NCBI GenBank assembly: GCA_036245525.1
Contig: BTPG01000005.1
Coordinates: 180,268,698-180,332,697 of the forward strand
Direction of reading: 5' to 3'
DNA from: Semisulcospira habei
Taxonomy: Eukaryota; Mollusca; Gastropoda; Semisulcospiridae
Length of the DNA: 64,000 nucleotides
The notes under the pieces were generated by a model. It did no database searches, was not told the origin of the DNA, and saw only the letters and a list, made by a program, of their open reading frames with translations. Below are positions 1 to 64,000 of the stretch, in pieces (positions within the stretch are counted from its first letter, which is position 1; the number at the start of each line of letters is the position of its first letter). The position numbers and the translations under genes are program-made.

Positions 1-200
1 AAACTGAAAGAGATCAGTTGTGAAATGATTCACAATGGCGTCGGTTTTGTCCTACCCGGAAGGTGTTTTGATTGGTTGATCAGTGTGCATGAAGTGTCGG
101 TCGCTGGCACGCTGTGTACCACAAGCACAGGCGTCTGTCACATGCGTATTGATGTACAGTATTAAAGTAATACATCCAGTTTGTCCCAGGTGCTTGAGCG

Positions 201-290
201 TTAACCCTTTGCGTGTCGGTAGCAGTTTTAGTCGCGATGATTCTTATAGGAATCATCGCGACTAAAACAGCTGCCGAAGGAAAAGGGTTA
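201..290. repeat. PAL-C palindromic MITE
   Basis: The sequence begins TTAACCCTTTGCGTGTCGGTA and ends in the inverse (GCCGAAGG..AAAGGGTTA). The arms meet at TGATTCTTATAGGAATCA, giving a near-perfect 90-bp foldback. TTAA at the left end fits piggyBac-type target duplication. Confidence 0.8.
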
Positions 291-426
291 TTTATTTTTT
301 AAGCGGAGCGCTTTTTAGCCTGTGCGGTGGGGACGCGGCGTTATACTTTTGAGCCTAACCCGGGAGCGCGAGGACACCTCAACATATTATATTGCATCAG
401 ACCATATTGCTAAGCAGAAAACAAGC

Positions 427-823
427 ATGGACCAGGCCGACAACGACCTCAACTTTGAACAATGTGAAAAGGCACTGATCAAGCCAGCCATGAAACCGAC
501 AACAGAAAAGCCGGACGACTACCATCTCCTCTCCAGAAAATAACAGGACATCCTTTACAGGCTCCCGTCCGCACTGGCCACAATAGACTGAACAGCCACA
601 TGAACCTCCAGTTAAAGCTGGCCCCGTCCCCTACCTGTACTTTTGGCAACAGTGAAAAGTAAAAGACAGCTGGACATATACTCCAGCACTGCCCCCTCCC
701 CAACAGCGTGAGAAACTGCGGCTGGCCCGCGGATATGGCACTGCAGTCTTGATTACATGGCCCACGACCACATGTACCGCCGCTCATGGGTCCAATTCAT
801 CCAGAACTCAGGCCTCCCAATAT
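427..823 (+). mobile_element. 3' remnant of a jockey-like LINE ORF2
   Basis: The frame beginning MDQADNDLNFEQCEKAL reads into HNRLNSHMNLQLKLAPSPT and, after frameshifts, a leucine-rich tail. This matches the pattern of the C-terminal RNase H/zinc-finger-like end of jockey-type LINE ORF2 proteins. The copy is broken by stops and frameshifts. The same remnant recurs at 47011-47387, so it predates the 50-kb duplication. The family assignment is from memory of LINE motifs. Confidence 0.55.
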
Positions 824-903
824 TAACTCATTCGAGACGTGCCGCCTCCGGATACGCGCCTTTAAGCCGCGTATCTGGAGACGACACGTCTCGAATGAGT
901 TAA
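823..903. repeat. PAL-D palindromic MITE
   Basis: This is an 81-bp foldback starting TTAACTCATTCGAGACGTG and ending CACGTCTCGAATGAGTTAA. The centre is GCCTTTAAGCCGCG. TTAA lies at both ends. The paralogous copy is at 47388-47468. Confidence 0.85.
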
Positions 904-1069
904 CAACAGTGCGAACGAGACCATTCCTTACATACTTCACGTGACAGTCGGTTAACCAGTTCACTGTCAGTGATCACGACATGCTGAAACCACGTCTGAA
1001 ACCACTAGACACAGAACAACATTCGCGAGAAGAACAGATATGTAAATGGGATCAAACTTATGCATAAAA

Positions 1070-1275
1070 ATTAATAATAATAATAATAATAGCAATAATA
1101 ATAATAATAATAATACATAGTATTTATATGGCGCATTTCTCATATTTATCATGTAACTCAATGCGCAGACTAACAAGAGACATAATTAATAATAATAATA
1201 ATAACAATAATAATACATAGTATTTATATGGCGCATTTCTCATATTTATAATATAACTCAATGCGCAGACTAGCA
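1070..1275. repeat. (AAT)n plus duplicated 75-bp AT-rich repeat
   Basis: AAT-rich runs precede two nearly identical segments (about 1112-1185 and 1205-1275), each holding TAGTATTTATATGGCGCATT. Right-hand paralog 47388-47760 lacks this block, so it inserted or expanded only in the left copy. No coding potential is visible. Confidence 0.65.
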
Positions 1276-1350
1276 AGAGATATAAATCCTCATGTGACTC
1301 TTGAGGGTTTGTGACTCTTGCAGCTGGGTAGCTTCGCCTGAAGGGGTTAA
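1271..1350. repeat. PAL-B MITE, degenerate
   Basis: The sequence runs from GCAAGAGATATAAATCCTCATG to TGACTCTTGCAGCTGGGTAG and ends GGGGTTAA. Most of the central arm is lost. A better-preserved paralog is at 47610-47722. Confidence 0.6.
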
Positions 1351-1634
1351 AGGCAAAATATGTTTCAAGTCAGTTGTGTTTTTTTTTTTTTTTAATACAT
1401 GAACAGTTCGGAACAGGTGGAGCCGTGCGAGCTAACGTGGTATGAAAGATGGCAAAGGAGCATCGAAATTTAGAGCGAAGGGATTCAAAGCCGAGAGATG
1501 TGTGGACTTTCATTCTGATCGATGGCCGTTTGGTAGTTTTAACATTGTACTTTAACTTATGTTTTCTATGTTTGCTTTGAGCACGACTATGTTATAGGCT
1601 AATGACATGTTGTGTTATAAATGTCATCCTGTGC

Positions 1635-1636
1635 TT

Positions 1637-1695
<59 letters not shown>

Positions 1696-1700
1696 TTCAT
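1635..1700. repeat. (ATTT)n microsatellite
   Basis: About 15 tandem ATTT units lie just upstream of the copy A last exon. The C paralog (52615-52640) has only three or four units, so the array expanded after duplication. Confidence 0.9.
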
Positions 1701-1721
1701 TCGTATTTTATTTGCGCTGAG

Positions 1722-1917
1722 TGACCCTACCTATGGTGGTCTGAACGGTGTTTAGTTGTTGCCATGGTCGCAGGCCTCGCCCACTTTCCTGGACATTGAC
1801 CTGCCCCTGAAAATGCGCAACTCTAGTGACATCATCACGCCAGAACTCAACTTGTGGATCGACGCTATTCCTAAACTAGTCGCTGACTATAAGTCAGCTA
1901 ATGTCAGCGTATGGTGA
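1722..1917 (+). pseudogene. Esterase copy A, last exon (exon 11 equivalent)
   Basis: This is the C-terminal exon of a type-B carboxylesterase-like gene. It reads DPTYGGLNGV, then a stop, then LLPWSQASPTFLDIDLPLKM and on to the terminal codons. TAG at 1753-1755 replaces the TGG (Trp) seen at the same site in the C paralog (52664-52856) and in B. The acceptor has also lost about 5 bp of TTGCAG context. Upstream, the sequence corresponding to 47771-52376 of the right unit is missing: the match to the right unit jumps at about 1410. Exons 4-10 are therefore absent here. The copy is a dead tail of the gene preceding B. Confidence 0.85.
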
Positions 1918-2148
1918 TTTCAGCAGTTGAGATAATGTTCAAAGCCGATAAGGGCATACGGAAACAAAACAATTGTTATATTGCATCAACGGACTACAAA
2001 TGAATGCGGAATGATTTATCTTCAGTGTGTTGATGTAAAATAATGTTTGAGGTTTCTGTACCTTCAACGGTCAACGTATGCATTGTTTTTCTGACAGGCA
2101 TGATAAATTAAAGTATGGGAAATGAATCTCGTGTGTGCAGACACGGTG

Positions 2149-2154
2149 AATAAA
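2149..2154 (+). promoter_or_regulatory. Polyadenylation signal AATAAA, copy A
   Basis: AATAAA lies 232 nt after the copy A stop. It is conserved at 53091-53096 behind the C copy, which supports it as the original 3' end signal. Confidence 0.5.
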
Positions 2155-2260
2155 ATTATAATACAATCACAAAAGATGTAGTTTGATATCTCAAGTATTG
2201 GTTGTACAATACAAGAGAAGATACAGTATAGTTGGAATCTCTATAGCCCCCCCCCACCCC

Positions 2261-2513
<253 letters not shown>

Positions 2514-2849
2514 ACATATATAGATATTTGCCTTTGCTGTATGAATTCTAATGTACTTAATGATTTTCTGTGTATTGCTTTACTTTGCATTTTTACTCAT
2601 TTTATATTTTTGTGCGTACGCGTTATGCGCGTACGTATGTCTGGAGTGCGTGTCCGAGAGCGTGTGTGTATATGTGTGCGTGTGTGTCTAAGTGCGTGCG
2701 TGTGCAAGTTTGTGTTTGTGTGTATGTGTGAGCGTGCGTGTGCCTGTGTATGTGCGGGCGTGCGTGCGTGAGCGAGTGCATACATGCGTCAGTGTGTGGT
2801 ATGTGTATGTTTACATGTCTATGTCATTTATGTAGTAGATGTAGCAACG

Positions 2850-3313
<464 letters not shown>

Positions 3314-3499
3314 ATTCATATCAGTTCATAACCTAGGAATCAAAGTGTGTCCGCTTTGATAGTCAGGTCCACTGAGATAAGCTCTTTGTATTGTTTGAAT
3401 TCTAATCTTTACTGATAAGCAGTTTAAAACGGAGAGCCCTGAGGTCGACCTTTTTCTTTAAACAAAACGAAGGCTGCTTTAGACATCATTGCGGTTCAG

Positions 3500-3630
3500 G
3501 GTAAGGGTCTACCATGATAGTTAAAGGGTAGTGCCTGAATAGCTGGGCGCCTATAGGCGCCCAGCTATTCAGGCACTACCCTTAAACTGTCATGGTGGAT
3601 CCTTCTCCTGTTGTAGTGTGTCGGGGATTA
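3500..3630. repeat. PAL-A MITE, short variant
   Basis: The arms are ACCATGATAGTTAAAGGGTA and its inverse, meeting at GGGCGCCTATAGGCGCCC. The outer ends are degraded. It lies 150 bp upstream of the B start codon; a paralog lies upstream of D at 53480-53612. Confidence 0.75.
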
Positions 3631-3779
3631 GCGGGTTTTTCATGCAGTGACCTGCATGTATTACATTGACGTGCGTTTTTCACAGCCTCCTTTGGCAGAA
3701 AAAACATAGCCCAGTACAGAGAGTAATTTATGGTTCTAAGTCAACACGAAGATCACCATTCCAATAAACAGTCATAAAG

Positions 3780-3963
3780 ATGAGATCGATTTTTGTAAAT
3801 CTGGCAACGGTTGTGTTGTACTTGCTGACAGCAGGGAGATGTGAGGATGTTCAACCTGTCGTCTCCACACGCTACGGACAACTCCGGGGATTCAGGACCT
3901 CCGTGGGAGACAACTCGTACGTGGACACGTTCCTTAGCATCCCGTACGCCAGACCACCTACAG
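3780..3963 (+). CDS. Gene B exon 1: signal peptide and N-terminus
   Basis: The exon has 61 codons plus 1 nt. [19 protein letters not shown] is a typical secretion signal. The mature start then reads [11 protein letters not shown] and IPYARPPTG, the conserved first strand and loop of the COesterase fold. The donor is ACAG/GTAAAC. Confidence 0.9.
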
Positions 3964-6900
3964 GTAAACATGTAATACTGTTGACTCACAGGCAGTGATG
4001 CTTTTCGGATCTGAAGCAATTCTGGCTGATGCATAGGCAAGTTCAGAATGTGCGAGTTCCAGTTTCTGTCAGCTCTCAATTTTACAGTACAAACGACTGT
4101 AAACAGCTAAATACCGTACATAACGGATTTAACGTTCGACTGAATCGCTTTTGATTTGACCATGCCTCGCGCCATCAACCTCCCGCTTTCTTGAAGCAGT
4201 GAAGGAATGCGAGTTACATCACTCAAATGATTCACCGTCCAACGGCTGTCTTTGATCAGTAACTCTGACACATAACAGTATGAGAATCCCGACCATGACA
4301 GTCGAGAGTGGTTCCAGAATAGCTTGGCACCTGTAGGCGCCAAGCTATTCTGGAACCACTCTCGAACTATCGTGGTCAACCTATCATGAAGTAGGCCTCA
4401 GTGTGTTAAGCTCTAACTTCTCCTCCCCTCCCCCAACCACCCCTCCCCCCCCCCACCCCACCCCAATACTTTATCCGTTGGGGACCTGGTGGACGTCCGG
4501 GTGTGAACTGAGTGTGCGGCTTGGAAAGGGTGAGGAACTTTGCGTATCGAACGTTTAGTGACTGCGTTAAAATTGGACTCATTATTTTCTTATACACCTC
4601 TTTTTTTTTTTTGTTGCCTTTGAGCGGAAAAGCTGTATCACACAGGTGATCTTTAAAACCTTATCCTGCTCGCTTTCGCTCGTAGGATAAGGTTTTAAAA
4701 CCACTCGAGTGAGATTTTCAGTATCCCCGAAACACCGATGTAAGAATGTATATGTTAGTAATTGCTGTTGTCACTTTTCGGTGCCCTGTCTTTGAAGTCA
4801 TCATCGTTTTGCAAAAAGACGTTCTGCCCGAAACGTCTAACGTTTGGTTAGTTCGGGGTTTAACGTCCACGGCACCGAAGTGATAATGGACGGCCCTGAC
4901 GGGCGGGTTATGGGGGACAGGGAAATCTATTGCTTATGGAGTACGACCTGAACACTGATCAATTCAGGCGCATGCAACTGTGCCACTTTGATATACCAGG
5001 ACCTTTCAACGGACATGCTAGTGAACAAGCCCGTCTTTTTCCCCCTGGATGAGTCGTCTAACGCTTGGTTGGTTGGTTAGTTCGGGTTTAACGTCCACAG
5101 CACTGAGGTGATTATGGACGGCCCTGACGGGCGGGTTATGGGGGACAGGGAAATCTATTGCCTATGGAGTACGACCTGAACACTGATCAACTCAGGTGCC
5201 ACTTTGATTTACCAGGACCTTTCAACGGACATACTATTGAACAAATCCGTTTTTTCCTCCTGGATTGTGAGTCCAGCTACCGGGGCCGGGACGGGATTCG
5301 AACCTACGACCCGGCGATTCCCTTCGCTCTTCTGCTCCGACGTTTAACCGCCTGAGCTATTTCGGACTCTCGTCAAAGGCTTTTCTTATCCGAGACCTTT
5401 ATTCCCACGCAGGTGAGCTGAGATTCCGTCCCTCCCAGGCCCCCGTTGCGTGGACAGGTGTCCGTGACGCTACAGCCTTTGGATCCCAGTGCCCACAACC
5501 GCCTTGGCCTTTTGGGTCGCCCTTACAGATCACGTACCCCAACAGTGAAGACTGCCTTCAGCTCAGTGTCTACACGCCTAAGGTGATGTTCAACAGTTTT
5601 CGGTGTTGCATTTAATAAGCCATTTGACTGCTGAGGAAACCAAACACCACCCATCTGCAAGAGACATAGATCCTCATGAGCCCCCGCGACAGCGGGAGCT
5701 CATGAGGATCTATGCATCTTGATGAGACCAATTTGCATCCATGTTCCTTAGACGGTTGTGGCTTTCGGTCGCTAAATAAACGAAGATTTCTTAAACAAAT
5801 ATATACATACAGTTGCAGGGAAGGGGTTAATGTAAGCATTGGCCTGTGATGGTGGACATTTTGGCTGACAACCCTTGTTGCTGGTGTCTGTAAACCCATT
5901 CAGCCCTGACGCACTACAGCAGGAGATGGGTTGACCATGATAATTCAAGGGTAATGCCAGATTAGCTTGGCGCGTTTCGGCGCCAAGCTAATCTGGCACT
6001 GCCCTTGAATTATCATGGTCGATCCATCGCCCGCAACTGGTGCATAGTCATTAGATGACGCCTCCAAAATTTGGGAAATATGGCCGTCGGGCTGAATGAG
6101 TTAACCTGTGCTGAAGTGTGCGTATATCTGCATCCTTATTACCACTACGAGACCTGGGTAGCTCAAGTGTATTGAACTGTTTATACATCTACATTTAAAA
6201 AATGTCTTATTACTTCTACGGGAGGTTCGACTCTTGTTCTAAAGGTCACGGGTTCCAAGCCAGTTTGTGTCAAAAGTTGTTCAGACCCTATTCAGTGCCC
6301 ATCACCTTCGTGGTAAACAAAAGATATTAAGCACAAAACGTTTATTTTTTAAAATTATTATTACCACAACAAATCGGCTTCAGTATAACTCTGTACTGGA
6401 AGCCCGCAACGCAGTTGTGTTCGCTTTGATGTTGCGTTTAATTTTCCAAGTTTATGAATGAAGTAAGCAAAAGGTCCTCCGGATTGCGCGTCAAAATTAT
6501 TGGGCCAGGCATGGCTGTCCGCAGCGCAAGCCAACTAAGACCGACGTAAAGAGGACCCTTTGCGCATCTAATTTGAGCATCTACTCGGCAGCTAGAGATG
6601 TTGTAACCGATTCAGCGCAATACTGGTGCACGGAAATCTGAGACCGACACCTCTCTGTACCCTATAGGTCTCATCTAACGGAGAAAGGCTGCCGGTGATG
6701 GTATGGGCTCACGGCGGCTGGTGGGTTGGGACGGGGAACACTTTCAACGGCACACAGCTGGCGGCCCGAGGGGTGGTGGTTGTCACCATCAACTTCAGAC
6801 TCAGCACGCTAGGTAAGTCAGCAGCAGATGTTGTTGTTGTTTTACGTGTTTGCAGTTTTTGCTGAAGATAACGTTGCGTGGGACAAGCAATAAGTGACAC

Positions 6901-9900
6901 TGGTTGTTTCCCTCGATTCGCTGCGCTGATCAACGCAGCGAATCGAGGGAGACAACCAGTGTGGCAACATGTTTCAGGAGTAGACGAGTTACCTGTGAAG
7001 TCAGTGAAACTGAAAGGGCAACGGGGAACTGAGGGGGGTGTAAGTGATATAGTCCAATGTTTTGTTTGGGAAATCTTTGCATCCAAAACATTGAGCACAC
7101 AGACGGAACCGTACTTTCCACACACACAAAATGAACGGCAGGGACGGGGGAGGGGGTCTGCCCCTGCCTTTAACTCGCGCAGTGTCTAGAAAATTGAAAC
7201 CCATCCAACTGCAAGAGGTACAGATCCTCATGAGCCCCCGCAGTTGCGTGGGCTCATGAGGATCTATGCCTCTTGCTGACACCACTTTAAAGCCATGTTT
7301 CTGGGACAGCTAAGGATTTTTCTTTTAATTGAATTAACGACGACTGCAGGAAAACAGTCTGCGTCAGCTGGCCGCACTGCCGAATGGAATACAAATGGCA
7401 CCCGAATACAAAACCACAGAATAAGTCTAAACGATCGAGTCATAATAAACCACCACCACCCTATCCCACCTCCCCCTCCACCTCCCCCGAAAATTCAAAC
7501 AAAGTCAAAAACAGTTGACAGCATCAAAATCAACAAAATATTTCCTCGCAGGCTTCCTGAGCACGGAAGATGGCGCCAGCCCCGGAAACTACGGATTGTG
7601 GGACATGATCCGGGCACTTGAGTGGGTCAGGGACTCCATCTCCGCCTTCAACGGCGATCCCAGTGACGTCACCATCTTCGGCGAAAGTGCAGGGAGTGTC
7701 CTCACATCACTACTGGTGAACTCCCACGCGGCCAGAGGTGAGTGTAACCCCTTTACTGCCGGCACATGGCAATAATTCATCTCCCAGTTGTGAAAGGAGT
7801 AGACCCTCTTGAACTCCCGCAGTCGCGGGGACTCATATGGAGCTATGCCGCACGCTGGTCCTATTTAAAGCCCTGTTCGTCTTTTTGATGGAGGTCGACC
7901 TGAGATTTTCTGAGAGATGATATTCAGTTGTACATACATGAAGCATTCAAGGTCGAAATGAACGTTTCCTCTGAAGACTCCATAATACAGTTCCTGAGAC
8001 ATCTACCATTATAGTTCAAGTGTTGTGCCATGCTGGCATATGTCTATTACTATTATGTATATGATAGTCGTGTTCATTACCTGTGTATTTTTCTGTGGGC
8101 TGGCGATTGGGTGCCTGATAAGAGGGGGCAAGGGATCTAACTGTTTGTATATCCAGCGCTGAGTAATTCCCCTTGGTATGTGTTTTACTATTATAGTAAT
8201 AGAGTTATGGACTAGGCTATGATTATTGTGATTTTTTTTGACTGCATGCCAGTTCCACCAGCCCAATACTTTAACCCCTTCGTTGACGAGAAAAATTGAA
8301 CTATCCATATGCAAGAGGCATAGATCCTCATGTGCCCCCGCAATTGCGGGGGCACGAGGATCTACGCCTCTTGCCCACACCGCTTTGTTACCATAGTTTT
8401 TTAGACGGCTAGGGTTGTTTCGCGCTGAATGAATAACAATGTCATAAACACAACCTGCGACAAGTGGCAGTGGTGGGGTTCAGGCTTAGTTTATTTGACT
8501 GATTCGTGCCTTTTCTGCAGGGCTGTTCCACAAGGCCATAATGCAGAGTGGATGCTCACTGTCGTCCTACGCCTTGGGACATCCGCGACTCGACCCCAAA
8601 CCCAAGGAACAGGCCAGGTACACCGGCACTTCCATCCCTGTCCACAGACAAGGAAGCGAGGGCATATTATCATTGCTTGCTTGCTTGCTTGCTTGAGCAG
8701 AACAGAACAGCGGAGTAGAGCACAGCTAAGTTGAGCTGGTGGTTTATTGAGTTGAGCTGGTGGTTTATTGAGTTGAGCTGGTGGTTTATTGAGTTGAGCT
8801 GGTGGAGCTGGTGGTTTATTGAGTTGAGCTGGTGGAGCTGGTGGTTTATTGAGTTGAGCTGGTGGTTTATTGAGTTGAGCTGGTTGAGTTAAGTTAACTC
8901 ATTCAGCCCGACGCACGTATTTCCCAAATTTTGGAGGCGTCATCTAACGATTATAAACCTGTTGCAGGAGATGGATCGACCATGATAATTCAAGGGTAGT
9001 GCCAGATTAGCTTGGCGCCGACAGGCGCCAAGCTAATCTGGCACTACCCTCGAATTATCATGGTCGACCTATCTCCAGCTGTAGTGCGTCAGGGCTGAAT
9101 GAGTTAAGTGAGTGGTAGATCGATCAATCTATGCATACAACCATGCCTATATACGTCCATCCATCCATCCATCCACCTATCCATCTATCCATCCACCCAT
9201 CCATCCATGCATCCATCCATCCATCCACCTATTCAATATATAATATTTTTTGTTAAGGAAGCTGGCAGAGATTCTAGGCTGTGATATTAAAGAGTCTGAC
9301 CGGATGGTGGCCTGTCTAAGAACAAAAGACGCCATGGCGATAGTGAACGCTACTGACCAAATAAGGGTGAGCAAATTAAACACACAAATGCGCATGGATT
9401 TGCTGTGAATTCGCCGCTGACAGCATCTTCTGCTTTAACAGCGTTAAGGCCCAACAATCAATCAGTCAATCAACAAACAAACAACGAGACAATACAAAAC
9501 AACAACAAAAAGCAGTAAGTCAATTATTGTCAACAGCGAGAAGTTGATTGTATTAAAATGAAAATCCTGCCGTTTCACAGACGTAAACTTAAATCTTTTT
9601 GTCGGGGCAGTCTTTTTCTGGTAAGTTTTAATGTGGACCATTTGTCTCCGAAAGAGAAAGTAGCATCCCTGCACATTTTACTAGTACATAAAAGAACCAT
9701 TCAACCACAAAACTGTATGCTGCTCCGTATGGTCCAAACTCGCTGGTCAGAACACAAGTAATGAACTGGCCTCAGTTGCATAAGTGAGATTAAATCCTGT
9801 GCAACAAGCCACTAAGCAAGGTGCTCCGCTATAGCAAGGGTGAGTGTTGCGGCGCAATAGCGGGGTTAGCGACGTGGCGCTATAGCGGTGTGTGTGTTGT

Positions 9901-12900
9901 GTTGCTATAGCGGGGTGAGTGTTGTGGCGCTATAGCGAGGTGAGAGTCGCCGTGGCGCTATAGCGGGGTGAGGGTGAGTGTCGTGGCGCTATAGCGGGGT
10001 GAGTGTCGTGGTGCTATAGCGGGGTGAGTGTTGTGGCGCCATAGCGGAGCACCGGCCTTGCTTAGTGGCTTGCACAGGATTCCAGGTCGCTCATGCAACT
10101 GGCCCTTATTATTTGTTTCTACTTTACAGAGCGCAAAGGAGTTTTCAGTACCTTTTAGACCTGTGGCAGAGACATCGTTTGGCCAATACGGCATCTTTTC
10201 CGCCGTGCCTATGGCCATTATGCAGGACGGGTTTTTCTCTAATGTGTCTACGATACGGGGCTTCACGAAATCCGAAAGCGCAGGCTCTGTGGCTTTTAGA
10301 GGTATGCGTTTGTGTGCATCTTTTCATGCATAAACATGTATTTAATTTTTCCATCTTGAAGTTTCAACACATAATAAAAGCACATTATTGTAGATATCTT
10401 CATAAAAGAACTGTCTCAAAGAATCGCAGGCCCACCACCAGCCGCAAGAACAAGGAGAATGAGAACAGCCAGAGGCATAGATCCTTATGAGTCTCTGGTG
10501 ACTGCAGGGAGGCATGAAAAACGGTAAACGTTTAGGCCTTAACGTCTTCTGTCCACCACGAAGGTGATTTCAAAGATTGGGCACCGAAAAGAGGTCTGCA
10601 TAAATTTTGACCTAAGCTGGGTTCGAACCAGGGGACCTTTTGGATGAGAGTCGAGCGCTCTACCACCGAGCCACCCAGCTGTCCACAGGAAGCCATGAGG
10701 TTCATTTTTCTTGCCGTTCTGTTGTGTTCAGACAATAACCCCTCGCAAAGTCTATATTTTTCACTTTCGTGGTACTCACGGATCTATTACTGGCTTAGGA
10801 CCCCGGGGTTAAATATCTGCTGTATCTCTGCTCTTCCACCCCCCACCTCACCCCACTCCCATCCCGACTCCACCCCACCCCCACCCCCTCTCCTCTCTGT
10901 CGTTTTGATTTTCTTTGGGGTTAATCCTCCGATCTGTGTCAGTTCCTCCTATTTTATTCAGACCAAGGGAATGACGGACTTACCATGGAGGAATTCACAA
11001 ATCTAACTCACGACCTGGTGCAGGAGTTTGCTCAGTCCACCATACACGTGGATCTGGCAGAAATTGAGAGGCAAGTCATACACGCTTACGTCTCTCAACC
11101 ACGTATCACCGACCCCTACGATCTGCGGGCTGCGTATTTACAGGTAATACGACAAACAAACAAAAATCAGTGCAGTAAGCATAAGATTAAGATCCACTGA
11201 CCGACATCGGCCGCAGGTGGCTCGCGCACGTCAGTGCGCGAGCCATCTGCGGCCAATGTCGGCCCGTGGACCTATATCACACTAGTCCTACATTAAAATT
11301 GTGCATACACAGTCGTAGACTGAACGCGGATTACGGCCACCCCAATAGACGATTGCCGGAAATCAGAAGTAGGTCAAAATTGCACGTGTCTCGGCGAAAA
11401 CAGTGAATTAATAGCCAGGACAAACATACGATATCGCACGTTCGTCCTGGCTTTTAATCCACTGTTTTTCTCGGAACACGTGCAATTTGGACCTACAGTC
11501 GTTAGCTGTGAGATCCAGTACACATTCAATAATAATTATCGGTGATTCGAAAAATTGACGCAACATTTTCTGACGACGTTTTCAGATGCTCGATGACTAT
11601 GACATGATAGCACCGACAATTCACGAGCTTCAGCTAGTGACCCAGTTCCCTGTGAGACCCCAGTATCTCTATCGCTTCTCCTACAGGTCACCAAAATCCT
11701 TCACACCGTCTTGGGCAGGTACACGAAGCATGAGTTATTCGCTGCTTCTCACGTCAGTGATCGTGAAGTAAATCTTCTGAGGCGTCAATTAGTAAAAGGC
11801 CTATAAGCGTTCTGAATGGAAAGGCCAGCAGGTCAGCAAGAGGCACAGATGTTCATGGGCCCCGGCGACTGCGGGGGGCCCATGAGGATCAATGTCTCCT
11901 GCAGCTGGGTGGTATTCGTCATCTTCCGGTAGTGACGGGGTTTAAAAAGCATTACAGGATCCATAGTAATTATCGGTGTCTAGAACTACTTGTGGCTAAT
12001 TGTAAATTCTGCGTGCGAGACACAGATCGAGAGAGAAATGCAAACGTCTAGAGTAGGGCTATCCGTCCGTCCGTCCGTCCGTCCGTCCATCCATCCATTC
12101 ATCCGTCCATTCATCCATCCATCCATCCATCCACCCACCCATTCACCCACCCGTCCGTCCGTCCGCCCGCCCGCCCGTCCGCCCGTCCGCCCGCCCGTCC
12201 GTCCGCCCGTCCGTCCGCCCGTCCGTCCGTTCGTACATCCGCCCGTACATCCGCCCGTACATCCGCCCGTACGTCCGCCCGTACGTCCGCCCGTACGTCC
12301 GCCCGTACATCCGCCCGTACGTCCGCCCGTACGTCCGCCCGTACGTCCGTCCGTCCGTCCGTCCGTCCATCCACCCATCCATCCACCCAATCATTCACCC
12401 ATCCATCTACCACTGACCATCTACATCCATCCGTCCATCCATCCATCCGTCCATCCATCCGTCCATTCATCCATCCACCCCTACATCCACCCATACATCC
12501 ACCCATACATCCACCCATACATCCATCCATCCATTCACCCATCCACCTACCACTGACCATCTACATCCATCCGTCCGTCCGTCCATACATCCATCCATCC
12601 ATCCATCCATACATCCATCCATCCATTCACCCATATATCCATTCATTCATTCACCCATCCACCTACCACTGACCATCTACATCCATCCATCCGTCCGTCC
12701 GTCCGTTCATCCATCCATCTGCATTTGCGATAATAAATTACAAATAGTTCAAGGGCACTGTCAGATTAGCCTGAGAAGGTGCAAAGCTAATCAGACACTA
12801 CCCATGAGCCACCGTGGTGGACACAGCTCCTGTGTTAGCGTCAATGGTGAACTTGTTACCACCTCACTCAGGCATGCACGTGTGTTTCAGTCGCATGGCG

Positions 12901-14158
12901 TGCCACTCGTTATCCTCTTCACTACTCGCGACAAAGTGAACACAATCCAACTGCAAGAGACATAGATCCTCATGAGCCCCCAATTCGCGGGGGCTCATGA
13001 GGATGTATGCCTCTTGCTGAGACAAGTTTGTATCTATGTTCTTTGTAACGCTTGGTCTCTCTGGCACTGACTTACCCCATTCAGCCCTGACGCCCTACAG
13101 CAGGAGATGGGTCAACCATGATAATTCAAGGGTAGTGCCAGATTAGCTTGGCGCCTGTCGGCGCCAAGCTAATCTGGCGCTGCCCTTGAATTATCATGGT
13201 CCATCCATCTCCTGCAACTGGTGCATAGTCGTTAGATGACGCCTCCAAGATTTGGGAAATACGGCCGTCGGGCTGAATGAGCTAACAAAAATGTCAGAAA
13301 CACTATAAGCGTACACTGGCAGTGAAAGAGACGAGCTAATCAGACTCTATCCTTGGATTATCGTGGTCAATAAGCGCAATGTTAACCCATAACTTTGACA
13401 TTCACGGTGTCCTCCAGGTGCACAGCATGCGGAGGATGTCCTGTACGTATTCGGAGCGCCGGTGGAAAACAAAACTATTGAAACCTTACAGTTCGTCTCC
13501 GGCTGAACGGAAGAGGACGCACACGTATCAGAAAATGTCATGACGCTGTGGACGAACTTCGCCAAATATGGGTGAGGTGTATTCTAAACCATTTAGCCTC
13601 AAAGCCGTGCAGTAGAACAGGGATTGACCGTGAGAGTTCAAGGGTTGTGCCAGATAAGCCGGGGCGCCTCTAGGCGCCAATCTAATATGGCACCACCCTT
13701 GAACTATTGTAGTCGACCCATTTACTAACTTGGTACATAATCCTTAGAGAAGAGCATATTAGCAGTTTGGCCTGATGGTTCAAGGTGTTACATTTCTTTC
13801 ACCCTTTGGCTGACGGTAGTGTGTTTGGCCTAGTTGATTCCTACAGTAATCACCTCGACCAAATACAAAACCGACAGCCAAAGGGTTAAATATAGAGTTC
13901 CTTGAGTTCGACGTTTCTAAATTTGTGTCAGAACTGAACTTGGACCACATTTTCCAACGTTGCAGTGATCCAACTCCTGACGGCCTTGACGGGGTGAGGT
14001 GGTTGCCATGGACGCAGGCCGCGCCGACTTTCCTTGACCTTGACTTGCCTTTGGCGGTGCGCGACACGCAGGAGGTCATCACCCCAAAAGTCCGCTTCTG
14101 GATCGACACGATTCCCAAGATTCTGGGGGAAAACAACCCAGCTACCCTCGTCGGTTGA
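3780..14158 (+). CDS. Secreted carboxylesterase/cholinesterase-like gene B (11 exons, premature TGA)
   Basis: This is a type-B carboxylesterase (COesterase, alpha/beta hydrolase) expected to hydrolyse ester substrates outside the cell. Eleven GT-AG exons splice to 1725 nt, or 575 codons, with all phases compatible (1,0,1,1,2,0,1,0,1,2). The start ATG is followed by a signal-peptide-like stretch ending AGRC. Landmarks are the oxyanion HGG at residues 133-135, EDCL before VYTP in exon 2, nucleophile Ser212 in GESAG, Asp359 in NDG at the usual catalytic-acid position, and His463 in GAQHAED. TGA at 13504-13506 (codon 489) replaces a Trp codon of the C paralog. It would remove the last 85 residues and leaves an intron downstream, so nonsense-mediated decay is likely. 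Copy D is the closest relative. B is probably a recent pseudogene or a truncation allele. Confidence 0.85.
4289..4381. repeat. PAL-A MITE, core only (B intron 1)
   Basis: GACCATGACAGTCGAGAGTG and its inverse meet at GGCACCTGTAGGCGCC. It carries the CGAGAGTGG arm subtype, changed in both arms. The D paralog is at 54284-54372. Confidence 0.75.
4637..4712. repeat. Short palindrome, TTTAAAACCTTATCC arms
   Basis: The arms flank CTCGCTTTCGCTCG. In D (about 54625-54660) the right arm is deleted, so the foldback is lost there. Confidence 0.6.
4838..5370 (-). mobile_element. SINE-2, tandem partial dimer (B intron 1 only)
   Basis: Two body copies (4838-5049 and 5056-5370) share GGCCCTGACGGGCGGGTTAT and GGGGACAGGGAAATCTATTG. 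Only the right one has a tRNA-like head. On the minus strand this has an A-box-like TAGCTCAGGCGGTT (about 5346-5359) and a B-box-like GGTTCGAATCCC (5293-5304). D lacks the insertion: its sequence goes straight from CGAAACGTCTAAAG to the shared CTTATCCGAGACC. Related GTC(T/A)AA sequence on both sides in B suggests a short, imperfect target duplication. Confidence 0.7.
5413..5582 (+). CDS. Gene B exon 2
   Basis: It encodes [20 protein letters not shown], then [15 protein letters not shown], then [18 protein letters not shown] is the carboxylesterase type-B signature around a disulfide cysteine. Phase 1 in, phase 0 out; the donor is AAG/GTGATG. Confidence 0.9.
5620..5830. repeat. PAL-B MITE (B intron 2)
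   Basis: The central foldback is GCAAGAGACATAGATCCTCA..TGAGGATCTATGCATCTTG around GCCCCCGCGACAGCGGGAGC. The right end is GCAGGGAAGGGGTTAA. The paralog is at 55036-55242. Confidence 0.85.
5891..6104. repeat. PAL-A MITE, full length (B intron 2)
   Basis: It runs from ACCCATTCAGCCCTGACGCA to GTCGGGCTGAATGAGTTAA. The core arms are ATGATAATTCAAGGGTAATG and inverse, with loop GGCGCGTTTCGGCGCC. The paralog is at 55303-55516. Confidence 0.9.
6150..6345 (+). mobile_element. SINE-3 (B intron 2)
   Basis: A tRNA-like head (GGTAGCTCAAG, then ACGGGTTCCAAGCC as B box) is followed by a body with GTGCCCATCACCTTCGTGG and TTAAGCACA. The same SINE is at 56826-57005 in D. There a LINE has inserted at its 5' edge. 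Confidence 0.65.
6668..6812 (+). CDS. Gene B exon 3: oxyanion-hole exon
   Basis: It encodes [19 protein letters not shown], then [21 protein letters not shown] is the oxyanion hole; the third Gly of the usual HGGG is Trp here. Phase 0 in, phase 1 out; the donor is CTAG/GTAAGT. Confidence 0.92.
6894..6965. repeat. PAL-F palindrome
   Basis: The sequence ACACTGGTTGTTTCCCTCGA.. folds on ..TCGAGGGAGACAACCAGTGT, centred on GCGCTGATCAACGC. Other copies are at 26096-26176, 49238-49281 and 57573-57642. Confidence 0.8.
7185..7300. repeat. PAL-B MITE, truncated (B intron 3)
   Basis: The core AGATCCTCATGAGCCCCCGC..GGGCTCATGAGGATCTATGC is intact. The outer TTAA ends are not recognisable. The paralog, with a broken left arm, is at 57868-57960. 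Confidence 0.75.
7552..7737 (+). CDS. Gene B exon 4: nucleophile serine exon
   Basis: It encodes [20 protein letters not shown], then [22 protein letters not shown] carries the catalytic serine (Ser212). Phase 1 in and out; the acceptor is CTCGCAG and the donor AGAG/GTGAGT. Confidence 0.95.
7745..7860. repeat. PAL-B MITE abutting the exon 4 donor
   Basis: AACCCCTTTACTGCCGGCAC begins about 8 nt after the exon 4 boundary. The foldback core is weak (CCTCTTGAACTCCCGCAGTCG). The same arrangement holds in D (58413-58530). Confidence 0.6.
8271..8432. repeat. PAL-B MITE (B intron 4)
   Basis: It starts TTAACCCCTTCGTTGACGAG. The core is GCAAGAGGCATAGATCCTCA..GAGGATCTACGCCTCTTGC. The D paralog (58944-59090) has lost most of the right inner arm. 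Confidence 0.8.
8521..8617 (+). CDS. Gene B exon 5
   Basis: It encodes [18 protein letters not shown], then [13 protein letters not shown], matching the FxxAIxQSG helix that follows the nucleophile in this family. Phase 1 in, phase 2 out, splitting an Arg codon; the donor is GCCAG/GTACAC. Confidence 0.9.
8682..8893. repeat. GAGCTGGTGGTTTATTGAGTT minisatellite
   Basis: A (CTTG)n run is followed by about eight units of a 21-bp repeat, some with an inserted GAGCTGGTG. D has only two or three units at about 59850-59895, so copy number changed after duplication. Confidence 0.85.
8894..9107. repeat. PAL-A MITE, full length (B intron 5)
   Basis: TTAACTCATTCAGCCCGACG and its inverse end in TTAA. 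The core is ATTAGCTTGGCGCCGACAGG with its mirror. It lies in the intron that the C copy lacks. The paralog is at 59908-60121. Confidence 0.92.
9160..9235. repeat. (ATCC)n microsatellite
   Basis: CCATCCATCCATC tetranucleotide run ending 23 nt before B exon 6. The equivalent run in D is 60172-60230. Confidence 0.85.
9258..9366 (+). CDS. Gene B exon 6
   Basis: It encodes [20 protein letters not shown], then NATDQIR, with the two-cysteine helix that follows the catalytic serine region. Phase 2 in, phase 0 out; the donor is AAGG/GTGAGC. In the C copy exons 5 and 6 are one uninterrupted exon. Confidence 0.88.
9752..10112. repeat. PAL-G palindrome with embedded 25-bp minisatellite
   Basis: The outer arms are GCCACTAAGCAAGGTGCTCC and its inverse (GGAGCACCGGCCTTGCTTAG). 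Between them are about nine units of GGGGTGAGTGTTGTGGCGCT-ATAGC. The right arm ends 17 nt before the exon 7 acceptor. D has a larger array. Confidence 0.85.
10130..10301 (+). CDS. Gene B exon 7
   Basis: It encodes [20 protein letters not shown], then [18 protein letters not shown] and SVAFR. Phase 0 in, phase 1 out; the acceptor is CTTTACAG and the donor AGAG/GTATGC. Confidence 0.9.
10460..10508. repeat. PAL-B core remnant
   Basis: GCCAGAGGCATAGATCCTTATG is followed by a short mismatched return arm (CTCTGGTGACTGCAG). The same remnant in D is at 63439-63487. Confidence 0.4.
10521..10684 (-). mobile_element. SINE-1 (B intron 7)
   Basis: On the minus strand the head reads GCTGGGTGGCTCGGTGGTAG (A box) and then CCTGGTTCGAACCC (B box). 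The body follows with TTTTCGGTGCCC and CACCTTCGTGGTGGAC, ending AAACGTTTACC. It is a tRNA-derived SINE with a conserved central domain, not a functional tRNA gene. The paralog is at 63498-63658; a partial copy is at 25600-25735. Confidence 0.8.
10962..11143 (+). CDS. Gene B exon 8: catalytic-acid exon
   Basis: It encodes [20 protein letters not shown], then [16 protein letters not shown] and [14 protein letters not shown] sits where most family members have DEG, so Asp359 is the likely acid. Phase 1 in, phase 0 out. The C copy has lost this exon. Confidence 0.88.
11193..11270. repeat. PAL-E palindrome
   Basis: GCCGCAGGTGGCTCGCGCAC folds on GTGCGCGAGCCATCTGCGGC, centred on GTCA. Others are at 29186-29250 and 52258-52350, with a half copy at 38147-38180. 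Confidence 0.85.
11370..11497. repeat. PAL-I palindrome
   Basis: GTAGGTCAAAATTGCACGTG and its inverse enclose GCCAGGACAAACATACG..CGTTCGTCCTGGC. A second copy (27484-27770) is split by a PAL-G insertion. Confidence 0.8.
11586..11718 (+). CDS. Gene B exon 9
   Basis: It encodes [19 protein letters not shown], then [15 protein letters not shown] and PSWAG. YLYRFSY is the conserved strand before the catalytic His loop. Phase 0 in, phase 1 out; the donor is GGCAG/GTACAC. Confidence 0.92.
11826..11952. repeat. PAL-B MITE (B intron 9)
   Basis: The core is GCAAGAGGCACAGATGTTCA around GGCCCCGGCGACTGCGGGGG, then CATGAGGATCAATGTCTCCTG. The right end is GTGACGGGGTTTAA. Confidence 0.75.
12055..12720. repeat. 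(CCGT/CCAT)n tetranucleotide satellite
   Basis: About 660 bp of degenerate CCRT units contain a higher-order repeat, CACTGACCATCTACATCCAT, at about 12411, 12552 and 12667. Open frames here are artefacts of the repeat. Confidence 0.93.
12741..12835. repeat. PAL-A MITE, degenerate
   Basis: ATAGTTCAAGGGCACTGTCAG pairs poorly with TCAGACACTACCC. One loop arm is lost. Confidence 0.55.
12940..13045. repeat. PAL-B MITE
   Basis: ATCCAACTGCAAGAGACATA opens the core GATCCTCATGAGCCCCCAAT..GGGGGCTCATGAGGATGTAT. The ends are eroded. Confidence 0.8.
13072..13285. repeat. PAL-A MITE, full length (B intron 9)
   Basis: The ends are CCCATTCAGCCCTGACG and CGTCGGGCTGAATGAGCTAA. The core loop is GGCGCCTGTCGGCGCC with near-perfect 40-bp arms. 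Confidence 0.9.
13418..13571 (+). CDS. Gene B exon 10: catalytic histidine, with in-frame TGA
   Basis: It encodes [18 protein letters not shown], then LQFVSG, a stop, then [20 protein letters not shown]. His463 aligns with the family catalytic His; C has GAGHADELPYLAG here. TGA at 13504-13506 stands where C has TGG. Downstream coding stays open and correctly phased (phase 2 out), so the stop looks recent. Confidence 0.88.
13621..13735. repeat. PAL-A MITE, degenerate (B intron 10)
   Basis: GAGAGTTCAAGGGTTGTGCC pairs with GGCACCACCCTTGAACTATT. The inner arms carry unmatched changes. Confidence 0.7.
13796..13889. repeat. PAL-C MITE (B intron 10)
   Basis: CACCCTTTGGCTGACGGTAG pairs with CCGACAGCCAAAGGGTTAA. 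The centre is TGATTCCTACAGTAATCA. It ends about 75 nt before the exon 11 acceptor. Confidence 0.82.
13966..14158 (+). CDS. Gene B exon 11: C-terminus
   Basis: It encodes [20 protein letters not shown], then [17 protein letters not shown] and [12 protein letters not shown], with stop TGA at 14156-14158. WP-TFLDL is typical of the COesterase tail. It is translated only if the exon 10 stop is bypassed. Confidence 0.88.
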
Positions 14159-14261
14159 TCCCACCTATCTAAGGAGCAAACTTAGCACCTTCAGTCTGAA
14201 ATCTCCTTGCGTGTACAACGACAGGCAGTACTACTCGCAATGCCGGGTACTGCATGCACAA

Positions 14262-14446
14262 GGGGTTAAGACACCCCAGCGGGAGATGGCTCGACAATGA
14301 TACTTCAAGGGTAGTGCCAGATTCGCGTGACGCCTTCCTATGGCACTACCCTTGTACTATCATGCCCGAACTGTCACTTACAGCTGATGCATTATACTGC
14401 CTTAGAAGACGCCTTTCAAGATTACAGTTCATAGTCAATGAGTTTT
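14262..14446. repeat. PAL-A MITE inside the gene B 3' UTR
   Basis: GATACTTCAAGGGTAGTGCC pairs with GGCACTACCCTTGTACTATC. It lies between the gene B stop codon and AATAAA, so a transcript would carry this hairpin in its 3' UTR. Confidence 0.75.
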
Positions 14447-14449
14447 AAA

Positions 14450-14455
14450 AATAAA
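14450..14455 (+). promoter_or_regulatory. Polyadenylation signal AATAAA, gene B
   Basis: This is the first canonical signal after the stop, 292 nt downstream. Confidence 0.55.
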
Positions 14456-14904
14456 GTGTCATTTTAAACAGTGTGTTCAGAATCATTTAGTAATAATAAT
14501 AATAATTATATTTATAAAGCGCAAACGCCCTGCAGTGCGCAGTGCATTTTCGTCTCTTTACCCTTTCGTATGCGTCTAAATGATGCAACACAGAAAAGAT
14601 CAGACATTTTTAAACCGAACAAGGAACTAAGATTGATTACACACACGACAGAAACATAATTTTGTTTTACCAGTTTATAATACTAAATGTCTAACCATTT
14701 GTCGGCACACGAAATGGCGGCGGGGAAGAACTATCAACAAAAATAATGAATGTAAATAAGTGTTCCGAGTTTCTCTCACGCGAACGAACCCGCTTTGGCT
14801 CAGAAACAACTGACAAGTCCTGTGCAAGTCGCCAGCGGACGCAGACTGTGTTTTTGAAATCATTGTCAAACTCAACGTCAAAGATACGCTGCCGTCAAAG
14901 GAAC

Positions 14905-15033
14905 ATGGATACAAATTGGTTTCAGCAAGAGGCATAGATCCTCATGAGCCCCCGCAACTGCTGGGGCCCATGAGGATCTATGTCTCTTGCAGGTGGATCG
15001 TTTTCGCCTTTTTCCCGGCAGGAAAGGGGTTAA
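14905..15033. repeat. PAL-B MITE (between B and C1)
   Basis: The core is GCAAGAGGCATAGATCCTCA..TGAGGATCTATGTCTCTTGC. The right end is GGCAGGAAAGGGGTTAA. Confidence 0.82.
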
Positions 15034-15199
15034 TAAACACAGTAAGTAACCAAATAAACGAAGCAATGGCACAACACATTGCATAAATCAACACGCAAGA
15101 AAAAGTCTTCTCTGGTCAATGGTGTGCCTAACTAATAAATGCACATACGTGGCTGATGAAGTCAACATTCAAGACATGTCGCATAATTAACAGTTAACT

Positions 15200-15320
15200 G
15201 CTTTTAGCTACCCTCCACCCCCCAACCCCCTCTCCCCACCCCCACCCCCATCGCCGGCCCCCCTCCCGTCCCCACCCTCCACCCACCACTCTCCTCACCC
15301 ACCATCCACCCCAACCACTC
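15200..15320. repeat. C-rich low-complexity tract
   Basis: A CCCCACC-type run between B and C1 with no coding sense. The rest of the 14456-16075 intergenic stretch holds only PAL-B copies, short AT-rich runs and a (TAA)n patch near 14490. Confidence 0.8.
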
Positions 15321-15516
15321 TTGAGGAACCTTGTGTATTCCCGGTAAAGCTGAGATCTCCATAAAAAAAAAAATAAAACTACGGTGCTTAGAAGAGGAAT
15401 AAAAGTGCGTAGATTCCCTTCATTTAGGTCAGTACCTGATTAGGGACAGTAAAGATAAGTTCACCTTTGTTAGGCTGTTGTATTTGTTTGGTGCGACATG
15501 CGGTCAAATGGTTTTG

Positions 15517-15748
15517 ACCCCTTAACTGCCGGGGCAAAGGAGAACGCTACCCAACTGCAAGAGACATAAATCCTCATGAGCCCCCGCAGTCGCGGGGGCT
15601 CATAAGGATTTATGTCTCTTGCTAGTTATATGCTCTTTGTATCTGTTTTTGGTCCCATTTCATTTCAGTTCTTAATGAGAATGCCGGATGGTATGCAGTG
15701 TTTCCAGGCGCTCGCGAAGTCCGTTATCACTGGCAGCGAAGGGGTTAA
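15517..15748. repeat. PAL-B MITE, full length
   Basis: The left end CCCCTTAACTGCCGGGGCAA and the right end CACTGGCAGCGAAGGGGTTAA are both preserved, with core arms around GCAGTCGC. Confidence 0.88.
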
Positions 15749-16075
15749 TGATAAGATTTTTTTTTAAACGCAATTCACAGTGACTGTCAGTCTGTTCCAT
15801 AAACTGTCTGCCCTATGAAGGCAAAAAAAAGTAAGTACATTTTTGTTAAAGCTACATTTTTATTGTGTTACAATGAAAATCTGACTTTTTACAAAAATAG
15901 ACTGTCTTTTGCCTTCACATGGGCAAATTGCTTGTCGGGTGATAATGACACTTTTTTTTTTCTTAGGCGTCAAAAAAAAAAAACTGCTTACTATAACCAC
16001 TGAGTCTGGGATGCCAGGACAGAGGTAGAAGGTAAAAACACACACACACACCAAAGAAACCGAGAAAGAAGAAGG

Positions 16076-16256
16076 ATGCTGCTGTGTTTATGGATGTTTT
16101 GCCTAGCGGTGACCAGTGTGAGCGGTCAGTCCAATGTGACCGGTCACTCCGTGGTCAACACCAACCACGGACAACTCCGGGGATTCAGGACTTCAATGGG
16201 AGACGACTCCTACGTCGACACCTTCCTGAAGGTCCCGTATGCGCGGCCTCCCACAG
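16076..16256 (+). pseudogene. C1 exon 1
   Basis: Signal peptide followed by [20 protein letters not shown] and VPYARPPTG. The frame is intact, 60 codons plus 1 nt; the donor is CACAG/GTACAC. N-terminal residues differ strongly from B and D. Confidence 0.85.
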
Positions 16257-16489
16257 GTACACGAAATAAACTTGACTGAGTAAACGCTTTAGAGCTTCAA
16301 GACTTCAATCGTTGTATCGTTACAGGAACATTCACATTACAAATGACTTCAGACGCTAAACTGTTTATTTTTTTCGACTGGAAAATGACAGACAGAAGAA
16401 CAGATCACAATAAGTGCATTTGGGAATTTTCAAGCTGAATTCGTTTTTATCGCGCAGACTTTAAGCCGATTTCTCCTTTGTACAATGTG

Positions 16490-16720
16490 TTAACACCTTA
16501 ACGGCCGCGGCAGGCGAACGCTTTCCAGCTGCAAGAGAAATAAATCATCATGAGCCCCCGCCGAATTGCGGGGGCTCATGAGGCTATATGTCTCTTGTTA
16601 GTCCTATGATATTTATGTCAATTTTTAGTCTCATTTACATCTGTCTCTTCATGCGAATGTCGGTTAGCGTGCAGTGGTTTTAGACGCGCAATTCATGATC
16701 ACTGGCAACGAAGGCGTTAA
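16490..16720. repeat. PAL-B MITE, full length (C1 intron 1)
   Basis: TTAACACCTTAACGGCCGCG on the left and TCACTGGCAACGAAGGCGTTAA on the right. The core loop is GCCCCCGCCGAATTGCGGGGGC. Confidence 0.85.
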
Positions 16721-16789
16721 TCGTGTTGTAGCGAATTGTACAAGTGAGAAATCAACTCAGAGTGAGTGGTTTTACGTATGCTATGAGGC

Positions 16790-16893
16790 TAACGAGCAAA
16801 GGAAATCGACTTTTGGGGAAATCATCGAAAACACTAAAGTGTCTCCGATGACTCAAAAAATGTCGCATTTCTTTTGCTCGTCAGTATATAATG
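16790..16893. repeat. PAL-H palindromic MITE
   Basis: AACGAGCAAAGGAAATCGAC pairs with GTCGCATTTCTTTTGCTCGT. The centre is ACACTAAAGTGT. Related copies are at 19637-19747, with a half copy at 21476-21514. Confidence 0.75.
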
Positions 16894-16917
16894 GATAAAT
16901 GATGCTGGTCTATAAAT

Positions 16918-17040
16918 TTGGACCAGACGAGCTCTAGGTACCAAACTATTCTTGCACCACCTTTCAAGGTCAACTGTCATGGTCGATCTATGCCTGAACG
17001 TTGTTCGTAGTCTGCAGAGAACAGCCTCCAAACTGAGAAG
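16918..17040. repeat. PAL-A half element
   Basis: Only the right arm survives (CTATTCTTGCACCACCTTTC, then TGTCATGGTCGATCTATG). It lies just upstream of C1 exon 2. Confidence 0.5.
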
Positions 17041-17082
17041 TTTTGACCGTGTGACTCAAAGCGCTCACCACCATTGTGACAG

Positions 17083-17251
17083 GTGACCTGAGATTCCGCC
17101 GCCCTGTACCTCCAGAATCGTGGGAAGGTGTGCGGGATGCTACACAGTACGGACCGCAGTGCCCACAGGGACAATGGTTCCGACAGATACCACTGGTCAA
17201 AACGTTTCACACAGCGAAGACTGCCTCTATCTCAACGTTTACACTCCTAGG
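17083..17251 (+). pseudogene. C1 exon 2, frameshifted
   Basis: It opens [20 protein letters not shown], then YGPQCPQG; the [12 protein letters not shown] end is in a different frame. The acceptor is GACAG and the donor CCTAGG/GTAAGG. Confidence 0.82.
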
Positions 17252-17365
17252 GTAAGGCCTGGCCAGAAATGCAAGCATGCATTCGTTGCTGACAACACTG
17301 GTTGCAAGATATGTGGTGTCCTACAGCCAGTATGTCCATGTGTTGTTGTTGTTGTTGTTGTTTGT

Positions 17366-17580
17366 TTAACTCATTCAGCCCCGAAACACCACAACAAGAC
17401 GTGGATCGATCATGCTAGTTGAAGGGTGGTGCCAGATTAGCTTGGCGCCTATAGGCGCCAAGCTATTCTGGCACCACCCTTGAACTAGCATGCTCGATCT
17501 GTCTGTAGAATTGTAATACAGTCGTTCAGAGGGCAACTTAAAGATTTTGGGGATTTCGGTCCTGGGGTAAAATGTGTTAA
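17366..17580. repeat. PAL-A MITE, full length (C1 intron 2)
   Basis: TTAACTCATTCAGCCCCGAA to GTAAAATGTGTTAA. The arms carry GCTAGTTGAAGGGTGGTGCC and its inverse, another arm subtype changed on both sides. Confidence 0.85.
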
Positions 17581-17798
17581 AATACATTTGCAAAGTAATG
17601 CACTAAAAAAATCTCGCTTTCACAAATATGGACATACAAGTTTTAGTCATTGTAGGGCGGTAATTGGTTTGTTTTCTCATTTCATGGAGAAAATTTCATA
17701 GTCAGAAGTTTCGTTTTCTGTGCCAAATTGTTCATTTGTCTGCTGCATTAAGTCGCGAAGATGGATCGCCTGTAACAGCCCAAACCCCCAATTTACTG

Positions 17799-18038
17799 AA
17801 CCCATTGGCTGTCGGTAACGTTTTTGGTCGAGATGATTCCTGTATGAATCACCTTGAACAAACACTTTACCGACAGCCAGAAGGCCGTAAACCTTTGGCT
17901 GTCGGTGGAGTTTTTGCACATGTGATTCCTACAAGCAACTCCTTGGCACTTCCCCCCCCCCCCCCCCCCCCCCACACACACACACCAAAAAATAAAAAAT
18001 TAAAAAATTAAAAATCATACCGACAGCTAAACGGTTAA
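17799..18038. repeat. Two adjacent PAL-C MITEs, second split by poly-C
   Basis: The first (17799-17892) is CCATTGGCTGTCGGTAACG.. with its inverse. The second (17891-18038) opens ACCTTTGGCTGTCGGTGGAG and closes CGACAGCTAAACGGTTAA. A poly-C/(CA)n/A-rich insert sits in its middle. Confidence 0.75.
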
Positions 18039-18173
18039 CGACTTTCCAGCTCATTAAGCTAATAATTGCCAAACCTGTACTGAACATTACAATTGTTTTA
18101 CCAGTTATTGGAGTTCATATAGGCACAAGTTTTAGCCATAGATGAGACAGACTACTGTGTGGTTTTCCCACAG

Positions 18174-18327
18174 ATGACATCTGACTCCTCTCCCTTGCGC
18201 TTGCCCGTGATGTTTTGGATCCACGGTGGCGGCATGTACGTAGGCACGGGTAACACATACGACGGTACACAGCTGGCGGCTAGAGGCGTAGTGGTCGTCA
18301 CCATCAACTACAGACTCGATGCGCTAG
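18174..18327 (+). pseudogene. C1 exon 3: HGGG oxyanion exon
   Basis: It encodes [20 protein letters not shown], then [19 protein letters not shown]. Frame and splice sites are intact (CCACAG acceptor, CTAG/GTACAC donor). This is the best-preserved C1 exon. Confidence 0.88.
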
Positions 18328-18379
18328 GTACACTACACTCACGACTCATTTGATAAATAGAGAGTAAATTATTCCTGAC

Positions 18380-18455
18380 CTCCCGTTCCGTAAATAAATC
18401 GCTCATGCTCAGTTTAATGATAAAATGCGAGCTACAGCTCGCATTTTATCGGTCG
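18380..18455. repeat. Short palindrome, GATAAAATGCGAGCT arms
   Basis: TGATAAAATGCGAGCTACAG folds on CTCGCATTTTATCGG. A related, less perfect copy is at 19380-19455. Confidence 0.6.
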
Positions 18456-18462
18456 GACTGAG

Positions 18463-18606
18463 CACGAGTGTTGTTATTCCTGCAGGATGTCAGGATGTTG
18501 TTATTCCTGTATGTCAGGGTGTTGTTATTCCTGCAGGATGTCAGGGTGTTGTTATTCCTGCAGGAATCATCGCGACAAAACGCGCTACCGACAGCCAAAG
18601 GGTTAA
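18463..18606. repeat. PAL-C MITE with internally repeated left arm
   Basis: GTTGTTATTCCTGCAGGATG is iterated about four times before the intact right arm (GGAATCATCGCGACAAAACG.. to GGGTTAA). Confidence 0.7.
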
Positions 18607-18818
18607 AACAATGCAAAGCGTTCCGAAGCGTCTTTCTCTTTTGAAACCAACCAAGATTGTTTAGGAATAACAACGACAAAACAGTTTATCCTGTCGTGCG
18701 TGTTCTCCCAAACAGTGTCAGTTCTTATTTTTATTATTCGTTGCATTTTATCCACTGGGCAGACACTCTCCTAGTCTCAGTAACGTCTTATTTCGACGCT
18801 GGCCGCCACGACAGACGA

Positions 18819-18973
18819 TGCTTTTTGGAGTGCCCGTGTCCCTGTGTGGACTGGCCTTGGCCAGCCCCTGCTGCATCAGACTTTGGGGCCATAATCCTGT
18901 TGTCACTACGCGGTACGGACAACTCCGGGGATTCAGCACCTCCTTAAAATCTCGTACGCCAATCCACCAATAG
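18819..18973 (+). pseudogene. C2 exon 1, internally deleted
   Basis: MLFGVPVSLCGLALAS resembles a signal peptide. Then [15 protein letters not shown], a deletion, and in a new frame LKISYANPPIG before GTAATG. Confidence 0.75.
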
Positions 18974-19146
18974 GTAATGTACTTGTTGTTCTTGCTGTGT
19001 GTATATTGTCAGTTTGCGCTTTAGACCCTCCTTTGAATGGCCTTTAGAGTTGTAAGTTTTGAAGTAAAGGCAATTAAAAACAGTGGATTATCACCACTGG
19101 AATAATTTGCTGAATTCTCAACAACCAGTGGGTCTAACATAAATAC

Positions 19147-19363
19147 TAACCCCTTTACTACCGAGAAATATTGAACACCACCCAAACACAAGAAGTATAG
19201 ATTTTAATGAGCCGCCGCAATTTCGGGGGCTCATGAGGATCTATGCCTCTTGCTGCGTCCGATTTGTAATTTGATGTTTCTTGGACGGTGTTGGCTTTTG
19301 GTCGTTGAATGAACAAAGATTTCAGAAACAAAACTGTACGTACAGTGGTAGGGAAGGGGTTAA
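19147..19363. repeat. PAL-B MITE, full length
   Basis: AACCCCTTTACTACCGAG on the left, GGTAGGGAAGGGGTTAA on the right. The core is GAGGATCTATGCCTCTTGC with a diverged left arm. Confidence 0.8.
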
Positions 19364-19636
19364 ATTAATGCACGACCTCCCGTTACGCAAAATAAATCAC
19401 GTGTTCAGTACGGCTGTAAAAATACGAGCTTCAGCGAGCATTTTATCGGTTCAAGAACCTAGATTGAATATATTTATACGACTTTTAAAACTGGTTTACG
19501 TCAAATCGACATATATTTTCTTGAAAGAACTCCTGACCTTTGGCACAGGTGTGTTCAGGTTTCTTTAGCCAGAATCCCCATTGTATCATTGTACAGGGGT
19601 TGGATCCCTAACACCCACTGAAGTAGACCTGGATAG

Positions 19637-19747
19637 GTATATTGACGAGCAAAAGAAATGCGATTTTTTTTCCCGAATGATCCGAAACACTTTAGTGTTT
19701 CCGATCGTTCCAAAAAAATGTCGCATTTCTTTTGCTCGTCAGTATAC
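19637..19747. repeat. PAL-H palindromic MITE, full length
   Basis: TATTGACGAGCAAAAGAAAT and its inverse ATTTCTTTTGCTCGTCAGTA flank CACTTTAGTG. This is the cleanest copy of the family. Confidence 0.85.
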
Positions 19748-19756
19748 TATAGGCGG

Positions 19757-19883
19757 AGTCGGAAGGTCATCATCACTAAGTCATGGTCGCTTCCAATGTC
19801 TGCTCCCGGAAAACGTCTTGTCTTGGCAATGTTCACACTGGTTTGGAAGCGTTTAGTGTCTTAGTGATGATGACCTTCTGACT
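19757..19883. repeat. Inverted repeat with GAAGGTCATCATCACTAAG arms
   Basis: Arms at 19762-19782 and 19857-19878 enclose about 75 bp that itself holds GCTTCCAA/TTGGAAGC. It may be a separate MITE between PAL-H and the LINE. Confidence 0.6.
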
Positions 19884-21475
19884 CCTCTTAAAGAAAGTCA
19901 ACAAGCAGGGTCCCACCAGAATTAAGTTCGACCTCGAGAAGCTAAAAAACCCAGAGGTAGCGGAAGCCTTCCAGGCAAAGGTAGGAGGACAATTTGCGCC
20001 ACTGTTACTTCTGGGTGCAGAAGACACGGATGTGGACACGCTGATCGACACATTTAACACTGCTGTAACCCAAACAGCTACTGAGTGAGATCCTTGGCAA
20101 ACACCGACAAGCAAAGAAACCTTGGGTTACAGCTGACATCTTTGTTCTATGTGACAAGCGTCGAGAATTTTAAAAAAATCAAAGGTAGAAGGAGCTAAGC
20201 AATACAGGGAAATTAACCAGGATATCAAGAAAAGCTCATGCAAAGGCAACGAATAAGTGGATTAAATATCAGTGTAAACACGTAGAAGAAAATCTGAACA
20301 AAAATAATAGCAAAAAAAGCATACCAGCTGGTGAAAGACCTGACCAGTGTAAAACAAGGACACTCCTCGATCATTCAAGATAGTGAAGGGAACTGTCTCA
20401 GTTACGGAAGACCAAGACATACAGAAGAGATGGACAGAGTACTGCTCAGATTTGTACAACCACCGAGCTACAGGGGACCCAGGCATACTTGTCAACCCAC
20501 CAGTGACCAACAATGGCAACTATCCCATCCGCCGAGAAGAAGCAGAGGCTGCAGTGAAGTCGCTGAAAAAAGGGAAGGCAGCAGGAGCAGAGCTAATCCA
20601 AGAAGGGGGAGAAGACATGATAAGCGCTTACCAACAATCTACAAAAACATCTGGCAGTCAGGGGATTGGCCCACACCATGGACCCAATCACTTATAATAA
20701 CTCTTCCCCAACTTAAACAATGCCAGAATTATCGCACGATCAGTCTTACATACCACCCAAGCAAAGTCATGTTAAAGATCCTACTGAACAGGCTGAGGCC
20801 ACAGGCAGAGGAAATCATAGCTGAGGAACAGGCTGGCTTCAGACCAGGGCGCAGCACAACTAAGCAGATCGTCAACCTGAGAGTTCTATGTGAGAGGTAC
20901 CTCCAGCACCAGTAAGACCTCTATCATTATCATGTCTTTGTGGATTTTAAGAAGGCGTTTGACAGGGTGTGGCATGCAGCTCTTTGGTCCACCATGAAGT
21001 TATACAACATCAATGCCAACCTGATCAAAGTCATAGAAACCCTTTACAACAAGGCCACTAGCGCAGTCTGCTTCAACAGCAAAATAGGAAATTGGTTTAG
21101 GACAACAGTCGGAGTCAGACAGGGCGGCTGCTTGCTCTCACATACTCTTTTCAACATATTCCTGGAAAGAATCATGACAGACGCTTTGTAAGATCATGAA
21201 AGAACTGTCCGTATTGAAGGAAGAACAATCACGAACTTGTGCTTTGCCGACGACATTGATGGCCTTGCAGGAACAGAGAAGGAGCTAGTTCAGCTGGTGG
21301 AAAAGCTGGACAGTACAGCCATTGCGTTTGGGATGGAAATCAGTGCAGAGAAGACAAAAATGATGACCAATAACACCATTGGCATTGGCAATGAATCATG
21401 ATTCAGGGCAAAAACTGGAAACAGTTTTAATAAATTTAAATACTTAGGCGCCATTGTGACAGATGTGTTTCCCAT
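19880..21475 (+). mobile_element. LINE ORF2 fragment (RTE-like reverse transcriptase), decayed
   Basis: Reverse transcriptase motifs appear in order across several frames: SLKKGKAAGAE, then [46 protein letters not shown] and CFADDID (catalytic Asp pair), MEISAEKTKM and FKYLGAI. The endonuclease part and the 3' end beyond the thumb are missing. Stops and frameshifts are numerous. The protein type matches the LINE at 55572-56814 but is clearly a different, older lineage. Confidence 0.85.
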
Positions 21476-21514
21476 GATTTCAATAATGTCGCATTTGTTT
21501 TGCTCGTCAGTATG
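21476..21514. repeat. PAL-H half copy at the LINE right edge
   Basis: AATGTCGCATTTGTTTTGCT-CGTCAGTATGG equals the right arm of 19637-19747. The LINE thus lies between two PAL-H arms. Confidence 0.7.
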
Positions 21515-21554
21515 GATGCCTGTCTTACATTTCCAACTGTTAGGGTCGTGTCAG

Positions 21555-21724
21555 GTGCTCTGAGGTTTCGCCTGCCGGAGCCGCCTTATCTTTGTACGGG
21601 AGTTCGCGATGCTACAGAGTTCGGACCTCAGTGTCCCCAGGCAGGATGGACGGGGCCTGGTCCACTGGAGGCTGCGTTTCCAAGCAATGAAGACTGTCTA
21701 TATCTAAACGTCGATACACCTAAA
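21555..21724 (+). pseudogene. C2 exon 2
   Basis: It encodes GALRFRLPEPPYLCTGVRDA, then FGPQCPQAGWTGPGPLEAA and [13 protein letters not shown]. Acceptor GTCAG is fine. The donor position reads AAAAGAAAG with no GT. Confidence 0.82.
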
Positions 21725-21839
21725 AGAAAGTTTGTAAACGCCCCGTGAAGGCAATGACAGTAAATCCATCTTTGTGAAAAGCTAATTTTCATTGTAACTA
21801 TACAACGAAAATCTAGCTTTTCACAAACTGGGCTTACTG

Positions 21840-24800
21840 CAGTGATGAAGCTCTATGTCCGTGCATAGAGTTCACACAGGGTTTTTGTATGGTACGGTCT
21901 TGTCAGCGGTTTGTCTTGTGACACATATCCCATGTATGCACGAGGTCACGTGCAATCTTAAAGAAAGCGTTTTGCATGGAGTTTAAGGCGGGAGTTCAGT
22001 CTAACCATAACTCAAGGATAGTTAGTGCGGGCATTTCTGTCAGTGAGGACGGACGTATGTTGGATATGCTAGCCGTATTCCAAGACTCTGAAACCTAGAA
22101 TTCAGGTATGTTTTTATATGTATTATTGACAGCTGCTGAGTTAAAGATAGTATGCGTTCGTAAGAGCTAATTCGGTTGTGTAGCGTTGATTTGGTTCAGT
22201 TTTGTCGGTTTGGAATTCGTTGAGATAACCGGTGATTTTCCTATGTAGTTATTTACCGAAGTGGATAACTAGGTCATGTGAGGTGTGTATGCCTAAGTCG
22301 TCATGAAGGTAGTACGTGGTTAAGTATAGTCTTTTCCAATGTATGGAATAATGTATGGCGAGAGTGTAGGTTATAGTCTGTTTCAATGTCGTGACAGAGT
22401 TATGGTGTGTTGCGAAAGTCATTGGTTCGTGTTAGAGCTGTTCTTAATTAGACGAACTTTTGATCGGCAAACCTAAATATGAGAAGATCGGCGATCTTTT
22501 GGTTTGTTTCTTAATTGAGGTTGAACAAACCTAGGCGAACTTCAGCAAACCAGGTTTGCCATGGTTCTCTTTCTTAACTGAAGTGCTTGATTCGGCGTAC
22601 TTACTCTCTGCGAAGGTGTTCAAAGGCTTCGCGATTTGGACGATTTTTGTTTTTGTACTCCTTACAGTAGCGATCCCACGAACAGCGTTGGCCTCCCACA
22701 AATCAATAAAAATAGGTCTTGTTCTTCGCACGAATGAAATATCGCCGTCCGCCATAGTTGTTTGAATAGGTGACTATCTTCTTATCTCCAACGCAGAAGA
22801 GGGTAAAAGTTTTGACCTATCAGAGAAAACGTTCGCCTTGGAATGCTCAACACCTACAGCGAACTTTTTCCGACAGCGAACTATGGTTTGCCGGGGTTCG
22901 TGAACTACTTAGAACTGGGTGCGCCGTATCTTTAGATCGTTCAATTAAGAACCAACCAGGTTCGCCCGAGATTGTGAACTCTAGATCGTCAAAGTTCGCA
23001 AACTAAAGTTCGATAAATTAAGAACATGCTTTAAGCGAACGCCGGAGCGTGTTCGTCTCAGGTTTTCGTAGCCGGGTGTATCGACGGACGTGAGACGTTA
23101 TTGTCTCTGGTTTGAGATCTGTCAGAGGACTCCTCCTAAGGGTCGTGTTTCGAATGTTCCCCTTCAGTTCAAGCCACGTATTAAATCGCCAGTTGGCAGA
23201 GGTAAGCCATCAATCATTCAGTACAGCGTGGTTTTATAACTGTTGGTAGAACCGTTCCATTCACTTCACTTGGGGGTGAAGGGATCTGTCCGCAGGTTTT
23301 GCCCACCAGTCGGGTTGGCCGGACTTGGATGAGTTTTGTTGCGGAAAGAAGTGCCGCTCACCACCCAGTATTTAGGTAGGTCGGACACTGTTGATTCGCT
23401 ATAGCGCCATTGGGCGAGAGTGGATGCCCGTCGTTGGGTCGTTTTCATTTTCCAAAGATATCAACGTGTTTGCTGATCTGTTTTTGCGTTCGCCGTGCGA
23501 CCAGAAAGTGTGCGTTGAGGTTTAAGACTGTTTTTTTTTTTTTTTTTTTTTTCTCTCTCTTTTGTTCTGTGAGGGTAGTGTATTGCGTTCAATTAGTCTT
23601 CAAAAGAAACTCGGTCGTTTCTTTTTTTTTTTTTTCCTCGGGAAGGGGGAATTGTGATGAAGTTCTATGCCCGTGCATAGAGTTCACACAGGGTTTTTGT
23701 ATGGTACGGTCTTGTCAGCGGTTTGTCTTGTGACAAATATCCCGTGTATGCACGAGGTCACGTGCAATCTTAAAGAAAGCGTTTTGCACGGAGTTTTAGG
23801 CGGGAGTTCAGTCTAACCATAACTCAAGGATAGTTAGTGCGGGCTTTTCTGTCAGTGAGGACGGACGTATGACAGATATGCTAGCCGTATTCTAAGACTC
23901 GGAAACCTAGAATTCAGGTATGTTTTTATATTGTTATTGACAGCTGCTGAGTTAAAGATAATATGCGTTAGTACGAGTTAATACGGTTGTGTAGCGGTGA
24001 TTTGGTTCAGTTATGTCGGTTTGAAATTCGTTGAGATAACCGGTGATTTTCCTTTGTAGTTATTTACCGAGATGGATAACTAGGGAATGCGAGGTGTGTA
24101 TGCCTAAGTCGTTATGAAGGTAGTACGTGGTTAAGTATAGTCTTTCCAAAGTATGGAATAATGTATGGCGAGAGTGTCAGGTTATAGTCTGTTTCAATGT
24201 AGTGACAGAGTTATGGTGTGTTGCGAAAGTGGTTCGTGTTATAAAGCACGTGTGTGTGAATAAACGTGTGAGAGTTATTTGTATCAGCCAGGTTAAGTAA
24301 GGTACTTCATATTATCTAAGTTGTGTGTGTGTTGCAAGTGTTATGATGTCAGGACTTTGTGTACAGAGTTCTTGTGTTTAGCGGAGCGACGTGACGCCGA
24401 GACGTCGGTGAACGGAAGCTGCCGCCAGAGGGACCTATCGTGAGATCATTTCATCACTCGAGGAGTGTAGCGTTGATTTGGTTCAGTTATGTCGGTTTGG
24501 AATTCGTTGAGATAACCGGTGATTTTCCTATGTAGCTATTTACCGAAATGGATAACTAGGGAATGTGAGGTGTGTATGCCTAAGTCGTTATGAAGGTAGT
24601 ACGTGGTTAAGTAAAGTCTTTTCCAATGTATGTAATAATGTATGGCGAGAGTGTCAGGTTATAGTCTGTTTCAATGTAGTGACAGAGTTATGGTGTGTTG
24701 CGAAAGTGGTTCGTGTTATGAAGCACGTGTGTGTGAATAAACGTGTGAGAGTTATTTGTATCGGCCAGGTTACGTAAGGTACTTCATATTATCTAAGTTG

Positions 24801-25318
24801 TGTGTATGTTGCAAGTGTTATGATGTCAGGACTTTGTGTACAGAGTTCTTGTGTTTAGCGGAGCGACGTGACGCCGAGACGTCGGTCAACGGAGGCTGCC
24901 GCCAGAGGGGACCTATCGTGAGATCATTTCATCACTCGAGGAGTGAGCGACCGGTGCCTAGACACCCGTGTCATCAGAGCGGACTGCCGCCTACGGGGGC
25001 GAGTCGGGAGGACGTCCACGGTACGAGAAACGGGGGACTGCTCAGAAGCGTGCGACCCGAGGAACTACACGCCTAGACGTGGAAGGACAGATCGTTGCAG
25101 AACGATAACACCAGTGAAACAGGTTTTGATTGTGAGGACAATTACCTAGCCTAACTTTTACGTTGTGTATATGTATGCGGTGTTGATGTGCTTGTAGTGA
25201 GAAGTGTATGGTGTGAAGAATCGTTTGAGTTTATGTTATTTGTTTTGTAAAAGTAAAATGGTATAGAAGAAATAGAAATAGTGTTCTAGTTGTACTGCGT
25301 GAATGGCGCCCGACCGAG
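21840..25318 (+). mobile_element. LTR-retrotransposon remnants, LTR family L1
   Basis: Two long similar segments start TGATGAAG.TCTATG (21852 and 23654) and run in parallel to about 22434 and 24242, consistent with two LTRs. The second is preceded by a purine tract (GGGAAGGGGGA, about 23640-23650). It is followed by TGGCGCCCGACCGAG (25304-25318), which looks like a tRNA primer-binding site. Part of the second LTR (23990-24456) is tandemly repeated at 24465-24945. Sequence 23026-23520 between the LTRs is presumably decayed internal DNA; I cannot identify gag or pol. Confidence 0.6.
22440..23025. mobile_element. 586-bp MITE inserted in the first L1 LTR
   Basis: The ends are inverted: GTTCTTAATT..CGAACTTT and AAAGTTCG..AATTAAGAAC, with many GTTCGC/GCGAAC submotifs. 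LTR similarity stops exactly at the left end. No coding sequence is apparent. Confidence 0.65.
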
Positions 25319-25449
25319 TCAGTGGCGGTGCATGCGTCTGTTGTGCTGAGAGTCTCAGTGTACGTGCGACTGGGGAGACCGAGTCTGCATGCGTTACACT
25401 GCCGCAAAGCAGATTTGGTGCATGCACTTTAATTCAAACATTGACTTTT

Positions 25450-25562
25450 AAACCCTTTACTGCTGAAACACAGCGTGCAAATACAACAAACAGACCTTCA
25501 TGTGCCCATGCACCAATGGGGGTTCATGTGGGTCAATCAGTGCCTCGTACCGGTTCCATTCA
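25450..25562. repeat. PAL-B-related palindrome, diverged
   Basis: TTAAACCCTTTACTGCTGAA, then CAGACCTTCATGTGCCCATG and a return arm GGGTTCATGTGGGTCA. Confidence 0.5.
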
Positions 25563-25599
25563 TATCTGCTTTCCTCACGCGCAGAAGAACTGTTTGGAA

Positions 25600-25735
25600 A
25601 ACGTTAAACGTTTAGGGCTTAACGTCTTTTCTCCACCACGAAGGTGATTTCAAAGACGGGGCACCGAATGAGGTCTGAACAAATTTTGACCCCAGATGGA
25701 TTGGCTGAACCCCGGGACCTTTCCGCGGACCTTTC
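25600..25735 (-). mobile_element. SINE-1, partial
   Basis: The body (CCACCACGAAGGTGATTTC, GGGGCACCGAA on the + strand) is clear. The tRNA head is degraded: the B-box region reads GGCTGAACCCCGGGACC. Confidence 0.65.
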
Positions 25736-26095
25736 AACTCTGGGACACATGGATATCAGATAATAAAGGTATAATTTCTCACGCTTTAAACATTGTTGCT
25801 CAATTTATAGAACTAGTACTGTCAACTCTATGTGATATTTTTATACCTATCCAGTCCTAGCACAGAAAGAAACTCTTTCGCCTGTAGACCACAGCTGAAT
25901 GAGCAAAGGGGAATTACTCAACACTGCATGGATGAGCACGTGAAACAAAGAATTAGATCCCCTTGCCTATGTGTTGGCACATGTTTACCCGAGCACGATG
26001 CAATCGACGATAAACTACTCGAGACTCAACATGAATATCCTGACCGCGACATAAGGCGCATAACATGAGTGCATCACCATGGGAAGGTCTCGGTG

Positions 26096-26176
26096 TACCT
26101 TATCCCCACACCGGCTGTCTCCTTCGATTCGCTGCGCTGATCATGCGCAGCGAATCGGTAGAGACAACCAATGTGC
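26096..26176. repeat. PAL-F palindrome
   Basis: CACACCGGCTGTCTCCTTCG folds on CGGTAGAGACAACCAATGTG around GCGCTGATCATGCGC. Confidence 0.78.
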
Positions 26177-26285
26177 ATGGCCAGTTGAGTGGGCTGGCCA
26201 ACTCAGTGGTGCGGGCTATAATAAGAAAGGTGCAAAGGCATCGGTAGGGATCTTTACCTGCCGGCCTTGCACCTTGTCTTTTATA

Positions 26286-26420
26286 TATAATGGAACATGG
26301 CTACAAATTGGACGCAGCAAGAGGCATAGATCCTCATGAACCCCCGCAGTTGTGGGGGCTCGTGAGGATCTATACCTCTTGCTGTTGCAGGGTGGTTTTC
26401 AATAATTCTGGGCAGAGAAT
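26286..26420. repeat. PAL-B MITE (C2 intron 2)
   Basis: The core is GCAAGAGGCATAGATCCTCA..GTGAGGATCTATACCTCTTGC around CCCCCGCAGTTGTGGGGG. It ends about 60 nt before pseudo-exon 3. Confidence 0.8.
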
Positions 26421-26481
26421 AGGATATTATTTTCAACTTGTCCTCACACCGGTGCATACTTGATTTCTTCGGCAATTGCAG

Positions 26482-26646
26482 ACCGTACCAGTGGGAAAGG
26501 AAGGCTGCCGGAAATGGTGTGGCCGGGAACACCGTGGCTGGTGGGGGGTGGGGGGGGGGGGGACGGGCAACACGTTCAACGGCACACAGCTTGCGGCTCG
26601 CGGGGTCAGTGGTGGCGGTCACTATTAACTACAGACAGCACATTGG
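26482..26646 (+). pseudogene. C2 exon 3, frameshifted
   Basis: Fragments [22 protein letters not shown] and the VTINYR equivalent appear in three frames. A run of about 12 G replaces the HGG codons, so the oxyanion hole is destroyed. Confidence 0.78.
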
Positions 26647-26714
26647 GTAATGTGTCATTATTGATGTTGTGGTGATAGTGGTTTTGTTGTCATGGTGATG
26701 GTGGTGGTACGCTA

Positions 26715-26927
26715 TTAACTCATTCAGCCCGATGGCCGTTATTCCCACATTTTGGAGGCGTCATCCTATAACTATGCACGAGTTGCAGGAGATGGATCGA
26801 TCATGATAATTTAAGGGCAGTGCCAGATTAGCTTGGCACCGACAGCGCCAAGCTAATCCAACACTACCCTTGAATTATCATGGTCGATCCATCTCCTGTT
26901 GTAGTGCGTCAGGGCTGAATGGGTTAA
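26715..26927. repeat. PAL-A MITE, full length
   Basis: TTAACTCATTCAGCCCGATG to GGGCTGAATGGGTTAA. The core loop is GGCACCGACAGCGCC; one arm has a deletion. Confidence 0.88.
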
Positions 26928-26955
26928 GAATGTTAGACCCTTCGAGTCAAACTCC

Positions 26956-27041
26956 TTAACCCTTTGCGTGTCGGTAGAGCCGGTTTTAGTCGCGGTGATT
27001 CATTTGCGTGACAGTAGCGATACCGATACTCAAAGGGTTAA
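26956..27041. repeat. PAL-C MITE
   Basis: TTAACCCTTTGCGTGTCGGT to ACCGATACTCAAAGGGTTAA. The centre is lost. Confidence 0.8.
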
Positions 27042-27483
27042 TGCTGAATGTTACATACACCTGTCCGAAACTTTTTGATTTTCCGTTCATGAGACTCCCT
27101 CTGACACTTTGCTTCCTTTTAACTTGGTAGCGATCGCGTCACACTTGTTACATCCCTCAATCCGTTACGCACGTTTTGTACTCGCCCTTTCAAAGCGTTT
27201 TGTTCATCTTTCTTGCTAGGACGAAACATTTTTAAATATATTTTTTCTTAGTGTAATAAATATGAAGCAATATTATATTTTATATGAAAAAATATATATA
27301 TATAATATAATTATCCAATTCATTACTGAACTTCGTCTACTTTTGCTTCATAGATTTAGGTCAAAGGGAGGGGTGGGGGGGAGGGGGGAGTGTTAGTGGA
27401 CTCTACGATTTGACTAATCATAACCAAGCATGTATCTCAAGCAATACAAATTGTATCTGAATAGCTTTTTTTAGAAATCAAAC

Positions 27484-27770
27484 TGTAGGTCAAACTTGCA
27501 TGTGTTTCGACGAAACCAGTGGGTTAAACCCCTGGAGTCACTTGCATGAGCAAGCTTAGTCCTGCACCAGCCACTAAGCAAGGTGCTCCGTTATAGCGAC
27601 GCACCTTGCTTAGTGGCTGGTGCAGGACTAAGCTCGCTCATGCAACTAGCCTCTGGAACAAAGTCGCGTGCTTGACCGGACATTTAATCCACTTTTCTTT
27701 CTTTTCTTTTTTTTTTCCTGGGTGGGGGGGGGGGGGGGGGGTTGTCGATACACGTGCAGTTATTTCCAAA
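27484..27770. repeat. PAL-I element split by PAL-G
   Basis: The left arm GTAGGTCAAACTTGCATGTG and a right arm ending near ACACGTGCAGTTATTTCC are separated by a complete PAL-G (27541-27656) and a C/T-G run. Confidence 0.6.
27541..27656. repeat. PAL-G palindrome without minisatellite
   Basis: ACTTGCATGAGCAAGCTTAG and its inverse meet at GCTCCGTTATAGCGACGC. This compact form shows the ancestral element before the 25-bp repeat expanded in B and D. Confidence 0.85.
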
Positions 27771-27833
27771 CGACGTATGTTGTGTGGATTGTCACAGTGA
27801 ACGCCGCACGACGGAAGCATGTGTAGATCAGTC

Positions 27834-28024
27834 TTAACACCTTCACCGCAACATCTGAAATCTTGGTTCATTCAACGACCACAAGCCAACTCCGTCCAAG
27901 AAACGTGGATGCAAATAGGTCTTGGCAAGAGTCATAGATCCTCATGAGACCCCGCAGTCGAGGATCTATGTCTTTTGCAGTTGGATCGTGTTCACGTTTT
28001 TTTTCTCGGCAATGAAGGGGTTAA
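27834..28024. repeat. PAL-B MITE
   Basis: TTAACACCTTCACCGCAACA to GGCAATGAAGGGGTTAA. The inner core is shortened (CCTCATGAGACCCCGCAGTC then GAGGATCTATG). Confidence 0.8.
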
Positions 28025-28443
28025 CCGAAAGCCCTGCACTGAAAAATGTGTCTGAAATGCAGATTTCGGAGTTTGTCAGGTTTGCGTTTGCTGATACTCG
28101 TTTGTCACCACCTCCTACAAAACTTGGTGCTGTAAGCTGGGGTGCTTATCCTCCAGGCACTCACAGACGGCGCACACAAGCACACGCACGCATGCAATCA
28201 CTCTGCACCCCCTCCACACGCTATCAACATATGAGAGGAAGAGTGAGTTTATATGTGATTTTTGGCAAAAAGAATAAAAAAAACCAAAACAATAGCAGTT
28301 CCCATTGTGCTAGTGGTACTTAGTCGTTATGTAACACTTCCAAAATTCAGGAAAGGCGCACATTATCCTATCTAGGAGAACAAGTGGAATATTTGATCCA
28401 AAATGAAGAAAGCCAACCAATCTTCGGCCCACCATAACGGCTA

Positions 28444-28667
28444 TTAACCCCTATCATACTGAGGCTAAAAGCTTCAAATTTGTACACTGCCATATGCAAG
28501 CTACATTATAGTACTTACGGATAAGGACATGGACCAATGGCTTTAGTTAAAGGGTGGTGCCAGAATAGATTGGCGCCTAGAGGCGCCAAGCTATTCCGAC
28601 ACTACCCTTGAACTATTTTAGTCAAACTTATTTCACACACTGGTGTATTCCGAATGATAAGGGCTAA
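28444..28667. repeat. PAL-A MITE
   Basis: TTAACCCCTATCATACTGAG to GATAAGGGCTAA. The core is TAAAGGGTGGTGCCAGAATA around GGCGCCTAGAGGCGCC. Confidence 0.75.
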
Positions 28668-29185
28668 CAATTCACAAGTTACGTTTTGCGAAGTGGTCGG
28701 AATGCACAACGGAGGCATCGGCGGAGGTATTCGGATAACTTCGGCTAAGTTTTTTGTCTTCGGAATTGGCAGTGCGTGCATTGACAAGTCGCTTAGAACT
28801 TCGGCCTTTGTCTGCCTCAGACGATTGGTTTTTCGGGATCAAGGCGATCAAAACCAGGGACACGCAACATAGCTCAGTGCTAAAGATACTTTTAGGCACT
28901 TTTAGGAAAGTTCGAAACAGACGGTCAGTGAACGGCAGATGCTAAATATAAAAGTAAAATTAGAAGGGTAGACAATAACAAATGCAGGAGTTAAATAAGT
29001 AAAAATTATATAACACTAAATGTGATAATTTAGATAGGTATATTAGGTATATTGACAGAACATTTGAAGCGAGACACGCTGTGGGAAGGCAGGAGGTGAT
29101 GAAAAGGCTTTGCGCTGTACAAGACCTTGGTGAAAAAAACATCGGACATTAACGAGATACTAATATCCCAGTAGACCCGCAAAGG

Positions 29186-29250
29186 TCCTCGGGCCGACGT
29201 CGGCCGCAGTGAGCCCGCGCACAACTGCGGCCGACGACGGCCTGAGGATC
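29186..29250. repeat. PAL-E palindrome, shortened
   Basis: GGGCCGACGTCGGCCGCAGT folds on ACTGCGGCCGACGACGGCC. The inner GCGCAC loop arm is lost on one side. Confidence 0.7.
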
Positions 29251-29599
29251 TTTTGCTTACGGGGGATGGGTCTTAACATACACATTTGTATGTACAAATG
29301 TTCTAAAAAACAAAACAAAAAACAAAACAGTCCGCCGTGAGACTGAACTAAAGTATTGGCGTGCGCCGCACATATAATCAAATGGAATATTTACAAAGTT
29401 TCAGTACAAACAGCGTTGAATTCGTAGTATCGTGAAAGATGCACGAGGTTTAGTATTCCATCTTTTCACTTCCATTCCCGTCTGCTGCACGCTTGTCTGC
29501 ATCCCATCTTCGGGGCTTTTGATCCATCATTTCAGAAATTCCTATTCAATCATCTTCCCATTTCTATTTTTCATTATACTATATGTGAATTCGGACTGT

Positions 29600-29960
29600 A
29601 CGGCTTGGAATCTGATCAAGCTTTCCATCAACTGCATCCTCTTAGTCTCCAATAAAAGGCTTCGCTCTGTACAAGACCTTGGCGATGCCCAACTTCTTCT
29701 CCACACGTACAGCTCACGTGGCTCAGGTAGCATACTTTCCATCTGCTGGTAAAAGAACCCAGCTTCACTGGTTTCGTTTATTTATAGATCACCTTACTGC
29801 AACAAATCTTCATCATCCTTACAGTCTCCAATAAAAGGCTTTACTTTGTACAAGACCTTGGCGATGTCAACTTCTTCTTTCCAGACTTTCTGATCAGCTG
29901 CATAAACTCACTGGTTTCGCTTATTAATAGATGTCGTTCCGCCGGGTGACTGGGTCTGGT
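29600..29960 (-). pseudogene. Decayed repeats of the 30-kb helical exon
   Basis: On the minus strand, SPRSCTERSLLLETKRMQLM and ESLIR recur here (about 29600-29700, 29830-29880) and in traces at about 29094-29135. These match the unit in the adjacent exon. Stops separate them, so they look like broken duplicated exon pieces. Confidence 0.5.
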
Positions 29961-30515
29961 GCAACGTCCGCAAAAGGAATACTGCAATCTCTGTGAGGTA
30001 ACCTTCGCATTTTCGACGATGCGCCGCTGTGTTTCATGTCTGATCAAGCTTTCCATCAACTGCATCTCCTTAGTCTTCAATAAAAGGCTTCGCTCTGTAC
30101 AAGACCTTGGCAATGTCAACTTCTTTTCCACACATACCAGCTCACGTAGCTCACGTAGCACGCTTTCCATCTGCTGGTAAAAGAACCGAGCCTCGCTGGT
30201 TTCGTTTATTAATAGATGTCGTTGCGGGTTGGGTCTGCTGCTATGGCTTTGAGCTGTGTCGGCAATTAAACTCTGGCATCTCTCTAAGAGAACCTTCGTA
30301 TTTTCGACGATGCGCTGTGCTTCAGGTCCGAGCGCTGTCAAACCCGAAACGCCATCACTACACTGAGTGTTTACGGTTGATTTTGATTCACGTGCACGTG
30401 CCACCTGACATTTCACCTGGTGCTTAATGACCTGTAGCTTCCTGAAGTTTGTCTTGCATTGGGCAGCGTCGACCAGACCCAAGAGAATGTTGTGAACAGT
30501 GTTGTTATAGCCGAC
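29841..30515 (-). CDS. Putative exon, helical repeat protein of unknown function
   Basis: The minus-strand frame follows an acceptor (TTTTTCAG/TCGGC) at 30515 with the same entry phase as the CARD exon. It reads GYNNTVHNILLGLVDAAQ, then FRKLQVIKHQVKCQVARA, and a repeated unit. The unit is (Q)RIVEN(T/A)KV..., ...RHLLI(N/S)ETSE..., ...KKLT(L/S)PRSCT. It is rich in Leu, Glu, Lys and Arg and likely alpha-helical or coiled coil. I recognise no family. It could be a further exon of the CARD gene's neighbour or a fragment of a related gene. Confidence 0.45.
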   Translation of the reverse strand, partial: VGYNNTVHNILLGLVDAAQCKTNFRKLQVIKHQVKCQVARARESKSTVNTQCSDGVSGLTALGPEAQRIVENTKVLLERCQSLIADTAQSHSSRPNPQRHLLINETSEARFFYQQMESVLRELRELVCVEKKLTLPRSCTERSLLLKTKEMQLMESLIRHETQRRIVENAKVTSQRLQYSFCGRCTRPSHPAERHLLISETSEFMQLIRKSGKKKLTSPRSCTK

Positions 30516-30566
30516 TGAAAAAGACACAGACGTACTGTTTTGACGGCATATTTTGAGACAAATTTG

Positions 30567-30783
30567 TTACCTCAGTCATTCAGCCCGCCGCACATATATC
30601 CCAAATTTGGAGGCGTCATCTAAAGACTATGCACCTGTTGCAGGAGATGGATCGACCATCATAATTCAAGGGCAGTGCTAGATTAGCTTGGCGCCGACAG
30701 GCTCCAAGCTAATCTGGCACTACCCTTGAATTATCATGGTCGACCCATCTCCTGCTGTAGGGCGTCAGGGCTGAATGGATTAC
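30567..30783. repeat. PAL-A MITE
   Basis: TCAGTCATTCAGCCCGCCGC to GTCAGGGCTGAATGGATTA. The core loop is GGCGCCGACAGGCTCC. It ends about 50 nt upstream of the acceptor at 30515. Confidence 0.88.
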
Positions 30784-32351
30784 AGAACCAACTTGTTTTA
30801 CTGAACACTGATTAATCTAGGACAATAACAAAAACCCAAATAAAAAATCGGTGGGAGGCATCATAAGTGATTTATTATGATATCAGTAACAAAGAGAAAA
30901 AAGGAAACTGTGAGAGTTATTTGCAGTTTGAGAAATGTAATCATAAACAAGAAACGCCTTCCGGCGTACTTAATTCAACTCATTCAATCTTTAGAATCCG
31001 AACACGGTCCCAGTGAAAACTTCACCGCACTGTTCATTCAAAGCTGCACTCGTTGCAACAGATTTAATACACGCATTTGCTAATTTGGCGGTTCTGCTTG
31101 AATCGCCGTATTAACTCAGTCTTGCACCGCCGTATTAACTTGTTTTTCAAAAGTGAGGGATATACTCTATAATTATACACATATGACCTACACTTTTGAA
31201 TTGTTTCACTACACAGTTCAGTGATAAATCAGTACACCTTTTGTCCATAGACTCTTCAGTGTCATCCATGGTTTAGTTTTCTAAAACGATGAGATGGGAA
31301 AGGCTCGAATCAAAACAAACGAGTTCATACCCAGATTGTAACTTCAATAATGCGATGACTTAATTTTGTCCTACCGTTCATGGTACCACCTTCGGGGAGG
31401 GGAAAGGAAATAGTTTTAAATTTAATAATGGACGTAACGTTTACAAAAATCTGTGTTTTCATCCCTACGTCACACGACCAATTCCTTTAGCGCAAACTGT
31501 ACCATGTGACATCGCGAAAAACCGTGTAACGACTAATGGCTGACTTCTTGTAGCTCTCTTTGTGACGCATCTTGTATGCCAGTTTTGTTCCGCAAAAGAG
31601 CAAAATATTTCTACAGTACAAAATTTACACAGTGTTGTTCGAAACAATACAGACGGCAACGTCATAAAAGATCGTATATTACGTCATAAGTCTATTATGT
31701 AGGCCTATACATGTATATTGTTTCGACGTCACTCATTTCTGATGTGATCCAGGTCAGAAGATTTCAGCTTGATTCCTTTTGCAAAAAAAAAAAAAAAAAA
31801 AAACCAAGAAGGAAAACGAGTACGTTGCTGGTAGCAGGGGCTTGCTGCACAGACCCTTGTAGGCCTTCGGGAGGTCAAAGTAATCATGAACCCCTCAGGC
31901 CTTTGGCCTCCGGGGTACAATGGTTACTTTGACCTCAGGCCTTCAAGGGTCCGTGTACCAAACCCCGGCTACCAATAACTCATAATCATACCTTCGTCGT
32001 CTTCAAAGACAGCAGGGTGGTTAATCAAACTGGAACTAGATTGCTCCGAGCTGTACATGGATTCGCTGTCGATAATGGCCACACTTTTACTCGAGACGTC
32101 TGTATTTGGGTAGCCGGTCACTGACGATCCACAGGCTTCACGTACAGCTGAACGCTCTGTCTTTCTGGATGTCTCCTATTACAATGGTAAACAACAGAAA
32201 ATTGTGCCATTCACAATCAGTCAGTTATCGTTGGAATTTAACAGAAACGGAGCAGTTACGCACCAAGTATGATAATTGTCAGCTACGGTAATCATTTCAA
32301 GCACTCGAAGTCAGTGAGATATTTTCACCAGCTTAGTATCAAGATCCAATT
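30784..32351. other. Stretch without recognised genes
   Basis: AT-rich unique-looking DNA with an A-run at 31783-31803. A palindrome at 31846-31970 pairs GAGGTCAAAGTAA with TTACTTTGACCTC around CAGGCCTTTGGCCT. No frame resembling a conserved protein. Confidence 0.5.
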
Positions 32352-32570
32352 TTAACCGGCCCCATTCAGCCCTGTCGCACTACAGCAGGAGATGGGTCGA
32401 CCATGATAATTCAAGGGTGGTGCCAGATCAGCTTAACGTCTATCGGCGCCAAGCTAATCTTTCACTGCCCTTAAATTATCATGGTCTATCCATCTCCTGC
32501 AACTGGTGCATAGTCATTAGATGACACCTCCAAAATTTGGGAAATACGGACGTCGGGCTGAATGAGTTAA
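32352..32570. repeat. PAL-A MITE
   Basis: TTAACCGGCCCCATTCAGCC to GTCGGGCTGAATGAGTTAA. Several unmatched changes in the core suggest an older copy. Confidence 0.82.
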
Positions 32571-32902
32571 AGAGACGATTGTTAATAATTTGTATAAGAA
32601 CTATGATAAACAAACAGTTGCTGTCACTTTTGGCGGTCTGGTCTGCTAATATTATATGGTAAAGACGTAGACGTTTCCTTGCATGCGCAGTTAGTCTCCA
32701 AACTCGAGTTTGCACTGCCGTGAACCTAAAGGGAGCTTGAGCATCGCGCTATTCTACGCCGCAGAGCTGGGACGGTCGTCGAATCGTGCGTGTTGACAGC
32801 CATGGGTGTTTTGTTTTGGGCTCGGTGGTCGCGATTTTATCCCGGCTGCGCAAACATAGCAGCATAGAGGAAACACTAGCCACCAAGATACATACAGTAC
32901 AT

Positions 32903-32960
32903 TTAGCTTCTCACAAGCCCCCGCACTCTGCGCGGAACTCGTGAAGATCATGCCTCTTGG
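32903..32960. repeat. PAL-B core remnant
   Basis: TTCTCACAAGCCCCCGCACT folds imperfectly on GCGCGGAACTCGTGAAGATC, then ATGCCTCTTG. Confidence 0.45.
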
Positions 32961-33243
32961 GGAGTTTTGTCTATGGTTATAGGCGAACATTGCTAAACAG
33001 TGAAAGTCATCCGTCTGATGTAAAAACAAGAATATATTATCCTCGTGAAAGTATGCGGTAACGGTGGAATGAATGTTTCTTGATAGGTTCATTTGTCTCT
33101 GTGCACATCAGACGGAACAGAGAACCTTCTGCCGTACCATCTCAGTGACGGGCAGTTCCGATGAAAGTGGCCTTCCAAGGCTGGCTCTAGCCTTGTCCTA
33201 CTGTCCCCAGCCCTCAACCAAATAACAGCCCTATCCAAGCCCA

Positions 33244-34632
33244 TTTCAGTATATATTTTTAATTTGTAACCTGGCTTTTAAATTTCTGCCCGTATATATG
33301 CCTCAGCAGATCCAAGTTTATTCCGTAGTAAGCCCGACTGTCTTTACCAAAACGAAAGGGTGGGGGGGGGGGGAGTGTGTTCATTTATATGGTCATTGAT
33401 GTACGGGTACTGAAAAACAAAAGGAACTGCTGAAACTCACTGCAAACCACAATAAGCGCATCTCCCTCCCCCTCCCCCTCCCCCACTCAGCCTGAAAATT
33501 AAAATTGTGTGAACTGAAAAAGCAAAACTTAGGCACAGATTCTCATGGGTCACGATCCTGTATCTTGCATGACGGACTCCTGTGGATCTATGCCTTTTCT
33601 CATCAGTAGAAAGGACCACTATCACACTGAATTAGATACACTCACTGATACACACCTCCTGTCTGGAATAAACATACATCCTCATGGCGCCCGCAGATGC
33701 GAAAGCTAATGAAAATCATGCCTCTTGCCTGCCTCTATCATTATGCTGGTCATTACATACAAGAAGCTGCGCGAGCTGATTCAGTGACTGCCTTCACGTG
33801 TATTAGACGCGTTGACAGCAACTATAAACAAACTGCTCTGCTGGAAAAAGGGGACAGAAACAGATTAGCTCGAGCTCACATTCCAGCGAATCAAAATGAT
33901 TAGGCTTTTAATTTTTTGGAGTCTGAGTTAAAACTGTGTGTGTCAGTATATATTTTAAATTTGTAACCTGGCTTTTAAATTTCTGAGTTTTCAGAAGTAT
34001 ATGTGCCTCAGCAGATCCAAGTATATTCCGTAGTGAACCCGACTCTGTCTTTACAAGAACAAAAGAGGGGGGGAAAGTGTGTTCATTTATATGATCATTG
34101 ATGTACGGTTACTGAAAAACAAAAGAAACGGCTTAAACTCATGCAAACCACAATAGCGCATCTCTCTCCCTTTCCCCCACTCAGCCTGGAAATTAAAATT
34201 GAGTGAACTGAAAAAGCAAAACTTAGGCACAGATTCTCAAGAGTCACGGTCCTGTAACTTGCATGGCGGACTCTTGAGGATCTATGCCTTTTCTCATCAG
34301 TAGAAAGGACCAGTATCACACTGTCCGAGATACACTCAATGATAAACACCTCCTGTCTGGAATAAACATAGATCCTCATGGCGCCCGCAGATACGAAAGC
34401 TAATGAAAATCCTGACTCTTGCCGGCCTCTATCATTATGCTGGTCCTTACATAAAAGAAGCTGCGCGAGCTGATTCAGTGACTGCCTTCTATAGTATATT
34501 AGACGCGATGACAGCAATTATAAACAAACCGCTCTGCTGAAAAAAAGGACGGAGAAACCGATAAGAGCGCGCGCTCACATTCCATCGAATCGAAATGATT
34601 AGGCTTTTCGGAGTCTGAGTTAGAACAGTGCG
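33244..34632. repeat. Direct tandem duplication, two ~690-bp units
   Basis: 33244-33940 and 33945-34632 align end to end. Both share ATTTGTAACCTGGCTTTTAA, two PAL-B-like cores each (AGGCACAGATTCTCA.. and AACATACATCCTCATG..) and GATTAGGCTTTT at the end. The second unit runs into the 3' part of the CARD gene's last exon. Confidence 0.8.
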
Positions 34633-34913
34633 CGCGTGCGTGAATGAGACCAACTGATTGACCAACTGAAAACTTTATTTCAACTGACAGACAGACAGAG
34701 AAACAGACAACCTCTTTAAGTTGCGGTGAAAGGCAAACACAAGGACAGCCACTGCGAAGCTGTTGTTTTAAACTGGGTGGGTTGCCGATAGCACGGTTCT
34801 TTAGTACTTCGAGCAGTTTTTCCTGAAGAACAGCATCATTGCAATGTTTTTTTAGCTTCTGAAATACCGTTTCCCACTGCTGCTGATGCGTCTGCTTGTT
34901 TTCCAGCAGTTCT
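34499..34913 (-). CDS. CARD gene exon 5 (last, 3' end uncertain)
   Basis: It encodes ELLENKQTHQQQWETVFQKL, then KKHCNDAVLQEKLLEVLKNR and AIGNPPSLKQQLRSG. These look helical and coding. Beyond that the frame reads CPCVCLSPQLKEVVCF and similar, atypical sequence. The true stop may be earlier if a base differs. Confidence 0.6.
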
Positions 34914-37900
34914 CTGTGAGCCAAAAATAAAATGTACCTTGTAGTAACGTAACATGTCACTGAACACCACAAAGAAACAAACACACAAAGGCACATTTAT
35001 CGTTTTTGTAGTTCAGTATTGTTTCAACTATTCAAGATGTCATGTTCAGGTATGTATGATATAATAATAACCATTCACACACAACCTTGCATGATCTATT
35101 GCAATGAGAAGTATTAGTCACATAACACATTTAGCCCAAAAGTCGAAAGTTGTGCTCCGAAGACTATGGTAGTATAAGAGTGGTTCCAGAATATTCTGGT
35201 GCCTCTTTATTGACAACACCCTTGAACTATCATAGTCGAATAATATCTTGTTGAGTGTGTCAGGGCTAAATGAGTTAAATCCAAACCAAAAAGATTTAGC
35301 CCTGACGCACTACAGCAGGAGATCAATAGACCATGATAATTCAAGGATAGTGCCAGATTAGTTTGGCGCCTGTCGGCGCCAAGCTAATCTGGCACTACCC
35401 TTGAATTATCATGGTCGATCCATCTCCTGCAACAGGTACATAGTCGTTAGATGACGCCTCCAAAATTTGGGAAATACGTGCTTGGGGTTGAATGAGTTAA
35501 CATGATGAAAAAAATATCCAACACCATATTGGGGAGTACGTCGGCTTTACTAGCCTATGTAATATTTGACAAGATGTTTATTAATCTTTATTAATGGTCA
35601 TTTATTATGTTTATTAATGTTTAAAAATAGACATACAAAACAAGGACACAATTTATATCTTTTCGTGATGGGAAGTGACAACTGACGGTTGCCACTTCCC
35701 AGCACGAAGAGATAAGTAGCAAATTGTGTATTTTTATGTCTGTTTTGAAAGATAAATTGTTTTGTGACTGTCCTTTCTAAGCGTGCTTCTTTCTTCGTTG
35801 GGAAGTTCTGTAAATGAGCTAAGAATGAAGCATACTGTGCGTAAGTAAACTGAATATGCTCGCAAGATTCTAACCTGTACTCCTCGACACTGCAACACTT
35901 CGTTGCAAGCAGAATATCAGCAGTTTTTGTTATCGTCATGTATTTGGTAAGAATGTGACGCATGCATGGATCCGACGCTTGATCCCAGCAAAAGTCAATC
36001 CCGTTAAGAACGTGTGGATAGAGACTTCGTAGTTTTGGCACGCATTTCTCGCCAAACAACTGAGGGGGGACGCGGCGCAGGATGTCCCAGAGTTTCCGCG
36101 CTTTGTCCTTGCGGGTCTTTTCCGTCCTGACTTCTTCTTCTTCACTTTCACTGATGGCGCCGAGCGATCGGAGATCGTCCATAAAGCCTGATTCTATGGG
36201 CTCCAAGCATCGCAAGAACTCAGGGTGAATTTTTTGCAAAAATGCGTCTTTCTCGGTGAACATCTCAACGACTGAAAGCAGAGAAAAAGATGGAAACGTT
36301 TTCACTTTTTCCCCTCTTCTTCTCAGTCTTTCTTTGTTTCCTAAAAAGGACTGATATGTCTCTGATTCTGCCACATGTGGATAAGCGAAGTCTGTGAGTC
36401 AAAAGGGTTTTCAACGTGATTTAATACGTCAGCTCAGTCAAGTATTACACAATATAGCGGAGCTGAACCGAAAAAAAAAATCCCTATTGCCCTTGCTGAT
36501 TATTAGTTCTGTTATTTTCTAGTAGTATGTCTCTAAAACTAATACATAGTTGTGCGAACCATCGAGTGTGCATCATCGTGTGTGCATCAAGACATTGTCC
36601 CAAAACGAACTGAGCACCATTCTACAAAACATAAACACTGAAACCCAACTGAAGCATAGATGTATACCATTTTCCTGTGATCCCTTCATACCGGTGTCCT
36701 GTTCGTCCGTTGTCAAATCATCCAGTACTGCAATGTCTTCTGGTTGTACTCCAGCAGAATCAGACAACCAGTCCTGTACAAATGTTCCTGTAACAGAGAA
36801 ACCATAAACATTTGTATGTTCCTTGTATGAATCCTTAGAGCGGTAAGGACGTTGGTGCGGTTGTACCGGCGGTGTCGAGTATTATAACGTTATCAAAGTA
36901 GACCGATACCACTGGAGTATGTCAGTATTCTTGGCCCACTCTTTCTTGAGGTGTGTGTGACTGAATGTAGTACATGTATGTAGTATTTGTATATTCCATT
37001 TAACCCTACGGGCGCATTTTGGATGAATCACCTAAAGATATTGTGCCAGCTGAAGGAGATGGGTTGACCATGATAATTCAAGGGTAGCGCGAGATGAGCT
37101 TGGCGCCTACAGGCGCCCAAGCTCATCTGGCGCTACCCTTGAATTATCATGGTCAATCCATCTCCTGCTGTAAGGCGTTGGGGCTAAATGGGTTAAGTTA
37201 CCTCGAACTGAGCTGATGGTTGAATCTGTCACATCCTCAAGATGCTGCCCGGTCGACATGATCTCTTCAGAAAGCCTCCCGCATTCTTTATCTGCAAATA
37301 GTGCATTTAGACATTGAACCCTCTTTCAATTATCTTATTTCGAGGGTATCATCGTGGTATTGTAGTTCGATGAAGATGATTATGAGACCGGCCCTCCGAA
37401 GGCGGAGACTGAACATTTCTGTGTCAGTGCTACACAGAGGACGCGACTCTTTCATGATAGGCTACTACTTCCGGTCGTGCAGTGGAGCGCTTGATTTTTG
37501 CAGCTAGACTGCTTGACTGGATACGTACCTAGATTCATGCGGGATAACAGATTGCGGATTGGCCGGCAATGATTCTAGGAGGTAGGCAAAGGGGTATTGA
37601 ACCCTCTACAATTTTAAAGTGTTGACCAATCACAGTTGGGTCCGAAAATGGACTGAATGCGCGGCAATATATATCGTAGTACTCACTGTACTGGTAGCGC
37701 GAAATGAAGAAGCAATCAGCAGCTAAGTTGTGAGAGTAAAAATACGTTTTCTCGACCCAGGTTTGTGATGATAGACGCAATGTTCAATATATCCGACGTC
37801 GAAAGAACCCTACAGTACATTTACCATTCTATTTTGGTTCTTCGAAAAGAGTGGATTTCAAGGCACCTGCATCCGTCAATAGCTGTGAATGTTTCTCATA

Positions 37901-38271
37901 GCGTTGCCGACGTTAACGCTATACCACACTACCTCAGCTATTGATGCAGGGCGCCTTGGTTGAGTTAAAAGTTGCTCGCTCTTTATTAAATACTCTCCAT
38001 GAACAAAGTAAACAAACTAGTACCACAAATGAATCCGAGTATGTTTGTAAGAAACCCCGAGTACATGCATAAGAAATACGAGTACGTGTGTAACGGAACA
38101 AACAAGTGCCCGCAGGAAGCCACAGGTTGTCATTATAGGGACGGTGTCGGTCAATTGCGACCGACGTCGGCCTAATGAGTTTTTGTTCAAAAGAGTCTTA
38201 CCTCCGGGTATTTTCTGTGCCTCATTGTGAAGAGCGTCTGCTGACAAAACGTGGGGCTCACTTTCGTCCAT
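34499..38271 (-). CDS. CARD-domain protein, 5 exons, nested antisense to the esterase array
   Basis: An intracellular death-fold adaptor-type protein is predicted from five exons. They are 38271-38202 (ATG), 37291-37202, 36787-36692, 36271-35875 and 34913-34499. All splice sites are GT-AG, phases are 1,1,1,2, and the total is 1068 nt (355 aa). Exons 2 and 3 encode acidic linker. Exon 4 encodes a CARD: LQKIHPEFLRCLEPIES, MDDLRSLGAISESEEEEV, KTRKDKARKLWDILRRVPPQ and KLRSLYPHVLNGI. This is the six-helix pattern with the usual K.R.LWDIL helix. CARDs mediate homotypic assembly in apoptosis and innate immunity. The region after it (ILTKYMTITKTADILLATKC into exon 5) may be a second death-fold domain. 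The last ~45 codons lie in duplicated DNA and may not be coding. Confidence 0.72.
35121..35278. repeat. PAL-A MITE, degenerate (CARD intron 4)
   Basis: ACACATTTAGCCCAAAAGTC to CAGGGCTAAATGAGTTAA. The left inner arm is largely lost. Confidence 0.65.
35293..35500. repeat. PAL-A MITE, full length (CARD intron 4)
   Basis: ATTTAGCCCTGACGCACTAC to GGGGTTGAATGAGTTAA. It is almost perfectly palindromic around GGCGCCTGTCGGCGCC and sits 15 bp from the previous copy. Confidence 0.9.
35625..35755. repeat. Palindromic MITE downstream of the CARD exon
   Basis: ACAATTTATATCTTTTCGTG folds on CACGAAGAGATAAGTAGCAA around AGTGACAACTGACGGTTGCCACT. Readthrough of the CARD frame into it is not coding. Confidence 0.75.
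35875..36271 (-). CDS. CARD gene exon 4: CARD domain
   Basis: The acceptor is CTGCTTTCAG and the donor TACAG/GTTAGA. CARD helices run through residues ~90-180 of the predicted protein. Key features are the acidic SESEEEEV loop and the DKARKLWDIL helix. The upstream frame (MAESETYQSF..) is the pyrimidine-tract intron, not an alternative start. Confidence 0.8.
36692..36787 (-). CDS. CARD gene exon 3
   Basis: It encodes GTFVQDWLSDSAGVQPEDIA, then VLDDLTTDEQDT. Acidic linker. Symmetric phase 1-1; the acceptor is CTGTTACAG and the donor ACCG/GTATGA. Confidence 0.65.
37000..37196. repeat. PAL-A MITE, full length (CARD intron 2)
   Basis: TTAACCCTACGGGCGCATTT to GTTGGGGCTAAATGGGTTAA. It is the AGCGCGAGATGAGCTTGGCG subtype, changed in both arms. 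It ends 6 nt from the exon 2 donor. Confidence 0.88.
37202..37291 (-). CDS. CARD gene exon 2
   Basis: It encodes DKECGRLSEEIMSTGQHLED, then VTDSTISSVR. Symmetric phase 1-1; the acceptor is TATTTGCAG and the donor CGAG/GTAACT. Confidence 0.65.
37856..37965. repeat. Palindromic MITE (CARD intron 1)
   Basis: AAGGCACCTGCATC.GTCAATAGCTG pairs with CAGCTATTGATGCAGGGCGCCTT. The interior TAGCGTTG/AACGCTA also pairs. Confidence 0.7.
38147..38180. repeat. PAL-E half copy
   Basis: GTCAATTGCGACCGACGTCG-GCC matches one outer arm of PAL-E. It lies 22 bp from the exon 1 donor. Confidence 0.5.
38202..38271 (-). CDS. CARD gene exon 1
   Basis: It encodes MDESEPHVLSADALHNEAQK then IPG. The ATG context is AATCATGG. 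The donor is GGAG/GTAAGA in phase 1. There is no signal peptide, as expected for a cytosolic protein. A PAL-B element lies 34 bp upstream. Confidence 0.65.
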
Positions 38272-38304
38272 GATTCAAACTGCAAAAACACATATTGATT
38301 TGTT

Positions 38305-38452
38305 TTAATCCTTTGACTGTCGAGAAAACACGGTCCAGCTGTAAGAGGTATAGAGTATCATGAGCTACGCGACTGCAAGTGTTCAGGAGGATCTGTTTCA
38401 GTCTTGCAGCTGCATAGATAGTGTAATGTTTGTTCGGCAGTGAAGCGGTTAA
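38305..38452. repeat. PAL-B-related MITE at the CARD gene 5' end
   Basis: TTAATCCTTTGACTGTCGAG to CGGCAGTGAAGCGGTTAA. Core AAGAGGTATAGAGTATCATG with a diverged return arm. Confidence 0.7.
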
Positions 38453-38487
38453 GGAAGACAAGATAACACGTTTTACTCCGTTCTCCG

Positions 38488-38680
38488 ATAACTCATTCTG
38501 CCCGCCACACATCACAGCAAAATATGGCTCGACCATGATAGTTCAAGGGTGGTGGCAGAATAGCTTGGCGCCTATAGGCGCCAAGCTATTCTGCCACCAC
38601 CCTTGAACTATCATGGTCGATGTGTCTCCTAAATTGTAATGCAGTCCTCAGAGAATAACTCCAAAATGTGGGTGCCTGGA
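38488..38680. repeat. PAL-A MITE
   Basis: ATAACTCATTCTGCCCGCCA opens it. The core is a perfect 45-bp inverted repeat of the GTTCAAGGGTGGTGGCAGAA subtype, centred on CGCCTATAGGCG. Confidence 0.88.
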
Positions 38681-38888
38681 GACAATGTCACATGTACTTA
38701 TCTTTTGTGGTTACTTTCGCCAATGGCAGCTTTACATTAACATCCCATTTTGAAGAATCCAGCCGCTAGCCAAGAGTAAAATGCAATGGAAATGTATGGG
38801 CCAAGCCGTAACTATGTGTACATTAAAACAGTTTGCCGATGCTAATTCGTTTCAGTACTTTTAAAAAGCATACAAGTAAATAAATTTG

Positions 38889-39005
38889 TTAACCCCGTAA
38901 TTGCCGGGGCATGGCGAACATGTACCCCCGCAGTCCGCAAGCTCGTGAGGATTCATGTCACTTGTTGGTCCTGTGTTCATTATGCTTGGTTTTGGCATCA
39001 TTTGC
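38889..39005. repeat. PAL-B MITE, left part (interrupted)
   Basis: TTAACCCCGTAATTGCCGGG to TTTTGGCATCATTTGCAT. It continues at 43548 (CATCTGTATTTATCACGCGA to GCAGCGAAGGGGTTA). The 4.5-kb element inserted between. Confidence 0.8.
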
Positions 39006-42000
39006 ATTAGTCCACAAGCTAGGAAGGTCTACCGTGCACCCCCCCCCCCCACCCCCCTCTTAGTACTCAATAAGATGGGTTTCAAAGTGTTCCTTAGTAT
39101 GTCCTGAGATGTTTAAGCCATGTTCCCCGAAAATCCTTAGGAACACACCAGAGATATAGCCGATGGCGCAAGGGTACCCCCATTCACGCTCTTTGCAAGT
39201 GCTAAAATGAGGTTAAGAAACATTTTCCTCTAAATAACTCAGAATTCATTCCAGAAGCCCAAATCAGGCAATATTATGTCAAGGCACACCTTTTGCATCC
39301 TCTGCAAAAAACAGAATGAAAAAATATTGAATCTCTGGCTCACAGTGAAGGTATTTGTGCACCCAGAATACGACCATTTCCGCGAAATCGCAAAAAAAGA
39401 CAAAAATAATGTGTCAGATGCCTTCAGACATTTTCTATAGCACTGACAGTCCATTTTTAGGGTTACATCATTAAAACAGGATGTCACAATTATTATAAAC
39501 TTTACTAGGTGATGCTGTGATCACTGTGAGTGCCACAGTGGTTGATTTTGTATCCCTACCCTCAAGTTGTAAAAATACACAAAATTAATTAGAAAAAATT
39601 GCTTAAGTTATTCCATTTTATTTTGACCTCTTTTTACCTATTAAGTTTCAATAATGTGAGCATAAAGTGCAAGAAAATAAGTTAAGTCGTCATCCTTTAC
39701 GGTACATTCGTGGTGAATGATAACTTTTTCCCATTTAAAATTGCCGAATTGGGAAACGTACGTTGTTTCCGGTGCCCTCAGAAATTTTGTATACAACCGA
39801 TAGGTCTTTGTTAGGTTTTATTGGTTAGGATAGAGTATCACAGTTACTCCCAAACTGATTTTGTGATGCTATGATGCATTTAGGGGCCACAGTGGCTGAA
39901 TCTGCTGCCCTACCCCCATTTTACCAGTACGCAAAGTAACGCAAAATAATCATAAAAATTGCTTACGTCATACTCCTCTGTTTAAATATTTTTTGTTGCC
40001 AGTTTTATTTTTAAAGTATGCATATTGAGCATAACAAGTTGTGATCATTTCATTAATTTCAATGTAACCCATCAATTTAATTGTAACTATTTTTAACTGG
40101 CTGGTCTTTTAGGTGATATTTTACCTAGCATAAGGCAGGTCTAGTAAGGTCTCCCCTTTTCCTTTCATTTATTTTCATCTAGAAATGTGTAAATATGAAT
40201 GTGTAATAAAGTTTCATGGTTCCTAATAGCCAAAACAATGTTATCAAAAATATTTAGTTTCCACAAGTCGACCACGAGATCTCCACTTCCACCTTCTGCA
40301 ACGTTCAATTTTGTATGGCTGTCTTTAAATCTTATATTGTTCTGGCTGCCAATAAGTGAGCTGTCAAGAGCTAGGCAGCATGTTTTCAGAGTTTGGTGTA
40401 TAGGGGCGTGTCTTCTGGTCAGAACTGCCAGCAGACCGCTTCTGTGTATGGACATGTTTGGAGAATGTGCTAAGGAGACTGATTTTCTACGCCAAATTCG
40501 CATAGGGCTGTTTCCGCATGACCCAATCTCACGAGGTGAGTCCAGCAGGGTCCTTACGGTCTGTGAACATTTGTGAAAGTTGTTAAAAAATGACAAGGCT
40601 TTTTCAGGGCCCTGGAAAGTCTTCAATTTTAGTCCTTTTCCTTAAAGTCTGTGAAAGTTTGTACAAAATTACAACGTGCTGGCAGACTTTTGTCTACTTC
40701 TTTTTTTTTTTTTCTCCCCCAATTTGTGACTATTCCATTGCGAACGATCATGCTGACGCTTGTTGCAAGTGATCTATATTTAGCTCTGATAATAAATTGA
40801 CTGCATGGCCTTTCTGCCGAACATTCTGATTGGTTGTTTACGCTTCTACCGAAATCCGCCATTCGCTAAGCGTTCTTTTATTTTGGTATCTCTTCATGCA
40901 TTAGGCACGGAAGCTTCAAATAATTGCTGATACAGAGTGATCTGATTAAAGTGTGTAAACCTTCAGGCTTCATTTTGGGTTTGTGAAACGTTCCTGCTTT
41001 TCTGTATGGACCCAGTCCAGAGTAATCAGTGCGTAGATGAAAGATGGTGGCCTGGCTCTCCCTGTTCAGCTTGTTGATGTCATCTGCCCACAGGCTGCAG
41101 CCGCCATTCTGCTGTTGCCAATCACTTTGTTGTTGTAGTGTCTCCATTCCCAGCTAGTCCAGAATGCACTGGAATCCACTGCAGCACTATTTTGTGGACA
41201 GGGCATCCAGTCTATCTTGAAGCTTCCTGGTGAGATCAGTGGATCAAGCTGCTGCCTTTCCCTAGCTAGTGCTCTGCTGCTGTGTTGAGCACCTGCAGAT
41301 CTGTACGATAGTTGGAGCTGCTGCCACCAGCTGGTAAGGAGAGGGAGGTAGTAGTGCGGTCTGCACAACAGATGTACACGCCACTTCCTTCATTCCGCAC
41401 GGCATCTTATGTGGTATCACAGCTGCTGTGAGGGTAGCGCTTGTGCACAACCTCCAGCAAGATGGCTTTGTGCAGTGCCGCGACCTTTGGCAAAGAGACC
41501 TGGAACATTGTTTATGTTGTCTTGAAGGCTCTTTCGAGATGTCCAGGTATCTGAAGGGAGCTGTTCACACATCTTTGGGCTTGGTTCCAGGACGTCAATG
41601 TTAGCCCTTTGCAGGACCTTCAGTTGGCGATTCAGATTTGGGCAGTTCAGATTTGGACATTTCTGACGGTTCTTGGTCTGCTCCTGTAGTCTCCCATGCT
41701 GTCGGTGTTTAGTAAGTTTCTTCATCGTGTTTGCTGTTCTGCATTCCAGTGGCTCCAATGTCCTCCATTTCCTAAATTGGGGTGCTCCAGATGGATCTAA
41801 GAATGTCACTGCATCATGAGAATGACCCATGTTCTGCATCTTGTCAAGCCTGGCTTTTTGGGTTTTGCAGGCAGTGTTTCATGTTCTCGATGTATCTTGG
41901 TACCGCACAACTGGTCTGACCGAGCAGGTGTTTGCTTGTGCCAGGATGCTGTAATTTGCGCCAATGTGGTCCCCATCAGTTTCTTCATCAGAGACTTCTT

Positions 42001-43547
42001 TTTTTTTTTGCAGCTCTAGCTTCCATGGCTTCAATATGAGGCCTCCACGTGAATCCAGTAATTTATTTGTTGCCAGTAAGTTGACCTGTCTGTCTTTGGT
42101 ACTCGAAGGTCTCTAGTTTTGAGGTTACCTCTTCCGTCTGATTGAAAGAGATGGTCTAGCTCAGTTTGAGTGGCCTCTTTCAGTCCAGCTGCTGACTCTA
42201 TTGGCAACATCCTGGATTCTGGAGGATGCTATTTCTTTATGTTTTCCGGAGGATGCTATTTCTTTATCTTCTGCTGCGCTCCACACTGCAAAGTCATCCG
42301 CATGGAGGATGTTCCAGACGAACCTTGGTACTGTTGTACTGATGTCATTAATGTAGACCAAAAACAGCATCAGACACAACATCTCCCTGAGGTACACCTT
42401 CCCCGAGTTTGACAAGAGTGCTGAATGTGCAGATGATAGAAGCTTCAGTGGCAGCCCCTGTTAAGCATGCCTTAAATAAAAAGAATTACAATTAAATTGA
42501 TGGGTCACATTGAAATTAATAAAAGGATCACAAATGTTTATGCTCAATATGCATATTTTGTTAAGAAAACTGGCAACAAACATATTTAATCAGAGGAGCA
42601 ATTGTTATGATCATTTTGCGTTCCTTTGCGTACAGTTAAAATGGGGGTAGGGCAGCAGATTCAGCCACTGTGGCCCCTAAATGCATCAAAGCATCATAAA
42701 ATCAGGTTGGGAGTAACTGTGGTACTCTTTCCTAAACAATAAAACCTAAAAAAGACCTATCAGTTGTATACAAAATTTCTGAGGGCATCAGAAACAAAAT
42801 ACGTTTCCCAATTCGGCAATTTTAAATGGGAAACAGCTATCATTCACCACGAACATACCGTAAAGGATGCCGACTTTCCTTATTTTCTTGCACTTTATGC
42901 TCACATTATTCAAACTTAATAGATAAAAAGAGGTCAAAATAAAATGGAATAGCTTAAGCAATTTTTTCTAATTAATTTTGTATATTTTTAAATTTGGGGG
43001 TAGGGATACAAAATCAACCACTGTGGCACTCACAGTAATCACAGCATCACATAGTCAAGTTTATAATAATTGTGACATCCTGTTTTAATGATGTAAACCT
43101 CAAAATGGACTGTCAGTGCTATAGAAAATGTCTGAAGGCATCTGACACATTATTTTTGTCTTTTTTTGAGATTTCGCGGAAATGGTCGTTTACTGGGTGC
43201 ACAAATACCTTCACTGTGAGCCAGAGATTCAATATTTTTTCACTCTGTTTTTTGCAGAGGATGCAAAAGGTGTGCCTTGACATAATATTGCCTGATTTGG
43301 GTTTCTGGAATGAATTCTGATTTATTTAGAGGAAAATGTTTCTCAACCTCATTTTAGCACATGCAAAGAGCGTGAATGGGGGTACCCTTGCGCCATCGGC
43401 TATATCTCTGGTGTGTTCCTAAGGATTTTCGGGGAACATGGCTTAAACATCTCAGGACATACTAAGGAACACTTTGAAACCCATCTTATTGAATACTGAG
43501 GGGGGGGGGGGGGGGGTGCACGGTAGACCTTCCTAGCTTATGGACTA
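39006..43547. mobile_element. 4.5-kb DNA element with ~1.1-kb terminal inverted repeats
   Basis: The left arm (39006-40095) and the right arm (42477-43547) are near-identical inverted copies. They start TAGTCCACAAGCTAGGAAGG and end CCTTCCTAGCTTATGGACTA. CAT flanks both sides, while uninterrupted PAL-B copies (for example 16634) read CATTTACATCTG. This gives a 3-bp target duplication. Each arm holds the same 82-codon frame (39239-39487 minus, 43072-43320 plus). The middle carries a decayed jockey-like LINE. No transposase is recognised, so it is probably non-autonomous. Confidence 0.75.
40870..42440 (-). mobile_element. Jockey-like LINE ORF2 fragment inside the TIR element
   Basis: Minus-strand frames show LFLVYINDISTTVPRFVWN, then LHADDFAVWS (RT catalytic motif). 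These are followed by DKMQNMGHSHDAVTFLDPSG, PLECRTANTMKKLTKHRQ and an RNase-H-like region (MPCGMKEVACTSVVQ; FQCI..). Frames are broken throughout. It resembles the family whose 3' end is at 427-823. Confidence 0.7.
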
Positions 43548-43631
43548 CATCTGTATTTATCACGCGAATGTCGGTCAATGTGTAGTGGTTTCGGACGCGC
43601 AATTCGCGGTCACTGGCAGCGAAGGGGTTAC
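43548..43631. repeat. PAL-B MITE, right part
   Basis: The continuation of 38889-39005, ending TCACTGGCAGCGAAGGGGTTA. It restores a normal PAL-B 3' end once the 4.5-kb element is removed. Confidence 0.8.
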
Positions 43632-44066
43632 AAATGGCTGAGCTCGCGTGCCGCGCCCTGTCTGACGCATACAGTTGGCGATAAAGTTCGGTTCATACGG
43701 GGAATCCCAGTTCTATAAATATGCCGACTTTTGCAAAATAAAAAAAGAAAGGAAAAATAAATACATGAAACCATTTACACAAAGACCTAGATCATGCATG
43801 CGATTCCAAACGTTATTTCAAGTGTCTGTTAGCTCTTCTTCTTATCCAGTTACAAACGAATCTGGAACTCGTAATCGCCCAGTCAGTCTGAGTACGCAGA
43901 CAGTCGTAGCAGGGGAGATAATTTAGCTCAGTGTTTTAGTACAGTTGCACCAATTTCCCCCAGCACGCCCGCAGGCCCAGTATTTAGCGATGCTGCTGGT
44001 GCCAGAGCGAGTAATGCGTAAGCCAATCGGCGAAAGGCACGCCGAACACACCCCTAGGGGTGTGGG

Positions 44067-44074
44067 TATAAATA
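44067..44074 (+). promoter_or_regulatory. TATA box of the LTR-type element
   Basis: TATAAATA in GGGTATAAATAACGGTGCC. Transcription from about 30 nt downstream would place the hairpin array in the 5' leader. Confidence 0.5.
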
Positions 44075-44260
44075 ACGGTGCCTAGCGAGGGCGGGTAGGC
44101 ATGATGAAGGATAGAATAAAGCGATGCGCGTACATCAGCAATAGTCAAAATAAACCCCCTCCCCCCCATCCCCCGCCCCACCCCCCCTGGACGAAATCGG
44201 CGAAAGCTGGAAGTCCCGATCCCTTTCTAAAATAGCATAGCATAGCAGGGCGGGTAGGCT

Positions 44261-44692
44261 TTCCCGCAAGGGAAGACTCTGTTCTGCGAAGAACATTAAA
44301 TAGTAGTAAGGTTCCCGCAAGGGGAAACTCTGTTCCGCAAAAGAACATTAAATAGTACTAGGCTTCCCGCAAGAGAAGACTCTGTTCTGCAAAGAACATT
44401 AGTAAGTTAGAATTCCTGTAAAGGAATACTGTCCAGCGATGGACCTGTAATTAATTAGAATTCCTGTGAAGGAATACTGTCTAGCAATAGACGCATAGTT
44501 AAGCTGTAATTCCTGTAAAGGAATACTGTCCAGTAACGGACAGACCGCATGGTTTAGATAGTCCCGTAAAGGACTCGGTTTAAGTGTAGTTGTAGCGCTT
44601 CGTCCAGAAACGGACGAGTGTTATCTTCTCTAGTCCCGGAAAGGACTACCCAACAATCCCGAAACGGATTCGCCTTTGTCCCGCAAAGGACA
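44261..44692 (+). other. Array of 17 GNRA-tetraloop hairpins
   Basis: Consecutive hairpins lie at 44261, 44281, 44311, 44332, 44363, 44384, 44412, 44431, 44460, 44479, 44509, 44528, 44560, 44601, 44631, 44655 and 44677. Most stems are 5-6 bp; a few are 4 bp or carry a bulge or mismatch. Every loop fits GNRA (GCAA, GCGA, GTAA, GTGA, GAAA, GGAA). Examples are GTCCA-GCGA-TGGAC, GTCTA-GCAA-TAGAC and ATTCCT-GTGA-AGGAAT. The first twelve form six ~48-nt double-hairpin units (three with CTTCCC/GTTCT stems, three with ATTCCT/GTCCA stems). The last six hairpins have an A/C, C/A or C/C apposition under the tetraloop. A structured RNA element is implied; its function is unknown. Confidence 0.85.
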
Positions 44693-44969
44693 TTTATGAT
44701 TAATTAAGTAGGTAATTTAAGTACTTAGTTAAGTGAGTTTTTGACCTATAGGACTGGGTATTAGAATTTGGTTTTTACTTGTGTCAGTTATTACGTCTAG
44801 TGTGTAGGCTAGTATAGTTTTGGGTTTATAGGGTCTAATGAGTAGGTAAGCATAGTTACGATTTCAGGTGTCTTATGAGCGTCTGTATTATTGTGTTTGT
44901 TTTATGCTACAATGAATGGCTTTTGATATGTCTCAGATCATGACTGATAATGAAATGTATGTACTGTAA

Positions 44970-44975
44970 ATAAAC
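44970..44975 (+). promoter_or_regulatory. Polyadenylation signal AATAAA of the LTR-type element
   Basis: ACTGTAAATAAACCTACAGC, 278 nt after the hairpin array. It suggests the array lies within an R region transcribed at both RNA ends. Confidence 0.4.
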
Positions 44976-46033
44976 CTACAGCACTTATAGAAATCTCATC
45001 ACTGAGAGTCAGAGATTGATGAAATGCGAGAACGGATGCGAGTCAGTACTGATGTTTGTACACGTTTCAGTGTGTGATGATGGCAGCGCAAGAGTGTGTG
45101 TAAGTACGTGTGTGTGTCAGTGAGGCTGCGAACATGCTGAGAGTTTGTTAACGTACTTAGCTTATCAGTTTAGTGTGGCACACATGGCAACGCACGCACA
45201 GTCACTACTACGATCATATCAACTAGGGTTTCGCTGGATACTGTGGTAGGTCCATTGCGCGATTTGGTATTTTGAACACAACGCGAGGCAGACACACGTA
45301 TTTTGTGAGTGCGCATGCGAGACCAGTGTAAAAGACTTGTGAAGATTACACTCCACAGCAATCTCCAGACCCTTCCCTAAACCTAAAAAGGGAACGGACT
45401 TAAAAGGTAGCTAAAACTGAACTAGACTGGCACTACTGGACTTGTACGTTGGATGGGCAGTCCATTGAGGTCTGACCATCTAATACACAAGCCAGCCAGG
45501 CTAGTAAAAGGCTATCTAACCAGAGTCCGGTTACACAGTAAAGAAATTCGATTCATTCGGGGAGTCCCAGTACCATATTAGTGTAGATTTTCAAACTCAG
45601 TCTGAAAACGACATACTGCAGTTACTAATGCCTTGGGTTTTAAAATATGATTCACTGGCGAACTGGAATAAAAGATATGCATAAAATAAATGTCTTCATA
45701 TAGATATGAAGAGCGCAGCGAGGATATTAGAGCGCAGGACTAGGCTAAGGATCCCACAGTCTATTTTTAACTTCGTTGGTAAACAGTCAGTTTGCAGTGC
45801 ATCCATATTTAATCAATCTGCGGTTTTGCTTTTTGTTTAGTTTTTATTTGACGTCAGTCATTTATATATATTTAACGTACTTACATTATAGGTGTAACAG
45901 GTTTCGATTATCGACAGTCTCTCCTTCCAAATGAGTGTTAATTACTGACAAAACTGGAGATCAGTTGTGAGATCAGTATTCACAATGGCGTAGTTTCTGT
46001 CCTACCCGGAAAGTGTTTTGATTGGTTGATGTG

Positions 46034-46716
46034 TGCAACAGGCCAAGGAACACAGTACCTTTTCTGTACTGTCCAGTCTCTTAGCCATAGTCAGTCCCAG
46101 GCATCCCCTAATATTTCAATCCCCTAAAATACACTACCGCCCACCAGCTGCACATTTGCCATGCACAAAATAACAACAACAATAAACAGCACATTGACTG
46201 TCTCATTTCTTGGCTATGAACCTGATTCGTTACCAACCCCCACACCAAGCACAGCTGAAATCAGCGTGCCCCTCAAATCACTACGTCAACGGCAACTCAA
46301 CATAGGCCCACAATTGCCCACTGGATAAGCTCAGGATTAATAATTACGGTATTTATAATGCGCTTATCTTATAATAATTTTAACTCTAAGCGCGCACTCA
46401 CAACTCGCGCACGCATGCGCACGCTTTAGACAACGACTCACGTATCACAAATAGTGAGATACATTACGACAGTCAGCTTGGGGTGGGGAGTGTGGTGATA
46501 TAGTGCTAGAACTGTTGAAAGAGGTGAGTTTTGTGAGGATGGTATGAATCAAAGCACCAAACATGTCTCCTCTCATCTAACCAGAAATTTCCTGCAAATT
46601 CCAACATTCAGCCCTACTACAAATTTTCAAACAAGACAAAAATTATTTTTAAAAACACTGGTCCTTGCACTGCCTCAACTTCCCAATTTGAATATGTATC
46701 ATGACCTGAAGTGATG
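46034..46716. other. ~680-bp block present only in the right unit
   Basis: Alignment to the left unit breaks between TTGATTGGTTGAT and GGTCGCTGGCACGCTGTGT. The block is A/C-rich, has GCGCGCACTCACAACTCGCG and no recognisable coding sequence or terminal repeats. It is either an insertion here or a deletion near position 90. Confidence 0.55.
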
Positions 46717-46805
46717 GTCGCTGGCACGCTGTGTGGCAAGCAGGCGTCTGTCACATGCATATTGATATACAGTATTAAAGTCTTGCATCCATTTTGTCCC
46801 AGGTG

Positions 46806-46853
46806 CTATAGGAATCAGCGCGACTAAAACAGCTGCCGAAGGCAAAGGGCTAG
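46806..46853. repeat. PAL-C half element
   Basis: Only the right arm remains (TATAGGAATCAGCGCGACTA.. to GGCAAAGGGCTA). The full palindrome survives in the left unit at 201-290. Confidence 0.65.
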
Positions 46854-47010
46854 GTTATTTTTTTGTAAGTCATTGGAACATTTTTTAGCTTGTGCTGGGG
46901 ACACGAGGGTTGATTCACAAAGTTATCCTTTTAAGTCTGACCTGGGAGCTCGAGAACACCACTATAGTATATGATATTGCAGCACACTAGTTCGCTAAGC
47001 AGAGAACAAG

Positions 47011-47387
47011 CATGGACCAGACCAACAGCTATTTCAGCTTTGAACAATGTGAAAAGGCACTGATCAAGCTTGCCATGAAACCTACAACAGAAAAGGATGA
47101 CTACCATCTCCTCTCCAGAAAATAACAGGACATCCTTTACAGGCTCCGCACTGGCCACAAAAGACTGAACAGCTACATGAACCTCCAGTTGAAGCTGGCC
47201 CCGTCCTTTTTGACACAAGTGAGAAGTGAAGACAGCTGGACATATACTCCAGCACTGCCCCCTCCCCAACAGAGTGAGAAACTGCGGCTGGCCCGCGGAT
47301 ATGGCACTGCAGTCTTGATTATATGGCCCACGACTACAGGTACCGACGCTCAGAGTCCAATTCATCCAGAACGCAGGCATCCCAATA
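47011..47387 (+). mobile_element. 3' remnant of a jockey-like LINE ORF2 (right copy)
   Basis: MDQTNSYFSFEQCEKALIKL, then AMKPTTEKDDYHLLSRK and, after a stop, LNSYMNLQLKLAPS. Paralogous to 427-823, with independent lesions. Confidence 0.55.
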
Positions 47388-47468
47388 TTAACTCATTCGA
47401 GACGTGCCGCCTCCGGATACGCGGCTTTAAGCCGCGTATCCGGAGGAGGCGCGTCTCGAATGAGTTAA
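47388..47468. repeat. PAL-D palindromic MITE (right copy)
   Basis: TTAACTCATTCGAGACGTGC to GCGCGTCTCGAATGAGTTAA, centre GGCTTTAAGCC. Confidence 0.88.
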
Positions 47469-47609
47469 CAACAGTGCGAACGAGACCATTCCTTACAGAC
47501 TTCACAGTCCGTTAACCCGTTTGCTGTCAGTGATCACGACATGCGCGTCTGAAACCACTAGACTCAGACCGAACAGGTATGTAAATGGGATCAAACTTAG
47601 GCATACAAA

Positions 47610-47722
47610 TTCAGGACTAACAAGAGACATAAATCCTCATGAGCCCCCGCGACTGCGGGGGCTCATAAGGGTTTATGACTCTTGCAGCTGGGTAGCCTTC
47701 GCCTTCGCAGTTATGGGGTTAA
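47610..47722. repeat. PAL-B MITE (right copy)
   Basis: Core CAAGAGACATAAATCCTCAT..CATAAGGGTTTATGACTCTTG around CCCCCGCGACTGCGGGGG. The right end is GTTATGGGGTTAA. Confidence 0.82.
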
Positions 47723-48238
47723 AGGAAAAATATGTTTCAAGTTAATTTTTTATACACGAACAGTTCGGGACAGGTTTGTGTGCGATAGCACGATTTACAT
47801 ACTTACGGGAAGCGGATTTAACTTGATAGTTTAAGGGTTGTGCCTGATTTTCTTTGCGCATCCCTTGGCGCCAAAGTGATCAGGCACTGTTCCTTAACTA
47901 TAGCTCTCGATACAGCTCGCACAGCTGGCGATGGAAGCCATTTTGTCAACATCAAAAGTGTTATAAAAGTGTCACCAAAACAACTGGACATTTTGATTTG
48001 GTCTTTTCACTGGTATGCTTTTATTTATGGTGCAGGATCTGCCTCTGCACCCACCATCTCATGCTGTCTTGGTCATACCTTATACTAGGCTGGTGCTTCT
48101 GTTGGTAATTGGATCTATTGCCTGTCACTGGTAGCTTTATACACGCAGTCAGACATATACAAATAACAACAAAATGACGTAATAAAACACATTGCTACTG
48201 TACATAGCTCAGTCACTGTAAAAGTACATGTTACACAG

Positions 48239-48424
48239 GTTTCCTAAGCACGGAAGACGGTGCCAGTCCCGGGTATTATGGATTGTGGGACATTATCCGG
48301 GCACTTGAGTGGATCCGAGACTCCATCTCCGTCTTCAACGGCGATCCCACTGACATCACCATCTTCGGCGAGAGTGCAGACAGCGTGCTCGTGTCTCTCA
48401 TTCTACATTCCCTGGCGGCTAAAG
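48239..48424 (+). pseudogene. C exon 4, GxSxG lost
   Basis: It encodes [20 protein letters not shown], then GDPTDITIFGESADSVL. Gly to Asp in the nucleophile elbow would disrupt the tight turn. Donor AAAG/GTTGCT is weak. Confidence 0.88.
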
Positions 48425-48549
48425 GTTGCTTTTTCAAACAGGAGAAATTGAAAACCATTTCAGCATATTTATTCTTGCTATCCTATATACACTGCGACCG
48501 TTTAACACACATAAGGTTTAAATTTACAAATTAAGACTTGTCTCGGAAG

Positions 48550-48680
48550 ACATTTCAGAGATAGATTGATCATGATAGTTCAAGGGTGGTGCCAGAATAG
48601 CTTGGCGCCTAGAGGCATCATCCTTGACATAATATGGTCGTTCTCTCTCCTAATGTATCACGTCAGGGCTGAATTTGTCA
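48550..48680. repeat. PAL-A MITE, right arm damaged
   Basis: GATAGTTCAAGGGTGGTGCC..GGCGCCTAGAGG, then a shortened return arm (CATCCTTGACATAATATGG). Confidence 0.65.
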
Positions 48681-48848
48681 ATTGCTTGAATAGTACGAAC
48701 ATTGGCTGGTTACATTTGTGAATGTTTGTTATTGCCGGCCATCTGCCGTGTATTAAGCATTGCCCATAGAAAACGATGTCAGGTGGGCTTTACCCCACAT
48801 GATCGTTCTGCATTTGGAACGTGCATTGTTTTTAATGCATAAAAAGGG

Positions 48849-48960
48849 TTAATAAAGTCACAGGTCCTGATGAGTGCCTGCAACTGCGGGGGGATATGAG
48901 GATCTGTGCCGTGTGCAGTCTGGCGGTGTTTGCCTTGTCCTGCCAGTGAAGAGCTTGTTC
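48849..48960. repeat. PAL-B MITE, degenerate
   Basis: GTTAATAAAGTCACAGGTCC, then CCTGCAACTGCGGGGGGATA and GAGGATCTGTGCCGTG. Confidence 0.5.
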
Positions 48961-49013
48961 AAGTGATTCTGCATGCCGTTCAGTCGGATGATATTTCTTG
49001 GCTTACTTGACAG

Positions 49014-49219
49014 GTCTTTTCCACAAGGCTGTGATGTAGAGCGGATGCTCGCTGACGTTCTACACAATGTCACACCCTTTTTTGGACCCTAGGCCGAAGG
49101 AGCACGCCAGAAAATTGGCGCAGGCTATGGGGTGTGAAGCAAATGACACACGCCAGTTGGTGGCCTGTCTCAGAGAAAGGGACGCCAAGGCCATCGTCAA
49201 CGCCACTGAAAAAACGAGG
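49014..49219 (+). pseudogene. C exons 5+6 as a single exon, with nonsense codon
   Basis: GLFHKAVM, stop, SGCSLTFYTMSHPFLDPRPK, EHARKLAQAMGCEANDTRQL and VACLRERDAK. Length 206 nt equals 97+109 of B exons 5 and 6. TAG at 49037-49039 replaces CAG (Gln). Confidence 0.9.
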
Positions 49220-49237
49220 GTGCGTGTGAAGACGCAC

Positions 49238-49281
49238 TGGTTGTAGCGGTAGCGAATCAGCGGAGACAACCGGTGTGCTGA
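49238..49281. repeat. PAL-F remnant
   Basis: Only GCACTGGTTGTAGCGGTAGC-GAATCAGCGGAGACAACCGG survives, 18 bp after the C exon 5+6 donor. Confidence 0.45.
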
Positions 49282-49354
49282 CAAGATCGAAAGTTGAAAC
49301 AGGAAGCGCGACGGACTCTCAACAGTAAATCGATTGAGAGAAATTATTCCACAG

Positions 49355-49570
49355 TTAACCCGTTAAGTGCCCAGAAAATGTGAACACCACGCAACAGCAA
49401 GAGGCATAGGTCCTCATGAGCCCCCGCAGTTGCGGGGGCTCATGAGGATCTATACCTCTTGCCGACATCACTTTGAATCCATGTTCCTGGGGTATGTAGG
49501 GTGTTTTGGTCTTGAAGTAACGAAGATTGCAGAATTGCGGTCTGCGTCAGCTGGCACTGAACGAGATAAA
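49355..49570. repeat. PAL-B MITE, full length (C intron)
   Basis: TTAACCCGTTAAGTGCCCAG opens it. The core is nearly perfect (GCAAGAGGCATAGGTCCTCA and inverse) around CCCCCGCAGTTGCGGGGG. Confidence 0.85.
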
Positions 49571-49629
49571 CATTAAACATTACATGTTGGTAAGATCCGA
49601 CCTCCACCTGACCCTCTCCAAACACACAC

Positions 49630-49643
49630 CATCACACACACAG

Positions 49644-49683
<40 letters not shown>

Positions 49684-49692
49684 ACACACTCA

Positions 49693-49745
<53 letters not shown>

Positions 49746-49752
49746 ACAGATA
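49630..49752. repeat. (CA)n microsatellite
   Basis: About 110 bp of CACA with a few CT/TA breaks, followed by GATAGAGAG. Confidence 0.93.
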
Positions 49753-49885
49753 GAGAGTCTTTATTTATCAAACGGGCCTCTCTCCTCCAGTTTAAACTAC
49801 TGACAGAAAGAGAGGTGATTATGAGAAAATATTTTAGTGTGATTAGGCCTACAGACAGCTTCGCAAAGACCTGTTTTTGTTTTAT

Positions 49886-50093
49886 GTTACCTCATTGTGC
49901 GCGAGGTACCCACATTTTGGAGTTATCCTCTGAGGACTGCATTACAATTCAGGAGACAGATCGATCATGATAGTTCAAGGGTGGTGGCAAAATAGCTTGG
50001 CGCCTGTAGGCGCCGAGCTATTCTGCCACCACCCTTGAACTATCATGGTCGAGCAGTATTTTGTTGTGGTGTGTCGCGGACAGAATGAGTTAA
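49886..50093. repeat. PAL-A MITE, full length
   Basis: TTACCTCATTGTGCGCGAGG to GCGGACAGAATGAGTTAA. Core of the GGGTGGTGGCAAAATAGC subtype around CGCCTGTAGGCG. Confidence 0.85.
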
Positions 50094-50165
50094 ATCAACA
50101 ACAACAAAAAACTGTTTCACCTACACTGCACCAGTAACAACAAAAATCTGTGTACCGATTGACAG

Positions 50166-50337
50166 GGCCCTGGGCTGGCTATAACACCCTTCAAACCTGT
50201 AGTGGACAGTGCGTTTGCTATGCATGGCGTCCTCTTAGATGCTCCGCTGACCTCCCTGAAAAACGGTCTCTTCTCTAATGTGTCTACCATACGAGTTTTC
50301 ACAAAGGACGAGGTCGTACATGCTGTGATATCGATGG
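50166..50337 (+). pseudogene. C exon 7
   Basis: It encodes GPGLAITPFKPVVDSAFAMH, then [19 protein letters not shown] and ISMG. Intact; 172 nt as in B. The donor is ATGG/GTAAGT. Confidence 0.85.
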
Positions 50338-50354
50338 GTAAGTCAGTGAAACAC

Positions 50355-50355
50355 T

Positions 50356-50420
<65 letters not shown>
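50355..50420. repeat. (CA)n microsatellite
   Basis: A run of 30 or so CA units begins about 18 bp after the C exon 7 donor. Confidence 0.93.
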
Positions 50421-50422
<2 letters not shown>

Positions 50423-50467
50423 AAAACGACAACAACAACAACACACTACAGCGGGAGATAGATCGAT

Positions 50468-50812
50468 AGTAAGTGTGTTTCTTTCTTTATTGGGTTCTTG
50501 TTTGTGTTGTAGCTGTCTTTTCTAAGCGTGTTTCTTTCTTTCTTTGGGTTCTTGTTTGTGTTGTAGCTGTCTTTTCTAAGCGTGTTTCTTTCTTTATTGG
50601 GTTCTTGTTTGTGTTGTAGCTGTCTTTTCTAAGCGTGTTTCTTTCTTTATTGGGTTCTTCTTTGTGTTGTAGCTGTCTTTTCTAAGCGTGTTTCTTTCTT
50701 TATTGTGTTCTTCTTTGTGTTGTAGCTGTCTTTTCTAAGCGTGTTTCTTTCTTTATTGGGTTCTTCTTTGTGTTGTAGCTGTCTTTTCTAAGCGTGTTTC
50801 TTTCTCCGTTGT
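50468..50812. repeat. 53-bp minisatellite in place of C exon 8
   Basis: About 6.5 units of AGCGTGTTTCTTTCTTTATT-GGGTTCTTGTTTGTGTTGTA-GCTGTCTTTTCTA. Each unit has a pyrimidine tract and TTGTAG, which mimics a splice acceptor. Confidence 0.92.
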
Positions 50813-51170
50813 GTTCCGGCTTTTCTGCATTTTACACGTTTGGAAGTCACCGTTTGGTCTGGATGTAGTTATAATGCAGTCTTTAAAAACGGCTAATTAT
50901 TTTCAGATATCTTGTTATACATGCGTCCAACACTTGGCATACATGAAGATTGATTACTTTTAATTAGATATCATATGTGTGCCTCTAAATGTCATAACTA
51001 CTATTTTTGTGATTTTTTTTTTTTTTTTTCCGTCTGGCACGATGTATGGGCACGTGTTCTTTTATAGCCAGAAGAAGAGATTCATTCTGTACATTGACGC
51101 ACATCATAAAATCGTCTTTTTCCACCTACGACTGTTTCTTTTGGTACTCGGTGTACTTGCACTGATGCAG

Positions 51171-51303
51171 ATGTATAACGACTTCGCCGTGATTTTCCCC
51201 ACGACTCGCGAGCTTCAGCTGATGACAAAGTTCCCCGTGAAGCCCCAGTATCTCTACCGCTTCTCCTATATGTTTTCAAAAAGCCTCCTGCCGTCTTGGG
51301 CGG
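51171..51303 (+). pseudogene. C exon 9
   Basis: It encodes MYNDFAVIFPTTRELQLMTK, then [18 protein letters not shown] and PSWAG. Intact, 133 nt; the acceptor is GATGCAG and the donor GGCGG/GTACGT. Confidence 0.88.
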
Positions 51304-51461
51304 GTACGTACACCTTTCAGGTGTATAATTTAGAATGACAATATTGTATGGGTCATATGCCTTGTTCAGCCCGGTCAGATATGCCCCTTCACCGTTTCAG
51401 TTATCATGATGAGATGTATTCGTCTGTCATTTTCTACCTTACGACTCTCTTCCAGACTGCC

Positions 51462-51641
51462 TTAACTCATTCAGCCCAACGACCGTATAATTTTAGAGGC
51501 TATGCACCAGTTGCAGGAGATGGATCGACCATGATAATTCAAGGGCAGTGCCAGATTAGCTTGGCGTCGACAGGCGTCAAGCTAATCTGGCACTACCCTT
51601 GAATTATCATGGTCGACCCATCTCCTGCTGTAGTGCACCAG
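51462..51641. repeat. PAL-A MITE, fused to PAL-B
   Basis: TTAACTCATTCAGCCCAACG on the left. The right end is cut at TAGTGCACCAGGGC, where a PAL-B begins. Inner arms read GGCGTCGACAGGCGTC. Confidence 0.85.
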
Positions 51642-51800
51642 GGCCCGGTGAATGCTACCGACCTGCAAGAGACATAAACCCTCATGAGCCCCTGCAGTTG
51701 CGGGGGCTCATGAGGGTTTATGTCTCTTGTTAGACCTATGTTCTGTATGCCTGTTTTGGTCACGTTTACATCTGTGTTCGTCTCGCGAATGTCGATAAGT
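51642..51800. repeat. PAL-B MITE, left end missing
   Basis: Core CAAGAGACATAAACCCTCAT..ATGAGGGTTTATGTCTCTTG around CCCCTGCAGTTGCGGGGG. It carries the AAACCC/GGGTTT arm subtype, changed symmetrically. Confidence 0.82.
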
Positions 51801-51965
51801 GTGCAGTCGTGTCAGTCCAAGTTATCTTCTGGTTATATCCGAAGTTTGTTATAAGCGAACGGACGTCTTCAAACGTTTTGTTATATCTGACTTTTCTTAT
51901 GTCCGACCTTGCTATGAGCGACGTAGGCTGTAATTTATTCTCAGTCTTATTATTTGCTCGTGCAG

Positions 51966-52119
51966 GTGCAGGACATGCCGACGAACTCCCGTATTTGGCC
52001 GGTTCCCCAGTGAGAAATGTTTCTTTCCCTGGGTACGATCCGGTGTCCAGCTGGACGGACGAGGACAGATGGATGTCGGAGAATATGACGACTCTTTGGA
52101 CAAACTTCGCTAAATATCG
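51966..52119 (+). pseudogene. C exon 10: catalytic histidine
   Basis: It encodes GAGHADELPYLAGSPVRNV, then SSWTDEDRWMSENMTTLWT and NFAKYR. This exon shows the Trp codon that is TGA in B. The donor region TATCGGGTCAG has one extra base; splicing at GTCAG gives an immediate TGA. Confidence 0.88.
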
Positions 52120-52257
52120 GGTCAGACCGACATGTAGTAGTTGTTTCCAGCGTACAGCGTGTTTGCCAGTGTTTCTCATTACGATTCACGGTCCAACGGT
52201 CAATCCTCTTCACGTAGAGCGATCACTCCTTCGTCGAGACGAAGCGTCCTCATTCCG

Positions 52258-52350
52258 CAAAAGGTCATCGAGCCGACGTCGGCTGCAGTTGTCCCGCGCA
52301 CTGTCGTGCGCGGGCCAACTGCGGCCGACGTCGGCCCTATTGTCTTTCAC
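52258..52350. repeat. PAL-E palindrome, full length
   Basis: GAGCCGACGTCGGCTGCAGT and its inverse, inner GTCCCGCGCACTGTCGTGCG-CGGGCC. The best copy of the family. Confidence 0.88.
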
Positions 52351-52663
52351 GCGCTGGGGTGAACGCCCTGGTTTAACGTGGTGGAGCCGTGCGAGCTAAC
52401 GTGGTATGAAAGATGGCAAAGGAGCATCAAAATTTAGAACGAAGGGATTCAGAGTCGAAGGGATTCAAAGTTGAGAGATGTGTGGACTTTCATTCTTTTC
52501 GATTGCCGTTTGGTTTTAACATTGTACTTTAACTTTTGTTTTCTATGTTTGCGTTGAGCACGACTATGTTATAGGCTAATGACATGTTGTGTTATAACTG
52601 TCATCCTGTGCTTTTTTTTATTTATTTATTCATTCATTCGTATTTTATTTGCACTGATTGCAG

Positions 52664-52856
52664 TGACACTACCTATGGTGGTCTGAACGGTGTTCAGTGG
52701 TTGCCATGGACGCAGGCCACGCCCACTTTCCTGGACATTGACCTGCCCTTGAAAATGCGCAACTCTAGTGACATCATCACGCCAGAACTCAATTTGTGGA
52801 TCGACGTTATTCCTAAACTAGTCACTGACTATAAGTCAGCTAATGTCAGCGTATGA
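52664..52856 (+). pseudogene. C exon 11: C-terminus
   Basis: It encodes DTTYGGLNGVQWLPWTQATP, then FLDIDLPLKMRNSSDII and LWIDVIPKLVTD. Open to TGA at 52854-52856. Paralog of copy A exon 11, without A's nonsense codon. Confidence 0.88.
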
Positions 52857-53090
52857 CGATTTCAGCAGTTGAGATAATGTTCAAAGCCGATAAGGGCATA
52901 CGGAAACAAAACAATTGTTATATTGCATCAACGGACTACAAATGAATGCGGAATGATTTATCTTCAGTGTGTTGATGTAAGATAATGTTTGAAGTTTCTG
53001 TATCTTCTACGGTCAACGTATGCATTTTTTTCCTGATCGGCATGATTAATTAAAATATGGCAAATGAATTTCGTGCCTGCAGACACGGTG

Positions 53091-53096
53091 AATAAA
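53091..53096 (+). promoter_or_regulatory. Polyadenylation signal AATAAA, copy C
   Basis: 235 nt after the C stop, in the same context (GGTGAATAAAATT) as copy A. Confidence 0.5.
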
Positions 53097-53178
53097 ATTG
53101 TAATACAATCACAAAAGATGTACTTTGATATCTCAAGTATTGGTTGTACAACAATACAAGAGAAGATACAGTACAGTT

Positions 53179-53311
<133 letters not shown>

Positions 53312-53479
53312 TCAGTTCATAACCTTGGAATGTAAGTGTGTCCGTTTTGATAGTCAGGTCCACTGAGATAAGCTCTTTCTATTGTTTGAATTCTAATCTT
53401 TACTGATAAGCCGTTTAAAACAGAGAGCCCTGAGGTCGACTTTTTTAAAAATGATGTCTGCATTAGACATAATTGCGGT

Positions 53480-53612
53480 TCAGGGTAAGGGTCTACCATG
53501 ATGGTTCTAGGGTAGTACTTCAATAGCTGGGCGCCTATATGCGCCAAGCTATTCAGGCACTACCCTTGAACTGTCATGATGGATCCTTCTCCTGCTGTAT
53601 TGTGTTAGAGGG
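53480..53612. repeat. PAL-A MITE, upstream of D
   Basis: ACCATGATGGTTCTAGGGTA pairs with TACCCTTGAACTGTCATGAT. It has more mismatches than its B-side paralog at 3500-3630. Confidence 0.72.
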
Positions 53613-53755
53613 TTAGCGGGTTTTTCATGCAGTGACCTGCATGTATTACATTGACGTGCATTTTTCACAGCCTCCTTTGGCAGAAACATAGTCCAGTACA
53701 GAGAGTAATTTATGGTTCTAAGTCAACACGAAGATCACCATTCTAATAAACAGTC

Positions 53756-53945
53756 ATGAAGATGAGATCGAATTTTGTAAATCTGGCAACTGTTGTGCTG
53801 TACTTGCTGACGGCGGGGAGATGTGAGGTTGTTCAGCCTGTGGTCGTCTCCCGCTACGGACAACTCCGGGGATTCAGGACCTCCGTGGGAGACAACTCGT
53901 ACGTGGACACGTTCCTTAGCATCCCGTACGCCAGACCACCTACAG
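53756..53945 (+). CDS. Gene D exon 1: signal peptide and N-terminus
   Basis: [20 protein letters not shown] and GRCEVVQ, then [19 protein letters not shown] point change in the B 5' UTR (CATAAAGATG against CATGAAGATG) explains the two-codon difference in start. Confidence 0.92.
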
Positions 53946-56900
53946 GTAAACATGTAATACTGTTGACTCACAGGCAGTAGTGGTGCTTTTCGGATCCGTC
54001 TGAAGCAGTTCTGACTGATGCATAGGCAAGTTCAGAATGTGCGAGTTCCAGTTTCTGTCAGCTCTCAATTTTACAGTACAAACGACTGTAAACAGCTAAA
54101 TACCGTACATAATCTAACGTTCGACTGAATGTCTTTTGATTTGGGCCATACCTCACGCCATCAGCCTCCTGCTGTCAGTCTCTAGAAGCAGTCAAGGAGT
54201 GCGAGTTTGACATCACTCAAATGATTCACCGCCCATCGGCTGTCTTTATTCAGTAACTCCGACACATAACAATATGAGAATCGACCATGATAGTTCGAGA
54301 GTTGTTCCAGAATAACTTGGCGCCTACAGGCGCCAAGCTATTCTGGCACCACTCTCGAGCTATCATGGTTAACCTGTCATGAAGTTTAGTCTTCTGGTGA
54401 CGTAGGGCTCAGTGTGTTCAGCTCTAACTCCCCCCACCCCCCACCCACCCTTATTCGTTGGGAACCTGGCGGTAGTCAGGGTGTGAACTGAGTGTGCGGC
54501 GTGAAAAGGGTGCAGAATTTGTGTATGGAACGTTTTGTGACTGCGTTAAAATTGGACTAATTGTTTTCTTGTACACCTCCTTTTTTGCTGCCTTTGAGCG
54601 GAAAAGCTGTATCACGCACGAGATCTTTAAAACCGTATCCTACTAGCTTTCGCTAAAACCACTAGAGGGGGAATTCTCAGTATCCCCGAAACACCGATGT
54701 AAGAATCTATGTTAGTAATTGCTATTGTCATTTGTCGGTGCCCCGTCTTTGAAGTCATCATTGTTTTAGAAAAAAAAAGTTGTGCCCGAAACGTCTAAAG
54801 CTTTCCTTATCCGAGACCTTTATTCCCACGCAGGTGAGCTGAGATTCCGTCCCTCCCAGCCCCCCGTTGCGTGGACAGGTATCCGTGACGCTATAGCCTT
54901 TGGATCCCAGTGCCCGCAGCCGCCATGGCCTTTCGGGTCGCCCCTGCAGGTCACGTACCCCAACAGTGAGGACTGTCTTCAGCTCAGTGTCTACACGCCT
55001 AAGGTGATGTTCAACAGTGTTGCATTTAATAAGCCATTTGACTGCTGAGAAAACCGAACACCACCCATCTGCAAGAGACATAGATCCTCATGAGCCCCCG
55101 CGACAGCGGGGGCTCATGAGGATCTATGTCTCTTGATGAGACCAATTTGCATCAATGTTCCTTGGACGGCTGTGGCTTTCGGTCGCTAAATAAACGAAGA
55201 TTTCTTAACAAAATATACTTACAGTGGCAGGGAAGGGGTTAATGTAAGCATTGGCCTGTGATGGTGGACATTTTGGCTGACAGTCTCTGTTGCTGGTGTC
55301 CGTTAACCCATTCAGCCCTGACGCACTACAGCAGGAGATGGGTCGACCATGATAATTCAAGGGTCGTGCCAGATTAGTTTGGCACCTGTCGGCGCCAAGC
55401 TAATCTGGCACTGCCCTTGAATTATCATGGTCGATCCATCTCCTGCAACTGGTGCATAGTCATTAGATGACGCCTCCAAAATTTGGGAAACACGGCCGTC
55501 GGGCTGAATGAGTTAACCTGTGGTGAGGTGTGCGTATATCTGCATCCTTATTACCTCTACGAGACCGGGGTCATCATCATCATCATCAGTCCCTTGCCCG
55601 AACTGGGCGTTGGGGGGACTGAAAGGCAGCAGCAACAGACAGTGCTCTCCACTGAGTTCTATTTTGGGCGGTGGCAAGCAAGTCTGGCATCTCTAGTTCG
55701 GTCCATTCTTTTATGTTTGCGACCCAACTCTTTCTCTGACGACCTCGCCGACGACTTCCTTCGAGAGTGCCTTGGAGGATAGTCTTGGACAAGGTGTTGT
55801 GTCGGGTCACGTGGCCAAACCAAGCAAGCTTGCGCCGTTTCACGGTTGCCAGAAGGGGTTCATGTGGGCCCACCAGGGAAGTGACGATGCTACGTACATA
55901 TTCGTTGGTCTTGTGCTCGCGGTACGAGATGTGGAGCAACTTCCTCAGGCACTTGTTCTCAAAGGCCTGGATTTTCTTTTCTGAGTCTGCAAGCAGCGTC
56001 CAAGTCTCACAGCCGTAGAGTAGAATAGACACTACGAGGGACTTGTAAAGCCTGTACTTGATGGTGAAGCTGATGGAGTTACTTCGCCATATCCTGTCCA
56101 GCCTGGCCATTGCGGATGTTGCTGTACCTATCCTGATACGGATCTCTGCTATGCAACTACTGTCTTTGGACAGGGTGGCTCCCAAGTACTTGAAGCTATT
56201 GACCTCTTCTAGCTTCTGGCCGTTCATGTGAATGTTGCTGCTGCTGTCGCTTGTGGTGTTGATCATCACTTTGCTTTTATCCGTACTGATCTCCATGCCA
56301 TAAGACCCTGCGCTACTTGAAAGTTTGTCTGTCAGGTTTTGCAGCTCACTATTGCTGCCTGCCATGAGGTCAATGTCGTCTGCGAATCGAAGATTGCACA
56401 GGGATCTGCCACCAATAGAGATTGAAGTATGGTGGTCGTGGAGGGTTTCCTGCATGATCTTCTCCAGGAATATGTTGAAAAGGACAGGAGAGAGCAGGCA
56501 TCCTTGACGGACACCGATCGTCGTCCTGAAGAACTCGCCTGACTGATTGTTAAGTAGAACCGCGCTGCAGGCGTTCTTGTAAAGCGCTTCTATCATTTGG
56601 ATCAGCCCCTCCTCTATGTTGAACGATCTCATGACTTGCCAGAGTCCGTCGTGCCAGACGCGATCAAATGCTTTCCTGAAATCAATGAAGTTGTGGTAGA
56701 GTTCGCGCTGATGCTGCAGATGTTTCTCGATCAGGACGCGGCAGTTGAAAATCTGCTCTACAGTGCTTCTTCCAACTCTGAAGCCAGCCTGTTCTTCTGC
56801 CAGCAGTTCCTCGGCGAGACCGGGGTAGCTCAAGTGTATTGAACTGTTTATACATCTACTTAAAAAGTGTCTTATTACATCTACGGGAGGTTCCACTCTT

Positions 56901-59265
56901 GTCCTAAAGGTCACGGGTTCCAAGCTAGCTTGTGTCAAAAGTTGTTCAGACCCTATTCGGTGCCCATCACCTTCGTGGTGAACTAAAGATATTAAGCACA
57001 AAGCGGTTGTTTTTTTTTTTTTTTTTGTATTATTATTACCACTACAAATCGGCTTCGGTATAACTCTGTATCTGGAAGCCACGCAGTTGTGTTCGCTTTG
57101 GTGTTGCGTTTAATTCTCCAAGTTTATGAATGAAGTAAGCAAAAGGTCCTCCAGATTGCGCGTCAAAATTATTGGCCCAGGCATGGCTGTCCGCAGCGCA
57201 AGCCAACTAAGACCGACGCAACGAGGACCCTTTGCGCATCTACTTTGAACATCTACTTGGCAGCTAGAGACATGCCCGTGTTGTAACCGGCTCAGCGCTA
57301 TACTGGTGCACGGAAATCTGAGACCGACACCTCTCTGTACCCTATAGGTCTCATCAAACAGAGAAGGGCTGCCGGTGATGGTATGGGCTCACGGCGGCTG
57401 GTGGGTTGGGACGGGGAACACTTTCAACGGCACACAGCTGGCGGCCCGAGGGGTGGTGGTTGTCACCATCAACTTCAGACTCAGCACGCTAGGTAAGTCA
57501 GCAGCTGATGTTGTTGTTTTACGTGTTTGTAGTTTTTGCTGAAGATAACGCACCGTGGGACAAGCAATAAGTGACACTGGTTGTTTCCCACGATTCGCTG
57601 TGCTGATCAGCGTAGCGAATCGAGGGATACAACCAGTGTGGCAACATGTTTCAGGTGTAGACAAGTTACCTGTGAAGTCAGTGAAACTGAAAGGGCAACG
57701 GGGAAGGGTGGTGTAAGTGGGATAGTCCAGTGTTTTGTTTGGGAAATCTTTGCATCCAAAACATTGAGCACACTGACGGAACCGTACTTTCCACACACAC
57801 AAAATGTCGAACGGCATGGACGGGGGAGGGGGCGTTGCCCCTGCGTTTAACTCGCGCAGTGTCTAGAAATTTGAACCCCATCCAACTGCAAAATATTACA
57901 GATCCTCATTTTCCCCGCAGTTGTGGGTACTCATGAGGATCTATGCCTCTTGCTGACACTACTTAAAGCCATGGTTCTGGGACATCTAGGAATTTTGTTG
58001 TTGTTGTTTTAAATTAATGAAGACTGCAGAAAAACAGTCTGAGTCAGCTGGCACTGAATGGAATACAAATGGCACCCGAATTCAGAACCACAGAATAAGT
58101 CTAAACGATCGAGTCATAATAAACCACCACCACCCCATCCCACCTCCCCCTCCCCCGAAATATTCAAACAAAGTCAAAAACAATAACGGCATCAAAATCA
58201 ACAAAATATTTCCTCGCAGGCTTCCTGAGCTCGGAAGATGGCGCCAGTCCCGGAAACTACGGATTGTGGGACATGATCCGGGCACTTGAGTGGGTCAGGG
58301 ACTCCATCTCCGCCTTCAACGGCGATCCCAGTGACGTCACCATCTTTGGCGAAAGTGCAGGGAGTGTCCTCACATCACTACTGGTGAACTCCCACGCGGC
58401 CAGAGGTGAGTGTAACCCCTTTACTGCCGGCACATGGCAATAATTCATCTCCCAGTTGTAAAAGGAGTAGACCCTCTTGAACTCCCGCAGTCGCGGGGAC
58501 TCATATGGAGCTATGCCGCACGCTGGTCCTATTTAAAGCCCTGTTCGTCTTTTTGATGGAGGTCGACCTGAGATTTTCTGAGAGATGATATTCAGTTGTA
58601 CATACATCAAGCATTCAAGGTCGAAATGAACGTTTCCTCTGAAGATTCCATAATACAGTTCGTGAGACATCTACCATTATAGTTCAAGTGTTGTGCCACA
58701 GTGCTGGCATAAGTCTATTACTATTATGTATATGATAGTCGTGTTCATTACCTGTGTATTTTTCTGTGGGCTGGCGATTGGGTGCCTGATAAGAGGGGGC
58801 AAGGGATCTAACTGTTTGTATATCCAGCGCTGAGTAATTCCCCTTGGTATGTGTTTTACTATTATAGTAATAGAGTTATGGGCTAGGCTATAATTATTGC
58901 AATGATGTTTTTTGACTGCATGCCAGTTCCACCTGCCCAATACTTTAACCTCTTCGCTGACGAGAAAAAGTGAACGATCTATCTGCAAGAGGCATAGATC
59001 CTCATGTGCCCCCGCAATTGGATCTACGCCTCTTGCCCACACCGCTTTGTTATCATGTTTTTTTTTTTTAGACGGCTATGGTTGTTTCGCGCTGAATGAA
59101 TAACAATGTCATAAACACAGTCTGCGACACATGGCAGTGGTGGGGTTAAGGCTTAGTTTAGAATGCGGTTTTATGTATTACTTTTTCTTTTATTAATTAT
59201 TTTAAATCCATCCCATTATAATGTGTGTGTGCGTGCGTGCGTGCGTGCGTGTGTGTGTGAGAGAG

Positions 59266-59322
<57 letters not shown>

Positions 59323-61733
59323 AGGAGCTGGGACCCTCATGAGACGCCCTATTAGGGAGGCTGGTTATGGTCCTTTTTGATGACTGAAACCAAAAGCTGT
59401 GATAAGTTGTGATACGGTGATAGAGGGAGTTGTGATAATGTGATTCAAGGGATCAACAGAATGCGATTCGGCAAGGATTTTAGATTCTAACAGGCGTGGG
59501 GAGGGATTTTATATAAATTATGTGTTTAATTGCTTGTTCATGTTTGTGAGCCAAAGACACATTTCCATTTTATACATCTATATTTAATGGACAATAAAGA
59601 TTTTTTTAATTGAATTTGAATTTATCTGACTGATTCGTGCCTTTTCTGCAGGGCTGTTCCACAAGGCCATAATGCAGAGTGGATGCTCACTGTCGTCCTA
59701 CGCCTTGGGACATCCGCGACTCGACCCCAAACCCAAGGAACAGGCCAGGTACACCGGCACTTCCATCCCTGTCCACAGACAAGGAAGCGAGGGCATGTTA
59801 TCATTGCTTGCTTGCTTGCTTGCTGGAGCAGAACAGAACAGCGGAGTAGAGCTGGTGGTTTATTGAGTTGAGCTGGTGGTTTATTGAGTTGAGCTGGTTG
59901 AGTTAAGTTAACTCATTCAGCCCGACGCACGTATTTCCCAAATTTTGGAGGCGTCATCTAACGACTATAAACCTGTTGCAGGAGATGGATCGACCATGAT
60001 AATTCAAGGGTAGTGCCAGATTAGCTTAGCGCCGACAGGCGCCAAGCTAATCTGGCACTACCCTCGAATTATCATGGTCGACCTATCTCCTGCTGTAGTG
60101 CGTCAGGGCTGAATGAGTTAAGTGAGTGGTAGATCGATCAATCTATGCATACAACCATGCCTATATACGTCCATCCATCCATCCATCCACCTATCCACCC
60201 ATCCATCCATCCATCCATCCATCCACCTATTCAATATATAATATTTTTTGTTAAGGAAGCTGGCAGAGATTCTAGGCTGTGATATTAAAGAGTCTGACCG
60301 GATGGTGGCCTGTCTAAGAACAAAAGACGCCATGGCGATAGTGAACGCTACTGACCAAATAAGGGTGAGCAAATTAAACACACAAATGCGCATGGATTTG
60401 CTGTGAATTCGCCGCTGACAGCATCTTCTGCTTTAACAGCGTTAAGGCCCAACACTCAATCAGTCAATCAACAAACAAACAAAGAGACAAAACAAAACAA
60501 CAACAAAAAGCAGTAAGTCGATTATTGTCAACAGTGAGATGTTGATTGTATTAAAATGAAAATCCTGCCGTTTCACAAACGTAAACTTAAATCTTTTTGT
60601 CGGGGCAGTCTTTTTCTGGTAAGTTTTAAATGTGAACCATTTGTCTCCGAAAGAGAAAGTAGCATCCCTGCACATTTTACTAGTACATAAAAGAACCATT
60701 CAACCACAAAACTGTATGCTGCTCCGTATAGGGACGAATCACGAAATTAAGGCGTCTGCTTCGTGCGACGTCATCTTCGTAAATGATCGGTAAAAATCTT
60801 CGTTTTAACTACTTCCGGTGACAACACTCGGTGTCCAACTAGTACGTTGTAAAAGAATTTAATTTGTGTTTTGGATGGTAGCTGTCGATCTTAGACTTTT
60901 TGAACAGACAAGACATGATGATCATGGTGATAATATTGTAATATATCTTAGTCATATAATATCAATACTGTTATATATTTTATGTATGTATGTAATCTCG
61001 AATTGCTGCGGATTACCTCACATTCTAGATTTGGTAGCCTGACGGACTACCTCAAATTATGACCAGTTATCTATTATATGACCAGTCATCTATTATTTTT
61101 TTCGCCGATTTGTAAGGCATGACGAACACAAGCGTCGTCTACTTCTCGAAATTATCACCATTTTATTTATAGTCATGTGACCATGTGATAACTTTCACGA
61201 CTTTCTGCTAGCAGACGACAGGACTCTTATGTTGTTTTGATTTTGTGATGGCTCACTGTATTGTTTTAGAAAGCGATCATTAAGAAAAGAAGAAGAAAAC
61301 AACAACAGATGAAGCGAATTTTTTTTTCTTTTTTAAACGATTACGTTTTGCAAAAGATTTTAAGCAATGGTGGATAAATAATAAATGTTCATTTAATTTA
61401 CAGTGCTACTTTTCTGATGCTTTTTACCATATGCAGTTAGAAGGTAGGCCTATCTAACGCTGTGTTAAGTATTTTTTGGGTGAGAAATATAAACTTTTTT
61501 TATTTTAAGAAAACTTATAGAAAAAAATACAATTACAATACTAAATGTGTTATTTCATTAAATGTTTTTTTCCTTCATTTTTTCACTAACATTGTACAAG
61601 CATTCTGATTTTTGGTGATTAGTAAGCGGACTAGTTAAGATTCTTGCAGACTAATTCATTTTTTTTCTTGAGCTAGTCCGCCAGATGACCTCAGAAAAAA
61701 AAAAAAGATTTGGCCACCCCTGTATGTGTGTGT

Positions 61734-61795
<62 letters not shown>

Positions 61796-64000
61796 CGCTG
61801 TGCATGTGTGTGCAGTCAGAACAAGAAATCAGTCATTCTCAGGAAATGCCTGTAGACAAATTCAGCTATTTCTGGGAAATGCCCGGTTTAGGACAATTTT
61901 CAATTATTTACGGAATGAGGGATGTATTTCGATTCAGAGAATTGAATTTAACAACTTACAGATCTTTCCGTCTAAATAATTTCTAAGTGCAATTATTTAC
62001 AAAAAGAGTGGTATTTTTATCTGTAACATAAGGTATTTATTTTGCACCAATTTAATAAATTCTTTTAATAGTGTTCTACTTTTCAGTGTTTTAGGGTTGA
62101 CATCTTTGTCCATGTCTTGTGTGTTATTTTATCTGTGTTGCAAATCGAGTAATACTTGTTGACGCTGAAAATCAGTGTTTTCCATACATGTAAGCATAGT
62201 CAGAAAACAAAAAGCAACCACTAAGACAAATCTGAAATAAATTTACCAGCTATTTATTATTCATTTTTCATTGCATACAAAAATTATATTATCTAAAAAT
62301 ATGAATTATGAGAACACTTTACAGCATAATATTTTAGCTGGAAACTCAATATGAGGATACATGTTGCATTTTCCCCAGCTGCAGTGCTTCGTCGGCATTT
62401 TCGACGGTCAGTGCCATGTCACCGGAAGTAGGCATTTGCGCTCGGAAATCTATTTTTAGAATTTTTTTTCGCGGGCAAGGGTCGTGATTCGACCCTATGG
62501 TCCAAACTCGCTGGTCAGAACACAAGTAATGAACTGGCCTCAGTTGCATAAGTGAGATTAAATCCTGTGCAAGCCACTAAGCAAGGTGCTCCGCTATAGC
62601 AGGGTGAGTGTTATGGCGCAATTGCGGGGTTAGCGTCGTGGCGCTATGGCGGTGTGTGTGTTGTGGTGCTATAGCAGGGTGAGTGTTATGGCGCAATTGC
62701 GGGGTTAGCGTCGTGGCGCTATGGCGGTGTGTGTGTTGTGGTGCTATAGCGGGGTGAGTGTTGTGGCGCTATAGCGGGGTTAGCGTCGTGGCGCTATGGC
62801 GGTGTGTGTGTTGTGGTGCTATAGCGGGGTGAGTGTTGTGGCGCTATAGCGGGGTTAGCGTCGTGGCGCTATGGCGGTGTGTGTGTTGTGGTGCTATAGC
62901 GGGGTGAGTGTTGTGGCGCTATAGCGGGGTTAGCGTCGTGGCGCTATGGCGGTGTGTGTGTTGTGGTGCTATAGCGGGGTGAGTGTTGTGGCGCTATAGC
63001 GGGGTAAGTGTCGTGGCGCCATAGCGGAGCACCTTGCTTAGTGGCTTGCACAGGATTCCAGGTCGCTCATGCAAATGGCCCTTATTATTTGTTTCTACTT
63101 TACAGAGCGCAAAGGAGTTTTCAGTACCTTTTAGGCCTGTGGCAGAGACAACGTTTGGCCAATACGGCATCTTTTCCGCCGTGCCTATGGCCATTATGCA
63201 GGAGGGGTTTTTCTCTAATGTGTCTACGATACGGGGCTTCACGAAATCCGAAAGCGCAGGCTCTGTGGCTTTTAGAGGTATGCGTTTGTGTGCAGCTTTT
63301 CATGCATAAACATGTATTTAATTTTCCATCTTGAAGTTTCAACACATAATAAAAGCACATTATTGTAAATATCTTCATAAAAGAACTGTTTCAAAGAATC
63401 GCAGGCCCACCACCAGCCGCAAGAACAAGGAGAATGAGAACAGCCAGAGGCATAGATCCTTATGAGTCTCTGGTGACTGCAGGGAGGCATGAAAAACGGT
63501 AAACGTTTAGGGCTTAACGCCTTCTGTCCACCACGAAGGTGATTTAAAAGACGGGGCACCGAAAAGAGGTCTGTATAAATTTTGACCTAAGCTGGGTTCG
63601 AACCAGGACCTTTTGGATGAGAGTCGAGCGCTCTACCACCGAGCCACCCAGCTGTCCACAGGAAGCCATGAGGTTCATTTTTCTTGCCGTTCTGTTGTGT
63701 CCAGACAATAGCCTCTCGCAAAGTCTATATTTTTCACTTTCGTGGTACTTACGGATCTATTACTGGCTTAGGACCCCGGGGTTAAATATCTGCTGTATCT
63801 CTGCTCTTCCACCCCCCACCTCACCCCACTCCCATCCCGACTCCACCCCAACCCCCACCCCCACCCCACCCCCACCCCCCACCCGCTCTCCTCTCTGTCG
63901 TTTTGATTTTCTTTGGGGTTAACCCTCCGATCTGTGTCAGTTCCTCCTATTTTATTCAGACCAAGAAAATGACGGACTTACCATGGAGGAATTCACAAAT
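53756..64000 (+). CDS. Secreted carboxylesterase/cholinesterase-like gene D (5' part, runs off window)
   Basis: Exons 1-7 and the first 41 nt of exon 8 are present and open, with the same lengths and phases as B except two extra N-terminal codons (MKMRSNFVN). The 370 visible codons include a signal peptide, EDCL, the oxyanion HGG, the GESAG nucleophile and NDG. No lesion is seen, so this is the likely functional member of the pair. It should act as an extracellular esterase; substrate specificity cannot be read from the sequence. The introns contain private insertions: LINE in intron 2, ~460-bp repeat in intron 4, TIR element in intron 6. The His exon lies beyond the window. Confidence 0.9.
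54284..54372. repeat. PAL-A MITE, core only (D intron 1)
   Basis: GACCATGATAGTTCGAGAGT folds on CACTCTCGAGCTATCATGGT. Centre GGCGCCTACAGGCGCC. Confidence 0.8.
54834..55003 (+). CDS. Gene D exon 2
   Basis: It encodes [20 protein letters not shown], then [15 protein letters not shown] and [14 protein letters not shown]. Differs from B by a handful of residues, for example Q-A to Q-P and V to I. Confidence 0.92.
55036..55242. repeat. PAL-B MITE (D intron 2)
   Basis: Core perfectly palindromic: CAAGAGACATAGATCCTCAT and inverse around GCCCCCGCGACAGCGGGGGC. Ends GGCAGGGAAGGGGTTAA. Confidence 0.88.
55303..55516. repeat. PAL-A MITE, full length (D intron 2)
   Basis: TTAACCCATTCAGCCCTGAC to GTCGGGCTGAATGAGTTAA. 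Loop GGCACCTGTCGGCGCC; its B paralog is 5891-6104. Confidence 0.9.
55572..56814 (-). mobile_element. 5'-truncated LINE (RTE-like) with intact reverse transcriptase frame
   Basis: An open minus-strand frame covers [45 protein letters not shown]-type RT block ([20 protein letters not shown]), [10 protein letters not shown] (catalytic Asp pair), [21 protein letters not shown] and a C-terminal [13 protein letters not shown]. Upstream codons beyond 56814 are intron. It is 5'-truncated and ends in (ATG)n on the minus strand (about 55572-55590). CGAGACCGGGGT flanks both sides (55560-55571, 56815-56826). B lacks it at 6148. It is a young insertion that postdates the duplication. Confidence 0.9.
56826..57005 (+). 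mobile_element. SINE-3 (D intron 2)
   Basis: GGTAGCTCAAGTGTATTGAA head, CACGGGTTCCAAGC B-box region, body with GGTGCCCATCACCTTCGTGG. Paralogous to 6150-6345. Confidence 0.65.
57348..57492 (+). CDS. Gene D exon 3: oxyanion-hole exon
   Basis: It encodes [20 protein letters not shown], then [19 protein letters not shown]. Differs from B only near the start (GERL to REGL). Confidence 0.94.
57573..57642. repeat. PAL-F palindrome (D intron 3)
   Basis: ACACTGGTTGTTTCCCACGA folds on TCGAGGGATACAACCAGTGT, with a few mismatches compared with the B copy. Confidence 0.78.
57868..57960. repeat. PAL-B MITE, left arm disrupted (D intron 3)
   Basis: GCAAAATATTACAGATCCTC..TTTTCCCCGCAG on the left, GTACTCATGAGGATCTATGC on the right. 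B's copy is better preserved. Confidence 0.65.
58220..58405 (+). CDS. Gene D exon 4: nucleophile serine exon
   Basis: It encodes [20 protein letters not shown], then [17 protein letters not shown]. Ser214 in D numbering is the nucleophile. Almost identical to B. Confidence 0.95.
58413..58530. repeat. PAL-B MITE abutting the exon 4 donor (D)
   Basis: AACCCCTTTACTGCCGGCAC, then CTTGAACTCCCGCAGTCGCG. Same position relative to the donor as in B. Confidence 0.6.
58944..59090. repeat. PAL-B MITE, inner deletion (D intron 4)
   Basis: TTAACCTCTTCGCTGACGAG, then GCAAGAGGCATAGATCCTCA..CCCCGCAATTGGATCTACGC. The return GGGGGC-CATGAG arm is gone. Confidence 0.7.
59161..59622 (+). mobile_element. ~460-bp retroelement-like insertion private to D intron 4
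   Basis: B runs directly from GGCTTAGTTTA to the shared TGACTGATTCGTGCC. In D the two are separated by a block holding GT/GA microsatellites and ending AATGGACAATAAAGATTTTT-TTAATTGAATTTGAAT. The AATAAA plus (TTGAAT)n tail suggests a SINE or LINE 3' end; TTTA may be the target repeat. Confidence 0.6.
59652..59748 (+). CDS. Gene D exon 5
   Basis: It encodes [20 protein letters not shown], then [13 protein letters not shown]. Identical at protein level to B. Confidence 0.92.
59908..60121. repeat. PAL-A MITE, full length (D intron 5)
   Basis: TTAACTCATTCAGCCCGACG to CAGGGCTGAATGAGTTAA. One arm change (CTTAGCGCC) breaks the otherwise perfect core. Confidence 0.92.
60256..60364 (+). CDS. Gene D exon 6
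   Basis: It encodes [20 protein letters not shown], then NATDQIR. Same as B; the acceptor TTGTTAAG lacks a strong pyrimidine tract. Confidence 0.9.
60731..62495. mobile_element. ~1.77-kb TIR element private to D intron 6
   Basis: The left end AGGGACGAATCACGA and the right end TCGTGATTCGACCCT are inverted. TAT or TA borders both sides. B has the uninterrupted site CTCCGTATGGTCCAAACTCG (9724). The interior is AT-rich, holds a (GT)n run at 61723-61795 and no convincing open frame, so it is a non-autonomous DNA transposon. The superfamily is unclear. Confidence 0.75.
62527..63085. repeat. PAL-G palindrome with expanded 25-bp minisatellite (D intron 6)
   Basis: Arms GCCACTAAGCAAGGTGCTCC and GGAGCACCTTGCTTAGTGGC enclose about 18 units, here with a higher-order repeat of about 100 bp (GGGGTTAGCGTCGTGGCGCT alternating). 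B has about nine units. Confidence 0.88.
63106..63277 (+). CDS. Gene D exon 7
   Basis: It encodes [20 protein letters not shown], then [19 protein letters not shown] and SVAFR. Two or three residues differ from B (T for S, E for D). Confidence 0.93.
63498..63658 (-). mobile_element. SINE-1 (D intron 7)
   Basis: Same insertion as 10521-10684 in B, so it predates the duplication. A 4-bp loss sits next to the B box (GGTTCGAACCAGGACC). Confidence 0.8.
63960..64000 (+). CDS. Gene D exon 8, cut by window end
   Basis: [14 protein letters not shown] is visible after acceptor TTTATTCAG. Gly to Glu relative to B's DQGNDG; the NDG acid motif is kept. Confidence 0.88.

Follow-up and report, generated by a model that had tools for sequence, protein, structure and literature searches.

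GACG stem-loops are located between the PBS and gag, and those of the gammaretroviruses are arranged in pairs. TAR is a stem-loop of the lentiviral R region, while the Xist A-repeat and the roX boxes are tandem small RNA hairpins used as multivalent protein sites; the latter belong to host long noncoding RNAs, have other loops than those considered here and lie outside retroelements. According to the accessible text of one report, GACG tetraloops take part in packaging in alpha- and gammaretroviruses, where the stem-loops are packaging or dimerisation signals (PMC516450). In the lambda phage boxB hairpin the loop obeys the GNRNA rule, and by turning one base out it adopts the GNRA fold (PMC12027372, in its accessible part); for tight binding of the N peptide this pentaloop must be closed by a U-A pair (accessible parts of PMC12027372 and PMC12550061), and related GNRA-fold cases are found in the second of these sources. 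A survey of LTRs, as far as its accessible text goes, gives an R of 10–150 nt in the groups named, places tandem repeats in U3 and records that stem-loops exist in R (PMC3601003). Tandem GNRA hairpins in an LTR were not found among the papers listed in literature searches, most subscription papers being outside their reach.

Here we report on an array of 17 GNRA hairpins in a window (the whole stretch of DNA that was analysed, 64,000 nt) of the gastropod Semisulcospira habei, and on further hairpin arrays elsewhere in the same genome, in the LTR retrotransposon family that we call A and in its sister family B. As with the GACG stem-loops, a retroelement RNA would carry small tetraloop hairpins close to its 5′ end, but the loops of family A are GNRA (none of those tallied is GACG), the hairpins are 6–34 and not a few, and their function is putative. 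The family A array is predicted in R, directly after the cap, unlike the stem-loops placed between PBS and gag, and its close doublets recall the paired hairpins of the gammaretroviruses. The family B loops GAACA and GAAUA obey GNRNA, and the pair that closes them is mostly U-A, as in boxB; here, however, the carrier is a eukaryotic retroelement, the array is long and tandem, and no N-like peptide is known, so that the likeness concerns the loop rule only. TAR and other R-region stem-loops share with these arrays a structured RNA in R, downstream of a TATA box; with surveyed R regions of 10–150 nt and repeats assigned to U3 (PMC3601003, accessible text), a predicted R of ~0.8 kb opening with ~20 small hairpins is unusual. 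We place the array among retroelement leader signals, and the element that carries it is itself ordinary.

The Array and Its Carrier

The features of the locus are as follows (coordinates in the window; strand; evidence in brackets).

43901..43904, no strand: 4-bp target site duplication CAGT, left copy (LTR flanks and empty-site comparison)
43905..45535, plus: solo LTR of Ty3/gypsy family A, TGTAGCAGGGG...CCGGTTACA, the first T being C here (LTR pairs elsewhere in the genome; empty site in paralogue L096)
44047..44064, no strand: 18-bp perfect palindrome CACACCCCTAGGGGTGTG directly upstream of TATA (recurs, with at most 3 mismatches, in many other copies)
44067..44074, plus: TATA box TATAAATA (sequence; LTR copies compared)
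44089..44100, plus: leader GGGCGGGTAGGC, first copy, predicted RNA start region (in 23 copies it begins 22 nt past the first T of TATA)
44101..44247, plus: foreign insert of 147 nt, of SINE/LINE-type look, between duplicated leaders (leader scan)
44248..44259, plus: leader GGGCGGGTAGGC, second copy, abutting hairpin 1 (leader scan)
44260..44692, plus: array of 17 GNRA hairpins, partly in close doublets, a TTCC-type followed by a GTCC/GTTC-type (GNRA scan, alignment, RNA folding; doublets in 54 other copies)
44969..44974, plus: polyadenylation signal AATAAA (sequence; copies compared)
44990..45535, plus: predicted end of R plus U5, approximate boundary (deduced from AATAAA; alignment of 38 sequences)
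45536..45539, no strand: 4-bp target site duplication CAGT, right copy (LTR flanks and empty-site comparison)

The initial annotation, made from the letters alone, had read the run as seventeen consecutive hairpins, each with a stem closed by a GNRA loop, in an LTR-like sequence. A mechanical scan for GNRA loops, in which at least 5 bp were required, G-U was accepted and at most one mismatch, adjoining the loop, was allowed, recovered 15 of the 17 in 44260-44692; the remaining two, read from the alignment, are imperfect, with a bulge in hairpin 4 (near 44333-44351) and a mismatch in hairpin 5 (44362-44379). Six loop sequences are present, namely GCAA, GCGA, GTAA, GTGA, GAAA and GGAA. The run of 17 is thus borne out, and closure of the stem by the GNRA loop holds for most hairpins but not for hairpins 12–17, in which a non-pairing position (A.C, C.A or C.C) lies beside the loop, so that these are strictly 6-nt loops containing GNRA. 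On the plus strand of the whole window 42 GNRA hairpins were counted. The two 432-nt bins that take in the array account for 16 of them, including one at 44197 that precedes the array; no more than 2 were found in any of the remaining bins of the 64 kb, on the plus or the minus strand. Folded as RNA, the array reached −152.2 kcal/mol, compared to −113.8 (sd 5.9) in 100 shuffles (z −6.5); the z of its minus strand was −3.7. Plain tandem duplication, with units of 52 and 48 nt, makes up part of the array. None of 4227 Rfam families matched the window at the gathering threshold.

The LTR-like context was confirmed in the genome, which comprises 1.98 Gb in 507 contigs, eight of those encountered being 178–344 Mb long. 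Exact matches to the 19-mer TTCCTGTAAAGGAATACTG number 223, with no match to its reversed control, and among 100 of the 223 places several are paired ~7 kb apart. Five pairs with this spacing are LTR pairs, 97.9–99.9% alike; the four whose flanks were examined begin with TGTAGCAGGGG and finish with CCGGTTACA (TGTAG...TTACA), with the 4-bp target duplications GTAC, AATG, CTAC and ATAC. After the 5′ LTR of family A, TTGGTGCCGTGACCAGG, presumably a match to tRNA (His), occupies the place of the primer-binding site, and AAGGAGGAGGGAG that of the polypurine tract before the 3′ LTR. In the internal pieces of three copies the Pfam models zf-CCHC, gag-asp_proteas, RVT_1 and RT_RNaseH scored above cut-off and Retrotrans_gag just below it; downstream of RNase H, a scan of L035:951-1799 gave no match to an integrase model and only a zinc finger, below its cut-off. 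Judged by these sequence features, the carrier is an ordinary member of the Ty3/gypsy (Metaviridae) LTR retrotransposons.

The segmental paralogue L096, which lies immediately before the window, provides the empty site, with the two flanks joined over a single CTGT. Since this upstream copy of the duplication has no LTR, the insertion postdates the duplication or entered one copy only. The segmental duplication is long, comprising window positions 1-11000 and 45951-64000 plus L096, with an offset of ~46 kb in its first part. Both of its copies contain a 25-nt tandem repeat with a palindrome in each unit, at 9827-10047 (~8 units) and at 62592-63027 (~17 units; consensus CGCTATAGCGGGGTGAGTGTTGTGG at 62592). 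In the host DNA on either side of the LTR lie two 34-mers, 82% alike (43684-43717 and 45544-45577), each with a GGGGARTCCC core that we take to be NF-kB-like; a reading of them as a host enhancer was dropped, as they are outside the LTR. Among ten ORFs scanned, the clearest pieces of host genes are a CARD-domain ORF (35598-36398, minus strand) and a C-terminal piece of a carboxylesterase (51734-52399, plus strand), the latter just below the Pfam cut-off. A search with the CARD ORF gave 415 candidates, none of them a homologue.

Promoter Geometry and the Predicted R Region

The array does lie between a TATA box and AATAAA, as had been proposed, and hence inside the predicted R region. Leaders were counted in 55 copies including the window, 18 of which have no recognisable leader; in 23 of the other 37, among them both LTRs of some elements, the distance from the first T of TATAAATA to the start of GGGCGRGYAGGC, or of a closely similar sequence, is exactly 22 nt. 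Hairpin 1 of intact LTRs begins 12 nt past the leader start, i.e., 34 nt after the start of TATA. This spacing, combined with ordinary promoter geometry, would place hairpin 1 near the 5′ end of the RNA and make the array the first part of R; judged from sequence, the array should therefore open the R region of the element RNA. AATAAA is found 227–419 nt beyond the array in 42 of the 54 other copies. The 18-bp palindrome before TATA is perhaps a promoter site.

The predicted RNA start is also a place of interruption. In 12 of the 37 family A copies foreign sequence ends at the leader start or 1–2 bases from it: the window (44089-44259), L019, L022, L023, L030, L040, L046, L048, L049, L054, L056 and L064. 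The inserts often have a simple-repeat tail (poly-A, AAG, TAG or AACC). A second, upstream leader, resembling a target duplication of ~12 nt, is present in four copies (the window, L022, L023 and L046), and the same scan found none in the other 8. In family B, the two copies L070 and L103 have interruptions at the corresponding position, and in L103 the duplication measures 13 nt and is of another target sequence. SINE/LINE insertions seem to prefer the start sites of LTRs. Target-primed insertion was ranked above template switching as the origin of the inserts at the leader, since four copies have a leader on both sides of the insert.

Arrays across Family A

Two samples of family A were compared. 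The first consists of 54 copies picked by the hairpin motif itself from 100 of the 223 places, and in this biased sample all 54 have clusters of GNRA hairpins, 5–26 each. The second consists of 20 further copies obtained with an array-free probe, half of the best 40 of 1250 candidates, of which L080 and L081 come from one tandem element; full arrays, with 5–16 strict four-base GNRA loops plus 3–7 xGNRAx, were present in 14 of these 20.

To a stem search blind to the loop, 484 of 503 four-base loops turned out to be GNRA in the sense orientation, and 240 of 255 six-base loops with unpaired ends to be xGNRAx. With a profile of sequence only, the 55 arrays yielded 964 hairpins (6–34 per copy), in which loop position 1 is G in 947, position 3 a purine in 955 and position 4 A in 958, whereas position 2 takes all four bases (C 504, T 336, A 98, G 26). 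With the loop omitted from the profile, 712 of 741 hairpins were GNRA. A third position limited to purines beside an unrestricted second one is the GNRA rule of RNA, stricter than GNNA. Moreover, close doublets account for ~45% of neighbouring hairpins (399/893), mostly a TTCC-type followed by a GTCC-/GTTC-type, and across the copies the spacers differ in length while the hairpins are kept. In the five LTR pairs the arrays are equal in length in three and 2 nt apart in one; in the fifth, the difference in length is due to an interruption of one LTR.

The remaining six of the 20 array-free-probe copies (L089, L090, L091, L093, L094 and L095) have few strict hairpins and form a short-array subfamily, 92.7–98.3% alike in the stretches compared. 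Three of the six were read: they have ~8 hairpins, of which one has the non-GNRA loop GUAG, one is lost and others are bulged, and the GUAG hairpin type is common to six insertions. Two of the six LTRs adjoin RT copies 98–99% identical to those of the long-array elements of family A. As this subfamily has spread with ~8 hairpins, long arrays are not indispensable.

Probable Selection on the RNA Structure

Hairpin types were called propagated when four or more insertions had them; known LTR pairs counted as a single insertion each. In the first set, propagated types were GNRA in 24/24 and had all four core pairs in 22/24; the corresponding values were 19/22 and 13/22 for types in 2–3 insertions, and 76/101 and 49/101 for single-insertion types. 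With the 20 array-free-probe copies included, 26 of 27 propagated types were GNRA and 24 of 27 core-paired, compared to 88 and 50 of 120 single-insertion types. The Fisher p for propagated versus single types is 0.009 for GNRA and 8.5e-6 for pairing, the types being related by descent and kinship being ignored. Simulated one-step mutants of the propagated types kept GNRA in 81% and the core in 48%, close to what the single types show, so that the single types look like neutral decay; in fact, 74 of 101 are one step from a propagated type, with changes over all 14 sites, 2–8 at each.

Among the propagated types themselves, all one-step links but two (at sites 11 and 14) fall at loop positions 2/3 or at the closing pair; two-step links are mostly at the loop positions and closing pair just named, or at the paired positions 1/14, 4/11 and 5/10. 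For the 24 types the covariation score is 0.462, compared to 0.155 for shuffled sets, and is reached by none of 500 shuffles, again with kinship ignored. Eight of the 24 propagated types of the first set have no pair adjoining the loop, and imperfect types were also propagated (GTTCT/GCAA/AAGAA, GTTCT/GTAA/AAGAA and TTCCC/GCAA/GAGAA).

The paired changes in the stems, in which the initial annotation had seen compensation, are therefore real and look selected, as both the shared-versus-private comparison and the covariation against shuffles indicate. Its further argument, that repeat copying at the DNA level would not hold the loops to GNRA as the stems change, stands in one half: shared variants keep their pairs and GNRA, but tandem DNA duplication clearly builds the array. 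It had also named, as evidence against itself, stems decaying without compensation, or loops drifting from GNRA at the pace of the flanks, in other copies; uncompensated decay was found to be mainly private to one or a few insertions, and widely shared variants keep both pairs and GNRA. From these sequence comparisons we conclude that selection very probably acts on the hairpins at the RNA level, in replicating lineages.

A Sister Family with a Different Hairpin

In a search with the RT, the best 150 of 14688 candidates divide into 41 at 93–100% identity (family A) and 109 at 86–89% (family B). Family B has the LTR end and the primer-site sequence of A. No GNRA tetraloop array was found in it; at the same place of the LTR it has 5–10 copies of a ~48-nt unit with a larger hairpin, in which one mismatch separates the outer stem from an inner stem of 6 bp that carries a 5-nt loop. 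The first core lies 35–36 nt after TATATAAA in five copies, and later in L102, whose first unit was missed by the scan. Such an array is present in 7 of the 11 B elements looked at; of the 4 places where it was not found, three had unrelated sequence at the guessed position and one a SINE-like insert. The two LTRs of one B element differ in their number of units, 7 and 6.

Units were admitted only if the three core-adjacent pairs form, so the independent evidence consists of the outer stems and the loops alone. The outer stems are GTAGG/CCTAC, CGAGG/CCTCG, CGAGA/TCTCG and GTGAG/CTCAC, and none of 2000 reshufflings of the 3′ arms reached the observed pairing (14 rows, including one later excluded, by eye, as off-array after the reshuffling). 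The loops GAACA, GAAUA and GCAUA, few in their variants, all follow GNRNA, UCAUA occurring in one unit of one copy; the rule holds in 12 of 13 distinct units. On this sequence evidence, the arrays of A and B seem to agree in fold, position and multiplicity, and not in sequence.

The predicted Gag proteins of A and B are 56% identical in the C-terminal part with the zinc knuckle, 64% in the N-terminal part and 89% in the middle of the capsid (57 residues). Gag divergence would fit co-evolution with the array and proves nothing; the C-terminal value is weak support for it, because the N-terminal part is also just 64% identical.

Of three intermediate RT copies (93, 94 and 95%), L075 has an A-type LTR with GNRA hairpins, and no LTR was found at the guessed place for L073 and L074. 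A third family was sought with an RT of 65% identity, and the best 67 of 16454 candidates lay, as far as compared, at A and B places. In public proteins, 6317 of 7985 scored sequences were RT relatives, full-length matches being at most 65% identical and a single shorter one reaching 81% across 70% of the query. The doublet-core pattern gave 3 matches in IMG/VR, each alone and with no array, and for RT relatives the 7 pattern matches in IMG/VR and 47 in GTDB genomes yielded none confirmed by tblastn.

Possible Functions of the Array

We propose that the R region begins with a tandem array of small hairpins presenting the GNRA loop fold. Transcription would start from the TATAAATA TATA box, with hairpin 1 of intact copies at most ~15 nt from the predicted cap site, and, R being repeated, the genomic RNA would have two copies of the array, one at the 5′ end and one ahead of the poly(A) tail. 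Tandem duplication would alter the number of hairpins, and selection in replicating lineages would keep the pairing and the GNRA-fold loops. Sites that are many and equal at one RNA end suggest multivalent binding; thus the array may be a multivalent platform for docking a protein, most likely Gag through its nucleocapsid and basic regions, and such docking could help to select the genomic RNA, to form its dimers or to nucleate particles, roles like those of the GACG tetraloop hairpins in alpha- and gammaretroviruses. Our best explanation, which we hold to be about as likely as not, is that the GNRA-fold hairpins near the cap form a multivalent array to which, most probably, Gag of the same element docks; that Gag is the main partner we propose tentatively, and rate as slightly less likely than not.

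It is possible, although rather doubtful, that the array is instead a site for a host RNA-binding protein or has a role in translation, export or stability, cap-proximal hairpins restraining scanning or recruiting a host factor and so splitting the RNA between translation and packaging. The predicted cap-proximal position agrees with this, the GNRA fold is common and recognised by many RNA-binding proteins (PMC12027372, accessible part), and the arrays of four copies contain 4–5 ATGs compared to the 8–12 expected from base composition. However, the same four copies have 21–25 ATGs in the 0.85 kb from the array to the LTR end, which already makes simple scanning of the leader unlikely, and the wholesale change of hairpin in the sister family would be better explained by a fast-evolving partner than by a conserved host factor.

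Reverse transcription offers a decidedly less probable function: hairpins in R, at whose very 5′ end the array is predicted, might pause RT and aid minus-strand transfer or annealing of the R copies, with slippage varying the length, as the 7 and 6 units in two LTRs of one B element would allow. Strand transfer, on the other hand, requires complementarity of R and not the GNRA rule at loop positions 3 and 4, and the arrays of the family A pairs are equal in length in 3/5 and 2 nt apart in one, the fifth pair having one interrupted LTR.

Selection on DNA we regard as very unlikely, the palindromes then being bound as DNA by a dimeric protein, or forming hairpins in single-stranded cDNA. Palindromes covary at any level, and a DNA form of the GTAA loop with GNRA-like geometry has been observed (PMC12550061, accessible part); nevertheless, the loops found blind to sequence are GNRA in the sense orientation (484/503), a purine at position 3 (955/964) with all four bases at position 2 is an RNA rule, the half-sites vary (TTCC, GTCC, GTTC, ATCC) so that there is no constant DNA half-site, and family B has GNRNA loops plus an internal mismatch. 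Least credible of all is a functionless tandem repeat, palindromic by chance and spread by amplification, since, despite the tandem duplication of 48–52-nt units, the range of 6 to 34 hairpins per copy by the sequence profile and the propagation of a short, partly broken array, shared and private variants are sharply unlike in pairing and GNRA content and the hairpins persist while the spacer lengths vary.

For a multivalent Gag-docking array, a broader reading may be considered, which we hold as possible but less than probable: in this Ty3/gypsy clade the capped end of the RNA would bear a long multivalent GNRA-fold array that keeps its fold but exchanges its whole sequence, with GNRA tetraloops in one family and GNRNA pentaloops in the other, and would serve as a rapidly evolving code by which Gag recognises the RNA and particle assembly is seeded. 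How Ty3/gypsy Gag chooses its genomic RNA is poorly known; a 2016 review, in its accessible part, describes the structure of Ty3 RNA as uncharacterised, and its localisation and packaging as dependent on UTR or POL sequences (PMC4974528). The genome of S. habei offers dozens of natural variants of a possible packaging-type signal, and families A and B are a ready swap comparison for the preference of each Gag for its own array. Multivalent RNA tags are built by hand by engineers from boxB or MS2 repeats; if each Gag prefers its own array, these elements would provide natural, evolvable multivalent RNA tags.
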